From NCBI GenBank assembly GCA_963971285.1, contig OZ020255.1, positions 5,704,001 to 5,768,000 of the forward strand: a stretch of 64,000 bases of DNA. Direction: 5' to 3'. The notes below the pieces were generated by a model, which worked only from the letters and a program-made list of their open reading frames with translations, ran no database searches and was not told the DNA's origin. This stretch comes from Astropecten irregularis. Taxonomy: Eukaryota > Echinodermata > Asteroidea > Paxillosida > Astropectinidae. Positions 1 through 64,000 of this stretch are shown one piece after another (within the stretch, counting starts at the first letter, position 1; each line of letters begins with the position of its first letter). A program made the translations under genes and the position numbers.

Positions 1-202
1 GGCACAAAAATGTCTTGCCCAATAAAACAAACCACTGTTACAAATTTCATTTGATGTTCATGGTCAGTGAACAACAGCTAAAGAACAATCACAAGTGATG
101 CACAACACATGGAAATTTGGTTGTTAACCCTGTTTCTATTGAGACTGAAATGTCATGCTTAGCGAATATTTTTGTGCTTAGCAGTGCTGTGAAATTGGCC
201 CC
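1..202. mobile_element. MITE family M1 (GGGGCCAATTTCATA ends), cut by window edge
   Basis: It ends in TGTGAAATTGGCCCC, the same end as the copies at 544-766, 51364-51800, 52521-52762 and 56624-56855. The inner text (AACAGCTAAAGAACAATC, ACCCTGTTTCTATTGAGAC) is shared, inverted, with the 56624 copy. The other end lies before base 1. Confidence 0.7.
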
Positions 203-543
203 TTGTGAGAACGTACTTTGAATATTTTCTGCAAATTTCGTGTATAAATTCGCACAAATTTCAAGTGTCTATAAATTTGCACCAGGAACATCACTATTCA
301 TGAAATGCGTTTTTATGAATGGTTGAGTTGTATGAAGCCATTTTCTAAGCTATATGTACAAATACAAAGGCTTGTTTGTCTGAATACCCAGGTACTTAAG
401 GCAAATGGTTAATATGAATGTGACATCACGAGCAGGGAGCCCTATTGGATGTACATTGTCTAGATCTGGATTCAATACTAAACGTCACCTTTGCTAGTTT
501 CAATTTGAACAATTCGTACATGCACATGCACATGACATTAACA

Positions 544-766
544 GGGGCCAATTTCATAGAGCTGCTTAAGCACAAAATTTGCTTAAGCATGAAAAGTCTT
601 TCTTGAGCAAACAGGATTACCAACCAAATTTTCATGTGATGTTTACTGCTTTTGACTTGTATTCGACCATTGTTTGCTGAGCATAACATTCACAAGGAGT
701 TTTGGCTGACATACTGATTTTATGTACTAAGGTTTTTGGTGCTTAAGCAACTATGAAATTGGCCCC
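544..766. mobile_element. MITE family M1, full copy
   Basis: Terminal inverted repeats are GGGGCCAATTTCATAG and CTATGAAATTGGCCCC, and the length is about 223 bp. A subterminal GCTTAAGCA occurs at both ends. This copy shows the uninterrupted TTAA site that is occupied by another element in the 51364 copy. No coding capacity. Confidence 0.75.
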
Positions 767-999
767 TGGACATTTTTCATCAATTTTTTGGTATTGTTTG
801 GGTCGGTTAACTTTTTAATGAGTTGCATAATTAGTAAGATCTGTCTTCGCAGTTAATTGGGTTGCTTTTATTTGTACAGTCCAAAAGGTTTGTGTATTTC
901 CGTCATTGGTATCATGTAGTTTCTAAATGTTTTAAACTAACCTGTGAAAAACCTTCAAAATCAGTGCTTACGTTTCCAAGAAAACAAGGAGTAAAAGGT

Positions 1000-1204
1000 T
1001 CAGGTGGGATTTGAACCCACGACCTCCTGCTTACTAGTGCAGATTTTATACCGCTACACCACCAAGCTAGCAGGGGTCAGCAGGGCGGTATTAAGTCCAA
1101 CACAATATCGCACTGATTACCGCAATTATTCATTTTTATTAATGCTTTTTTGGTCAGGGAGATAGAATAATGCAAATTACGCTTGCCCTTCCCCGATGGA
1201 TATG
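1000..1204 (-). mobile_element. tRNA-derived SINE family S1, copy 1
   Basis: Read on the minus strand, the head is tRNA-like: a D-arm region (GGTGGTGTAGCGGTAT, matching an A box loosely) and a strong T-arm/B box (GTGGGTTCAAATCCCAC). The body TGCAAATTACGCTTGCCCTT lies on the other side, as in the copies at 15391 and 31231. The anticodon loop is 8 nt and the acceptor stem does not close, so this is a SINE head rather than a working tRNA gene. Confidence 0.6.
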
Positions 1205-1490
1205 CATTCAAAAAGCACTTAGTATGTAGAGCTAATTAATATAACTTGTAGAAGTTAATATAGCTTGAAGAACTTGCATCTCCCTTACTAAAAATCGTTA
1301 TTAGCAAGGAGTAAACGATTTTTATTTTGTAATTCAAATTTGTGACCATGCAAAGTTTTGTTTAATACTGTACATTACAATTACCAAAATGTAAATCAGT
1401 TGATGTGATTTTGGACTTTTTTTTCAAACGATGATAGCATTTAAGAGGAAACTATTTCACAAGAGAATTGGTACATGTACTTAAAGGTAG

Positions 1491-1843
1491 TATATCATAC
1501 TTTGGTAAGAAACCAAAACAGAAATGTTCACAGATTTACATATAAATTACAGGGTATGAAGATGGTGATGGTAGAAACATACCGTTACAATGTTTCCCCC
1601 TGAAATGGTGTATTTATCCAGAAATTAGTAAAATCTTTTTGATCTTTTAAAAGATCAACAATCAAAGAGAACAGACTTAAGAAATACTGTAGCTGTTCTT
1701 CACAGTTTTCTCAAAAAGTTGGCACCGTATGGAATTGCAATTTTCACAGATGACTGTTACTGTATCTTCCTTGATATTTTTGCCCCTGAATCTGTATTTC
1801 TTTGACAAAAACCAAAGTACAGTGTGTATGATATTGCCTTTAA
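1491..1843. mobile_element. MITE family R1 (TTAA-flanked), copy 1
   Basis: This is the commonest element of the window. Ends are AAAGGTAGTATCATACTTTGG and its inverse, flanked by TTAA on both sides. The inner landmarks are CCAAAACAGAAATGTTCACA, GATCTTTTAAAAGATC (palindrome), and a second inverted pair around CACAGATGACTGTTACTG. Length is about 350 bp, with no coding capacity. Confidence 0.75.
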
Positions 1844-2206
1844 TACATTACAACTACTAAAATTTAAATCAGTCGATGTGATTTTGGACGTTTTTCAAAT
1901 GATGATAGCATTTCAGAGGAATCTATTTCACAGTAGAATCGGTACTTAACATCAGCTTTATAACCAGTAAGCTTAATACAGGCAGAAAACTAATGATAAT
2001 CAATCACTACCAGTTCTGCATGTGCCATAATTTCAATCATGCATGACATTGCAACAGCTGTAAGCAGCTTTGTTATTTAAATGTCAGGACAGCAGATGCA
2101 TACCTTCTGGCAGTCTGGTGCGATGTATTGCCAATATATTAACACAGTTTTGAGGGTCAATATTAGGGTCCAGTGCAAATGCAACAATTGGCAGCCATGT
2201 CACTAT

Positions 2207-2676
2207 CATAGAGATATATTAAAATTACTAGAGCGCTAGCTCCGTGTAGAAAGTGATGCCTGCTGGGTGCATCCATGTTTGTGCACAAACCTATGGAAAG
2301 CCCACAATTTTGTACGTTTTTTGTACGTTCATTTGCATACTGCGTTGTGTTCTGGACGGGTGCGTCATCAAAGCCAAATACGCCCCAAATCCTACGCACC
2401 CTCGGTAAATTCGCGTTTCATTTAGGGCCGTGCGCGCACACGCTCTGCACTTCAGTCACGCAATGATTGCATGCGTCATAAAGACGGGCTAGGTACCCTT
2501 CGCGCAAACTTGAGCGTTGCATATAGAGTACACTCTTCGAAAGGCACTCCAGTCAAAGTTTTTTTGTTCCACAGACACGCACTAAAATTCAAAATGACTG
2601 CACCCAGACGGCTTCAAAGCGTCTACGCACGGAGAATGCAGAGCTAGCGCTCTAGTAATTTTAATATAGCTCTATG
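2207..2676. mobile_element. MITE family N1 with 8-bp target duplication
   Basis: Inverted ends CATAGAG(A/C)TATATTAAAA carry on through TTACTAGAGCGCTAGCTC. They are flanked by the perfect 8-bp direct repeat GTCACTAT (2199-2206 and 2677-2684), which fits hAT-type insertion. Related copies are 46883-47254, a partial at about 13700-13881 and a lone end at 9110-9147. Confidence 0.75.
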
Positions 2677-2832
2677 GTCACTATACAATTTATATAAAAC
2701 CTTGATGGCCTTGTGTATTTATCACAACCAGACCTTTTATCATTGATTAGTATTGAGTCAATTTTCATGGCTCTGCTTGTGCAACAGTGGGCCTGTTTGG
2801 TTTGGCACACAATCAGTGATATTGCAGATCCA

Positions 2833-2980
2833 TGGGCCGATTTCATAAAACTTACGACGCATCGCAGAGTTAAGACGCATCCTTAATGTACGGACTCATC
2901 GCATCTGTGCGAAGCGTCACAGCTACGACGCGTCACAAATCGAGTTGCGACGCATCACGGAGCTTTATGAAATCGGCCCC
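2833..2980. mobile_element. Short MITE, GGGCCGATTTCATAAA ends
   Basis: A 148-bp near-perfect foldback: GGGCCGATTTCATAAA at one end, TTTATGAAATCGGCCC at the other, with the interior built from repeated ACGACGC/GCGTC words. Its ends resemble those of family M1 but the interior does not. Confidence 0.7.
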
Positions 2981-2983
2981 ATG

Positions 2984-3046
2984 TCCCATGAAATGGGATC
3001 CGGATCAAAAAGATCACTGATCTCGTTCGTAAAACAAACAGGCCCC
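2984..3046. mobile_element. Partial MITE of the GGCCTGTTTGTTT family
   Basis: It carries TGGGATCCGGATCA and the end AAAACAAACAGGCCCC, shared with the full copies at 11529-11640, 49596-49716 and 63169-63280. The opposite end is missing. Confidence 0.6.
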
Positions 3047-3156
3047 AAATCAAAGCAAGAGACTTGTTACTATCCTCGCTACAAGTGCTGAAGCCCCCTA
3101 GAGTGGGAAGCTTTTTTCTCTTGGAAAGAAGAGGCTCCATAAAAGTGACTCCTTGA

Positions 3157-3390
3157 CCCTTTTCCAAACCTCGGCTCCGGCTCAGGCTCAGGTTCAATTT
3201 CGTGAATCAATTTTAAACTAACGTGTATCAAAATAGAGGCATCTGGCTACGGTTTGGAAGTAGATACTCTATTTTGATCAAGAAAACAGAGCTTCAGCTT
3301 CAATGAAAAGCCACAATCTATACTTTCAGGATATGGATGACAGCGCCGGAGCCGGAGCCTGAGCCGGAGCCGAGGTTTGGAAAAGGGCCC
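3157..3390. mobile_element. MITE family G1 (CCTTTTCCAAACCTCGGCTCC ends), copy 1
   Basis: A foldback of about 234 bp: CCTTTTCCAAACCTCGGCTC against GAGCCGAGGTTTGGAAAAGG. The GC-rich arms are made of CGGCTC/CAGGCTC repeats. The interior (CAAAATAGAGGC, AACAGAGCTTCAGCTTCAATG) is conserved in the copies at 7471, 31570, 42111 and 47995. Confidence 0.75.
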
Positions 3391-3530
3391 TTGACTCACA
3401 TGTTGTATCTTCCTGACAGAAGAACAGATTTCTTTGCACACAATTTGAACAGGACTGGTGGCTGCTACCAAGTACATCCAATACATGCATGTACATGTAC
3501 TGGTTATGACACAATCTTACATCAGGGCTC

Positions 3531-3930
3531 GAAATATCCACTAGACCTTGGACCGAGTCTAGTGATTTCAGTTTCAGTCTAGTATTAAAAGTGTATACTG
3601 CACTAGTCCAGCTGTCTAGTGATTTTATTTCCTTGCACAATTGAAATGGTGCCTAAACTGATGATTTTTGACACAATATTGCATACAGTTACGGTTTTCC
3701 TATGAACATGAATGCCACAGGTCTAGTGAGATGCTTCTATGGGAGACTTTTGAAGAGTCGGTCTTGAGTCAACAGCGCACGCGCACATATGCGCAATACA
3801 AAGCGCGCATGCTCACAATTGCGCAAGCATGGTTTGCGCGTGTGCTGTTGACTCAAGACCGACTCTCCAAAAGTCTCCCATTACTAGACCTGTTGTCCAG
3901 TGCCCTTTTTCACGAAATTCAAGCCCTGTT
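3531..3930. mobile_element. MITE (ATCAGGGCTCGAAAT ends) with another MITE inside
   Basis: The outer ends are ATCAGGGCTCGAAAT and CACGAAATTCAAGCCCTG. Within it, 3740-3880 is a second foldback, TGGGAGACTTTTGAAGAGTC against GACTCTCCAAAAGTCTCCCA, with arms of GCGCACGCGC type. The inner element belongs to the family also seen at 20206-20344 and 38006-38140. Confidence 0.65.
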
Positions 3931-4135
3931 ACATGGTTCAATGGGTAAATTTGCGGAAAAAACACAACATGGTTTCTATGTCATTTGTACAATCACTGAA
4001 AAAGTTAACCTTTCAGTAAGACATGAGTTACTTACTGTACCAATAGTTAATACGTGATACACATCAATTTATATACAGTATCTACATGTATAGTGAATAC
4101 TATGCAAACATCGCCAAAGAATATGCCATATTACA

Positions 4136-4275
4136 GCGATAGCGCTCCTCACTTGCGCTAAAAATAGCACACTCATGGACCTCAGACAAACATTGCAAAT
4201 GTGTGTGGGTATGCTTGTGTGCATGCATGAGGTTTGTCTGATATCCAAGGATTTTGTACATGTGTGCGCTCAATC
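4136..4275. mobile_element. Partial MITE, AGCGCTCCTCAC family
   Basis: It shares ATAGCGCTCCTCACTTGCGC, AAAATAGCACAC and the GTTTGTCTGA block with the full copy at 55223-55406, but in rearranged order. The following 4320-4450 resembles a fragment of the R1-related family (ACCCCGAGATCAAAACTGTT). Confidence 0.5.
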
Positions 4276-5280
4276 GGACATCTGAGTAATGAGAAAATAG
4301 CAAAAACACAACTAAATTTTCTTATAAAACATAAAGAATGGTTTTGATCTTACCCCGAGATCAAAACTGTTCTCGGTCTTTGACTAATTTCTGGTTAAAT
4401 ACACCATTTCAGGCGGAAATATTCTAACGGTATATCCTGTACTGTAGCTTTAAGTACATGTAGCAGTAGACACACCATTGTACATGATTAATGAGGAAAC
4501 GTATTCAATTATTCAGTAAATGTGCATGGTGCATAATATTATCAAGCTAAGCCTTGCATATCATTAAAATTATCAATTAAGATTCCCTCTATATACATGT
4601 AACGGCGATCCATGCATACAGTTATACAGGAATATTGCACCGATTTCTTCACGGTTGAATGAAAATTAATGACTTACAACACACTATACAGCGTGTCCCC
4701 CCAAAAATGCAACACTGTGTCGGGAACCATTATGTTAAAATTAAACCGTTTATCACTTCAAGATTCAGCTTGATGTATATGATACATGTATATGATATGA
4801 TGTATATGATACAACCATGTCTTGGCTATCACCATGTAGTATTTAAGCAAAATCGGGCTGAAATTGGCGAAAATATGACCAATTGAAAGAGTACTCTTTA
4901 AAAGCAAATTTGCAGTATTCCAGAATAAGTGGCCAATACACACATAATTTTCACACACAATACACACACAATTTTCATCTTTCTTTGAGAAAGATGAAAA
5001 AATTTGGTTTTGAGGTTGGGTGATTCAGTCTTAGTTTTTTCTCTCAATTTCAGTCCAAATTTGCTCAAATTCTACATGGTGATAGCCAAGACATGGACAT
5101 ACACTGTATCGCATATCTGAATCTTCAAGTGATAAACAGTTTAATTTTAGCACTAACCGTGCAGAGAATGCTACGTCAGTTGAGCAAAGGGATAAAACCT
5201 TTGATCAAAATCAAGTGTTTCAATGTCACAGTCATTTTTCTAGTTCCAGGGCACTATTTCATGAAGCACTAAGACTGATC

Positions 5281-5641
5281 TTAAAGGTTGTATCATACTT
5301 TGGTAAGAAACCAAAACAGAAATGTTCACAGATTTATGACTTACAGGGTATAAAGATGGTGGTGGTAGAAACATACCGTTAAAATTTGTTTGCCTGAAAT
5401 TGTGTATTTATCCAGAAATTGGTAGAACGACGACCGAAAATATTTTTGATCTTTTAAAAGATCAAAAAGAAAAGAGAAAATACTTTAAAAATACTGTGGC
5501 TGTTTTTCACTGTTTTCTCAATAAGTGGGCACTGTATTGAACTGAAATTTTCACAGATGACTGTTACTGTATCTGTCTTGTTATTTGTGCCCATGAATCT
5601 GTATTTCTTTGATAAAACCCAAAGTATGATATAACCTTTAA
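5281..5641. mobile_element. MITE family R1, copy 2
   Basis: TTAAAGGTTGTATCATACTTTGG at one end (first 20 bases matching the family) and TATGATATAACCTTTAA at the other, same orientation as copy 1. It keeps the central GATCTTTTAAAAGATC palindrome. Confidence 0.75.
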
Positions 5642-5974
5642 GTGTCACTTAAGTGTGAATTACTTGTAAACCACTCTTGTGACGTAATTCTATTCAGAAA
5701 AGTGTTGATTACTTCTACAAATTTACAGTTAACTGCTAATTCTTTGTACATTCATTTTGGACATTCTTTGAGTCGAATAGGCTCGGACACTTCAAATCCT
5801 CTCCCATTGAAATAAAAGAATACCCACATTTTTTGTGGTTTCTCCTGAACATAATCCTAATTGCTAAACAAAGTATGATGTCATAATACAAATCACTATG
5901 ATGAATGATGATACTGAAAACTCATACTGAAATGCAGCCCAGGGCTTTGATTTTTGAGGGAAACTATGGGGTAA

Positions 5975-6320
5975 TTAAAGGTAGTATCATACTTTGTCAA
6001 AGAAATACAGATTCATGGGCAAAATTATCAAGGACGACACAGCAACAGTAATCTGTGAAAATTGCAGTCCCATACGGTGCCCACTTTTTGAGCAAACTGT
6101 GAAAAACAGTCTCAGTATTTCTTAAGTCTTTTTTCTTTTAATTTTGATCCTTTCAGTCGTTGTTTTACTTATTTCTGTATAAATACACCATTTCAGGCGA
6201 AAAATGTTAACGGTATGTTTCTAAAACCACCACCTTCATACCCTGTATTCCTGTAAGTTATTTGTAAATCTGTGAACATTTCTGTTTTGGTTTCTTCTTT
6301 TGGTATGATACTACCTTTAA
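5975..6320. mobile_element. MITE family R1, copy 3 (reverse orientation)
   Basis: TTAA-bounded, with the interior inverted relative to copy 2: AAAGAAATACAGATTCATGG comes first and CAGAAATGTTCACAG inverted comes last. The ends are AAAGGTAGTATCATACTTTG and GGTATGATACTACCTTT. Confidence 0.75.
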
Positions 6321-6587
6321 AACTGTTGGGTAGTTGGGGGAAAAAATGACGTGACACAACTGACGGGCTGTTTTCAAGTTTGCAACAAGCGGGTAAACAG
6401 TTTTTATTTTTACACTGAAATAATTGTCAAAAAGTTTTTTTTTGTTAACTAAAGAACATTTACTTAAGTCACAAATTTCATTTTGGAACAGTAGAAGCTA
6501 TTTAAGAATGGAAAAAGACATCGTGGACTAATCTGCCAAATCCTCAATGTACCCGGTACATTGGTACCCATGCCCCCTTAAAGGTAC

Positions 6588-6890
6588 TACCATACTTTGG
6601 TACATGTAGCAAACCAAAAACAGAAATCTTCACAGATTTACCTACAACTTACAGCGTATAAAGACGGTGATGGTAGAAACATACCGTTAAAATCTTTCTG
6701 CCTGAAATGCTGTATTTATCCAAAAAAAGAGTAAAACCAATGACCAAGAAAAGATATAAGAAATACTGTGGCCGTTTTTCACTGTTTTCTCAAAAGGTGG
6801 GCACCGTATGGGACTGAAATTTTCACAGATGACTGTTACTGCATCTTCCTTGATATTTTTGCCCATGAATCTGTTTTTCTTTGATAAAAA
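6588..6890. mobile_element. MITE family R1, copy 4, far end lost
   Basis: The left end TTAAAGGTACTACCATAC and the interior up to CCCATGAATCTG are intact. After TTTTCTTTGATAAAA it runs into A-rich sequence and no right end is visible. Confidence 0.65.
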
Positions 6891-7470
6891 AAACAAAAAA
6901 ACAACTAATTGTAATAAAATATATAGTTTTCAAAAATAATGAAATAAAAAATTATATAACCACTAAAATCTCCTGCTTCTACATGTTCAACTTAAATTTC
7001 GTTAATACTGTAGATTATTTCCACTAACAGGCAAGATATCGATTTATAGACTGATTATTTCTTGAAATAAATGTACTAATAGCCGATCATAGTCGGCCAA
7101 ACGGCGAAAAAAGTTACCAGATTTGGTGTTTGACATTTCTCTTTATAAAACAGTTATGCAATTTATATAAGAATATGTATATTGTGTATAATTATGGCGT
7201 GGGGTAAATTACATCATGACCTATGATCAAACCTGAGCAGAATTCGGTCCAATCCAGAATGTTAGGTACAATGTATGGTGGGACTAGCCTAGCTGGAATG
7301 GCAGACTTTGGAGCTACATGTAGGTCTTCAAGTTGATAGCGCAAGCGCATAACACCGCGCATAGCGTGCATGCTCCCGATTGCGCGCGCATGCTCAGAGC
7401 TAGCAAAAAAGATACTCCATTCTGCTGCCGCCAACATCTCAAATGTCTCCCATTGTTAGAATCAACCATA

Positions 7471-7712
7471 GGGCCTTTTCGAAACGGAGGCTCAGGCTCC
7501 GTTTCAGGCTCAGGCTCCATTTCGTGAATCCATTCCTAAACAACGGGTATCAAAATAGAGACTTTTGGCTGCGGTTCTGAAGTAGATTCTCTAGTTTGAA
7601 AAGGAAAACAGAGTTTCAGCTTCAATGAAAAACCACAACCTATATTTTCAGCATATGGATGTCAGAGCTGGAGCCTGAGCCTGAGCCTAAGCCTCCGTTT
7701 CGAAAACGCCCC
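7471..7712. mobile_element. MITE family G1, copy 2
   Basis: GGGCCTTTTCGAAACGGAGG against CCTCCGTTTCGAAAACGCCC, with CAGGCTC/GAGCCTG arms and the family interior CAAAATAGAGAC and AACAGAGTTTCAGCTTCAATG (21 nt in the genome, same words as copy 1). The two arms are near-perfect complements. Confidence 0.7.
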
Positions 7713-7729
7713 TAGATTACTAGAGAGCT

Positions 7730-7841
7730 AGTCTTGATTCCAAGACCTTCGTTGTTGCTTTCCTGCGGCGCATAGGGCGCCCCCGCGCGGCAGATATGGG
7801 AGAACTCTGTCAGACTTTTGGATCGTCACCAAGGTCTTGGA
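7730..7841. mobile_element. Short MITE, TCCAAGACCTTC family
   Basis: GTCTTGATTCCAAGACCTTC against CACCAAGGTCTTGG, with a GC-rich core (GGCGCCCCCGCGCGGCAGATA, of which the centre is a palindrome). A related, inverted copy lies at 62632-62754. Confidence 0.55.
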
Positions 7842-8309
7842 TATTTTGTAAAGCGATGTTTAACTTTTTCTTTACTTTTCATCGAATCTCCCTAAGAATT
7901 CCAAGGGAGCCAATCAGCGAGCGAGTTTCAGCTCGCATCATGAATTATTCATGTCAGACAAACATTGTTGACCATAGACGTATTTACGTACGTTTACGTA
8001 GTTGTGGCCTGCATATCGTGCAGTAGTATTTTGTAAACCTTTCAGGGAATGATTTTGAGGACTGTACTGTATGTACTACGCAATCGAGCTGGCCGTCTAG
8101 CTCGACGACGAATGGGTATGCGTTATTTGTGGACAGCAGTTAATTTCTTGCAAAAACTACATTTCACTTAGATCTAAATCCCAGGAAAAAGTACCATTAT
8201 TCGAGAGGTTTCAATGATCACAAATTTACAACACCAAAGGATAGAAACGGTATATTTTGTGCAACTTCTGCTGCCCACAAGTGAAACAAGTAAAAAACAT
8301 GTGATTTAA

Positions 8310-8590
8310 ACAATTTTGTATCGTTGAAATGATGTTGTATCATTGGATCGATTTCATTTTCTTGATTTAATTTCATATTTGCAAAATGATTTCGTATCGT
8401 TGAAATGATTTCGTACCGTTGAAATAATATTTTGTATCGTTGAAATGATTACGTCATATTCCTTATTTTTTTTAATGCTTTAATTTTCTCGATTTAATTT
8501 CGTATTCGCAAAATCATTTCGTATTGTTGAAATGATTCCGTATCATTGAAATGATTACGTCATGTAACGGTATCGTTGAAATGATTTCAT
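8310..8590. repeat. Degenerate AT-rich minisatellite (GTATCGTTGAAATGATT)
   Basis: About ten irregular copies of a 14-20 bp unit around CGTATCGTTGAAATGATT, interrupted by a duplicated longer block (TTTCTTGATTTAATTTCATA and its variant). Not coding. Confidence 0.65.
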
Positions 8591-8685
8591 TTCTCAATTA
8601 TTTTTTATAAACAACATTTTAAAAAATCGGTCTACTGAAGAAAATACGGCCAAAGTTTACAAACTATATACATGTTGTTGGTTGG

Positions 8686-8755
8686 CGTACGAGTTGGTAG
8701 GCGTACAAGTTGGTCGGCATACGAGTTGGTCGGCATACGAGTCGGCCGGCGTAGG
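8686..8755. repeat. Short minisatellite, GGCRTACGAGTTGGTC units
   Basis: Four to five units of about 15 bp (GGCGTACGAGTTGGT, GGCATACGAGTTGGTC and similar). The core TACGAGTTGG is the same as in the arrays at 18180-18420, 32790-32936 and 33373-33428. Confidence 0.65.
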
Positions 8756-9109
8756 AAATATGTAACGTATGCCGTATATCCAGTTGTAACTTGTACAAGC
8801 ACTTTTTATCCATGTTTTGCCTGTTTAACCTTCGAGGTAACAAACAAAAAATATATTCCAATGCAGTGTCGCTCCATTTTTAATTAAATCTCAATTATTT
8901 CTGCTCTTTCACATGAACCCCAAAACTCAAAACAAACTTTCATCTACCCCTCTCTTCGTTTTATTTCACATGTGTCATTTCCTTTTATTTGCATGTCTCT
9001 GGCTTTCTTGGGATAAGAGTTGCGGGGAAAAAAGAGACAATCACCGCGCGGACAAAGAAAGACTTGGCCCCAAGTCTAGGATGCGCCCAAAAGGCATCTC
9101 TTTGTACAC

Positions 9110-9147
9110 GGAGCTAGCGCTCTAGTAATTTTAATATAGCTCTATGG
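9110..9147. mobile_element. Lone end of MITE family N1
   Basis: Contains GGAGCTAGCGCTCTAGTAAT followed by the terminal TTAATATAGCTCTATGG, identical to the right end of the copy at 2207-2676. No matching left end is nearby. The flanks 8880-9110 and 9150-9740 show nothing I recognise. Confidence 0.6.
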
Positions 9148-9851
9148 AATCAACCTACTGTCATTGTGAGACTGGTTGGCAACAAGCCACGTGTTTCCAA
9201 GCAAACTGTGACAGACTTAAGTACAGAAACTGTAAAGAGCGATTCCACTGTAACGTAAGTTACCTCTTAAGTGACTTTGACCTATTCCTTGATCAATCAT
9301 TCTCGAAAGACTCCAATTTCAAAATATCTTATTGAAATCAGAAGGTATATCACTTAATGTATGGTTCCTTGAAATGCATGCAAATATGCCAAAAACGAGG
9401 TAACTTACGTCACAAAATGTCCAAAAACCGTGGAAATGCCATAAACACTAAACAACTCCCACTCGAAGCCGATGGATAATATAGGCATACATTATGTATA
9501 AGGCCCTCAACAATCATTTCCAGCCAGAATTTCCATTTCCATTACTAAATCCTGCAGGAAACCTTGTTGCCAACAAAAAACAAACAAATGAATAAAAATT
9601 TTGGCATTTGCTATTTTGAAAAAAAATTCAGGGACTTTTACCTGTTAACACAATACTGTAATTACAATTTGGCACTTCTCTAATTAAACATCTCTAATTT
9701 CAACAACACTGACTGACAGTTTACTGAGCTTATGATGGCACTGTGACTACACACCAAATGTTAACAAATATATATACAAGTGCAAGAAATGTAAAATTTA
9801 GAAAACAATTTCTTTGGACTGGTAATAACAATGACTTCAGGGGTATCAATA

Positions 9852-10344
9852 GGCACGTTCACACACACCAAAAAAGCGCGACTATTTGGAGCGCAATTTG
9901 GCAGCGCGACCCAATAAGCCATTTGTGAGATAAATCTGAATAGTATCTGGTACACAGGCTTCTTTCATTGCATGGAAACACGCCAGTTTAAATTTCCCAG
10001 ACTAAAGACTCTGTTGCTATATCACATGATTCGGGGCAAGCTTTTGCTTAGTTAATACATAACAGACGTCTTGCGCCAATGCACTGTTCATAATGGATAA
10101 GAATGGCACAAAGGAACCAGTCCACTCCAGAAATGGGTATCACTATGCAAAAGCTTGCCCGAATCACGTGATATAGCAACAGAGTATTTAGTCTGGGAAA
10201 TTCAAATTGGGGTGTTTATATGCAATGAAAGAAGTCTGCGTACCAGATACTATTCAGATTTGACTCGCAAATGGCTTATTCACACTACCGGTAGTAGTGC
10301 GTCTTTTTGCAAATAGTCGCAATTATTTGCTGTGTGAACGGTGC
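9852..10344. mobile_element. Large foldback element
   Basis: Outer ends GCACGTTCACACACACCAAA and TTTGCTGTGTGAACGGTGC enclose very long arms. AATAAGCCATTTGTGAGATA, AGTATCTGGTACACAGGCTT and TCTTTCATTGCATG recur inverted at 10195-10280, and ATATCACATGATTCGGGC recurs near 10165. Length about 490 bp, with no coding capacity. Confidence 0.7.
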
Positions 10345-10478
10345 ACCAAAAAGTACCCTTTTTTTATATCCCATCATGCGAGGCGGGCCCACGAGTTTAG
10401 CAAAGGATCCCTGCCAACTTCTCGCTTCACTGCGTACTCGCAGAATTACAGAGCTGACAATACTAGGTTCATGAGGGT

Positions 10479-10683
10479 ACCCGACTCACACTGTCCGCAC
10501 TGGACTTTTTGTCTCGGGTAAAATGTCTCGGGAATTCTTCCTAGGCAGAAGTTGGCCAGTAGAAATGCCGGCGAGGGTCGGGCAAAGTAACTGACAGGAA
10601 GACTTCCGCACTGGACTTAAAATGGGTAAAGTACCCAGCGTCTCGGTAACTTTGCCCCCAAAAAGTCCAGTGCGGACCGGGTT
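10479..10683. mobile_element. Foldback element, CTGTCCGCACTGGAC arms
   Basis: ACTGTCCGCACTGGACTTTTT against AAAAAGTCCAGTGCGGACCG; internal repeats of TCCGCACTGGACT and GTCTCGG(G/T)AA are also present. Immediately followed by another MITE at 10708. Confidence 0.6.
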
Positions 10684-10707
10684 TTAATAACCACAGGAAA
10701 AACTATA

Positions 10708-10940
10708 GGCCTTTTCCCACGAGAGCAGTCATCCCCGGGGCGAACTAACCCCGGCGCCACCCCCGGGAGAAAATTTCAACCCTGGTCCCGAGCAGGGTTG
10801 AACTAACCCCGGAGAAAAGGCAATCTCGGGGGTGGCTCAATGACGGAGGGGTGAACATTTCAAGTCGGAATCATGGCTTATTTTCACCCCTGTGTCACCC
10901 CGGGGCCACCCTTGAGATTGGTCAAGTGGGAAAAGGCTTA
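10708..10940. mobile_element. MITE with AGGCCTTTTCCCAC ends
   Basis: GGCCTTTTCCCACGAGAGCA against CAAGTGGGAAAAGGCTT, with GC-rich arms built from CCCCGGGG-type words (ACCCCGGCGCCACCCCCGGG). Flanking TATA on both sides may be part of the target site. Confidence 0.65.
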
Positions 10941-11194
10941 TAGCGTGGTAAGTTGTGATATGTATACATGTGGGTTAGGGTTTTTAATGGGGAAAATCAC
11001 TACCTTATCCACTACCGCACCCTTAGACATGCTAGAGGCAGGTTTGTCAGTCTGGGACATACATTTAACATGCACAGCCAGCCAGCAGAATGGTATATAA
11101 GTTCAACAAGTGATACAGTGTAGCTATGATGACGTTACTGTGTGAGATGTAGAACATTGTGATGTACATGTCCTTCCTTCAGATTGTCTTGGGA

Positions 11195-11419
11195 CTAACT
11201 TCCTTGAACCTCGCTGATTTTGTCGCTCTTGGCCGCTTCGACCTCCCCGACCTTCTCCTCAGGCCCCAGTTTGCTGAGGATGGCGCCCATGTTGGCCGGA
11301 CACGTGTAGTGACCGACGCCGAAAGGCCGCATGTGATAGATCATGTATTCCAACAGGTACATGTTGTTGGGGCTGATGTAATGGAATGAGATGGAGTAAT
11401 CTGAACAGCACTCAGGACC
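11195..11419 (-). CDS. Terminal exon of the C1GALT1 cluster (CCSD exon), possibly shared
   Basis: After the acceptor CTCCTTGCAG (AG at 11421-11420) the exon opens in phase 0 with GPECCSD, then SFHY, LEYMIYHMRP and a charged tail ending in TAG at 11197-11195 (74 residues). It matches the C-terminal part of animal C1GALT1, including the paired cysteines of GPxCCSD. It joins gene A's exon 2 in frame. It would join gene B (donor at 22989) and gene C (donor at 30244) equally well, since both end in phase 0. I searched the minus strand between 11420 and 30190 by eye for a second exon of this kind and found none. Confidence 0.85.
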   Translation of the reverse strand, partial: GPECCSDYSISFHYISPNNMYLLEYMIYHMRPFGVGHYTCPANMGAILSKLGPEEKVGEVEAAKSDKISEVQGS

Positions 11420-14400
11420 CTGCAAGGAGGTTGGGGAGAGATAGCAAAGAGGAAGAAATGTTGCTTAGTATTGGATTCCTTGAGACTCTTCCCCGAGTCA
11501 ATGATCACTGTAGCTATACTAGAACATAGGGCCTGTTTGTTTATGGTGAATCCTGCGGATCCGGATCCCATTTTAGCGTTCTCCTGCATGGGACGTGGAT
11601 CCCAAAATCTGGGATCCTTTGCCTTAATCAAACAGGCCCCAAGCTTTCATCTACATGTAAACCACTCAAAAAAGTTCTGCAACTTATCTATGAATAGTGA
11701 AACTGGTATCATGTAGCAACAACTACTTCATTGCTTCTGATGAAGTAGCTGTTGCTACGAAAGCTCATGCTCTTTTTAAACTCTAGTTAGTCAATATAGT
11801 GCTACTTGTATTTTTGTATTAACAAATGTGCACGCTAAGGCTGCATCCGAATCTATTGTCTAGAGCTAGGTCTAGGTCTACGCTACACAGAGACACAAAG
11901 ACAATAGACCTAGCCGTAGCTCTGGAAGCCTGTTTCATACAAGGCCTTAATCTGCATATGATGTAAAGGCAGTGATAGGAATACAAACGAACAAACAACA
12001 TAAACACCACAGAGAGGGCTTAAATATGTGCACAATTCCTAACAAGAAAAAACAAATTACACAAAAACTACACTGTTATGTGTATTTTACAGACATTTCT
12101 TTCAAAAAGTTTCATGTTTAAAGGAAACAGGCATTTGAAGAGCCTAACTCAAATACAGATTACTGTACATGTAATGGTAATGTACGTTAACTTGTTATTA
12201 AAATACACGTGCTCCAATCATTAGGGCGCCCCTTTTTATTACTGTGGTTCTCATTTCCCGACCGACCCATATTTTGGGCTCCGACCGACCCTGTCCAGAA
12301 TGACATAAAAAAATGTAATATAAATTCAAGAAAAACAACATTAAAACAAAATCAAAATTCAAGAATTTCTGGAGACAAATTTTGCCAATAGGCCTACATT
12401 TTTATACTTTCTATCACAGAAAAAATAAAAAAATATTCAAACGAGATTACAGTAAATACAATGAACATTTCTCATAATTTTCTTGTGTATTCAGCCATAT
12501 TTGTTTTCCACCGAACTTTTTTTCTTCCGACCGACCGACCCTCCCTCAACGTGAAAAAGAAATGAAAACCACAGTAATCATGGAAATAAAAAGGGGTGCC
12601 CTTAAATGTAAATTATCAAAAGCACCATTTAAAGGTAAAATACAGTACATGATTGGTAAAAGTCACAGAACAGCACTCACACTTTGTCTGATCAAACATG
12701 TACATGAAATAATACACCTGTGAAAATTTGAGCTCAATCGGACATCTGAGTCACAAGAAAACAGCGAAAACCCGACTCAGTTTTTCTTATAAAACATAAA
12801 GAATGGTTTTGATCATACCCCGAGATCAAAACTGTTTTCGGTCGTTGTTTGACTAATTTCTGGATAAACACAGCATTTCAGCTGAAAATATTTTAATAGT
12901 ATGTTTCTACCAGCACCATCATCATACCCCGAGAGTTATAAGTAAATCTGTGAACATTTCTGATTGGTATGTTACCAAATCCTGTACTGTACCTGTAAAA
13001 AGAATATTTGACCAAGAAATACAAGCAGCTGTTACACAAGGATGTACATGTGCTTGTGCCAGAAAATCAATAAAAGTGATCTGTATTCAAAAATGGTTAC
13101 TTAAGTCCAAATTGGCTTTTGCGGATTTAAGCTACATTGTTTGTTCAGATTTTTTTTGGCTTTTCTGTGCTTAACGGAAAAGGTATTGCGTTTGTTCTAT
13201 TTTTGTTTTTTTTCTTCCGGAAAATTCTTTTCGTTTGAAAACCTATAGACTTTGCACAGGAGCATTCTACGCCCCACTTTGGTCACTTTTAAACAGCCGA
13301 TCTTAACCAAACTTGGTCCAAACAAAGTCCCCATAGCGTAGATGTGTGCCGAACATTTACGTCATGATGATGTCATCATGTGATTTTTTAAAGATTTTGG
13401 AATATTTATTTTGTCCCATTCACTCTGTACACATTTTCAAAGAATAAATGTTAGATTTTTCCGTACGCCTTTGTGATCTTTAAACAATCTCTGATTTTGA
13501 CCAAACTTTGCAGAGTTATAGATCCTATGGCAGAGTATGACCATAAAGAGTGACGTGATCATGACGTCATCAGATGTCATATTACAATCAATCAAATTTG
13601 GATAGGTTCAAATATTCAAAAATAATGGCGCTGCACTTAAATTTTGCCATGACGCGACGTTGGATTTTATCAGCAGTCGAGTGACGTACAGCAGCAGCGT
13701 TCACGCGTACTTACTTGCGCGTTGCATACAGAGTACATTCTTTGAAAGACATTCCAGTAAAAGTTTTCTTGTTCTACAGACACGCACACGAATTCAAAAT
13801 GACTGCGCCCAGGACGGTTTCAAGGCGTCTACGCACGGAGAACGTGGAGCTAGCGCTCTGGTAATTTTAATATAGCTCTGTGGGTTAACACTTTACAACG
13901 TGAAAGGAGGTACATGTCCAGCATATTTGCGGTGACACCATGTAATCTCTTCTGTGAGAGTGTGTGGTTCTGAGAAGAACCATAGGTATTATCTCGACGT
14001 GACTTATTCTTATTACCGAGTGTGCTGGATAGTACACATACTCCAGAAACCAGTTGGCTAACAAGCCTGATACTACATGTAAGTGAGACACTGGATGAAA
14101 TGGATGAAAGGTTTCTCTCATGAAGTTATCCCTTGAGTCGCCAGCAGCGACTCCCACATTCTGCAAGCACCGTCCCACTGCTATATCCTCCTCTTTGATG
14201 GAGCCTCTTCCCAGCCACAAACCCTGGCAGAGATTCAGGTCAGGGAAAGCTTTCTCGACGAGGAGAACCACAGCTCGTTTGCTCAGTACATACCCAGCAC
14301 CACCACTTATATAGCCTTGTTTGACAAACGTTTTAAACCTGCGACCATAGTACACGGGATCATCTGGACTCCTGTCTGCCAGCATGTACCGTAAATTCTC

Positions 14401-16057
14401 CATGACGACGTACGTGTCGTCGTCTGCTTTAAGGAACCAGTCGGCATCGTTCAAGTGGTGGTCGTAGACGTACTGAAATGCACCTCGCGTTTTCTGCCAG
14501 AGGTACTCGCGGCCCTCGGGGGCATCAACTTTGACAGTTGGGAAGGACGGGTCGTCCTGGGAACTGATGAAGATGACTTTGTTGCATCGTCGAGACCATG
14601 TGGTCTGTACGTGGATTGTCTTTTTCTGGAGGTTTTGAGGTGATGTTAAGATCAAACAGAGGATTCGGACTCGCTCGTAAAGGGCATCTGCAAGGACGTC
14701 CTGACCTACACATGTTAAAAAATAATAACAAAAACAAATATTAGAAAAAAAGAAAAGAAAATTTAAAGTATACTAATATTAAAAATCACATCTCCATTAA
14801 AAATATGAGGGGAAAAAACTACATTACAACTACACTTAACTGCAATGTAATGGTGTGATATAGATGCAGTACATAACTAATAATAATTTGGGAGGCTAAT
14901 CATCCTTACTCGCAGCTGGGGTGCTGAATTGAGAAGGATCACAACTTCATGTGATTGAGTAGCAGGCCTTCATGGGCGCCCTACATGTATGATCACGGAG
15001 TACAGCCTGAGATCGAAAGTGTTTGATTTTTGTGGAGGGAGGAAAACCGGAGAACCCAGAGAAAAACCCTCGTAGCATAGAAGACAACCAATGCACAACT
15101 CACATATTTAACCCAAGCCGGATTCGAACCCGGGCCACATTGGTGAGAGGGGAGTGCCTAATGCACCTGCCACCTACATGTACAGTGTGTATGCCACTAA
15201 TTAGCCATTTTAATACAGTTCTCACTTGTTAAGCATACATTGTACATGTAAATGTAAAGCTACATGTACATGTATGTGTGTACACAGTTACAAAGTAAAC
15301 ACACAAAGTTCTGTAAAAATACATGTAACCTGTAAAGCCTGAGATTCTGAGGCCATGGAGGCAGGTTAAAGCAGGTACTACCTACTAGATGATTTTGGTC
15401 GGGAAATAGATAATATGCAAATTAGGCTTGCCCTTCACCGACGTGGATGAGCACTGTATACTCAGTGCTTGTGAGTGCTAGTAAGCAGGAGGTCGTGGGT
15501 TCGAATCCCACCTGAGCAAGCATGTGATTTTTTCTCACGTGCTTTCACTATAAACACTGAGTATACAGTGCTCATCCACGTCGGTGAAGGGCAAGCCTAA
15601 TTTGCATATTAGGTACTACCTACATGTACTAAGCGTTTACAGTATTTATTTCCTTGTGCGTGGACGCAACTTCAAATAGTGCATGTCAAAAATCAGTTAC
15701 CAACCAAAATACTATATTGCTTGCAACTTATATGCTTTAACACTTACCAAGTTGTTTCTTGTGGACATGTGCCTTGAACGAGTCTAGTTCTTGCTGGGAC
15801 ACAGAATTACTGTCATTGACTATCACATGTTCATACAAGGACAAACGATCCTGCCATTCTGTAACGGCCCACCGGTGGACAAACTGTCTCACATGTCTCA
15901 TGGCATGCATGGTCCTATCCACGCCATTCCAATGCAAGATAAAAACGTGTGTAAAGAGGAATCCAACGATAAAGGCAGCAGCAAATTGACGGATTGCTTT
16001 CCAAATGCAGCTGCCTTTGGGTCTGGCCCGGAATCTGTTCAGAGAGTTCTGCTGCAT
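11195..16057 (-). CDS. C1GALT1: Gene A: core 1 beta-1,3-galactosyltransferase (C1GALT1-like), three exons
   Basis: Coding exons on the minus strand are 16057-15748, 14705-14017 and 11419-11195 (stop TAG), giving 407 residues. Introns are GT-AG: donor GTAAGTG at 15747 (phase 1), acceptor GTGTAG at 14706, donor GTAATA at 14016 (phase 0), acceptor TTGCAG at 11420. An in-frame TGA lies four codons before the ATG, which supports this start. Exon 1 encodes a short basic cytosolic tail, a signal anchor (about residues 19-43) and a stem. Exon 2 holds the GT31 catalytic core with TTWSRRCNK, the UDP-sugar/metal-binding DDD at about 198-200, and SGGAGYVLS. Exon 3 holds GPECCSD and SFHY, conserved in C1GALT1. 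Known family role: transfers Gal from UDP-Gal to GalNAc-Ser/Thr in the Golgi, making the core 1 (T antigen) O-glycan. Length is a little above the human enzyme. The family call is firm; the exact paralogue is not. Confidence 0.88.
11529..11640. mobile_element. Short MITE, GGGCCTGTTTGTTT family, near the terminal exon
   Basis: 112-bp foldback: GGGCCTGTTTGTTTATGG against TTAATCAAACAGGCCC, with inner GGATCCGGATCCCATTTTAG inverted as TGGGATCC. It lies in intron 2 of gene A, about 110 bp upstream of the splice acceptor of the terminal exon. Confidence 0.7.
12231..12604. mobile_element. MITE, AGGGCGCCCCTTTTTATT ends
   Basis: TTAGGGCGCCCCTTTTTATT against AAATAAAAAGGGGTGCCCTT, with ACTGTGGTT and CCGACCGACC repeated inverted in the arms and an AT-rich middle. 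It lies in intron 2 of gene A. Confidence 0.65.
12632..12990. mobile_element. Diverged relative of MITE family R1
   Basis: TTTAAAGGTAAAATACAGTA on the left and GTTACCAAATCCTGTACTGT on the right. The interior shares CATAAAGAATGGTTTTGATC and ACCCCGAGATCAAAACTGTT with 4320-4450. A similar, older copy may be 57020-57400. Confidence 0.5.
13700..13881. mobile_element. MITE family N1, right half only
   Basis: It follows the copy at 2207-2676 from GCGTTGCATACAGAGTACA through GACACGCAC to CTAGCGCTCTGGTAATTTTA; the left half is absent. It sits just downstream of the second exon of gene A, in intron 2. The preceding stretch 13000-13690 shows no recognised feature. Confidence 0.6.
14882..15182 (-). mobile_element. 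tRNA-derived SINE family S3, copy 1
   Basis: On the minus strand the head reads like a tRNA: GGCAGGTGCATTAGGCACTC (A box region) and GGGTTCGAATCCGG (B box). The body contains TTTGTGGAGGGAGGAAAACC and ends in AATAATTTGGGAGGCTAATC. The same order is seen at 17614-17945. It lies in intron 1 of gene A, near the second exon. Confidence 0.6.
15373..15623. mobile_element. Inverted S1 SINE dimer with 13-bp target duplication
   Basis: Two S1 bodies face each other: GCAAATTAGGCTTGCCCTTC with CACCGACGTGGATGAGCACT on the left and the exact inverse on the right, with the B box half of the tRNA-like head (GTCGTGGGTTCGAATCCCAC) between them. The unit is flanked by the perfect direct repeat AGGTACTACCTAC (15373-15385 and 15611-15623), typical of LINE-driven insertion. 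It lies in intron 1 of gene A. Confidence 0.7.
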
Positions 16058-16122
16058 CTTTTTGCCGTTTCAATCTCTGGCACAGAGTGATTAGAAAGTG
16101 GTGGGGGAAATCACGGAAGAAC

Positions 16123-16469
16123 AGGAATAATTTTTCAAATGTGGGTGCTTATATAATAAATCAGTGTAATATTTACCATTCTGGACATGTTAGCGTGCAC
16201 GTGGCAAATGCATGGGCTTGAATTTCAAGTACCAAACAGGAATAGTTTTTCAAATGTGGGTGCTTATAATAATAAATCAGTGTAATATTTACAATGTACC
16301 ATTCTGGACATGTTTGCGTGCACGTGGCAAATGCATGGGGTTGAATTTCAAGTACCAAAAAGGAATAGTTTTTCAAATGTGGGTGCTTATAATAAATCAG
16401 TGTATATTTACCATTCTGGACATGTTAGCGTGCACGTGGCAAATGCTTGTGGTTTAATTTCAAGTACCC
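16123..16469. repeat. Three tandem copies of a ~115-bp unit upstream of gene A
   Basis: Units start at 16123, 16239 and 16362, each with GGAATA(A/G)TTTTTCAAATG, GGGTGCTTATAATAAATCAG, CATTCTGGACATGTTAGCGT and GTGGCAAATGC. The array begins 66 bp before gene A's ATG, so it lies in the 5' untranslated region or core promoter. Confidence 0.8.
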
Positions 16470-16529
16470 ATCAGTCACAACAGGTGTGCTCATGTACAGA
16501 GTATGTAGCGTCAACTTGTATTGTAAATT

Positions 16530-17346
16530 ACAAGTTTGCAGCATTGCTGCGCGCTGCGCGTATCGGTGAAATGATCCTTGGGGTATGGTGGTGTGTGCTG
16601 GGTTTCATGGGGTACGTTCAGACAGCGTGTTAAATTTGCTAAAAAAACTGTTTTAACCCGATCGGTTTTAGCAATATGTGTCTGGACGCTCTAAAACAGT
16701 TTTATATCTAAAACCGATCGGATTTTATCTGCCCCTAAAACACCAAAGTTAAAACTGCTCGGGAGGAGGGTTTAGCGCTTAAAACCGATCGAGTTTACTG
16801 CTAAAACGCTGCCGGGACAGAATAACTTTCCGACATCCTGTTTCAGGGCAGAGAAACCTGGCAGCTGCTTACGTAACACCTGTTGTGGCGTGCTTAGTTT
16901 ATGACACACAGATAAATCCGCGCGCTTTATTTTATAACTGGAAGCCCGTATGGGATCAAGGCACAGTGCATGACCTCTTAAAACCAAAAATAAAACCGAT
17001 CTGTTTTTAACTGCAAACAGTAAAACGCTGTACATGTATGGACGCAACATAATTTTAATTTATGACTTACACAATGTACCCCCCGCAGTTGTCGAACGGT
17101 TTAACTCAATTGGTTTTAAATAAAAGGCTGTCTGAACGTACCCATTGCTTCTGATTGCCAAACGAACAAAGATAATTGACTATTGGGGTCACCACCAACG
17201 TAGGGCTGGATGGCTCAGTTGGTAGAGCGCTTGTACGGTGTATAGTAGGTCGCAGGTTCGAATTCTGCTCCAGTCAATTTTTCTTCGTTCACTTAAATTC
17301 AATGACTAAATAAATTCAGTCAGTTTCCCTTGTGGTTATTTGATGA
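16530..17346 (+). mobile_element. SINE family S2 split by a 535-bp MITE
   Basis: The SINE starts near GCAGCATTGCTGCG and breaks off after GGGTTTCATGG. It resumes after 17143 with ATTGCTTCTGATTGCCAAAC, then the tRNA-like head 17203-17276 (A box TGGCTCAGTTGG, B box GGTTCGAATTC) and the tail CAGTCAGTTTCCCTTGTGGT. The inserted MITE 16609-17143 has ends GGGTACGTTCAGACAGC and GCTGTCTGAACGTACCC (one base differs) and arms rich in AAAACCGATCGG. Confidence 0.7.
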
Positions 17347-17613
17347 TTGTACAAAAAATGTATTGTACACGTATGTAGATTATACTTTTGAGTTCATATA
17401 CAGAACAAATAATGCTTTTGAGTTACAATAACTCAAACTCATACATGTACACCTGTATGTCAAACAGTACCTTCCCTAACACGTACCGGTACACGTCATC
17501 GCAAGTTTGCCATCTTGTACATGTACCTTCACCAACTCGTAACTTGAGTTAAGACAATTCGTATCAGTGGAATTTACAATTTTTCACATTTCTTCTGCCG
17601 TGGGTAAGAAAAA

Positions 17614-17945
17614 TAATAATAATTTGGGAGGCTAATCATCCTTACTGGCAGCTGGGGTGCTGAATTGCGACTTCAACGTGATCGAGTTCGAGTAGCAGGC
17701 TTTCATGGGGGCCCTTGGCTGCCAGCCACATAAACCCATATATCACAGAGTACAGCCTGAGATTGAAAGGGTTTGATTTTTGTGGAGGGAGGAAAACAGG
17801 ATCACCTGGAGAAAAACCCTCGTAGCATAGGAGAGAACCAACGCACAACTCAACTCACATACATGTATGACCCAGACTGGATTCGAACTCGGGCCACATT
17901 GGTGAGAGGCGAGTGCCTAACGCACTTGCCACAGTGCTCCCACCT
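17614..17945 (-). mobile_element. tRNA-derived SINE family S3, copy 2
   Basis: Same order as 14882-15182: AATAATTTGGGAGGCTAATC, TTTGTGGAGGGAGGAAAAC, AAAAACCCTCGTAGCATAG, then the tRNA-like head with GAGTTCGAATCC (minus strand) and GGCACTCGCCTCTCACC. It lies between genes A and B. Confidence 0.6.
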
Positions 17946-18179
17946 ATGGATGATAAAGCGCATTTGAAAGTGAAGAGGTCAGGCCAGGCTATCCCCAACC
18001 TCTTAACCTTGACATTCTCCAAACACTAACCCCTATCCCTTTTAAGAAACGAACGATTTTGTCAAACAATCCTTACAATGGATCATCCATTGAAAACTAA
18101 GTACCGTAATTCAAAACAATTCCAGAACAAGTGATTTTTTTGATAAACGAATCGACTGTACTACTTGATTTGGCACGAC

Positions 18180-18420
18180 GGTACGAGTTGTCTCAACCAA
18201 AGGTACGAGTTGGCAAAGGTACGAGTTGGCAAAGGTACGAGTTGGCAAAGGTTCGAGTTGGCAAAGGTTCGAGTTGGCAAAGGTACGAGTTGGCAAAGGT
18301 ACGAGTTGGCAAAGGGACGAGTTGGCAAAGGTACGAGTTGGCAAAGGTACGAGTTGGCAAAGGTACGAGTTAAACTGTACAGTATGATTTTTGTGTTGGT
18401 AAAGGTACGAGTTTGCAAAG
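18180..18420. repeat. 16-bp minisatellite (GGTACGAGTTGGCAAA)
   Basis: Eleven to twelve nearly perfect 16-bp units. Since 16 is not a multiple of 3, each frame reads through all three phases of the unit and returns after 48 bp. That gives a 16-residue pseudo-repeat (VRVGKGTSWQRYELAK) in every plus-strand frame. These open frames are an artefact of the repeat. Confidence 0.85.
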
Positions 18421-18817
18421 ATAGAGTTGACCTGTTCCCAAATATTATTTCTCGTTTTATAGTGAAATTCTTATCTACATGTACGTCGGTGAATAATAAT
18501 TATTTGCTTAATTCTAGGCCCTATATCCCTGACGACAAAATAATTAATAACAGATTATTACTTTCTCCTTGTTTTGTACAAATTTATATACGGATCTGCA
18601 ACCGCCCTTATACAAATATTTATTTAGAGTGTGGGCTGTTGGACACGTTAAATAACCAGGCATTTACGATAAGCATAGCTCTATGCGATAAGTAATATTT
18701 TACAGTTTTTAGCCACAGAATCAGCCAATAGTGAAAACATGGATAAGATGGCATTGGTGTAAATGTTGCTTTTTAAAATTAACATGTACCAAATCTTTTA
18801 TCATGTTTATATTTAAA

Positions 18818-19072
18818 GTGAACAAAGAAAAATTGACTGGAGCGGGATTCGAACCAGCGACCTCCAGAATACCGTAGAGGCACTCTACCATCCGAGCCAT
18901 CCAGCCCTATGTTGGTGGTGACACCAATAGTCAATTATCTTTGTTCGTTTGACAGTCAGAAGCCATGAAACCGCGCACACATCGCCATACCCCAGGGATC
19001 GTTTCAATGATACACGCAGCAATGCTGCAACCTGGGAACGGTACATGGGGGATCACTCAAAGTGGATACGGC
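18818..19072 (-). mobile_element. SINE family S2, minus-strand copy
   Basis: Minus-strand tRNA-like head at 18834-18907 (GGGCTGGATGGCTCGGATGG, then GGTTCGAATCCCGCTCCAGT) with the upstream body ending CAGCATTGCTGCG and an ATTAATTAAAAAGCC edge. It lies in the spacer between genes A and B. Confidence 0.65.
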
Positions 19073-19326
19073 TTTTTAATTAATATAATCATCAAAATGA
19101 TGATTAATATGTTTATATTCAGTTAGTTGTTGACTTGGGATTCTAAACATTTTGTCAAGCTAGCAATAAACTAGTACTAAGTACATTATGCCTTGTAATT
19201 ATGTACAGTATGTACTGGTTACATGTAACTGGTTTACACCATGGAGGAAGGAAAACATGTTTACACCATGTTTACACTAACTTCAACATTTTGTTTTTCA
19301 ATGACCAGATTAGTTACCCACTACTG

Positions 19327-19492
19327 CAAGTCTTGAATTTAACAGAGGCCAAGGAGGCCATGGCCTTCATTGCCCTGGTTCTTGGCCTTGGTGCCCCTTC
19401 AAATATTTCCATAGACATTATGATTTTCCAATGGAAGTGCCCCTTGCAATGGAAAAGTGGCCTTACCCTTTTCGGAACCAAATTCAAGGCCT
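19327..19492. mobile_element. MITE, AAGTCTTGAATTTAACAGAGG type
   Basis: The ends CTTGAATTTAAC and CCAAATTCAAGGCCTG enclose arms with GGCCATGGCCTTCATTGCCC and CCCCTTGCAATGG. Related copies lie at 29803-29970 and 36823-36986. Confidence 0.6.
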
Positions 19493-20205
19493 GTACTGGT
19501 ATCATGATACATGCTTAGAGTGACTATAAATGTCTCAAAATTTCTTATCGCTAATGTATCTCCAAAAATATTATGAAGAAATGTATACGTGATGTTATGT
19601 GGAAAAGTACTGTCCAGTACAAATTACACATCGTGTACACAGTGTGCTTATAAAAAGTACATGATTTCTACTGGTACATGTACCGTACTGTAAATTTATG
19701 TTCTGAGTATTAAACATATTTATCACAAGGCAACAAATTCATGTAACTGTCTCAGTAATTTTGAACAAAAAAAGCATATATTTCTGCATAATGTACTGTA
19801 TGTACATCAGTGTTGTAGGTCCCGAGACCAAGTCTTGGTCTCGGTCTCATCCCCTATGGCATGCATGGTCTTCATTTTGTTGCTGGTCCAGCAATTTGTA
19901 GCATTTAACAATCAATTACTTTACTGTCATGTTTAGTACCATGTAGTTTGTAAACATGATAAAACATGTTCATTTTGTTTTGTACAATTTATACCGTACA
20001 TAGTTCAAACATTTGTTAGCCCGCAGATCATGTTACGAGTTAAACCTGTTAATGAATCATTCGTTCGTACTGCACGTTGGAAAGTACATACAAAAAGATG
20101 TTTATACATGTACATGTATGTACAGTATGTAGCAACTGGTACATGTCATGCAGTGAACATGGTGAAAAGAATGATTTTCTCAGTGTACCTATTAAAATGT
20201 ACAAA

Positions 20206-20344
20206 TGGGAGACTTTGGAGAACCGGTCTTCAAGTCAACAGCGCACGCGCACGCACAACAGCGCAGGCGCAAAACAACGTGCGCATGCTCACAATTGCGT
20301 GCGCGTGCGCTGTTGGCTTGACGACCGGTTCTCAAAAGTCTCCC
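20206..20344. mobile_element. MITE, GGGAGACTTTTGAGAACCGG family
   Basis: TGGGAGACTTTGGAGAACCG against CGGTTCTCAAAAGTCTCCCA, arms with CAAGTCAACAGCGCACGCGC. Copies: 3740-3880 (diverged), 38006-38140, and a lone left end at 43568-43608. Confidence 0.7.
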
Positions 20345-21191
20345 ATTGTACATTATGTACACGTAACTGTAAGTACTGTGTATCCAGTTGCAATACAGGT
20401 TTTGCAAGTTAGTAATTCTTTGCAATTAAAGTGCAGTTTGCACCCGGAAATAAAAACGACCAATAACACGATTGTCAATGTGACCTACATGCAGCGAGAT
20501 GTACATGTATGTAATTGCAACATCTGTGCATTGCGAAAAGGCAATCTTGACTAGCATACAGTGTAGTATCTGCTGTGATAAAGTTCAGAACTTCAGATAC
20601 AAAGACCACAAAGAGAATACTATGATAAAGCAGGAAATAGAAAACACTCCACTGCGTGCATATTCTGCCATGGGACAATGCGAATATCTGAACGATATGA
20701 AACAAGTTGAAATGTATTTGACAATCGACATTATGTTGAGTCAGGTACAATGTACATAAAGCAAAGGGTACAAATTTATGCAAGCAGGGCCTGCCCTGTG
20801 CACTATTTGGGCCTAGGGGTATTTGTGCAGTTTATCGCACCTCTTGGTAGTAACTAGTATTCACAAAAAGATTTCACGCCCTGTGTACAACTACAATCCC
20901 TATGAGACTGGCGTGAAAAAGTTGGTGTCTTTATTGAAAATGATTACAAGTATTTTCTCCAAGCGCTGGGACTTTGGATTTCAGTTCAACTGATTTGGAT
21001 TTAACCATCTGGTTGCAAAATTTCAAAAACGGAATAAGAAACCACACAAAAAAAGAAGACTAACATTTGCTTAAATACTTAATTCCAAAACTGTACACTG
21101 TACAGCAGGTCTACATACACCTGTTCTTGAATTTCAGTGAGTTATTTTGTCCATTATGCCAAGTATTTTGCCACTACAGTGTGTATATATA

Positions 21192-21388
21192 CACAGGTTT
21201 ACACCTTGGCGGCCATCTTAGATTTTGATCACAACTTCAAAACGAGGCACTTCCACGCATGCGCACTTTATGAAGTGTAAACCCATCCATTGTCGAAGAC
21301 AATACACAGGTTTACACTTCAGCGGTTTTGATCGCGACTTCAAAACGAGGCACTATCAGGCATGCGCACTTTTCGAAGTGTAAACCCG
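21192..21388. repeat. Direct repeat of a ~90-bp foldback unit
   Basis: Two units, 21192-21284 and 21305-21388. Each begins ACAGGTTTACAC, includes ACTTCAAAACGAGGCAC and CATGCGCACTTT and ends GAAGTGTAAACCC. The unit ends are inverted relative to each other (GGTTTACACTTC / GAAGTGTAAACC). Confidence 0.65.
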
Positions 21389-21824
21389 TGTATTCAAAAA
21401 CGGTACTTTGATTTGAAAAAAAAAAAGAAGGGGAAAAATAGTGAAAAGCCTTCCAAGCGCGGCAATCGCATACAAGAACACGTAATTGTTGCGCCCTCTG
21501 CAGCACGTAGCATAGAAATGAAGTTGGTCCCATTGATCATAATTATGAAGTCTTTACAATCGAGATCAACAGTTGGTCCCGACTCCGAGAGTCAAAATCA
21601 CAGCGGTACCCCGAAATCTAGCGACTTCATGCAAGTCTAATACTGCATCCAGCATGCATTAGACCCATTCACTGCACATCAACAAAGTACTTTGCAAATT
21701 TGCAATCACATGTTAACATGTACATTATGTACAATACATGTTGTACATAAAATGTGTGTACAGTATTTGGTGGAATTAAGTCGCATTCAGTACCGTGACT
21801 TGCAGCCCACTTCAGTACCTGTAG

Positions 21825-22712
21825 GAGTGCTGTGCATTTTCGGAGCTTTTGAAAACCGGAAAACGCTTTGAAAAAATTAGCGGTTGCCCGAGCTCCGATT
21901 CATAAAAATGAATGATAGCGCTATATTACGCACGTGTCGATAATGTGCACGATCAAATGATGCATAGCGCTGTATGTAGGAGTGTGTAAAACATGCTACA
22001 ACGATCGTTGCGCCGACGTATACATTCAGTTTCTGGTCTCTATCTATACGTGCGTGTTTAGGAATCTTGCGATGATTTGGTGCCGGCAACCTTACAGAAT
22101 ATTCAGTCAGAATCTTTCATAACTTGCTCAGCGTGACATGTCACATTTCTTACCGAAAAATCTGCATTGAAGCAGGCCGAAATCCACGGTACCGAGCGCA
22201 ACTTGAATGCATGCACCAAATACACACGTTGTACGTACGACATGTAGGCTTGCACTTCCGGCCTGATTGCGAATTGGCGACTGTGTACTGGTGCACAACG
22301 TATGCTTTGAAAGGTGCGGCGCACATTACACATCGAGGAATTTTCTGGATGCAATGCTGCTGCTGCATGGGCCGGGCCATGCGGCCACGTGGTGGGCATG
22401 CGGTGTTCATGATGCATCGTATGCGATATGTTTACGTCTTCTTTCGAGCGATCGTCGCGTTCGGAAGGCTGTTCGCAATATTTGTTTAATCAAGTTTGCG
22501 CAAAGTTTGTTTCTGCTTGGCAAAATGCACCCAAAACGACTGAAATTCAAGTATGTTTTATACAGTATACACTTTTGGGGTTGTTTATTTATTGGGCAAA
22601 TGTCAGTCTACTTTTTAAAATGTTGGTTTCGTATTCCGTTTTTGAAATTTTGAAACCGGATGGCAAGATTTTAAGCGGGAGCCCGTGAATCCGTTTTTGA
22701 TGCACAGCACTA
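21825..22712. mobile_element. Non-autonomous hAT-like element (888 bp)
   Basis: Ends AGTGCTGTGCAT and ATGCACAGCACT are flanked by a perfect 8-bp direct repeat ACCTGTAG (21817-21824 and 22713-22720). Short open frames inside have no recognisable protein similarity, so it is probably an internally replaced, non-autonomous copy. It sits about 270 bp beyond the end of gene B's second exon, between genes B and A. Confidence 0.75.
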
Positions 22713-22989
22713 ACCTGTAGATTTTGCTTTATAAGAAATCGAAGAAGTCACGCTCAGCAAGCCATTTCTGGATTTCAAATTATCCTATTTCGCCCAGCAC
22801 TACATGTAGAACTGAGTAACATGTCTTTAGCCATGTTAAACATGTACCATGTTTACAAAATTACAAGGCAACAAATTCATTACCATCTCAGTAATTTTGA
22901 ATACAATTTTAAGCATGAATTTCTGCTGAAATCTGCACAATTAGATAGTACACGTACATGAATGTGAAAAATGGTGATCATTTATTTAC

Positions 22990-25900
22990 CGAGTGAGCAG
23001 GAAAGTAGACATAATCCCAGTACCAAAATTTCTGGGGGACAATCCCAGCCACCAAATGATGCTCTGGGACAAATGGATGGAATCGCTCTCTCTGAACACT
23101 GTCCCGGGCGTCGCCAGCAGCCACGCCCACATTAGCCAGGCACTTGCCGATCTCCACGTCTTCAGCGGCCCCTGCAGCTCTTTCGTCGCTTCGGCAGAGG
23201 TCTGGGTTTACAAAGGCTTTCTCTATAGCCAACACCAGGGCAGCTTTGCTCAGTACATATCCAGCACCACCACTCATATAGCCTTGTTTGACGTACGGTT
23301 TAAACCTGCGACCGTAGTACACGGGATCATCTGGACTCTTGTCCGCCAGCATGTACCGTAAATTCTCCATGACGACGTACGTGTCGTCGTCAGCTTTAAG
23401 GAACCAATCGGCATCGTTCAAGTGGTGGTCGTAGACGTACTGAAATGCACCTCGCGTTTTCCGCCAGAGGTAATCGCGGCCCTCCGGGGCATTAACTTTG
23501 ACAGTTGGGAAGGACGGGTCGTCCTGGGAACTGATGAAGATGACTTTGTTGCATCGTCGAGACCACGTGGTCTGTACGTGGATTGTCTTTTTCTGGAGGT
23601 TTTGAGGTGATGTCAAGATCCAACAGAGGATTCGGACTCGCTCGTAAAGAGTATCTGCAAGAACGTCCTGACCTAGACAATGAATCAAAGAATGACAGGT
23701 TAGCATGGTTAGAGAAATGAACCTGGCATCAGGAAAAAGACATACAAGTACGTGCATTATCCAATTTTCATAGCAAGAATAATGATCCGGGGAAAAAGAT
23801 TGCACACAAATTTTCCAAATATATTTTCTGAACTCTAAGCAACGACTGAATTTGGTACTGTACTGTATATTGTGGACATCAATTAATCATTTACTGTACA
23901 CAATATGTACAGTTGCACAAAAACCAAAGTATGAAATTACCTATAAAGGTAATATCATACGTTGGTTTTTGTCAAAGAAATACAGATTCATGGGCAAAAA
24001 TATCAAGGAAGATACAGTAACAGTCATGTGAAATTTTCAGTCCCATACGGTTCCCACTTTTTGAGAAAACAGTGAAAAACGACCACAGTATTTCTTAAGT
24101 CTTTTCTCTTTTATTTTTGATCTTTTAAAAGATGAAAAAGATTTTCGGTCGTTGTTTTATTAATTTCTGGATAAATACACCTTTTCAGGCAGAAAGATTT
24201 TAACGGTATGTTTCTACCAACACCATCTTCATACCCTGTAAGTTAAAAGTAAATCTGTGAAGATTTCTGTTTTGGTTTCTTACCAAAGTATGATACTACC
24301 TTTAAGTCGTACCCAATTCAACATGTACCCATAGTAATAGCTATCTTTGATATTCCTTGGCACAGCATAATTGATAACAATTCTGTGAATTTTCATAATC
24401 ATATTCATAAATATGGTAAACTTTTCATAAACTGATAAATGTCACTATTTTAATAAAATAAAAGACAGAAAAGCAGGAAGTCCTGCCTTTTCACAAACGA
24501 AATGAAAAGTCCACAAGGACTTGTGTTTTATAATGACTAACACGTATTTCATGTTTGAGAAATTGAACTTTACACACAACACGTCATGATCATGATGATG
24601 AAGTGTTTACAACCATTTTTCCATCTGTTTCACAAACATATGTCGTGTAATGCAAATTCGAGTGGACTTAGGTTTGACATGACTCGGATACAGGCACAAA
24701 ATAAGTCAATTAATTTTAGTACCAGTCTGCCAGTTTAATAAAAAAAAAGGAAAGAATTCCACTGACGGCCATCACTTCTGCACAAACTTATGGGACCAAC
24801 AGAGGGCGTTTTGATAAAAATGGCTACCTCTGCATTCGAAGTGTATAATTGTAGGTCAAAAAACCCTGAAAATCTCACTTTGTAGATAAGCTACACCAGT
24901 TTTCACTCCTGAGATTGTAGTTCATCATGACTTGCATCAAATAAGTTAACTCTTGGAGTCTTGGAGGAAATAACCCTGTTTCCGTCATGGCCGTCAGTGG
25001 AATTCTTTCCAAAAATTATTCTCCTACTAGTCCTTCTATCAATAACAATATGGTAGGCCTAACGTTAGTACGTAATGGGTGAGAAATGAGGCCATCCACA
25101 GACATCTTTCCGTAATAATAATTCAATTAAAATTCACTGCACGATGTATCGTCCAGTCATGTGTTTTCACCCGACATGTGTTTTCGCTCCCCCAATTCGA
25201 CTCCCGTTTACCGCGAGATCGTGCCAGATTCTTTGTGATCAGTATCCCTGAAGTGATGACTACACTCAGGGCTATCTCCGACATTCAGGATGTTGAAAAT
25301 AAAGTTTCCAGTCGTGAGTGATACTCAAAAGTTAAAAACTATGTGATTTTGGGTGTATATTACTAATGCATTTTAAGGCTAATGTTCAAACGTTTATAAA
25401 AGACACAATCTGTGGTCAAATATTCCAAACTAAACTGTCGTCTGCTAGAGCAACTTTCATTCTTCCGATGTCAGACGGCAGGTCATGTGACCCTTTTGCG
25501 ATCTGGGTTTTTGTGGCGTGCCAATGAGACAAAAGTGTTAAAGTCATTCTCTAATCGGAGTGACAGTGTTTTGTTTTTCTCCTTTAAATTTTAACTTTGA
25601 TAAGCTGATGTATCCATGTTTAGGCCTCTCATAATGATGCCAGATATTATGAAAAATGCTCTGATAATATTTCGCATCAAGATAAACAATTAGATTTAAT
25701 TTTATTTGCCTTTAAATATGTCATGCATGATATTGTTGATAAATTATCTATAATTCACAATCTTGGAATCAAGACTGTTTTAGAACCTTTTTAAAATAAA
25801 CTCGATTGACCCAGTAAGAAGAATCGAGTCAGGACAATATTCCAGCCGTTTTTGAGTGACTAGGTGCGCCATAGCTACCCCGATGTCAATGAACTTTGCC

Positions 25901-26427
25901 GCTCAGCCAAGGGGGTGAAAACACATGACGTCGCGTTTACATAGCGGAATTGGTGTCCCTGTAAATGACGGACAATATTTTCAAAGAAAAGACTTGAACT
26001 TCGAGGATTTTTACAGATAATTATCTGGAAGTGTCCAGTTGAAAGGTGTGAGGAGTGATTTTCTGATATTCCATTTCGTTTCCATTTTTGAGAAACTTTC
26101 CTGTTATCGGAGCGAAAACCGATAACTGCAGGATATGTAATGTAACTTACCGAACTGCCGTCCGTGCGTGTGTCCCTTGAACGCCTGTGATTCTAGCTCC
26201 GACACGCGATTGCTATCGTCCACTTCAATGTGTCCGTGCGGATCGTCCAGCACCGCAATTCGCTTACTCCAATCGCTCAACTGATCAAAATCTCCCCCAA
26301 ATTGGGAGTGGAGAACGAAGACGTACGTCAGACATACTCCAAACAAGAAAGCGGCGCAAAAGGAGCTCAGAATCGAGCGAGTTGTGCCGAAACTTCCGCT
26401 CGTGACACCAGCAGAACTGGCCGCCAT
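22990..26427 (-). CDS. Gene B: second C1GALT1-like galactosyltransferase, two exons seen
   Basis: Exons are 26427-26151 (277 nt) and 23672-22990 (683 nt), together 320 codons. The ATG context is AAGATGG, with an in-frame TAA four codons upstream. Donor GTAAGT at 26150 (phase 1) joins acceptor GTCTAG at 23673, the same intron position as gene A. Exon 1 encodes a signal anchor (about residues 18-40) and a stem rich in Asp/Ser. Exon 2 carries TTWSRRCNK, DDD at about 187-189, SGGAGYVLS and a tryptophan-rich end (KFWYWDYVYFP). At 22989 there is a donor GTAAAT in phase 0; without splicing the frame stops after three more codons. The CCSD block would then be missing, so a functional enzyme probably needs another exon, and the only candidate seen is 11419-11195 beyond gene A's own exons. 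Expected role is core 1 O-glycan synthesis in the Golgi, possibly with different acceptor preference. Confidence 0.82.
23941..24305. mobile_element. MITE family R1, in intron 1 of gene B
   Basis: Reverse-orientation copy: AAAGGTAATATCATACGTTG on the left, AAGTATGATACTACCTTTAA on the right, with the central palindromic GATCTTTTAAAAGAT. Confidence 0.75.
24749..25010. mobile_element. MITE, GGAAAGAATTCCACTGACGG family
   Basis: GGAAAGAATTCCACTGACGG against CCGTCAGTGGAATTCTTTCC (20 bp perfect), with CAACAGAGGGCGTTTTGATA inside. Copies: 35683-35937 and the interrupted 32221-33450. It lies in intron 1 of gene B. Confidence 0.75.
25146..26134. repeat. ~990-bp duplicated block, copy 1 (abuts gene B exon 1)
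   Basis: This block and 33506-34498 are almost identical over about 990 bp, from TATCGTCC(A/G)GTCATGTG to AAACCGATAACTGCAGGATA. It stops 16 bp from the end of gene B's first exon, so it fills the donor side of intron 1. An inverted pair (GTCATGTGTTTTCACCC and GGGTGAAAACACATGAC, 25154 and 25914) lies inside. No credible coding frame is seen. Confidence 0.75.
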
Positions 26428-27254
26428 CTTGTATTTATCTTAATCGATGACGTGTGTTTGTTTGTGCAGCACGAAAGGAACTTACTCCAATCAGCAGGTC
26501 TGCTTTTACTTGGCCTTGGGAACAGACGTGCAATTAACGCCATCTGTTGCTGTTGTTCTTCCATTATTCTCTAATTTCTCTTTTTTTGTCAACATTACAT
26601 GCGATATTTTTTCAGCCTCAAATCAATCAAAATAATCAATCATTAGCCTCTTCAATCATAATTTAGACCAGAAATGGTGACGACTTAATAAATGCAGCCT
26701 ATAAAATGATTTTTGTTTTATTCCCCTTTGTTTAATGTGCAAAAGAATAATTAAGAATTGAGGTATTCCTATATTTTATATTTGTTAATAATTTTTTAAT
26801 AAAATAATAAAATATATTTTTCTTTTTTTCTTTCTGTCAAACAAACAGAAAATCCTTTCGTTACTGTCGTTTCCTCATGTTTCTAGAAAAATTGTAATAC
26901 ATTATGTATTTTAAAAATGTTATGTCTTTTGTTTGGTTAATTATTACCAGTAATGCACATTTAATGAATAATGGATTCATGTGCAATTTGGCTTATTGCT
27001 GCGAGATGTAAAATTTTTATTTTTATAAATCATTTTTTAATTTGAGTTTTTGACTTGATGTGTGTTTTAACATGATCTTCTATTAATTGTGCCATTTAGG
27101 CCTTTGAGAAAAAATGTACTACACATGCAGGATATCAAACCTCTGGGACTAAATTCTACATTGAACCTGAGCATTTAAATTGATCACTAAATGTCATGAA
27201 TGTATGGAAACAGAAATTTATGCAAAACTGTTGTGGGTCAATATTATATTAAAT
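26428..27254. other. Upstream flank of gene B, AT-rich
   Basis: From the gene B start codon outwards this is AT-rich, with long T and A runs (26580-26830), and holds no repeat I recognise until the R1 copy at 27255. The promoter of gene B must lie here, but I see no TATA-type element that I would defend. Confidence 0.4.
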
Positions 27255-27600
27255 TTAAAGGTAATATCATACTTTGTTAAGAAACCAAAACAGAAATGTT
27301 CACAGATTTACGTATAACTTTTAGGGAATGAAGATGGTGCTGGTAGAAACCTACCGTTAAAATTTGTCCGCTTGAAATAGTGTATTTATCCAGAAATTAG
27401 TAAAAGAAATAGTAAAGAAATACTGCAGCCGTTTTTCAAGATTTTCTCAAAAAGTAGGCACCGAATGGGACTGAAATGTTCACAGATGACTGTAACTGTA
27501 TCTTTCTTGATATTTTTGCCCATGAATCTGTACTTCTAAAAGTAATCTCTGAACATTTCTGTTTTGGTCTCTTACCAAAGTATGATATATCTACCTTAAA
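27255..27600. mobile_element. MITE family R1, upstream of gene B
   Basis: TTAAAGGTAATATCATACTT at the left and AGTATGATATATCTACCTTA at the right, same orientation as copy 1, with a shortened centre. Confidence 0.7.
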
Positions 27601-28014
27601 ACGTACCTGTAGCCTAGATACATAGTGTAACTACAGTCTATGTTCTCATAATGTTTCAGAAAATTGTACGCAAGCAAATTACATACAGTGTACATACATG
27701 TATGTATATGAGAGTCCTATATAAATTTATGCAATTTGATCACAATTTGTAACCAATAAACCAACACATATCTTTCTTTTGTTATTCTTTCTTATTAATG
27801 TATATTGTATTGTAATTGCATTATTGTGTACGACTGTCTATTACAAAATCATACATGCCATATTGCCACGAACAGCTGCATGATATTGGCTCCTCAATAA
27901 AAATGATAATAAAAACTAATAAAATGAGAATTTATTCATGCAAAACATCTTGTCAGCTGATAGAGATACTGAACCCTGCACTGGCACATCATTGTAAGCC
28001 AAAAAGCCATCAGC

Positions 28015-28247
28015 TTAAAGGCGCCTTTCCATATGCGCGTTTTTTCATCCGCTGCGTATACGTTGCGTGTCCGTAGCGTTGCAAAAAAATCGATCATTAT
28101 AAAAAAACAAGCGACCCTTTCCATATGTGCGCGTGCGTTTGAAAAGGTCTCGTGCGTCTTTTTAATGGGCAATTTTAACGCACACGCAACGTACACGCAG
28201 CGTATACGCAGCGGATGAAAAAACGCACATATGGAAAGGCGCCTTAA
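28015..28247. mobile_element. TTAA-flanked foldback, AAGGCGCCTTTCCATATG ends
   Basis: TTAAAGGCGCCTTTCCATAT against ATATGGAAAGGCGCCTTAA, with TTAA at 28015-28018 and 28244-28247. The arms consist of CGTTTTTTCATCCGCTGCGT and ACGCAACG-type words. Confidence 0.75.
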
Positions 28248-28394
28248 CACTCCTGTGTTTATAATTATTCCAATCATGGAGGAAAGAACACACCAATAAA
28301 CAGTCCTTGGACACAGAGCATCATGCATTAGGCCTAAGCAAGCACAAACAAGGATTAGGCCTATTCATTTAACATTTTTAACAATTCATAAACT

Positions 28395-28706
28395 AAGCTG
28401 TATCCTCTTTGAGTGATCCCCCATGTACTGTTCCCAGGTTGCAGCATTGCTGCGTGTATCATTGAAACGATCCCTGGGGTGTGGTGGTGTGTGCGTGGTT
28501 TGACATTTCATGGCTTCTGACTGCCAAACGAACAAAGATAGTTGACTATTGGTGTCACCACCAACGTAGGGCTGGATGGCTCAGTTGGTAGAGCGCCTGT
28601 ACGGTATTCAGGAGGTCGCCGGTTCGAATCCAGCTCCAGTCAATTTTTCTTTGTTCACTTTTCAATGACTTTAAAACTCAGTCAGTTTCCCTTGTGGTTA
28701 TTTCAC
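28395..28706 (+). mobile_element. SINE family S2, most complete copy
   Basis: About 310 bp: AAGCTGTATCCTCTTTGAG, GTTGCAGCATTGCTGCG, a foldback with GATCCCTGGGGTGTGGTGG, the tRNA-like head 28569-28642 (A box TGGCTCAGTTGG, B box GGTTCGAATCC) and the tail CAGTCAGTTTCCCTTGTGGT. The anticodon arm is irregular, so it is a SINE and not a tRNA gene. Confidence 0.7.
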
Positions 28707-29438
28707 GTATATAATTCATAAACTTGTGAGTTGTCACTCAACACCAAGAAAAAAGTCCTAGCTGTTACTCTGGAGACCGAAAAAGGTCTAGATCCTTTGT
28801 GGTCACAACTGGAGGTAAACATTTCATCCCAAACCCCTTGGGCCTTGTGTGCATACTACACAGGGCTAAATTGAAAACAGTCTATCTCTGGTGTTTAATG
28901 GTCACTCGTGTTGCATAATTCTGAAACTGAATATTTCCCTTCTAATTCACTCTAAACTGGATGTGGTTGAGGAAGACCATTCAGATGTCTTAAAGGCACA
29001 TGTGTAGACCGGTCTACGTAGTCAAGACCGTCCCTCCTCAGCAGTCTAAGTTTTCGACCATTTTTAGCACCAAAAAGAGTCTATCGTAGACCGTTCAGAC
29101 ACAAGTACATGTAGGTAGACCCTTTTCAGTTTACACTGAAGATACATGTAGACCACTTTTAGTACTGTGTACTTAGTCAATAAACAAGTTTGTAAAATTC
29201 AACAGAGCCACTCAATTCACATTATTTTATTTCCATATTTGTATTTATGTGCTGACCTGGGACTAGGCAAAATAAGGCACAAAAAGTAAATAAATTCCAT
29301 GAAAATGGTTCGAGACAGACATACATACAGACAGGACCCAAGAAAAAACCACACATGACAAACAGACAAACAGACAAACAAAACAAGAATGAATGGACGG
29401 AACATCTGATCAGCTAAATTTAAAAGATAAAAACTGTA

Positions 29439-29970
29439 GTCCTTTTCACAATACATGTATGTATCTCGTTTCAATCTGTGTTGAACCCAATCGGATCTGC
29501 CTTGGTTCAGCCCGGCAAGTTTTTGAACCATTACGAATAATGTTCACACTACGTTTATGGTGTTCAAACTGTTCACACATGACAATGATCATGGTGAAAA
29601 ATGCAGTTTGGAACTGGGTTGAGATTTTCAACCCTGCTCCCTACCAGGGTTGATTTCCATCTGACTAGGCCGTCCTACCTGGGTTGGCTCGGAGTTAAAC
29701 CTTTCATTAATAGTGTGAAAAGGGTTGAACAAATCTCGGGGTTTGATCCGGTTCCAACCTCGAGATTTTGGATAGCGTGAAAAGCCCTTGTGTGTATCAC
29801 TATCAGGCCTTGAATTTGGTTCTGAAAGGGGCAAGGCCTCTTTTCCATTGCAAGGGGCACTTCCATGGGAAAATCATAATGTCTATGGAAACATTTAAGG
29901 GGGGCACGAAGGCAAAGAACCAGGGCAACGAAGGCCATGGCCTCCGTGGCCTTCGTTAAATTCAAGGCTT
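29439..29970. mobile_element. Two adjacent MITEs between genes B and C
   Basis: 29439-29789 has ends AGTCCTTTTCACAATAC and GATAGCGTGAAAAGCCCTT with arms sharing GGGTTGA/TCAACCC words. 29803-29970 has ATCAGGCCTTGAATTT and AAATTCAAGGCTTG and is a copy of 19327-19492. Only 13 bp separate them. Confidence 0.65.
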
Positions 29971-30038
29971 GGTCTATGCCCATGTACAGTTGTGGACATG
30001 GCAACAAAATAAAACCTTATATTAGTTATGTGTAAGCC

Positions 30039-30206
30039 TGGGGCCGATTTCACTAATGCTTTGCGATCATCGCTAACCATGCCAAAGCTCAAATCCATCG
30101 CTACACGGAAAATTGCTATGCAAAGTAGTGATCGATTCTCTGTAAATGATAATGGATTTGGGCATAATTTACAGCAATGGTCGCAAAGCATTAGTGAAAT
30201 CGGCCA
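30039..30206. mobile_element. Short foldback, GGGGCCGATTTCACTAATGC ends
   Basis: GGGCCGATTTCACTAATGCT against AGCATTAGTGAAATCGGCC, with TTTGCGATCATCGC arms. It ends about 40 bp from the splice donor of gene C, in its downstream intron or 3' flank. Same end type as 49834-49968 and 63509-63660. Confidence 0.7.
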
Positions 30207-30244
30207 CTGGTACAGACAGAGGTTAATTGAAATGAAAGACTCAC

Positions 30245-31159
30245 CTCCTTCTCAGGGTGTCTGATGTACTGCCAATACCAGGTAGTGTATCCCTTTGTAT
30301 TCAAAGGCAACTTGTGATCAGGCACTATCATACGGAACCGCTGCACGCCCTCAACGTCTTTCCCTTTGTTGCTAGACACGGCTCCTGCTGCCCTCATACA
30401 CTCCCCTAGATCCAGGTCATCGGCCACGCCCCCAAAGGAGGTCTTGCAGACATCCAGCGTGGGGGCGATGAGGTTCAGTCCTTGCCTGCTCATGGCAAAG
30501 ACGGAGCCCCCAGATTTGGGCCCGCTGAACACGTGTCCAATGTAGTCTGGGATGTTGGCGCGATGCATGAGCAAGAGGTATCGCAGGTTCTCCGGCACCA
30601 GAAAAGAATCGTGCCCCGCCTTGACGAACCAGTCATAATCCGCGTCCTTAAAGTGTTCGTGCACATACTGCAGAGCTAGTTTCGTCCGAAGCCAAACATC
30701 GGACTTTCCTTCGGGCATTTTAATATCAATGGTGCCGATGTTGGCGTCCAAGACACTGCTTAGGAGGATGACCTTATTGCAGTGCTTGGTCCAGGTAGCC
30801 TTGGCAGCTTTGCCGAAGTTCACGATTTGACTGCGCTGTAGGATCACAAAGCAAAGAACTTTGACCTTCTCGGATAGAAAGGTGCTGTTTAACCTCGGGT
30901 CAAAAACCCCGAGTTTGGATTCGCTGTTCACGGTTGCAGCCACTGGGTCGGGTACCAGCAGCCCCTTTGAGACCCCGTCCGTCAGTGCTGGAAGGGTATA
31001 ATACACGCTGTGTGCGCCGGCTGTTGTGGGTCGGAGAGGAATCAAATTTCGAATGTCTGCTTGCTTGTGCTCGATGGCTTGGTACTTGCTGAAGACAATA
31101 GCCGACAGAATGCCAGCTGTCAGGCCTAAGATGGTGGCGAAGACACTGGTGAGACTCAT
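30245..31159 (-). CDS. C1GALT1C1: Gene C: Cosmc-like (C1GALT1C1-like) GT31 protein lacking the DDD motif
   Basis: One long exon encodes 305 residues from the ATG at 31159. Residues about 4-24 form a signal anchor; a stem with one N-glycosylation site (NST, 91-93) follows. The GT31-like domain starts near KVKVLC (98-103). It contains TWTKHCNK (122-129), close to the TWTKHC of vertebrate Cosmc and unlike TTWSRRCNK in genes A and B. The metal-binding DDD is replaced by GHD (182-184) within WFVKAGHDSF. A GKDV motif late in the domain also recalls Cosmc. Known Cosmc role: ER chaperone needed to fold C1GALT1, itself without transferase activity. The exon ends in a phase 0 donor, GAG|GTGAGT at 30244; reading through it would add 17 residues and stop at 30191. 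An acceptor TTTTACAG at 31192 suggests a 5' non-coding exon upstream. It could alternatively be a divergent, inactive C1GALT1 paralogue. Confidence 0.8.
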
Positions 31160-31230
31160 TTTGCTGGCAACCTCATCTACCAGCAGCTTATCTGTAAAAT
31201 TTAAGAATGATATCAACATAATTATGATGA

Positions 31231-31560
31231 ATATTAAATTATTTTTAGTCGGGAAATAGAAAATACGCAAATTAGGCTTGTCCTTCACCGACGTGGATAA
31301 ACACTGTATACTCAGTGCTTGTGAGTGCATGTGAAAAAATCACATGCTGCTCAGGTGGGATTCGAACCCACGACCTCCTGCTTATTAATGCACATGCCAT
31401 ACCGCTAGGCTACCGAGCTAGCTGGGGTCAGCGGGGTGAATCGAATCCAATATCGCGGCGGGTACCGCAGTAAATCATGAATACCGGTATTAAATGATTT
31501 TTGGTCGGGAAATAGATAATAGGCAAATTAGGCTTGCCCTTCACCGACGTGAGCCAGCAA
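31231..31560 (-). mobile_element. SINE family S1, copy 3, with extra body fragment
   Basis: On the minus strand: tRNA-like head (GCTCGGTAGCCTAGCGGTAT, then GTCGTGGGTTCGAATCCCAC), body with CACTGAGTATACAGTG and AAGCCTAATTTGCGTATTTT. A second piece of body, same orientation as the first in plus-strand text (GTCGGGAAATAGATAATAGG), follows at 31503-31552. It lies just upstream of the gene C start, so it may overlap gene C's 5' region. Confidence 0.6.
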
Positions 31561-31569
31561 GGATTCCTA

Positions 31570-31805
31570 GGGCCTTTTCCAAACCTCGGCTGCGGATCAG
31601 GCTTCGGCTCCATTTCGTGACTCCATTTTTGAACAACAGGTATCAAAATAGAGGCTTTTGGTTACGGATTGGAAGTAGATACTCTATTTTGAACAAGAAA
31701 ACAGAGATTCAGCTTCAATGAAACGCCACAACCTACATTTTCAGCATATGGATGACAGCGCCGGAGCCTGAGCCGGAGCCGGAGCCGAGTTTTGGAAAAG
31801 GGCCT
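31570..31805. mobile_element. MITE family G1, copy 3, upstream of gene C
   Basis: GGGCCTTTTCCAAACCTCGG against GAGTTTTGGAAAAGGGCC, family interior CAAAATAGAGGCTTTTGG and AACAGAGATTCAGCTTCAAT, GC-rich arms of GGAGCC repeats. Confidence 0.75.
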
Positions 31806-32220
31806 AAAAAGCCCTGGGAAACGAATGTTGAAAAATGGCAAAGTCCAAGAGACACATATTTTATACTGTACCTCTGGCAAACTGCTATGTAATATTTAAG
31901 GAAAGAAGGCCAACATAACCAGGAGTCAATAACGTAAGACCAATCAGAAGAGTGACGGTGTCGGCAAAAGTCATTCAACTTCCCATTAGTCCACTCTGAT
32001 CTCGTTAGTCTCGTACCCAGACACAACAGATGAAGAGTCGTATGTGAGTTACTCTACTGTAGAAGCTGGGCACCAGACTAAACAGTCTTCAAGGGGCAGA
32101 GATAGGCAGAGTGGACTACATACTGGACTACATACTGGTCTACATGAACGACATGCCATTACACTTCCTGCATTAAATCATTCTCCCAAATTACGTAGAT
32201 TATTATGCTAAATAAATACG

Positions 32221-33450
32221 GGAAAGAATTCCACTGATGGCCATTACAGAAACAGGGTTATTTCCTCCTAGTTGCGATGATCGTGGGTCAAGTTGTGGGT
32301 CAATTGCAAAAATAAGACTGCACAAGCATAACGGATGTATGAGGATCAAGAAAAAAATAATTCAGGGGAATTTACGATCTATCTAGGAGTGGCGGTAGGT
32401 GCTGCAATGTTTCACCAAAATTTCATCTATCAATTGTTGTTTTCAAAACCCATAGCGTTACGGCACCCCAAAAAGTAAGAGTGCTAGAATGCTCACGGAG
32501 TAGACTTCTAAATCTAGAAGTAGTCCAAGTCCCCATTACATGTCAGACCATGGTCAGACCTAGGGTTACGATCATCGCAACTAATTTCCTCCAAGAGATA
32601 ACGTATTGTGCAAGTCATAATGAACTTCAATCTCAGGTGTGTACACTGGGGTGGCATATCTGAAAAGTGAGATTTTCAGTGTTTTTGACCTAGGCCTACA
32701 ATGATACACTTTGAATGCAACGGTAACCATTTTTCTCATAACGCCCATAGGTTTGTGCACAAGTGATGGCTGTCAGTGGAATCGAAATGGGTCAAGTCGT
32801 ACCCCAGTTAACTCGTACCCAAGTCAAGTCGTACCCCAAAAATGACACCCAAGTCAACTCGTACCCAAGTCATCTCGTACCCAAGTTAACCCGTACCCAG
32901 GTTAAGTCGTACCAGAGTCAAGTCGTACCCCATTATTGCACAAGGCATGCGGCTGCCGCCAACAGACTTCAAAGCTGTCATATGATATACTTGTAGTTGT
33001 ACTAATTGACATCTACGTAAAGATTGAATTAAGATGAATATAAAACTACAACTATAGGCTTACTGTCTGTCTGTTTTAATTTTGCTGTGTTTTAATCGTT
33101 TGTCGGGCGTGGGGTATGGACAGGGATTTTGTGGGCAGGTGGAATGTGCAATTGATTTTGATTTTGAAACGGATGGTGAGGATGGGGGGGGTTTTGTTCA
33201 ATTGATTTTGAAACAGGCATTTTTTGGAGGCGGGTTCTGGAATGATAAATAATAATTTTGAAATTAATGTGATTTTTTTCGATTAAAAGAGACATTAAAA
33301 TACGATAACTAAAATGTCACAGTCTACACGAACAAGATTTTATTCACAATTGCATTGGGATTATGAGTTAACTTGGGTACGAGATGACTTGGGTACGAGT
33401 TAACGTGGTCTTGGGTACGAGATGACCCAAAATCAGTGGAATTCTTCCCT
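32221..33450. mobile_element. MITE of the GGAAAGAATTCCACTGA family broken by minisatellite DNA
   Basis: It starts GGAAAGAATTCCACTGATGG. An inner partial end (ATGGCTGTCAGTGGAAT) is at about 32768-32783 and a second end (ATCAGTGGAATTCTTCC) at about 33432-33448. Between them are two arrays of CTCGTACCCAAGT(C/T)A-type units (32790-32936 and, inverted, 33373-33428) and unrecognised sequence. Confidence 0.55.
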
Positions 33451-33505
33451 CTAGACTATCATGGGTCTAAAACTAAAAGCATGATATAGGCCTAGTAAGT
33501 TATAG

Positions 33506-34498
33506 TATCGTCCGGTCATGTGTTTTCACCCGACATGTGTTTTCGCTCCCCAAATTCGACTCCCGTTTACCGCGAGATCATGCGAGATTCTTTGTGATCA
33601 GTATCCCTGAAGTGATGACTACACTCAGGGCTATCTCCGACATTCAGGATGTTGAAAATAAAGTTTCCAGTCGTGAGTGATACTCAAAAGTTAAAAACTA
33701 TGTGATTTTGGGTGTATATTACTAATGCATTTTAAGGCTAATGTTCAAACTTTTATAAAAGACACAATCTGTGGTCAAATATTCCAAACTAAACTGGAGT
33801 CTGCTCAAGCAACTTTCATTCTTCAGATGTCAGACGGCAGGTCATGTGACCCTGTTGCGATCTTGGTTTTTATGGCGTGCCAACGAGACAAAAGTGTTAA
33901 AGTCTTTCTCTAATCGGAGTGACAGTGTTTTGTTTTTCTCCTTTAAATTATAACTTTGATAAGCAATGTATCCATGTTTAGGCCTCTCATAATGATGCCA
34001 GATATCATGAAAAATGCTGTGATAATATTTCGCATCAAGATAAACAATTAGATTTAATTTTATTTTCCTTTAAATATGTCATGCATGATATTGTTGATAA
34101 ATTATCTATAATTCACAATCTTGGAATCAAGACTGTTTTAGAACCTTTTTAAAATAAACTCAATTGACCCAGTAAGAAGAATCGAGTCAGGACAATATTC
34201 CAGCCGTTTTTGAGTGGCTTGGTGCGCCATAGCTACTCCGATGTCAATGAACTTTGCCACTCAGCCAAGGGGGTGAAAACACATGACGTCGCGTTTACAT
34301 AGCGTAATCGGTGTCCCTGATGTGAATGACGGACAATATTTTCAAAGAAAAGACTTGAACTTCGAGGATTTTTACAGATATAATAATCTGGAAGTGTCCA
34401 GTTGAAAGGTGTGAGGAGTGATTTTCTGATATTTCATTTCGTTGCCATTTTTGAGAAACTTTCCTGTTATCGGAGCGAAAACCGATAACTGCAGGATA
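33506..34498. repeat. ~990-bp duplicated block, copy 2
   Basis: Partner of 25146-26134, same orientation, differing by scattered substitutions and a few short indels. Here it is not next to an exon. It ends at the same word (AACTGCAGGATA), after which the flanks differ completely. The stretch 34499-35120 that follows shows no recognised feature. Confidence 0.75.
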
Positions 34499-35120
34499 AA
34501 TTAGTAGGGCCCCTAAAATAATGTTTAACAATGACTCATTCACTTGAAGTTGAAGCTTGACTTTTCGAGTTCAAACCACTCATCCACGCGGCACTGTGTC
34601 AGTGTCACGTCACTGAGCTGCCGGTGCTAGACCACTGCTGTACATGTTATCTACGAAACTACAAAGTATACCTACCTACCTAGTACTACCTGCTCTTATC
34701 CGGCTGTGCATTTAACGTTAGAAAACAAAATTTCCACGTAACATACTCGTAAATTCAGTCAGTCAGTAGGGGAAAGTGTTCAACGATCATCGTGCATGTT
34801 GTGAATGTCGTAATTCTTTCGTGGTGTCATCTTAAAGACCGCCCTCAAGAGTTAATATTTGGCCAGTTAAGGGGCAGACGGATTTTGGCGTCTCGTCGTT
34901 AAGGCTTTTGACATCTTGTTTTGTTCATTAAATGATCTTTTATTATGTTAAAGTTATCCATATTCGACAGTTTGTTTGTGAAGAGTTGACACTACATTTC
35001 ATGTGAGTCTTTGACTACTATTGGAATTAACGATAATGTCATAAGAATGCACCTTATTTCGATTCAAGTTGGTGCTAGGAATGGCTGTGAGTGTGAGCCT
35101 GTGGCTGTCTTGGCTGTGCG

Positions 35121-35541
35121 TTAAAGGCATTGCATACGTTTGGTAATGACTCTGAAAATTTATGGCAATAAAAACTTACTTGGTGAGAAGTACAGCTGCT
35201 TTGGATAGTATAATGCATATTGAGAAACGTTCAATTCGAAGTACCGCGGTTATGGAAAAATATGTCACTTTTTATCTCCAAAAATTATGAATCTGAGAAG
35301 CGTTATGGCCGTAACGCTTCTCAGCTAGTATTGACTAGGCCTAACTTTTCTCTGGCGTGAAATAACCGCTCTAGTTTGTCGCCAAAATCTCAAAAACGCT
35401 ACCACCTTTTGAATTGAAACTTTCACAGGTTAGTTTTATGGTATATAGGGGCCTAGGCCTATATTATAATTTATATATACAATTATATTGGTTTGAAACA
35501 AACAGTAGGCTCAAATTACCAAACGTATGCAATCCCTTTAA
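35121..35541. mobile_element. TTAA-flanked element, AAAGGCATTGCATACGTTTG ends
   Basis: TTAAAGGCATTGCATACGTT against AACGTATGCAATCCCTTTAA, length 421 bp; the inner GAGAAGCGTTATGGCCGTAA is a palindrome-like hinge. The layout (ATTACCAAACG end, AAAACTTACTTGGTGAGAAG) resembles a repeat type I associate with echinoderm genomes. Confidence 0.7.
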
Positions 35542-35682
35542 TGAATGATGGAAAAACACATTTCACATTGTAGGCCCTGCCTAGGCCTATTTTTTAACAG
35601 AAGATCTTCAATCCTTGAACAAAAAATTAAGTAGGCCCTACAAGAATTAGAGTGGTATAATTTCAGTGGCAATAGTAATGAC

Positions 35683-35937
35683 GGAAAGAATTCCACGGAA
35701 ACAGGGTTACCGGTTATGTCCTCCAAGTCAAGAGTTAAATTATTTGATGCAAGTCATGATGAACTTCAATCTCAGGAGTGAAAACTGGTGTAGCTTAACT
35801 AAAAAGTGAGATTATCAGGGTTTTTTGACCTACAATTATACACTTTGAATGCAGCGGTACAGCCATTTTTATCAAAACGCCCTCTGTTGGTCCCATAGGT
35901 AATTGCACAAGTGATGGCCGTCAGTGGAATTCTTTCC
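35683..35937. mobile_element. MITE, GGAAAGAATTCCAC family, upstream of LRRC46
   Basis: GGAAAGAATTCCACGGAAAC on the left and GGCCGTCAGTGGAATTCTTT on the right; the left arm has lost the CTGACGGCC part. It is about 300 bp before the LRRC46 start codon, so it may lie in the promoter. Confidence 0.65.
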
Positions 35938-36245
35938 TTTAATTTGCATCGTGTGAACGAGTTGACCAAGGCCCAAGCTGTGTATGTGTGGGTTTCTGTG
36001 GGTGTGTGTACGAGTTGGCATTTGTGTCTGTTGACCTGCTTCGTAAAGTTATGGTGAAACATTGCAGCACCTACTGGGACTCCTAGTCATCTTGAATTCC
36101 CCTAAATAATGTTTTAAATTTTCCCCCTGATCCCGATATAGGCCTAGTCATAGGCCCCTATGTAAACGTTATAAATGCTTTTTAATTCATTTTCAGATAG
36201 GAGCCTACATGTACCATGATCAAATCGGGGGTTTGAAACGTAGCC

Positions 36246-39200
36246 ATGAAGAAGTCCACCACTAAACAGAAAGTAGCCGGCCCAGCAAAACCCAGATCAG
36301 CAAGCAAGGAGCAGTCTGGTTCCAAGGCCAGCTCCGCTACTCGGCCCAAGTCCAAGCCCAAGCCAAGGGCGCCCTCTGGTGATGGGAGCAAGAGACAGGA
36401 GGCAGATGGCCCAACAGCTGACGCAGAGGAGGTGCTGGAGAGATTAGAGGAGACGTACAAGAGGCAATGCGAGGAAGCAGAGATGACGTCAGGTAAACAT
36501 CCTAAGGTAGCCCGGCCAGAGCCTCTTGTCTGGGCCTGGGGCATACTTTGGTAAGAAACCAAAACAGAAATGTTCACAGATTTACGTCCTTACAGGATAT
36601 GAAATACACCATTTCAGACGGAAACATTTTAACGGTATGTTCCTACCACCACCATCTTCATACCCTGTAAGTTATAAACGGAAATCTGTAAACATTTCTG
36701 TTTTGGTTTCTTACCAAAGTATGATACTACCTTTAAAGCCACAGAGGAATTATGAATTAAGTCACTGAATAATGATCAGCCTCCTGAAACTAGTAGACTT
36801 TCAGGAGCATGTCAAAGCAACAGGGCTGGAAATAAGGTTTGGTGAGGGCAAGGCCAATTTTCCATTGCAAGGGGCACTTCCATTGGAAAATCATAATATC
36901 TATGGAAACATTTGAAGGGGCACCAAGGCCAAGAACCAGGGCAACGAAGGCCATGGCCTCCATGGCCTCTGTTTATGTCCAGGCTTAAAGGAAAGGCCAA
37001 ATACGGCAACAAGATTGCAGTTATAAAGGGGAGGAAATGCTGGCGTTAAATCAAACATGACACTTGGTGAAGCTTTATTTCATTTTTTTAAACATGTTTG
37101 CATCATGTATCATGTTGTTTGAATTTGTCGTATGTAGTTGCCGTCAAGCCAGTGGCGATTAGTCTCCGGCTCATTGCAAGAAGAAACCTTCCCACGGATG
37201 TTGCTGATGGACCTCATGACAAGCTGTGAGTTGGACACGATATGTCAAACATGCCTTCTTAACCCCTTCAGCCCGGAGGACATCCGGGGGACATGAATAT
37301 TCTCAGTCCCCCGTCATGGCCTGAGAATATTCATGATTGATTTCCATTGAAATGCATTGAATGGGGTACTGTCTGGAACAAGAGGTTCTGTGAACCTTTA
37401 TTGTCCACAAAGATCCGCTCATTGTGGTACATTCACCCCCATAATTTGCATTTGAAAAGATCTGCATTTTCGAGAGAATGGCAATCTCTGAGTTCCGAAC
37501 ATCTGGGCTTGAACGGATTTAGAGTTTGCCTTGAATACGATCTTTTGTGCGGTGCTATTCAACAAATGCATGCCTGCATTGTTTACGCCTAGCACCCTGC
37601 ACACAAAGCCGGGCCAGCTGATCGACCTCTATTGTGGCTGGTGGCTGATAATGAGGTCGGAACAAGCAGGGCTGAAAACAATCCCAGACTGAAGGGGTTA
37701 ATATTAAAAATGCATGTATGTACAGTGGAACGCCACAATAACAAACACGCCGGGATGCTCAGAATTTGTCCGTTATAGTGGTCGTTCGTTATAGTGAAAA
37801 ATATAGTCTTTCCCATGGGGGACAACAGTGAAGATTCTTGAGACACACAGACAAATTTATAAAACCAAGGACCACCAAATAATATGCTGAATATAACTGT
37901 ACTTCTATTTACCGTAATTCCACCCCCCCCCCCAAAAAAAAAACCACAACAAATCTTTGAGAATAAACAACAATTTTCACCCCTTAGCTCTCTTTGCCAA
38001 ACTCAATGGGAGACTTTTGAGAACCGGTCTTCAAGTCAACAGCGCACGCAATTGTGAGCTTGCGCGCGTTGTTTTGCACCTGCGCTGTTGTGCATGCGCG
38101 TGCACTGTTGACTTGAAGACCGGTTCTCAAAAGTCTCCCAATCACATACCTTGATCACATGTGTGCACACTTGGCTACCCCTACTATACAGCTACACCCC
38201 AAAGGCATCTCAAATATCCGTCATTGGTGTCTTGGAAGGAAGCCTTCTGCAGCGATCCCTGCCAACTTGTGGGTCCTCGGAACAAAATTTCCCTGGTCTG
38301 GAAAATATGCATCTGACTTGACAGGTCTTGTATAATATTTTGTATCCGTGTAGGATTGAGTCACTGAGTAAGCTGACCCACTTGCGGCTTGACCGGGAGT
38401 CCATCGGTCAAATAGATGACCTGGAGATGATGGGGCCAATCACCAACTTGTACTTACAACAGGTAAGCAGAATAACATCAAATACGCCCCTACCATGCAG
38501 ATCCTGAAAAAGAAGAAAAAATATTATTTTTAGTCAATCATCAAATAACCACAAGGGAAACTGACTGAATTTAAAGTCATTGAAACATCAAGCCCTACGT
38601 TGGTGGTGAGCCCAATAGTCAATTATCTTTGTTCGTTTGGCAGTCAGAAGCCATGAAACCACGTACACACCACCATACCCCAAGGATCATTTCACTTTAA
38701 TTAAAAAGCTGTATCCTCTTTGAGTGATCTCCCATGTACTGTTCCCAGGTTGCAGCATTGCTACGCATATCGGTGAAATGATCCTTGGGGTATGGTGGTG
38801 TGTGCATGGTTGCATGGCTTCTGACTGCCAAATGAACAAAAAGATAATTGACTATTGGGGTCACCACCAACGTAGGGCTGGATGGCTCAGTTGGTAGAGC
38901 ACCTGTACGGTATTCAGGAGGTCGCCGGTTCGAATCCCGCTCCAGTTAATTTTTCTTTGTTTACTTTTCAATGACTATTATTTTTAGTTTTAGAAATCAT
39001 CAGTTGAAATCTGCTTCATTGTCTTTTTGATTTACCCAGAACCAAATCCGAAAGATTGAGAACCTAGAGTCGCTCCAGTCTCTCCGCTTCCTGACTCTGG
39101 CCAACAATATGATTGAGAGGGTAGAGAACCTGAACGTGCTACCGGAGCTGAAGCTTGTGGACTTGTCGTCCAACTGGATTCAAGAGTTGAGAACTGGTGA

Positions 39201-42200
39201 GACTTGGATCAAGTTTAATCGCTGGAAGTTGTGTTTGTCTTTCAAACTTTAATCGCAATGGGTCATCTAAATAGTTTGTGGGGAGATTTGTGGTAACTTT
39301 ACCCTAACCCACCTCCATACCACAATTTATGGTTTTTCCTGTGGTCACCTGGTGGTAAGTGTAGTATCTATATCCGTGCTTGGTTTGACCAAGACCCAAC
39401 AGTCATAAACAAGCATGGATATGAATTAAAACTGTGCATGTGTCTTCATCAGCTGCTGAAACATTGCTAAACATTGTGAGCCATTGAACACTTCTTTATA
39501 GCTTCTTATAGCTCAGCGCGGAGTGACGTCATTCCAACTCGCCGACCTTGGAGCGATGAAATCAAAGCAGCAAGTTGTATGGTTTTTAAGAAGAAAAGCT
39601 GCCAGAATATTGTTTGATCTTAGTATACGGTACTTCAAAGAAGGATTATTGTCTGAGGAAAAACTATGACTCGACAATGAAAGTCGTACATAACACGATT
39701 TCTGTTTCTTGACAAACAATATTCAGAAAACAATTCTCGACGATGGACGGTTTGTGCGTGATTTGTCCGTAGCTTGCACCATCTACATGTTGGTTTTAAT
39801 CGGTTGTCAAGTTCAAGAGAATGAAAGTACCCGGATGTCCGTGCTGATCTATACTTTGTTTCTTTTGCAGAAGAGCTGCCCAAGTCTCTCCTGATTCTAA
39901 ACACGGAGGGAAACCCTTGCAGTCAGCTCCCAGATCACAGGTACAACTATGCTACTGTTAGACTGTAACACTTAAACTGCGTTCAGATAGACTAGGTCCC
40001 GATTATCAGGGGCACTTTGGAGATTGTTTTTCCAAGTTCTTTACGACAGACTGACTACACTGTCTAAATGCCCTTGCTTTCCAGGGACAATTCATGAAGT
40101 GGTTTCAGCTGTGTGCTAGGTCACCAAGCATGGTGCTGTCACACTTGTGATGAAAACACCCTCACGATGTCAGGGGCCTAAGGTTGCTCTCCGACCGCAA
40201 AACTTTCCATGAACCCTTTCAGCCGGGGATTCAATTTTGCTTTGTTTTTTACCGGCCTCATTTCAGTCACCGGTCAAATAGAGGTCATTTGGCTGGGCTG
40301 TATGTGCAGGGAGCTCAGTGTAAATAATGTGGACACACGATGGTTGAATACCGCTGGACAATAACCCGAATCAGTGGCGCACCCAGGGGGGGGGGGCTCG
40401 GGGGGCTTGAGCCCCCCCCAAGAGGGTCCATAAAAAAAAAAACGAAAAAAAAAAACCGAAAAAAAGGGGGGGGGAGAGGGAAAGGGAGAGGAGGAATGGG
40501 GGGGGGGGGGAGTCACAAAATGTTTTGTGGGAGAAAAATTTTCTTTGAGCCCCCCCCCAAGACAAAATCCTGGGTGCGCCGGTGACCCGAATTCCATGCG
40601 GGTGTAATCAGTGGCACACATCTGTGTTCGGAGCTCACAGATTGCGGTTTGCTTAAAATTCCGATCTATTCAAATTCAGATCAAGGGTTAAATGTATGTA
40701 CCACAATGAGCAAATGTGTTGGGACAATAAAGGTTCATTGAACCTCTTGTTCCAGACAGTACCCCCATTCAATGTATTTCAATGGAAATAACAAAGCAAT
40801 CATGAATATTCACACACCATGAGGTGAACTGATAGACCTTTCAACGTCACAGCCCAAGTTTTTGCCAACCAAGATGGCGGAAACTACAGCGAGCCATCAA
40901 AGCCACAGGCATAAAAAATTAACCACAATTTGAACACAACGTTTCATAAACATTGCAAGATATTGCTGAATGTAATGGAAACAACACAAGCAATGATGGA
41001 ATGAATTTGTACAGCTATGGAAAATTTGCAAATTATGTTGAATTTGGTCATGCCGTCTGTCAAGAAAATGGTTGATTTGTCACAACATTTGTCCGCCCAT
41101 ACGAAGTATTGCCAACCAGCATGTCCGTGTTTGTAAACAAACGAAAAGTCTATAGATGCTTCCTGGGCGGAAGGGGTTAATAACGCACTTGTACTTTTCT
41201 TGTGGACAGGAAGAAGATCTTGCTCTCGCTGCCTAACCTCCGACAGCTGGATGGTGTCAAGGTAACCAGGCAGGAACGGCTAGAGGCGGGCTGTCAAGAA
41301 GTCACCCTCAGCTCCGATGAAGAAGAAGATGAAGAAGAAGAAGATGATGATAGCTATGAAGAACTGACTGGAGATTCTCCAAGTACCACTGATGACGGTA
41401 AGGTGCTGTTCAATCAGACCTAGATCTTTCCTGATTCTTGATACTATTACAATCATGGGGAATGGCAGTCAGCCTAGCCATCTTCAAGCATCCACAACTG
41501 GTATCCGCATACGTAAGAGCCATGAATTTAAGGCATGTAGCAAATGTTAACCAGTGAAGTAAAGTCGTAATCATGTGAAGGCACCAGGCATGAAGCCTAC
41601 ATGTACATGTACGCACCATACATACATCATGTGTATGTGTTGCAGTCAAGTAGTGCTCGGTACTGTGACTTGCAGCCGGCCTTTTTGTGGTAAGAAATCT
41701 GCTTTTGACATTGCAAAAAGCTACAAATTTTGCAGTAATTAATCTGCCTTTGACATCGCAAGTGATGCCCAGTGTATAGCAAGTTGTAGAGAAATGGTTG
41801 AACTCTATGAACATCATTATCAGCAGTCACTCATGAAGAGTGTGACGGCAAAATTTCTCCTGGGAAACATGACCAATACGAGTGGTGCATGGTCCCCATC
41901 CACAGTGTTGACAACTGAATGAATACTCAGTATATTTGGCCTTCATATGCTCGGCATTGGCTGCGTTTAATACTTTCTTTCTCCAAACGCAGTTCAGCAG
42001 CACTGGCAGCCCTAGCAGTATGGTTTTTCCATATGGGACGAATTTTTGCCTCGCACTCCCGTGATTCTTTAAACTTGTTGTCAGCTGGCAATTATCGTTT
42101 GACAGTCTTTGGGCCTTTCCCAAATGGGGCCTAAGGCTCAGGTTCCGGTTCCATCATCCATGCTAAAAATATAGGTTGTGGTTTTCATTGAAGCTGAAGC

Positions 42201-42696
42201 TGTTTTCCTTTTCAAACCAGAGAATCTACTTCAGAACTGCAGCCGAAAGCCTCTATTTTGATACCCGTTATTTTAGAATGGATTCACGAAATGGTGCCGG
42301 AGCCTGAGCCTCCGTTTCGAAGAGGCCCTTTGTCACACCTTCCTTTGGAAGTAGCTAGGAAAAAGGAAGCTGGGATGACCTTGTACATGTATAACAGTTG
42401 ACTACTATATCACAGCTTGTTTGATTGACAACATTCCATTGTGTCTGTTTCACTTGCCAGACGTGCTCCAGATGTCAGCCGACCTCATCAAGAAATCTCG
42501 CCTGCGGTCCAAGCAACAGGCAGCAGAGCACTATCGCCACATGGAGCAGCTAGTGGAGGCACGCAGCCAATCACAGATGGCAATGAACACAGCCAGGTCC
42601 TCGATGGGCTTCAGCCCAAGGTCGCCTGGACGAACAGAGCCCTCGATGCCGCTTGGCAGCGAATGGTTAATGAGTGGGTCGGCCGCATCGAGATGA
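36246..42696 (+). CDS. LRRC46: Leucine-rich repeat protein, LRRC46-like, seven exons
   Basis: Exons 36246-36492, 37138-37225, 38354-38462, 39040-39196, 39871-39940, 41210-41397 and 42461-42696 (stop TGA) total 1095 nt, 364 residues; every GT-AG junction keeps frame. Exon 1 is a Lys/Ser/Pro-rich, probably disordered head (about 1-82) ending in a Glu-rich helix. Residues about 90-240 hold LRRs: RLDRESIGQI, LYLQQNQIRKIENL, LTLANNMIERVENL, VDLSSNWIQEL and LLILNTEGNP, with the cap LPNLRQLDG. An acidic run (SSDEEEDEEEEDDD, about 258-271) and a basic/Gln-rich coiled stretch (about 290-325) follow. The motif ISLRLIARRNLP before the first LRR resembles human LRRC46 (LITKRNL), as does the order of LRRs then acidic tract. 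In mouse, LRRC46 is a sperm-flagellum midpiece protein needed for male fertility. It is longer than human LRRC46 (321 residues) mainly because of the head. Introns contain a MITE fragment, SINEs and an hAT-like element. Confidence 0.85.
36538..36737. mobile_element. MITE family R1, internally deleted, in LRRC46 intron 1
   Basis: Both R1 ends are present (ACTTTGGTAAGAAACCAAAA and AAGTATGATACTACCTTT) but the central two thirds are missing. It starts about 45 bp after the exon 1 donor. The spurious extension of the exon 1 reading frame runs into it. Confidence 0.7.
36823..36986. mobile_element. MITE, GGGCAAGGCCAATTTTCCAT type, in LRRC46 intron 1
   Basis: Shares TTCCATTGCAAGGGGCACTT, AAATCATAATATCTATGGAA and GGCCATGGCCTCCATGGCCT with 29803-29970 and 19327-19492; the outer ends are eroded. 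Confidence 0.6.
37263..37700. mobile_element. Foldback, ACCCCTTCAGCC ends, in LRRC46 intron 2
   Basis: TTAACCCCTTCAGCCCGGAG on the left and CAGACTGAAGGGGTTAAT on the right. A similar pair of ends (CCCTTTCAGCCGGGGATTC at about 40215 and CGGAAGGGGTTAATAA at about 41170) brackets much of intron 5. Confidence 0.55.
38006..38140. mobile_element. MITE, GGGAGACTTTTGAGAACCGG family, LRRC46 intron 2
   Basis: TGGGAGACTTTTGAGAACCG against CGGTTCTCAAAAGTCTCCCA, perfect over 20 bp and continuing; arms CTTCAAGTCAACAGCGCACG. About 215 bp before exon 3. Confidence 0.75.
38538..38977. mobile_element. Head-to-head pair of S2 SINEs in LRRC46 intron 3
   Basis: A minus-strand copy (38538-38690) that has lost most of its tRNA-like head is joined to a plus-strand copy (about 38707-38977) with a good head (GGGCTGGATGGCTCAGTTGG, GGTTCGAATCCCGC). 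The pair forms a long imperfect hairpin in the intron, ending about 60 bp before exon 4. Confidence 0.65.
40372..40584. mobile_element. hAT-like MITE with G/C and A tracts, LRRC46 intron 5
   Basis: CAGTGGCGCACCCAGG against CCTGGGTGCGCCGGTG, flanked by a perfect 8-bp duplication ACCCGAAT (40364-40371 and 40585-40592). Homopolymer G, C and A runs and a GAGCCCCCCCC inverted pair fill the interior. The 8-bp duplication and CAGTG end fit hAT. Confidence 0.8.
42111..42328. mobile_element. MITE family G1, copy 4, LRRC46 intron 6
   Basis: Reverse orientation: GGGCCTTTCCCAAATGGGGC on the left, CTCCGTTTCGAAGAGGCCC on the right, interior AAAATATAGGTTGTGGTTTT, GCTGAAGCTGTTTTCC and TCTATTTTGATACCCG. It ends about 130 bp before the last exon. 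Confidence 0.7.
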
Positions 42697-42841
42697 CGGA
42701 CGTACATTGTATTGGGACTACTTCTGTTCGTTTGAATCTGATATATTTATTGCAGTGTCCAAATACTTGATGTTGGCAGGTTTGAGAATGTATTCAAGCT
42801 AGTTTACAAAATAATTGATTTTTAACCTATACAGGGTCATT

Positions 42842-43215
42842 TTAAGGCCTTTTCACACGACGCTAAATAAACTCTCAACCATTGACATATGATTGAGAAA
42901 ATCTCTCATGGTTGCAAAATCTTACAAAAGTATCATCGTGTGAAAAGACACCAATGCTTGAGGGTGAGTGACGTCCCTGGTGAATCCTTGAGAGATTTTG
43001 ACCGAGGTCCAGACTCCAGACCTACGACAAAATTTCTTAAGGGACCCTTGCGAAGTGCTTTATGCTTGTGTTTTCTATGTGTTTCATGGCCTTTGCAGAC
43101 TGCTACACTCTGCCGTGTGAAAGGACGCAAAAGAAGCCAGCATAAAACCGTTTCGCAACCGTGAGAAAATCTCTCAATGGTTGAAAGTTTTTTAGCGTCA
43201 TGTGAAAAGGTCTTT
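42842..43215. mobile_element. MITE, AAGGCCTTTTCACACGACGC ends, downstream of LRRC46
   Basis: TTAAGGCCTTTTCACACGAC against GTCATGTGAAAAGGTCTTTA, with CTCTCAACCATTGA and TCTCTCAATGGTTG arms; about 374 bp. Starts 146 bp after the LRRC46 stop codon, so it may lie in the 3' untranslated region. Confidence 0.7.
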
Positions 43216-44130
43216 ATATAGACTCTGTCAACAGAAGAATGGTACTTCTTGCTAGTCTTAGCATGTGTTTTCCATGTGTGCATACATGTACTATCGGTAA
43301 GATCAGTTGTGAAGACATCATCCTGTATTTAAGTTTCCTGGCTATGTCTTTTACATGTAACATACAAAGTTTTGAGAGTATTGAGTTTGTTAATATTCAT
43401 GTTGTTAATAATAAAACATGTTTGACATTGGAAATAGATTCTTGTAGTCCTGCTTCTTGTGACTTGATCCGAGTTATAAAGTCTGCTCTTGTGGAACCAT
43501 TTCCCCAATCGATTTGGGATATCACTTTAGTAGAGTGAAAATTCGACTTTTGTATGAATGCTTTAAATGGGAGACTTTGGAGAACCGGTCTTCAAGTCAA
43601 CAGCGCATGGCAAGTTTAACCTATATACCTAAAAGTGCAACTTTTGGTTTTGTACCTTTCGACAAACAATGGCGTGTGTATTGAACAGTTTTGAGTCCTT
43701 GGCATCAAGTAGGGCATCAAAATGCAGCTTAAGATGTACTCTAAACACTCGGGACTACTCATATCACCCCAAACCGATTATATTTAAAGGGTTAGGGTGT
43801 CACAATCAACGGAAGTTTCTTTTTGTGCACCCTTTATTTTCGCCCCAAAGATGTCTTCATCAGAATTCAGACTGATGACACAATGAAGTTATGAACCTGC
43901 AAAGATTACAGAAGTGTGCATCACAGGCCGTACAATCTAATATTCTTTGCCTAACCCAAGTACACTACATTGCTCATGGAAATTTTCTGCTAGTACAAGC
44001 TGCAATTCCTCACACAGCCTAACAATTGGCCAAGGCGACTTTAGTGGCACAGTGAGACTTGATCACATTTTAACTATTTAATGTCAGCCCTGAAATCCAA
44101 CAGTACATCCATATGTTGAACCGATTACTG

Positions 44131-44630
44131 TAAAGCCCCTTTCACACCGGGCCTTACGTACAGTTTCGTAGCGTTGTGTAGGGACTACGCTGCCCTACGC
44201 TGTTCCTACGCTAGTTAACACTGGCTTTACGTTACAATACACCGAGGATGCGGAAGGAGAACACGAGATGTACACAAAAAATTAAACATGTTAAATTTTT
44301 TCGCATACTCTTTGCATAGAGCACTGGACACCGGACGTACGCAGTTTTTACACAAGTCTACACAATACTACGCTACTGTACGCCATGCCTACGCATTAGT
44401 ACACTACCTTACGTCCGTTATACGCAATCCTACGTTTCCTGTACGCCAATTATATTAAGCTGGTACTGTAGGTACATGGTGCCTATGCACAGGGTACGCA
44501 ACCATACGCCATGGCACTACGCACATCTATGACAGCCAACCTCGAGTACGCAGCAAATTATTTCGGCAAACTCAGATACGCAACACTACTCAACTCTACG
44601 TAGGCCCGGTGTGAAAGCTATAGGGCCTTA
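44131..44630. mobile_element. MITE, AAAGCCCCTTTCACACCGGG ends
   Basis: TAAAGCCCCTTTCACACCGG against CCGGTGTGAAAGCTATAGGG; the arms are dense in TACGTA/TACGC words. 500 bp, no coding capacity. The flanking 43220-44130 and 44640-45600 hold only a lone MITE end (43568-43608), a run of 18 G at about 45381-45400 and nothing else I recognise. Confidence 0.65.
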
Positions 44631-45606
44631 AAAATAACAAAATGAACAATACCAAGTGGTAGCTTAAAACCAACAGGACTAATGCTTGGAATAATCATTT
44701 GGAAATAACCTCAAACAAACATACCCTGTAAATGTGTCCAAATAAACTTATCAGATATAGAACTCAAAGGTTTGGCACTTACCAAAGGAAGCAGCATAAG
44801 TTGGCTGACTGGCCACTATAGATAGGCTAGTTGTTCACTGCAAGAACTCACTATAAAGTCAAGATGTTCACTACAAATCTCAAAAAGTGTTCACTATAAT
44901 GAACTCAATACTATGCAGGCATGTACAGTGTACATGTACATGTGTATAACAGTGGCTGGTGTCCACAGTATGAACCAAACAGGACAAGAGACCACAACAA
45001 CAATAATAGCACTGCAACACATGTGCAGTAGAGAATACTTTTGCACAAATGTTGGTCTTTTAGACAAAGAGCATGGACCATGACAAAATTAGAGTTCTCA
45101 ACTCTGACCACATATAAGGTCTGACTTAAGAAACTGATGAAACAGACCTAATGAAACATTTCTAGGTTCTATGTGGCCTCAAATTGGCGTAGCACTTTTG
45201 AGTAATATCCCAAAAATTATTGTAATATTTCCAAAAACAAATTAAGAAAAACAAAATAAAATTCAAAAAATGGGTTTAACCTCTTGCTTCTGACTTATTT
45301 TTTAAAATGTTATTTCTCTGTGAATGGATTATGAATTATATAATCACATAATCATTCACCAAAATACATAGCAATGACTTTGGGGGGGGGGGGGGGGGGG
45401 CAGAAAATATGACCACGCCCCTTTTTTCAGATGCATTGTGGGAAAGTGAATCTTGTTTTTTGTTGCTCCTCAAATGATACCACATTTTCTCAAAAGTGAT
45501 ACCACAATTTGAAGCCACATATACAAGTACATAGCAAAGCTGTTTATGGTATAAATTTCCATTTTATGAAGTCAAACCTTAGATGTAGTGGGTGTTGAGC
45601 TAGCAA

Positions 45607-45958
45607 CTTAAAGGTTGTATCATACTTCGGTAAGAGACCAAAACAGAAATGTTCACAGATTTACGTAAAAACTTACAGGGTGCTGGTAGAAACATGCTGT
45701 TAAAATGTTTCCGCCTGAAATGGTGTATTTATCCAGAAATTAGTAAAACAATGACCGAAAATCTTTTTGATCTTTTAAAAGATCAAAAAAAAAAGAGAAA
45801 AGACTTAAGAAATACTGTGGCCGTTTTTCACTGTTTTCTCAAAAAGTGGGCAGCATATGGGACTGAAATTTTCACAGATGACTGTTACTGAATCTTCCTT
45901 GATATTTTTGCCCATGAATCTGTATTTCTTCGACAAAAACCAAAGTGTGATACTACCT
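45607..45958. mobile_element. MITE family R1, copy 8
   Basis: TTAAAGGTTGTATCATACTT on the left, AAAGTGTGATACTACCTAAT on the right; the right TTAA has changed. The central GATCTTTTAAAAGATC is intact. Confidence 0.7.
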
Positions 45959-45959
45959 A

Positions 45960-46882
45960 ATAAGAGGGTTTTCAGAACTTTGCTCCTTGACTATTTGCTT
46001 TTGCATAAATTTTGGTCTTAATAACAAAAATCATAACCACAGATGTCATTTTTATTCTGGTGATATCCGCTTTTTTTATTCCACAATTTGCTGCCACCGT
46101 TCTGCAAACATCAGAAACGATAGGCATTTAGGACCATATACAAAGAATTTTTTTCTATCATAATATAAATCAAAAAAAGGGTGTGTTTTTTTTTCTTCTT
46201 TTTTTGTTTTTGTTTAGTATGTTACTTAATACACATATCTATCTATAGTGTATCGTAATCTATATTTATTAATAAAGTCAAGTATTAATATTTTTTTTCG
46301 TAATAAGCAAATTTATGCATAGCAAAAAATACAGACTGTTTCCCTTTTTTAATATTTTTTTTCTGTTGCATTATTTAAATTTATTTAGATGATGTTTTTT
46401 TTAATACAAGGGATTTTTTTTTCTTAAGTCAATTACTATACAAATATCAGAAAAAATTAGATACAATATGCACAGTTTTTGCCCTCATCAATTTTTTCAG
46501 GCAACTTTACTTCTTCTTTTAAATTTAGAATCAACTGTCCCTTTAAATCCCAAATCATATACAAATACACTACGAAAAAAGGCCATGAACTTTAATATTG
46601 TGTGATGTTTAATACAGGGACTTACAATTTAGATTAAGTTTCACTGGTTCTCACTTCTTAGCCATGCTATGTTACACTGGCAGTGGACCAGTTACAGTAC
46701 AGCATTTTTGCACCTGTATTTTTATTCAGATATATATCTTTTTTAATTGGGGGTGGGGGGGGGGATCATAGGTAAATCATCTAATATTATTCTCAAATTC
46801 GTAGCCTTAATTCCGATTTTAGAAAAGTTGTTCTTTTGCAATTTTTTGACGTCATATCTTCCATATCATGATGTGATAATAC
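45960..46882. other. AT-rich stretch with no recognised feature
   Basis: High in T and A runs, without a foldback or credible coding frame. A GGGGTGGGGGGGGGG tract lies near 46750. Confidence 0.5.
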
Positions 46883-47254
46883 CATAGAGCTATATTAAAA
46901 TTACTAGAGCGCTAGCTCCGTGTACAGAGTGATGCCTGCTAGGCGCATCCATGTTTGTGCACAAACCTATGGAAAGCACAAAATTGTGTACGTCTTTTGT
47001 ATGTCTATTTGAATATCTGCGTTGTGTTCTATACAAATGCGTTATCGAAGCCCAGTACACCCAAAATCCGACGCACATGCGCGTTGCATTCAGAGTACCG
47101 GTACACACTTCAAAAGGCATTCCAGTCAAAGTTTTCTTGTTCCACAGACACGCACTCAAATTCAAAACGACTGCGCGCGCCCAGGACGGCTTCAAAACGT
47201 CTACGCATGGAGAACGCAGAGCTAGCGCTCTAGTAATTTTAATATAGCTCAATG
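46883..47254. mobile_element. MITE family N1, copy with both ends
   Basis: CATAGAGCTATATTAAAATT against AATTTTAATATAGCTCAATG; interior shares GATGCCTGCTAGGCGCATCC and TTCCACAGACACGCACTCAA with 2207-2676. No target duplication is clear here. Confidence 0.7.
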
Positions 47255-47994
47255 GTATTTCACCAACAAATTTCAAAGTAAATTTGAAATTTTTTTGTAC
47301 CAATGGAAAAAATACCGAATCTTTAGATTCATAATTATTTGGAAACAGTCTGTAATTGTTTTCTTTGTTTTCCCCAAATGGAAAAACCCTACAAATAGAG
47401 ATGTTCGAAAATATGAGTAGTTTTACATATACATGTACATGGCTCTATACAGTTAAGTTACATAAGTATCTGAATTTATTTCCATATTTACAAATTAAAT
47501 TTTGCCCTATGATTCGAAAAACAAAACCAAACCAAAAACTTACCACAAAAATCAAGCATAGCCCAAATAAATTTTTCGGGGAAAACATAAAACATTCCTT
47601 AATTTTCTTTTTCAAACCAAATCTGTTTTTTTTTAAGCCATTAACTTCTTCAATTTCATGATTAATATTCTATGTGCAAAGATTTTGCTTCATAAAAAAA
47701 AAATGAAATATGACAACAAATTTGAAACTGTACAATTATTTGAATAATATTACTTTTTTTTCAAGGAAGATTCCGATAATTTAGATTTGGTACAGCTTGT
47801 TTTTTCTAAGAAAAAAAAAATGAAATAAAATAAATAATAATAATATGAAAATAAGGCATGCATAGCAATAAAGAAAAAAAAATGACAATGGTACAAATCC
47901 AAACAATTTTAAGTAGGTATTGTTTCATTCATCAGCATCGTAATTTCTGTGATTTTCTGGGTTTTAGAACAAAAAAATAGCTGCAGGATTCCAA

Positions 47995-48198
47995 GGGCCT
48001 TTCTCAAAGCTCGGCTCCGTTTTCATATGCTAAAACTATAGGTTGTGGTTTGCCATTGAAGCTGAAGCTCTGTTGTCCTTTTCAAACCAGAGAATCTACT
48101 TCCTAACTGCAGCCGAAAGCCTCTATTTTGATACCTGTAATTTTGAAATGGATTCACAAAATGGAGGCGAAGCCGAAGCCGAGCTTTGAGAAAAGCCC
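47995..48198. mobile_element. MITE family G1, copy 5
   Basis: GGGCCTTTCTCAAAGCTCGG against CCGAGCTTTGAGAAAAGCCC, reverse orientation, interior TATAGGTTGTGGTTTGCCAT and CCTCTATTTTGATACCTG. Family arms are shorter than in copy 1. The stretch 48200-49590 after it shows no recognised feature. Confidence 0.7.
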
Positions 48199-49595
48199 AA
48201 GGACTATCAAAACTTTAAATAGAGGGATCTCAATTCGACACATTTTAGAATCTGCGCTTTTCCGCGTTTGAGAGTGGACTCTGTATGGTGTACAGTGTCC
48301 TCTTAAGGACCCCGTTTAGTTTCAATCTTTTTTATTTCGTAGACGTGGTTAGGCACAAGTATCTGCTCACCACAAGAAACCTTCCCTGATATACCGAGGT
48401 TTGACTCTATAAAGTAAGTAATATTCAAACTGTCCAAATAATTAATCGCCCCTTAATCAAGAAACAAAACAAACACAACAAACAGAACAAATTGTATGGG
48501 TCTCGACAAATGTTCAAGAATAAAGAGCACTTTCGTTTCTAGTGACTAAATTTTTCCCCAAAACTGGTTTGACGACAAAATATAAATCTCTCTTTTAGGT
48601 TCTAAATCTGCAAGTTAAAATTGCATGTAATGTATCTGCGTAATCAAAGATAATTCTATTTTTGGCACGCCAGAATGTATGTGCAAGAAACAGGACCCTG
48701 TGTTGACAATATCATAAACAGCGCCCTCAATCGGATGTGCAAGGAGCTGATACTGATAGCACTGACGAATCATGTGCCTATAAATGGAACATGCCATCTT
48801 CTAGTCAAGGTTATATCATTGACTCGATGAAATGAACCATTTCAAAGGTCTCAAATTCACGTATGAACTTCGACCCTCCAAAAAAAAGAAATACGATACT
48901 AAACCGAAAATATTTACAAATTTTGCAGAGGTCATTGCAGTTTGGAGCATTATTTTTGTTTACCTTGTGTTGGAAAGAACTAAACAAACAAACAAACAAA
49001 ACCCCCAATGGCCATTATAAATATTCAAAATGTTACCATAATTTTTCTTTCTAGATTACAAACTATAATCATGGCTTTTACAAAAACAGATCCAGTGCAA
49101 AAGACTGAGCATCATACACGAGCTCCAATAATTAACTAAATAAACCAAAGTAAGATTTGAATGCCCTTCCTTTTTTAAAAAGCAATATATTCAAATAAGT
49201 GGAGACGTTAAACGGAATGTTTTTACTATGTAGCCAGCAGTGAAAGTCAAAGTGTACACGGAAACTGCAAAATAGTATGCTGGTGTAATCGTGTGTTTGT
49301 AAAAAAAAAAAAAAAGCTTCTCTTTTTCAAATTGTGTTTTTTGTGAAATCGGATTATTTTCAAAGCCAGGTCTATACAAGACATTATTGATAGAAATATC
49401 GGAGAGAAAATGTATTTCAAAAGATGTTGCTTGTCTGTTTGGGTACTTTCTTCGTCAGGGGACTAGTAAGTGGGTTACGGTATGGGGACTTAACAATGTC
49501 CTCAATTGTGGCTTGGTCCACACAGCGGTTGTGACTCGGTGGTGTGAGTCCTCGCAACTACCCAACAATAAAATGGGTGCTTTGCTTGTACCTAT

Positions 49596-49716
49596 GGGCC
49601 CGTTTGTTTCGCGCACGGGATCCCTGATGTGCAGATTCACGTCCCATGCAGGATACACTAAAATGGGATCCGGATCAGCAGGATCCCTGATCTTGTGCGT
49701 GAAACAAACAGGCCCC
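49596..49716. mobile_element. MITE, GGGCCTGTTTGTTT family
   Basis: GGGCCCGTTTGTTTCGCGCA against TGCGTGAAACAAACAGGCCC, inner GGGATCC/GGATCC words inverted; 121 bp. Related copies at 11529 and 63169. Confidence 0.7.
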
Positions 49717-49833
49717 AAGTCTCAGTCGTAAAGCCATCTTGTGTCCCTGCAGATATTTCAAATGCCCACTTTAGAAGATGTTGCCCCTCGCAACGATGAC
49801 ATGGAAATGACTTTCCAAAATGAAAAATCCAGC

Positions 49834-50100
49834 AGCCGATTTCACGAAATGTTGCGTAACTTACGCAACGTACAAATGTTGCGTAAGTTTCGTGAAGCGG
49901 CCATAACTTGTGCAACCAAGGCAGGAAAATGTTGCATAAGTTCATTTGAAGATTTGTGAAATTGGCTGAAGGGGTTGATTTCAAGAAACCCTACGATCGA
50001 TCGAAACTAAGAGTTATAAAGGATAACCCATCGTATCCTACGTAGGGCTGCAACGATTGATAGTAAGTTACAATGAGTTTGGTGAAATCGACCTCAGACG
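49834..50100. mobile_element. Two short foldbacks with GATTTCAC(G/C) ends
   Basis: 49834-49968 runs from GCCGATTTCACGAAATGTTG to TTTGTGAAATTGGC with an inner perfect hairpin AACTTACGCAACG. 49970-50100 repeats the type with ACGATCGATCG and TTTGGTGAAATCGACCTC, but its left end is eroded. Confidence 0.5.
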
Positions 50101-50354
50101 TAAGATTTACAACTTTTTATTGCTACAGACATGAAAGAGCAGACCTATTCTTTGAGAAGTGAAACTAAATGAAATATGCAAATCCCATTTTAGCGTCATC
50201 TTTTCAAAGACTAGCCCTAAACTCTTTTACTGAAGGAAGTTGCTGTCATTTGGTGACAATAAACAACTCCACTCTCTCCAGTTATTCCAGTTTTCAATAT
50301 GCATATTTTGGGTTGCGAGGGCGCTTTAACAATACTATCTTTGGGAGTGTACAT

Positions 50355-50876
50355 AAGGCCGTGTCCAAAACGGTTGTTTAAAGCTAGGTCTACGGCTATT
50401 TTCTACGGTGGCTATTTTAAAGCGCTGTTCGAAATGCTGTCTACAGCTACATGTAGATCTACGGCTACGATGTCATCAAAATCTAGCCGTAAGAAGTGTT
50501 GTCTTGATCCGCGCAAACAAAATGGCGACCGGTCATGCTGAGTTGTTCAGGGTCAACGGAAACACACAAATGTGAGTTTTTTGTTCGGTTCTGGTTTTAT
50601 TGTCAGACTTACTGTTCTTGGAAAGAGTTCATCATATCATTATCCATCCTGATGAAGTCCATCGCCCGTTAAACAAACATTTGCTCAACGCGGACGCGTA
50701 ACGATCGAGCAGACCATAATTCGATGACGTCAGAAAAATAAACTTAAATATCACTTCAGGGTGCAATACGTAGCCGAAGCTGCATCCGAATTCCAATGGC
50801 TAAAGCGCTTCCATAGACGTAGCTGTAGTTGTACACCTAGACCATAGCTCTAGACAACAATTTTGGACACAGCCTA
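50355..50876. mobile_element. Foldback, AAGGCCGTGTCCAAAA ends
   Basis: AAGGCCGTGTCCAAAACGGT against ATTTTGGACACAGCCTAA, with AGCTAGGTCTACGGCTA-type arms. 11840-11935 in gene A's intron 2 carries similar words (GCTGCATCCGAAT, AGAGCTAGGTCTAG) and may be a relative. Confidence 0.6.
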
Positions 50877-51363
50877 ACATGTAAAAAGTTGTGCCCAAAA
50901 TGTAAAAGTATTACATTGTCATACTTCCTCTGTCCTGAAGATGAAATATTAACACAGCGCCCTCTATAGACCAATAAGGTCTAGTGGGATATCTAGTACA
51001 TCCTTGTTGATCTTGTGTAAAAAGGAGAAAAACCTATTTTAAGTGATACTTTTGTGGGAAACTGTTTCCAGTGAGCATGTGCTCACGTGGGAAAAAGGGG
51101 ATCTAGTTGATGCCTAAATTCACGGCATAACGGCCGGTTCTCTGTGATGCATAGTGGCTTATGGAATGTCTGCAGTACAAAGTGTGTTATACAAGGTACA
51201 TGTAATTTGCTCCTCTCCGCTTCGTGGCATCAGCGCTGCCGACAGTTTAAAACATGTCCCAGCAACTAATAACCAATCCAGCAAAGTGCAAATGAATAGA
51301 GATTTCAGATCATGGGCTTCTACACCTAATAAGGATATATTGTTTACTTAGTTTTTTTGACCT

Positions 51364-51800
51364 GGGCCAATTTTATAGAACGCTGCTTATAAAGTAAAGA
51401 ATTTGCTTAAAGGTAGTATCATACTTTGGTAAGAAGCCATAACAGAAATGTTCACAGATTTACGTATACCTAATAACTAACAGGGTATGAAGATGGTGGT
51501 GGTAGAAACATACCGTAAAATATTTTCCGCCTGAAATCCTGTATTTATTCAGAAAAGAGTAAAACAACGACCGAAAATCTTTTTGATATTTTAAAAGATC
51601 AAAAATAAAAGAGAAAAGACATAAGAAATACTGTGGCCATTTTTCACTGTTTTCTCAAAAAGTGGGCAACGTATGGGACCAAAATTTTCACAGGTGACTG
51701 TTACTGTATCTGTCTTGATATTTTTGCCCATGAATCTGCATTTCTTTGACAAAAACCAAAGTATGATATTACCTTTAAGCAGCTCTATGAAATTGGCCCC
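51364..51800. mobile_element. M1 MITE with an R1 MITE inserted at its TTAA
   Basis: Outer M1 ends GGGCCAATTTTATAGAACGC and CAGCTCTATGAAATTGGCCC. The R1 copy 51407-51778 sits inside with TTAA at both borders, where the intact M1 copies read GCTTAAGCA. This is a clean filled site against an empty site. Confidence 0.8.
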
Positions 51801-51852
51801 TGGTGTGACAGCAGAGAGGAGCTCTACTGGAAAGAGAAGATGCATACACTGT

Positions 51853-52273
51853 AGGCTTGGGCGATTCCATGTTGGAATCGATTCCAAATTTGGAATCAGA
51901 ATCGCGATTCCACTTTGTTGAGGAATCGATTCTGTGAATTGATCGATTTTGTGTTTTGAGTTTCGATTCCAAAATGCGCTGAGCCATTCTTGGGTTGTTG
52001 TATCGTTGAACCAACTGAAACGATTCTGACATTCTTCAAGGAAATAAAGCCTGGCTGATTTGTGCGCATCGAAGAACTTAACCGCGTGCGACACTGTCCG
52101 TGTTTTGTCTGCACAACCACAAATAGTGCTGTTTCGATATGAACTCCGCACCTCACCTCCGAAATTATTTCAATGTTATTTTTGACGGAGAAAATTGGAA
52201 TCGATTCCGAGTGGAATCGCGATTCCAGCCTGGAATCGGAATCGATTCTGAGAATGCTGGAATCGCCCAAGCC
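51853..52273. mobile_element. Foldback, AGGCTTGGGCGATTCCA ends
   Basis: GGCTTGGGCGATTCCATGTT against ATGCTGGAATCGCCCAAGCC; arms are repeats of GGAATCGATTCC and AATCGCGATTCC. 421 bp, abutting the possible coding exon at 52274. Confidence 0.7.
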
Positions 52274-52414
52274 GAGCCTAATACATGTACACTGGACAAC
52301 ACTGAAGAATACGGCCAGTATCTTGCGGAAGAGGAACATCTGAAGAAGTTGGGAGATGGGTATGAAACAGGGCAGGGAAAGAAGCTAGGGAAAAAGGAGA
52401 AGGGTGATGATTAA
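52274..52414 (+). other. Possible 3' coding exon of an unrecognised gene
   Basis: A 47-codon plus-strand frame to a TAA at 52414 reads as a charged C-terminus: TEEYGQYLAEEEHLKKLGDG followed by a Gly/Lys-rich tail ending KKEKGDD. Its composition differs from the AT-rich surroundings and looks protein-like. A foldback element (51853-52273) abuts it directly, so any upstream part of the exon is displaced or lost, and I see no good splice acceptor in front of it. It could be the last exon of a gene outside my recognition, a relic, or chance. No function is proposed. Confidence 0.3.
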
Positions 52415-52520
52415 GGGGTATTCAAAGGAACCTCCTTTCGTCAGAACCTGCAGGGATGCTCCAAATATGCCGATTCATATCGGCATACCAAAAACTCAGG
52501 ACTTACGCTACACTCAAGCA

Positions 52521-52762
52521 GGGCCAAATTTCATAGAGCTGCTTAGCACAAAAAATCGCTAAGCATGACATTTCTGTCTTAATACAAAGAGGATTAACAA
52601 CCAAATACCCATGAGTTGTGTATCACTTGCAATTGGTCTTTGGCTGTTGTTCGTTCACCATGAATATCAAATCGAATGTTCAATGGTGGTTTGTTGTCTT
52701 GGGCAAGCCATTTTTGTGCTAAGCAATTTATTTGTGCTAAGCAGCTCTATGAAATTGTCCCC
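52521..52762. mobile_element. MITE family M1, copy 4
   Basis: GGGCCAAATTTCATAGAGCT against AGCTCTATGAAATTGTCCCC, interior AACAAAGAGGATTAACAACC-type text shared with 1-202. The next 52770-53790 shows no recognised feature; a GC-rich patch with a G run is at 52988-53010. Confidence 0.7.
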
Positions 52763-53792
52763 AGGTTTTATCAGCCTGCTTAGATAAGAGCATACAGTCC
52801 GTAGGTGAAGACGTCTGTTCCGTCTGTGGTACAGGAAGTTGGAGCTTTTGTAGAACACTGCAGGACTTGGTTGGAGGTTCCGGGCTGGGGACACGAGGGC
52901 GAGGCTAGATGACGTCAAACCAATTCATCTAGAAGGTAGCTGCTTGAAGGTTTACGCCCACTGATCCTGGCCGACGCCGTCTACATATGGGAGGGGGGCG
53001 AGGGGGGCGGAGCTCGCTTCATACCTGTGGGACAAACAGCGATCAAACACAAGAATTAGAATCAGGTTTTCAAATCGAGAGGTTTAATGGGATGTCAGGA
53101 GAGGCTTCGGGGAGTCACACTATCAAATTCTCATCAAGATTGAGAAACTCAAAGATCTTATCTCAACAACATGCAGGGCTGTCAACAGATTGGAGGACTA
53201 TTGGTTGAAACTTGTGGATAATGTGTCTTGTCACTACTTTTGAGTAGATGATTAAAACTACTGGCAACTTGTTGGAGTGCAGTGTATGAGTATTCCCAAC
53301 TCTGCTTACGGTTCAGATGTCAACTGGTTGGACTACATGTCCATGTATGTTGGGAGACTGTCTCGGCCAAATCTACAAGGCATGGTCGTACTTGATTGTT
53401 ACCTTGGACAGAGGAATTCAGGAAACCTACACTGTAGAAGTGAGGGTAGAGACTATCATGATTCAACACCGGGGTGGTTAATGAAGTGTACATTTTATGG
53501 AAACATGCATGATTTATGCACATCAAATGGATGGTTTACGTACTGTAAGTGAATGGTTTAAGAAGGAAAAAGTGAACGTTTTTGTACAGGCGGTTTATGG
53601 TTGATAAAACCTAATGGTTTTATACATGTTCATAAGTCTGTGGTTTATGTACTTGTATGAATGTTTGTAAAAAGTGTATGGTTTATGGTAGTGTACTATA
53701 CAGGTATGCGTCTACATGCTTTTATGAAAGTATGTTTTATGGAAACTAACAGTTTATTAAGACTGAAAAGCCGGCACAATGGGTGTTATGCA

Positions 53793-54099
53793 TATAGAGA
53801 GCGTGCACGTGACGTCACTTGACAGCTTATCGGCCATTTTGGATGGCACGCGTACGCACGCACGCGTATGCGTACGTACCAGACAGCATCATTATATGCA
53901 CGCACTTCTGCGTACGTGTCCGGTTGATTTGCAAGCTACACGAACACATGTGGGTTACATACACTGTACGTACCAAAGATATATACATGTATAAAAAAAA
54001 ACATATATATATCTATGGTACGTACGTGCATTATACATGTGTGTACAGCATTGCCGTCCAAAATGGCGTCCTGATCACGTGACTGCACACCCTCTATAT
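53793..54099. mobile_element. Foldback, TATAGAGAGCGTGCACGTGA ends
   Basis: ATAGAGAGCGTGCACGTGAC on the left, ATCACGTGACTGCACACCCT on the right; GGCCATTTTGGATGGC is inverted as CCGTCCAAAATGG. Middle rich in ACGTACGT/CATGTA. Confidence 0.6.
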
Positions 54100-54810
54100 G
54101 TACTTCAGGTCGTCAATTTTCTTTTTTTATATAAAACAACCCTTCTGACAGAGTGCCAACTTCCAGAAGTTTGGTGATTCACAAGAATTTGGTCACTAAT
54201 TCACACAAAAAACTATGCATCCAAAATTAGTACAACAGCTTAACAAAGATAAAATTTTTTGTTAACACCCTCCTGTCAATCTGCAGAAGAAAACTTGTGA
54301 CAGATGGATTATAAAGCACAGTCTCCTTGAACTGCATGGATTCTGACATTTCAAATACCTGTCGGCTTATCTCAAATCACACAAAAAGCATGTCAGAGGA
54401 TAAAAATAAATGGTGGTGTTTTTTTTTTTTTCGTTCTTGGTGCAGAATGACGTCACACCAGCCCAATTTACGTTTTTACGGGCGTTTCTAAAGTCACCCT
54501 TTTGAAGGTCAAAGATCTATTTTCGGCTCTGTAGAGACATCTCGCTTGCTGGTTCCAAAATGGAAGTGACATTTGTTACAGCCTATTTCCCCTTTCCCCA
54601 CGACTAGGGCAGACACGTTTGCCAATTTCCAGGGGAAACTTTCAATTAAGGGAAAACCTGTGTAGGCAAAGGTCAATGTCTTTCAGTGGCTCACGTGCAA
54701 GAAAAAGAGGGGAAAATGATTCCAAACCAATGCATATTATGAAAATCATGCACATCATTCAGAAAACGACAACAACAAAAAATGTTTCAAACTTTGTTTT
54801 TGAAAACTGT

Positions 54811-55032
54811 GGGCCTTTACGAAATGGGGCTTGAGGCTAGGCTTCGCATTTGTTTATTCTACTGCCATTTTGTGTCCTTAATGAAATGAAGGGCTTAAGA
54901 TACATGGCAAAGCTGGAGCCTTTCTTCGGCTTCGCCGGGTGGCCCAGTCCCTTTGTTTCATTTTGTGGGCTTCAAATGGCAGTAGTGAAATAAGTCCCAA
55001 GCCTAGCATCAAGCCTAGTTTCGTTAAGGCCC
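54811..55032. mobile_element. MITE, GGGCCTTTACGAAATGGGGC ends
   Basis: GGGCCTTTACGAAATGGGGC against TAGTTTCGTTAAGGCCC, with AGGCTAGGCTTCG arms; 222 bp. Ends resemble the G1 family but the interior is different. Confidence 0.65.
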
Positions 55033-55222
55033 TATGTCTATCATAGGCACGCAGTTCATTTTAATACAGTACACGTTCATATGCCACAATGGCTTATGGG
55101 CAATTGTCAACACATAATGTACAACATGTACAAACCCAGGCTAAATGTCCATTTTACAAGTCGATCTGCAACTTGTGTACTTCAGTACAAGCAGTTCATG
55201 TTCATGTGCCGCAGTGGCTTTT

Positions 55223-55406
55223 TGGCAATAGCGCTCCTCACTAATGATGTCACACGAGTGACTTGGCCAGCGCGCACATGTACAAAATCCCTGGATGTCA
55301 GACAAATCTCATGACACAAGCACACCCACACACGTACGTAGGTTTGCAACGTTTGTCTGAGATCCAGTGTGCTATTTTTAGCGCAAGTGCGCAGTGCTAT
55401 TGCCGA
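55223..55406. mobile_element. MITE, GGCAATAGCGCTCCTCAC family
   Basis: GGCAATAGCGCTCCTCACTA against GCGCAGTGCTATTGCC, with CAGACAAATCTCATG and GTTTGTCTGAGATCC as inner inverted arms. A partial, rearranged copy is 4136-4275. The stretch 55410-56620 after it shows nothing I recognise. Confidence 0.65.
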
Positions 55407-56623
55407 CACAATCTGTACAAACCCAGGCTATAGGCCTACATGTATGTATGTCAGTTTTACAATTCTATGTATAAGTATCTGAAACTTGAGTAAGTTCAGT
55501 TGTGTACGATGCAATCTGAAAGATTTTGTTTCCTGGAAGTAAATGAGCTTTAAATCTTTTTTGTTGAAATATTTCTAAAGCATGTACATGTAATTCCATT
55601 GACAAACCATGAATATAAAGAATAGAGGGATTTCACATTAGTGCCGTCTGAACATATCCGAAATCGCAACTTCTGCTGCGCCCCTGCAGCCACTCAACAC
55701 AATACGGCCTGCGTGCGTTACACGAACACCATACTCTCAGCTCAGGAACGATTTGGCGTGCTTCGCTCTAGAAGACCGTGAAAGTTCATATAGTGTATGT
55801 ACATGTATACGTACAATGTACACGTACCTGCTTGTTTGAGAAGCGGACACAGACAGCCTTTGTTTTCAAACATGGAGTGCGCAGATCGATTTTAAGCACA
55901 TTGTTTTGGGGTCCCCTATACATGTAGTTGGTTGCCAACATGTACATGTAGGGGGTGTCCCTCATTTCATCTTAATGATGTGTTTCATGTACTTGGTACC
56001 TACATATGAATTTTGTGAATTGAGTGAATCACAAATTTAGACACAAACACACATGAGCTAAAACTACAGTGTAAGTGTAAACATGATCATCGTTACAGCA
56101 ATCAATATGGAAATCATTCTTGGGTGATTCTACATCTGGGGGAACGTACTATGGATACACGCATGAAGTACAGGTTATGAAGTGAATGGTAAATGTTACA
56201 TGGGAATGGAAGGATCTGGGCCAACTGTGAGTAGAGGTCAGGCAAGCTTTGCTTCAAGTGTTCACCAGATTATTGGCTGAACCAAGTTCGTTCTGTGTAG
56301 TCAAAACTCAACGGTCACCCATACCCAAAATTTATATCCTTCTGGAGACATGGCTTTGTTCACGTGAACTACCAGTACCAATATTATGTACACCTTGAGA
56401 ATTCCTCCTTTTTGAGTTCATTCCAAATATCAGTTTTGTGTAAACCTTGTGGAGACTTAAGCCCAATGCGGACGGGACTTTTTTTGGTAAAACTCATCGA
56501 GACAATGGTTCCTTTACCTGTTTTAAATCCAGTCCGAACGGTCAGAAAACTTTCCTCTCAGTCACTTTAACATAGTCAAGTGGTTACTTTTACCAGCCAA
56601 CTTCTGCCCGGTAAAAGTGACCT

Positions 56624-56855
56624 GGGTCGATTTCACCAAACACAAAAATTTGCTAAGCATGACATTTCTGTCTTAATAAAAACAGGGTTAACAACCAAAT
56701 TTCCACGTATTGTCTATCACTTGCGATTGTTCTTTGGCTGTTGTTCGCTGACCATGAATATCAAATGGAATTTTCAATGATGGTTTGTTTTATTGGGCGA
56801 GAAATTTTTGTGCTAAGCAAATTTTTGTGCTTAACAGTTTTATGAAATTGGCCCC
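56624..56855. mobile_element. MITE family M1, copy 5
   Basis: GGGTCGATTTCACCAAACAC on the left and AGTTTTATGAAATTGGCCCC on the right, interior TAAAAACAGGGTTAACAACC-type text. The left end is of the GATTTCACCA variety. After it, 57020-57400 holds a diverged R1-like copy, and 57410-58700 shows no recognised feature. Confidence 0.65.
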
Positions 56856-58710
56856 AGTTCAGTATGGCTGCTCATTTATGCAACACAAATCACATCTGAT
56901 CAGAATCAAATTCTGTCATAAACTGTATCCCACATTACAAGAACACACGAAATGAATTAATCCAAATTGAATTGTTCATTTTCATTTCTAATGGCAAGCA
57001 TTTGGTTAGAAATCAAACTAAGGTAGGCCTTTTCCATTTTATGGTACAGAACTGGTTTTTGTGACAAAACCGTTGGTGACAGTAAAAGCACATTATGTAA
57101 TCCATCATATACCTTAACTGACAAACCTGTAAAAGTTTGAGGTCAATCAGCAATCTGGGTCACGAGAAAATTGTGAAAACCCGTTTACACATTTCAACGA
57201 TATTATGCGTTCATAATAAAACGCTTCAAAGCGATTTATTCCAATTTGAAAACAGTTTCATTTATTTCTCAACGAATATGACATTTCAGACAAAAACATT
57301 TCATGGGATATTTTCTCCTATCATCACCATTAAGTTTCATGTGAATCTGTGATCTTGAAGTGTATTTTGTCTTTATACCAATTCTGTACCATGCCTTAAA
57401 TCCTTACAATGTGGAAATGTTATTCTTTTGGAGCCTATGGCACCATTAAAAATTATACCGGGAAAAACACTCAAAGTGAAACTGTAAGCTTTGCAAACAG
57501 GAAATAAAGGTACTCTACTGCAAGGGTGCAAGGAACATAAACGTATTTATAGCAAGCAGAAAAACAACTGATGGTCCAATATTTCAAAAGATATCAGATA
57601 TTAACTTCAGGTTCTTGATTTCCATGACAGGCCCCAGATACTTTTTTTCGACGGGATCACATTTTTATTCTAACATGTCTAAGAGGAAACGCTTTAAAAT
57701 TGGCATACAAACCAATACTTGTGCTAGTCTATGTGATAGACGCACTCACCGTAAAGCGAGCGAGCGTCTATCACTTTTTCCAGATTTCCTGATTAAGTAT
57801 GCAAGCCAACCCAGCACTGACCTGTCTAAGTTTTGACCAATCAAGGGGCATCTACTATCATACCGTATGATGAATGCGTCTATCATGTAGACATGGTAGA
57901 TAGCTGGTGCCGCGCGAATGCGCGAAATTGACCAATCAATATCCTCCGTCACGATCCAGACGGAAATGTTCTCAAAACAGATCTGATTGGCTGATGCCAC
58001 GTTGCATAACATTTGCATGCACACATGTATCAGACGTTTTTACGTAATGCAGTGGTATGGAGTAGAACGGGTGATACAGTGCATGTGCTATGATAAAGCT
58101 GGGAGTCCGAGAAAAGATTTTGGGTGAAGAAAACTCTCATACTGTAACATGGACACAGTATTACCGAGCTTTGGAAAAGGCCCATGTTCATGTAGGTTGT
58201 AAATTATGACATTTCCCAAGTCATGTAAATGAAGCGTGTGACCAGTTTTCACTGGTACTCAGCACGACGATGCATGCACTGTGATGTGCAGGGGAGCAAT
58301 GAAAAGGGCCGCTGCATGTTATCTCTTGTGTACAAAACATCAAATATCACTCCACTCCATTCAAACTGTGCATTAAAATGTACAAGAACATGTATGAGAA
58401 AACATGGTGCATGCTTGTAAGCTTTCCAATAGGGAGGGAAAATGAGGTCCGATGTTGGACAACAAATGGCAGACTTCACATGGGGATTGTGTGATATGTA
58501 GATGACATGCTGGAGAAGATGGTTACCAAACAGTTTTTCGTTTTTACCTGGTGGTCTTGACGTCAGATTTGAATAGGAATTGTGACTGACTGTGTGTGGA
58601 GGCACAAAAAAGGAATCAATTTTGTAAGTAAAATAGAACTAAAATGACACAGGTCAGGAATGAATGGAGCAAACAATTTGAAACTTATAAAGGAACTCCA
58701 AAGCAATGAA

Positions 58711-60038
58711 TCTGGTGGGCCGTCGGTTGTTGCCCGACCCACTGGTGGGTCATCAGTTGTTGCCTGACCCACAGGTGGGTCATCAGTTGTTGCCTGACCC
58801 ACTGGTAGGTCGTCAGCTGTTGCCTGACCCACTGGTGGGTTGTCAGTTGTTGCCTGACCCACAGGTGGGTCATCAGTTGTTGCCTGACCCACTGGTAGGT
58901 CGTCAGCTGTTGCCTGACCCACTGGTGGGTTGTCAGTTGTTGCTTGACCCACTGGTAGGTCGTCAGCTGTTGCCTGACCCACTGGTGGGTCGTCAGTTGT
59001 TATTTGACCCACTGGTGGGTCGTCAGTTGTTGCCTGACCCACTGGTGGGTTGTCAGTTGTTGCTTGACCCACTGACTGGTGGGTCATCAGTTGTTGCCTG
59101 ACCCACTGGTGGGTCGTCAGCTGTTGCCTGACCCACTGGTGGGTCATCAGTTGTTACCTGACCCACTGGTGGGTCGTCAGTTGTTATTTGACCCACTGGT
59201 GGGTCGTCAGTTGTTGCCTGACCCACTGGTGGGTTGTCAGTTGTTGCTTGACCCACTGGTGGGTTGTCAGTTGTTGCTTGACCCACTGGTGGGTTGTCAG
59301 TTGTTGCTTGACCCACTGGTGGGTCATCAGTTGTTGCCTGACCCACTGGTGCGTCATCAGTTGTTACCTGACCCACTGGTGGGTCATCAGTTGTTACCTG
59401 ACCCACTGGTGGGTCATCAGTTGTTACCTGACCCACTGGTGGGTCATCAGTTGTTACCTGACCCACTGGTGGGTCATCAGTTGTTGCCTGACCCACTGGT
59501 GGGTCATCAGTTGTTACCTGACCCACTGGTGGGTCATCAGTTGTTGCCTGACCCACTGGTGGGTCATCAGCTGTTGCCTGACCCACTGGTGGGTCATCAG
59601 TTGTTACCTGACCCACTGGTGGGTCGTCAGTTGTTATTTGACCCACTGGTGGGTCGTCAGCTGTTGCCTGACCCACTGGTGGGTTTTCAGCTGTTACCTG
59701 ACCCACTGATTGGTCATCAGCTGTTACCTGACCCACTGGTGGGTCATCAGTTGTTACCTGACCCACTGGTGCGTCATCAGTTGTTGCCTGACCCACTGGT
59801 GGGTCTTCAGCTGTTGCCTGACCCACTTGTGGGTCGTGGGTTGTTACCTGACCCACTGGTGGGTCATAAGTTGTTACCTGACCCACTTGTGGGCTGTCAG
59901 TTGTTACCTGACCCACTGGTGGGTCATCAGCTATTACCTGACCAACTGGTGGGTCATCAGCTGTTGCCTGACCCACTGGTGGGTCGTCAGTTGTTACCTG
60001 ACCCACTGGTGCGTCGTCAGTTGTTGCTTGACCCACTG
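58711..60038. repeat. 30-bp minisatellite, about 44 units
   Basis: Unit GACCCACTGGTGGGTC plus TCAGTTGTTGCCT-type remainder, repeated in register with point variants (ATC/GTC/TTG, TTGTTA/TTGTTG/CTGTTG). Each unit holds the hairpin GACCCAC-TG-GTGGGTC. As 30 is a multiple of 3, several frames are open along the array on both strands: VGQATTDDPP on the minus, LVGHQLLPDP and THWWVISCCL on the plus. A 4-bp insertion near 59072 shifts all frames together. I do not treat any of these frames as a gene. Confidence 0.9.
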
Positions 60039-60059
60039 TTTTGAATTGTATATAATTCA

Positions 60060-62030
60060 AAACATTTGAGGGGGAAACAAATCAGAAAATTGCAGTGAAA
60101 AAATGTATCTCTGAGATTATTGTGCTATTTTATTGCCCTTTTCACCACTGCAGTTATATTTTGCAGCCTGTGTGCTGAAAAGACATGTATACAAATAATC
60201 ACAACTGAAAATCAAGGTTTCACGTAAAACAGGACAGATTAAGGTGGAGACAATAGCCTGATACTTTTGATATCTCGCACGATCAGTCTCGTTTCTGTTC
60301 ATCTTTTCACCGGACTGAAATCTGTACAGTTCACACCACAATGTTATTCCATTGTTCCTGGGCGACCATTATAAATAAACAGGGAAATGCGCCAGTAAAA
60401 AAATACAACCACCAAGGCTGGGATGACTTAAGCAAAAACACTTGTAAGTGATATTCTACGTGTATGATCTGTTGAGAGATTTGTGTTGGATAATGGCCAG
60501 TCTATTTCTTAATAATAATACTTATGGTGGATTTGTTTTCAGACGTGTATCAATGCTGACACCACAAAGTGACGTGCAAGTCAAAGCCTGTAAACAAATA
60601 AATTGAGGAACAGACGATTGAATCTGCTTAAAAGCAACTCATGTCATATCATACAACCTAAATAATGAGCTATTTCTTTTCTGCTCAAAAGTGAGATACA
60701 ATATACAGTGTAAGCCCTAGTTGATTGTACACTTGTATCAGTCAACATAATGTACATGTACCTGTAGTCATCGTTTATGGGCATTATTTGATGAGTTATT
60801 AAGCCTAACACATGTGTGACAGCTTGCGAAACTACATGTATAAATTTGTGCCAACGTTCGATTATACATGTGCTCTAAAAGTGTAGGATCGATGGGAAGT
60901 CCATGCATCCATGCAGTAATGACATTTGCATGCAATACATAATGCACTGTAAAACATTCAACTGTTCAAGATGCACGACATTGGGATAGACAACATGCGT
61001 TTTTACGTGATGATCAGCCATTCTCATGCACTTTAGGAATCTCACAGAGCTCCAATTCCAAATCTCCTTTGAGATTGATTGATTGATCTTAAAGTGTGAA
61101 TCGATCTTAATCGATCTTAATCTCGATTACTCGGCCAATGTGGAAAGTAGGTCACTAAAAACTACAGTACAGAATGAGGTTTCATAAGCACTGAATTGTA
61201 CAGTAAGCCGCGATGTGATTCTGTTCATGCAGATAGAGGTCGACTCACATGCATCATGTGTGAAAACCTACTCATCACTAGATTACTGTCGCACAGTCAA
61301 TGGTAGGGATATTGCACACTTGAGGACAGGTACAATTCAAAGTTAATAATGTGGCTTGCCCAGTTGATGACTGGGGTGGGTTTTGCGAGTTCACGACTCA
61401 GCGAACTACGGCCAATACCTTAAAATAGATCATGCATGCACTGAATCATGCAGGAGTGGAATTTTAACTCTGGAAAGGGCAAGGCCATCTCCCCGTAGTT
61501 AAAGGAACATATTTTAGGAGATCAGGGGATCTGTTTCAAAGGGGACACTGACACTAATCCAATGTCAATGGAATATAATAGGTTCTGCTGTCACCACAAG
61601 ACAGGATTACATGTATGTGACACTGTATCCCTTGTTAAAAATGATCTTTTATCATTTACATGTAATACTGCACCTCGAAACAGTGTTGTGTGAGTTCTTC
61701 TTATTATGAATACATGGTTTCTCACGTTACGTTTTTCACTTTCCAGATTCTTTTGGCTGTAATTTATTTTGTTGTACAAAATGAGTCAATGTTATCTCCA
61801 AAGATAGAGTATACCTAAGCCTACAGAAGAATGAAAGACAACAATATTAAGAGTAAATGTACATTCAAAATGATACCCAAGGCTCAGAACATTGGTTACT
61901 TACGTTACATTTTCACAACATGATGTGAGTAACCAATATTGTGTGCCTTTGTAATATAATTCTGAATGTACTCTTCAAATTGGTATCTTCATTCTTAGGT
62001 AGACTTTATGTACTGTATCTGTGTGCTATA
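60060..62030. other. Unannotated stretch
   Basis: No convincing gene. A hint of an inverted pair is at 61845-61990 (GGTTACTTACGTTACATTT against GAGTAACCAATATT). Words of the TTGATTGATCTTAA/ATCGATCTTAAT type repeat at 61075-61130. Confidence 0.4.
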
Positions 62031-62551
62031 CATCAGGCCTTCATTTTAATAAAAATGAGGAGAGCTGCAAATCGCTCTCCTTGAATCAACATGGAGAATT
62101 TAGGAGAGTGATTTGATCTCGCTAACAAAAAACAAGTTTGAGCTGCAAATCCAACTCCTTAAATCAATGTGGAGAATTTAGGAGACTGATTTGCTCTCAC
62201 TATTAACAAAAATCAAGTTTGAGCTGCAAATTCAACTCCTTAAATCAACATAGGGCCTACTCATACTAATAAAGAGAGCAGTTTGCTCTTGCTAAACCAA
62301 GTTTTTGCATGTGTCCGGTGTCAAAAAAGAGAGAATTTTACTTGTCCTGTTGAAAAATATTATCAAAAGATAATACTATTTTTGTATTTTCCATAAAGGG
62401 TAAATGTCAGCTGGAAAAATGTATGTGATGTTTTGAAAAAATGCAGCTCTCCTTAAATTGTTAAGGAGCTCCTTTTTTTTGCTCTCCTTGGAAAACATTA
62501 AGAGAGCGGAGGAGAGTGATCACTCTCACTCTCCTTAAAAATCAAGGCTTG
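62031..62551. mobile_element. Foldback, ATCAGGCCTTCATTTT ends
   Basis: ATCAGGCCTTCATTTTAAT against TTAAAAATCAAGGCTTGAT, with arms of GGAGAG(C/T) and CTCTCC words. Three internal repeats of GAGCTGCAAAT(C/T) about 80 bp apart lie in the left half. Ends resemble those of 29803-29970. Confidence 0.6.
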
Positions 62552-62631
62552 ATACATGTATACTCTACAGGCAAACACAGCACAGGATTGGCAAATGCCT
62601 TCTCATTAAAATGTTTGACTAGTGTTTGATC

Positions 62632-62754
62632 TAGTCTTAGTTCCAAGACCTTCATGACAGTACAAAAGTCTGACAGAATTCTCTCCATATTCGCCGCGCG
62701 GGGGCGCCCTATGGGCCGCGGGAAAGCAACAACGAAGGTCTTGGAACCAAGACT
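62632..62754. mobile_element. Short MITE, TCCAAGACCTTC family, copy 2
   Basis: GTCTTAGTTCCAAGACCTTC against GAAGGTCTTGGAACCAAGAC, with CCGCGCGGGGGCGCCCTATG in the core; inverse of 7730-7841. Confidence 0.65.
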
Positions 62755-63168
62755 ATGTTTGATCACATGGATGGTACGGTATTCATGTTGGTGTGTAGTG
62801 GTCACTGGTCTGGCCGCAGTTAAGAGACCTTGGATTAAATGGATGAGTACTGTGTCAGCTGTTATACTGCCACCTGTTGGTATATACGTCTAAGCTGACA
62901 GGAGGCCCTGACCCAGGGGCCATACAGGCAACGATCACAGGATGCAGGGTACCATTATACCAGTTTAAATGCTCCGGCACACAACCTGACAATGGCTGGA
63001 CATTCTATTCACCAAGTTCACATGCATCCGCAGGCTCTACATGCATTTCACTAATAGCTTTAGGATTCATCTTTTTGACGAGAATTCAAAATGTGTGTCA
63101 AAGTGAAGGATAATACATATTTTATGTACATATAATACATTTATCATGTTTATGAACATATGCATGTA

Positions 63169-63280
63169 GGGCCTGTTTGTTTAATGCACAGGATCCCAGA
63201 TCTGCGGATCCATGTCCTATGAAGGGTACGCTAAAATGGGATCCGGATCAGCAGGATTTGTGCGTTTAACAAAAAGGCCC
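63169..63280. mobile_element. MITE, GGGCCTGTTTGTTT family, copy 3
   Basis: GGGCCTGTTTGTTTAATGCA against TTTAACAAAAAGGCCC, with GGATCC/GGGATCC words in the arms. Confidence 0.65.
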
Positions 63281-63508
63281 ATATACCTCTGAGCACAAAA
63301 TCCTGTCCAAATGGGCTAATATGGCAGGTTCGCCCATATCGTTTGTTTTTTAACCACAGATCTTTAGACACATTAATATATCCTACATAACATTGTTTTG
63401 AACTGCCAAACTTGTAATACCAGTAAACTGGTACTGGTATTACATGCGCATTACATGTATGATACATGTAGACTTAGGCGTGTTGCCAACATTTGGAATT
63501 CCAGTCCA

Positions 63509-63660
63509 GGGGTCGATTTCACCAACCTCATCGTAACTTACTATCGATCGTAGCACTTATGATGCATTGCAGTCCTACTCACATATAGGATAGGCCCAAT
63601 ATGATTACCCTTCGTAACTTGAGTTACGATCAATCGTAGGGCTTCGTGAAATCGAACCCT
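63509..63660. mobile_element. Short foldback, GGGGTCGATTTCACCAACC ends
   Basis: GGGTCGATTTCACC against TTCGTGAAATCGAACCC, with inner CGTAACTTACTATCGATCGT and ACGATCAATCGTAGGGC. Same type as 49834-50100. The last 340 bp of the window show no recognised feature. Confidence 0.6.
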
Positions 63661-64000
63661 GACCTAACAAGTGATATCTTGACCTTAGTCTTCCAAGGTA
63701 CCATACCATGCATACAGGCCAACCGATCTCCATAATAACTGCACTGACCGTTCCGAGGCTGTAAAGGTATACAGTAATCCGAACAAAACTTTTTTGAAGG
63801 GCGCCCTCTTTTGATTAAAAAGAAAACTGCGGTGGTGTCAGTATATTATTTTGTACACAGCCAATAATTTTTTTATTGAAATCTGGGAAGCTGGGAAGCT
63901 AATCATGAGCAAAAGACCAGTGGGGAAATCCAGGAGATGTTGTCCATGCCGAATATTCTTCTAACTCCGTGTTTCTTTCAAAAATAAATCGAACACAACG

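Follow-up and report, generated by a model that had tools for sequence, protein, structure and literature searches.

The window, as we call the whole 64 kb stretch of DNA analysed here (positions 5704001-5768000 of contig C19, 20.07 Mb long, in a genome assembly of 475.7 Mb and 168 contigs), carries three 5′ units of the GT31 family (C1GALT1 type) and one terminal exon, T. All lie on the minus strand, and in the direction of transcription the order is unit C, unit B, unit A and T (Table 1). The 5′ coding part of C is a single exon; A and B each have in addition a first exon followed by a phase-1 intron, a feature that goes beyond an earlier reading of this DNA from its sequence alone.

Table 1. 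Features of the locus (positions in the window; A, B and C, the three GT31 units; T, terminal exon)
Feature	Positions	Strand	Remarks
Unit C, single 5′ coding exon, 305 aa	30245..31159	-	predicted type-II membrane pseudo-T-synthase; donor GAG|GTGAGT at 30244, phase 0
Unit B, exon 1, signal anchor and stem	26151..26427	-	donor phase 1
Unit B, main catalytic exon	22990..23672	-	every tabulated catalytic residue kept; donor TCG|GTAAAT at 22989, phase 0
Unit A, exon 1, signal anchor and stem	15748..16057	-	donor phase 1
Unit A, main catalytic exon	14017..14705	-	3′ part fast-evolving; donor TCG|GTAATA at 14016, phase 0
T, the sole CCSD terminal exon found	11195..11419	-	74 aa and stop; acceptor CTCCTTGCAG|GGTCCTGAG, opens at 11419 in phase 0; stop ends at 11195; vicinal CC, catalytic C-His/Tyr, dimer-interface helix
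Intron A to T, putative	11420..14016	-	2597 nt
Intron B to T, putative	11420..22989	-	11570 nt; spans unit A; predicted from Asterias X2
Intron C to T, putative	11420..30244	-	18825 nt; spans units B and A; predicted from Asterias X3

The sequence-only reading had pointed to phase-0 donors closing the three units and to one visible CCSD-type terminal exon that begins in phase 0. Both observations were confirmed: the donors have GT at homologous positions, and T was recovered by tblastn as well as by a profile of T regions. Joined to T, units A, B and C give proteins of 407, 394 and 379 aa, with no internal stop in any of them. The donors of A and B match the consensus weakly (5/9 and 6/9), that of C matches it at 8/9 positions; donors of four control genes scored 6-8. 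A profile of the whole family, run on the window, gave five segments above threshold, namely the three main exons, T and exon 1 of B; exon 1 of A had no significant match of its own to this profile (E 0.24). Exon 1 of B is similar to the N-terminus of the Asterias protein X2 described below. A Pfam scan of ten other open reading frames of the window gave nothing above the curated cut-offs. The locus has the make-up known from UGT1A and GCNT2: paralogous 5′ units in tandem, all on one strand and with donors of one and the same phase, and one constant 3′ region for several units.

We searched the window for further terminal exons with tblastn, using as queries T itself and the ends of human C1GALT1 and Cosmc. 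The three queries yielded one significant T, all other matches having E ≥ 0.049. A T profile, for which 147 proteins were fetched and 141 T regions used, was run on 3280 six-frame segments of the window and had its best match at 11464-11198 (E 7e-27, 91 bits). The second-ranking match (20584-20429; E 0.026, 11.5-11.9 bits) was rejected as a second T exon and attributed to chance: its score is within the range of 20 dinucleotide-shuffled windows, which reach 12.6 bits, and the similarity extends over 12 residues only. Elsewhere on this contig, at 12.64 Mb, are two clearly diverged T exons, which the same profile scored at 35.2 and 30.8 bits; it is therefore sensitive enough for diverged copies of T. 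The flanks beyond the window (4.0 and 9.8 kb) had no GT31 match up to E 0.1. A search for more CCSD exons in the window and around it had been proposed as a check along with the sequence-only reading; its outcome is no second T in the 64 kb, none in the flanks and, in the rest of the genome, at least four T exons, each beside another main exon.

The same genome was searched with two queries, and all counts from these searches are lower bounds. The B domain joined to the T core gave 12 matches among 12 scored candidates, C gave 7 among 9, and both queries led to the same set of at least seven T-synthase-like main exons, all on the contig of the window: the three of the locus (C, B and A) and two tandem pairs, one at 10.098/10.105 Mb, the other at 12.640/12.646 Mb. 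The exon of unit C was its own sole full-identity match. Also returned by the B-domain search were three T exons and, at 23-29% identity, two distant GT31 relatives. In total there are at least five T exons in the genome, the T of the window and one per main exon in the two other pairs, where T follows at the same phase-0 position after introns of 1452, 771, 330 and 489 nt. Since all four of these main exons have a T of their own, tandem duplication in this family ordinarily copied T as well. Among the main exons found in the genome, it is only at the window locus that three of them stand to one T. The T region of a crinoid C-type protein, used as a query with matches up to E 10, revealed no T beyond those known; its matches were the window T, the pair of T exons at 10.1 Mb and, with E 0.2, one of the two at 12.64 Mb.

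The closest protein relatives in searches with B+T and C+T were two proteins of Asterias amurensis, isoform X2 (P0001, 67% identical to B+T) and isoform X3 (P0121, 57% identical to C+T). The B-like X2 and the C-like X3 have the same last 85 residues, starting from GPECCSD, which marks the T boundary in the window; identity over the main parts is 33%, or 97/291 aligned residues. For comparison, the T-synthase and the C-type protein of one species share 25/44 residues of the T core in Anneissia, 24/44 in Antedon, 21/44 in Strongylocentrotus and 22/44 in Ptychodera. The names 'isoform X2' and 'isoform X3' are database labels, and such labels number the products of one predicted gene. The source contigs of both proteins are 17,751,778 bases long, which is the sole sign that they come from one chromosome. 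No A-type Asterias protein was among the best 120 of 2669 matches, nor among the seven of another list.

The C-type proteins of Patiria and Acanthaster in the database read through the donor and stop without CCSD, as would be expected if C can terminate in its intron. Such a termination may occur in these species, or the database models may be cut short. In the C-type frames without T (window C read through, and P0122-P0126) the same boundary residue is followed by V, encoded by GTN, in 6/6, and the similarity ends there; to judge from this alignment, the donor of C looks conserved. The proposal that the 5′ parts of B and C are alternative to A and are joined to the same last exon thus gains support from the identical 85-aa ends of Asterias X2 and X3, from the absence of a second T in the window and from the donor of C. 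The shared arrangement is seen in one valvatid-like and one forcipulatid starfish; for Astropecten irregularis itself we infer the junctions to T, including the use of T by A.

Passages of PMC9065035 on the structure of Drosophila C1GalT1 describe Asp181/Asp183 and His324 as binding the metal and Asp255 as the base; mutants of Tyr218 and Trp300 are inactive, Tyr325 contacts the pyrophosphate, and the dimer contacts include β7, α9 and the C-terminal loop. Unit B keeps 20/20 of the tabulated sites and unit A 19/20, the exception being Y213F, with F also in Branchiostoma. A+T and B+T have the DxD, xED, Trp300, C-His and CC of a T-synthase. The DxD is lost in unit C (D181G, D182H), where Tyr213 is absent and Pro stands at Tyr218; the third Asp of DDD, the xED Asp and Trp300/Tyr304 are kept. 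Among eight ambulacrarian C-type proteins tabulated, Asp181 is replaced by G, N, S, E or P in seven, the eighth, from Ptychodera, keeping Asp181 and having S for Asp183; none of the eight has Tyr213 or Tyr218, the latter being either replaced or absent.

T itself bears the CC pair, His324, Tyr325 and Tyr336. His324 is present in 15/15 T-synthases tabulated, and four C-type proteins with a CCSD region of their own have M, M, Q and S at this site (0/4 His); human Cosmc has N there. Starfish C+T would carry a catalytic His that is absent from its C-type relatives, which is what one expects if C borrows the exon of the enzyme. The CC pair is not strictly required for activity, since one mollusc T-synthase is active without it, according to a passage of PMC11005171. 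Comparison of N-glycosite patterns gave no clear rule.

The phylogenetic tree unites the C-type proteins (11 rows) in a single clade at 100/100, with named members from starfish, crinoids, sea urchin and hemichordate, and the C unit of the window groups with the valvatid starfish Patiria and Acanthaster (99/96). Human Cosmc, on a very long branch, grouped with C in one tree (52/89) and was ungrouped in another; the AU test gave p 0.051 for its grouping with two vertebrate T-synthases. C and vertebrate Cosmc may or may not have a common origin. In make-up C+T is of Cosmc type, a T-synthase paralogue without DxD and with a CCSD C-terminus, the latter only if C is spliced to T. The main part of C is 32% identical to B. 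The C-type and T-synthase genes are on contigs of equal size in Antedon and Ptychodera and of unequal size in Anneissia and Strongylocentrotus; as two of the four pairs support it, an old linkage is only suggested.

Unit A evolved faster than B (0.23 versus 0.063). The second exons of the two units are 95.2% identical over 435 nt in their 5′ parts, and in their 3′ parts have NG86 dN 0.35-0.38 with dS 3.0 or undefined. We read this near-identity beside saturated synonymous change as a mark of recent gene conversion. An assembly duplication of A and B was ruled out, the 3′ parts of the main exons being 53% identical in protein and the first exons giving no blastn match. Outside the main exons the two loci have in common one repeat-like stretch of 158 nt, at non-corresponding places.

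These observations as a whole are very probably best explained by one compound locus in which C, B and A are alternative 5′ units and T is constant. Each unit would probably have a transcription start of its own and be joined to T by splicing over the intervening units, in the manner of UGT1A and GCNT2. B would be the standing T-synthase (core 1 β-1,3-galactosyltransferase), A a younger duplicate of the two 5′ exons of B, probably active as predicted from its residues, and C an inactive paralogue. T would complete all three folds with the metal-binding C-His, the neighbouring Tyr, the vicinal disulfide and the dimer-interface helix. Most likely C+T would be a non-catalytic partner of the enzymes, either a heterodimer subunit or a folding helper.

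Several other explanations deserve attention. It is conceivable that intron read-through and intronic polyadenylation give a truncated protein from C, and perhaps from B, which would leave T to A alone or to A and B. The database models of Patiria and Acanthaster end in this way; on read-through, a stop follows after 17 added codons in C and after 3 in B; and both introns contain AATAAA (e.g. at 29231 and 22986), while the first 1.7 kb past T have no AATAAA and just two ATTAAA (10988, 10688). The two hexamers are common here, however: the introns contain several of both, with ten from the C donor to B and as many from the B donor to A. Beyond the donor, the protein tails cannot be aligned between species, yet GTN is kept at the donor in all six frames; B without T would lose the His invariant among the tabulated T-synthases, and Asterias X3 does carry T. 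We regard truncation as quite improbable. Still less credible is that B and C each have a terminal exon of their own, too diverged or too distant to be found. The genome counts are lower bounds, and a query with the window T did miss the two diverged T exons at 12.64 Mb; but the T profile recovered this pair and gave at most 11.9 bits in the window outside T, the crinoid query, with matches up to E 10, found known T exons only, and a single C-terminal sequence is common to Asterias X2 and X3.

Read-through chimeras of neighbouring genes on the same strand are common, and the shared isoforms might be conjoined transcripts of this kind without function. We consider this highly improbable: C, with a conserved frame and donor, has no other CCSD end here, the modelled fold is completed by T, and the arrangement was found in both of these starfish. 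An alternative that bears on the role of C rather than on the layout is that C+T is an enzyme of changed specificity and not a helper. The acidic and aromatic residues kept by C, together with the C-His/Tyr gained from T, speak for it, but the replacement of Asp181 in most and the changes at Tyr213 and Tyr218 in all ambulacrarian C-types, as well as the lack of C-His in the four with their own CCSD region, make it unlikely.

Under the compound-locus reading, the history would have begun with a gene pair that had separate last exons. Because the C-types seen in other ambulacrarians have their own, different CCSD region, the starfish lineage most likely lost the terminal exon of C, and the T of the neighbouring enzyme would have come into use; a copy of the enzyme's two 5′ exons, unit A, would have been inserted between B and T. 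The full proposal is that one locus yields, as alternatives with T in common, an enzyme and an inactive partner dedicated to it, C having lost its own exon, and that together the two form a Cosmc-like system; it is possible, though we put it at somewhat less than an even chance.

The layout as such is already known from UGT1, the clustered protocadherins and, above all, GCNT2 (IGnT). In human, mouse and rat GCNT2, as set out in part of PMC1885805, three similar variable first exons with a membrane anchor are separately spliced to common 3′ exons, two in number. It is likewise a glycosyltransferase locus with variable 5′ units and a common 3′ region, of an unrelated family; in the starfish locus the constant part is a single exon, units A and B are made of two exons each, and C appears to be an inactive paralogue. 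UGT1A and the protocadherins also have tandem variable 5′ units and constant 3′ exons, but with about a dozen or more similar variable exons, and no enzyme/pseudo-enzyme pairing is described for them in that part of PMC1885805; a promoter precedes each variable exon of UGT1, according to a passage of PMC3325998. What appears new relative to GCNT2, judged from sequence, is that one unit is an apparently inactive, distant paralogue and that the shared exon bears a catalytic residue. The statement of the sequence-only reading that no such arrangement was known for core 1 O-glycan genes holds in that no description of this locus was met in the literature searched, a scope outside which most subscription papers lie; the architecture itself is known from another glycosyltransferase gene, GCNT2 (PMC1885805, in part).

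The model of C+T matches, among the matches listed, chains of the CHSY3-CHPF chondroitin synthase (PDB 9o4g, 9q8z), and no structure named Cosmc was among the structure matches found. CHPF is a weak or inactive partner in chondroitin synthase, a two-subunit synthase that resembles the proposed pair; unlike here, its subunits come from separate genes and the product is another. Vertebrate Cosmc is intronless. As portrayed in passages of PMC9065035 and PMC9865085, Cosmc (C1GALT1C1) is, like C+T, a DxD-less, CCSD-bearing paralogue of the active T-synthase; it differs in that Cosmc and C1GALT1 are separate genes with different C-termini, Cosmc being X-linked (PMC9065035, in part). Passages of PMC11005171 and PMC9865085 state that no Cosmc homologue was found in invertebrates.

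The clade of DxD-broken T-synthase paralogues in starfish, crinoids, sea urchin and hemichordate, apparently tied to the enzyme by a common exon in starfish, offers a directly testable case of the way in which a pseudo-enzyme partner could be kept in step with its client, and in which a gene could survive the loss of its own last exon by borrowing that of a neighbour. If the proposal is true, a Cosmc-like system exists outside vertebrates, and the ratio of enzyme to helper would be set by the choice of alternative start sites. The enzyme-homodimer and enzyme/partner interfaces could then not drift apart in starfish, because C would have taken over the enzyme's exon with the C-His and part of the dimer interface. 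The T core of the window agrees with that of Asterias at 41/44 residues, at main-part identities of 67% and 57%, and three other pairs of T-synthases (main parts 68-70%) agree at 34-39/44; over these few pairs, the difference is suggestive of a stronger constraint on T from being shared.

Over 435 nt of their main exons, units A and B (14712-14278 against 23679-23245) share 95.2% identity, with abrupt divergence beyond; this tract is gene-conversion-like. The tandem pairs of T-synthase-like genes elsewhere on the contig (C19) group in the tree as a single clade (support 98/96).

Because an acceptor-like TTTTACAG precedes the ATG of unit C, its end 32 nt upstream (interval 31191-31160), there may be a non-coding exon upstream of this unit. 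The C-type database proteins of Patiria (P0122) and Acanthaster (P0123) have a stop within the intron. They are probably truncated gene models, and their correction would be worthwhile, or else the stops may be genuine intronic ends.

In the window, tRNA-like elements numbered five by Rfam and six by ARAGORN; the Rfam matches are probably heads of tRNA-derived interspersed repeats. Several frames are open in the 30-bp minisatellite.

Minisatellites and tRNA-like matches of the window, and T-synthase-like tandem pairs of contig C19
Feature	Position	Remark
tRNA-like	17204-17276	Rfam match
tRNA-like	18834-18906	Rfam match
tRNA-like	28570-28642	Rfam match
tRNA-like	31347-31419	Rfam match
tRNA-like	38876-38948	Rfam match
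Minisatellite, 16-bp unit, ~11 copies	18198-18371	between units B and A
Minisatellite, 30-bp unit, ~44 copies	58712-60038	
Tandem pair L005	C19:10096000-10105999	own terminal exon per main exon
Tandem pair L021/L022	C19:12636000-12655999	own terminal exon per main exon
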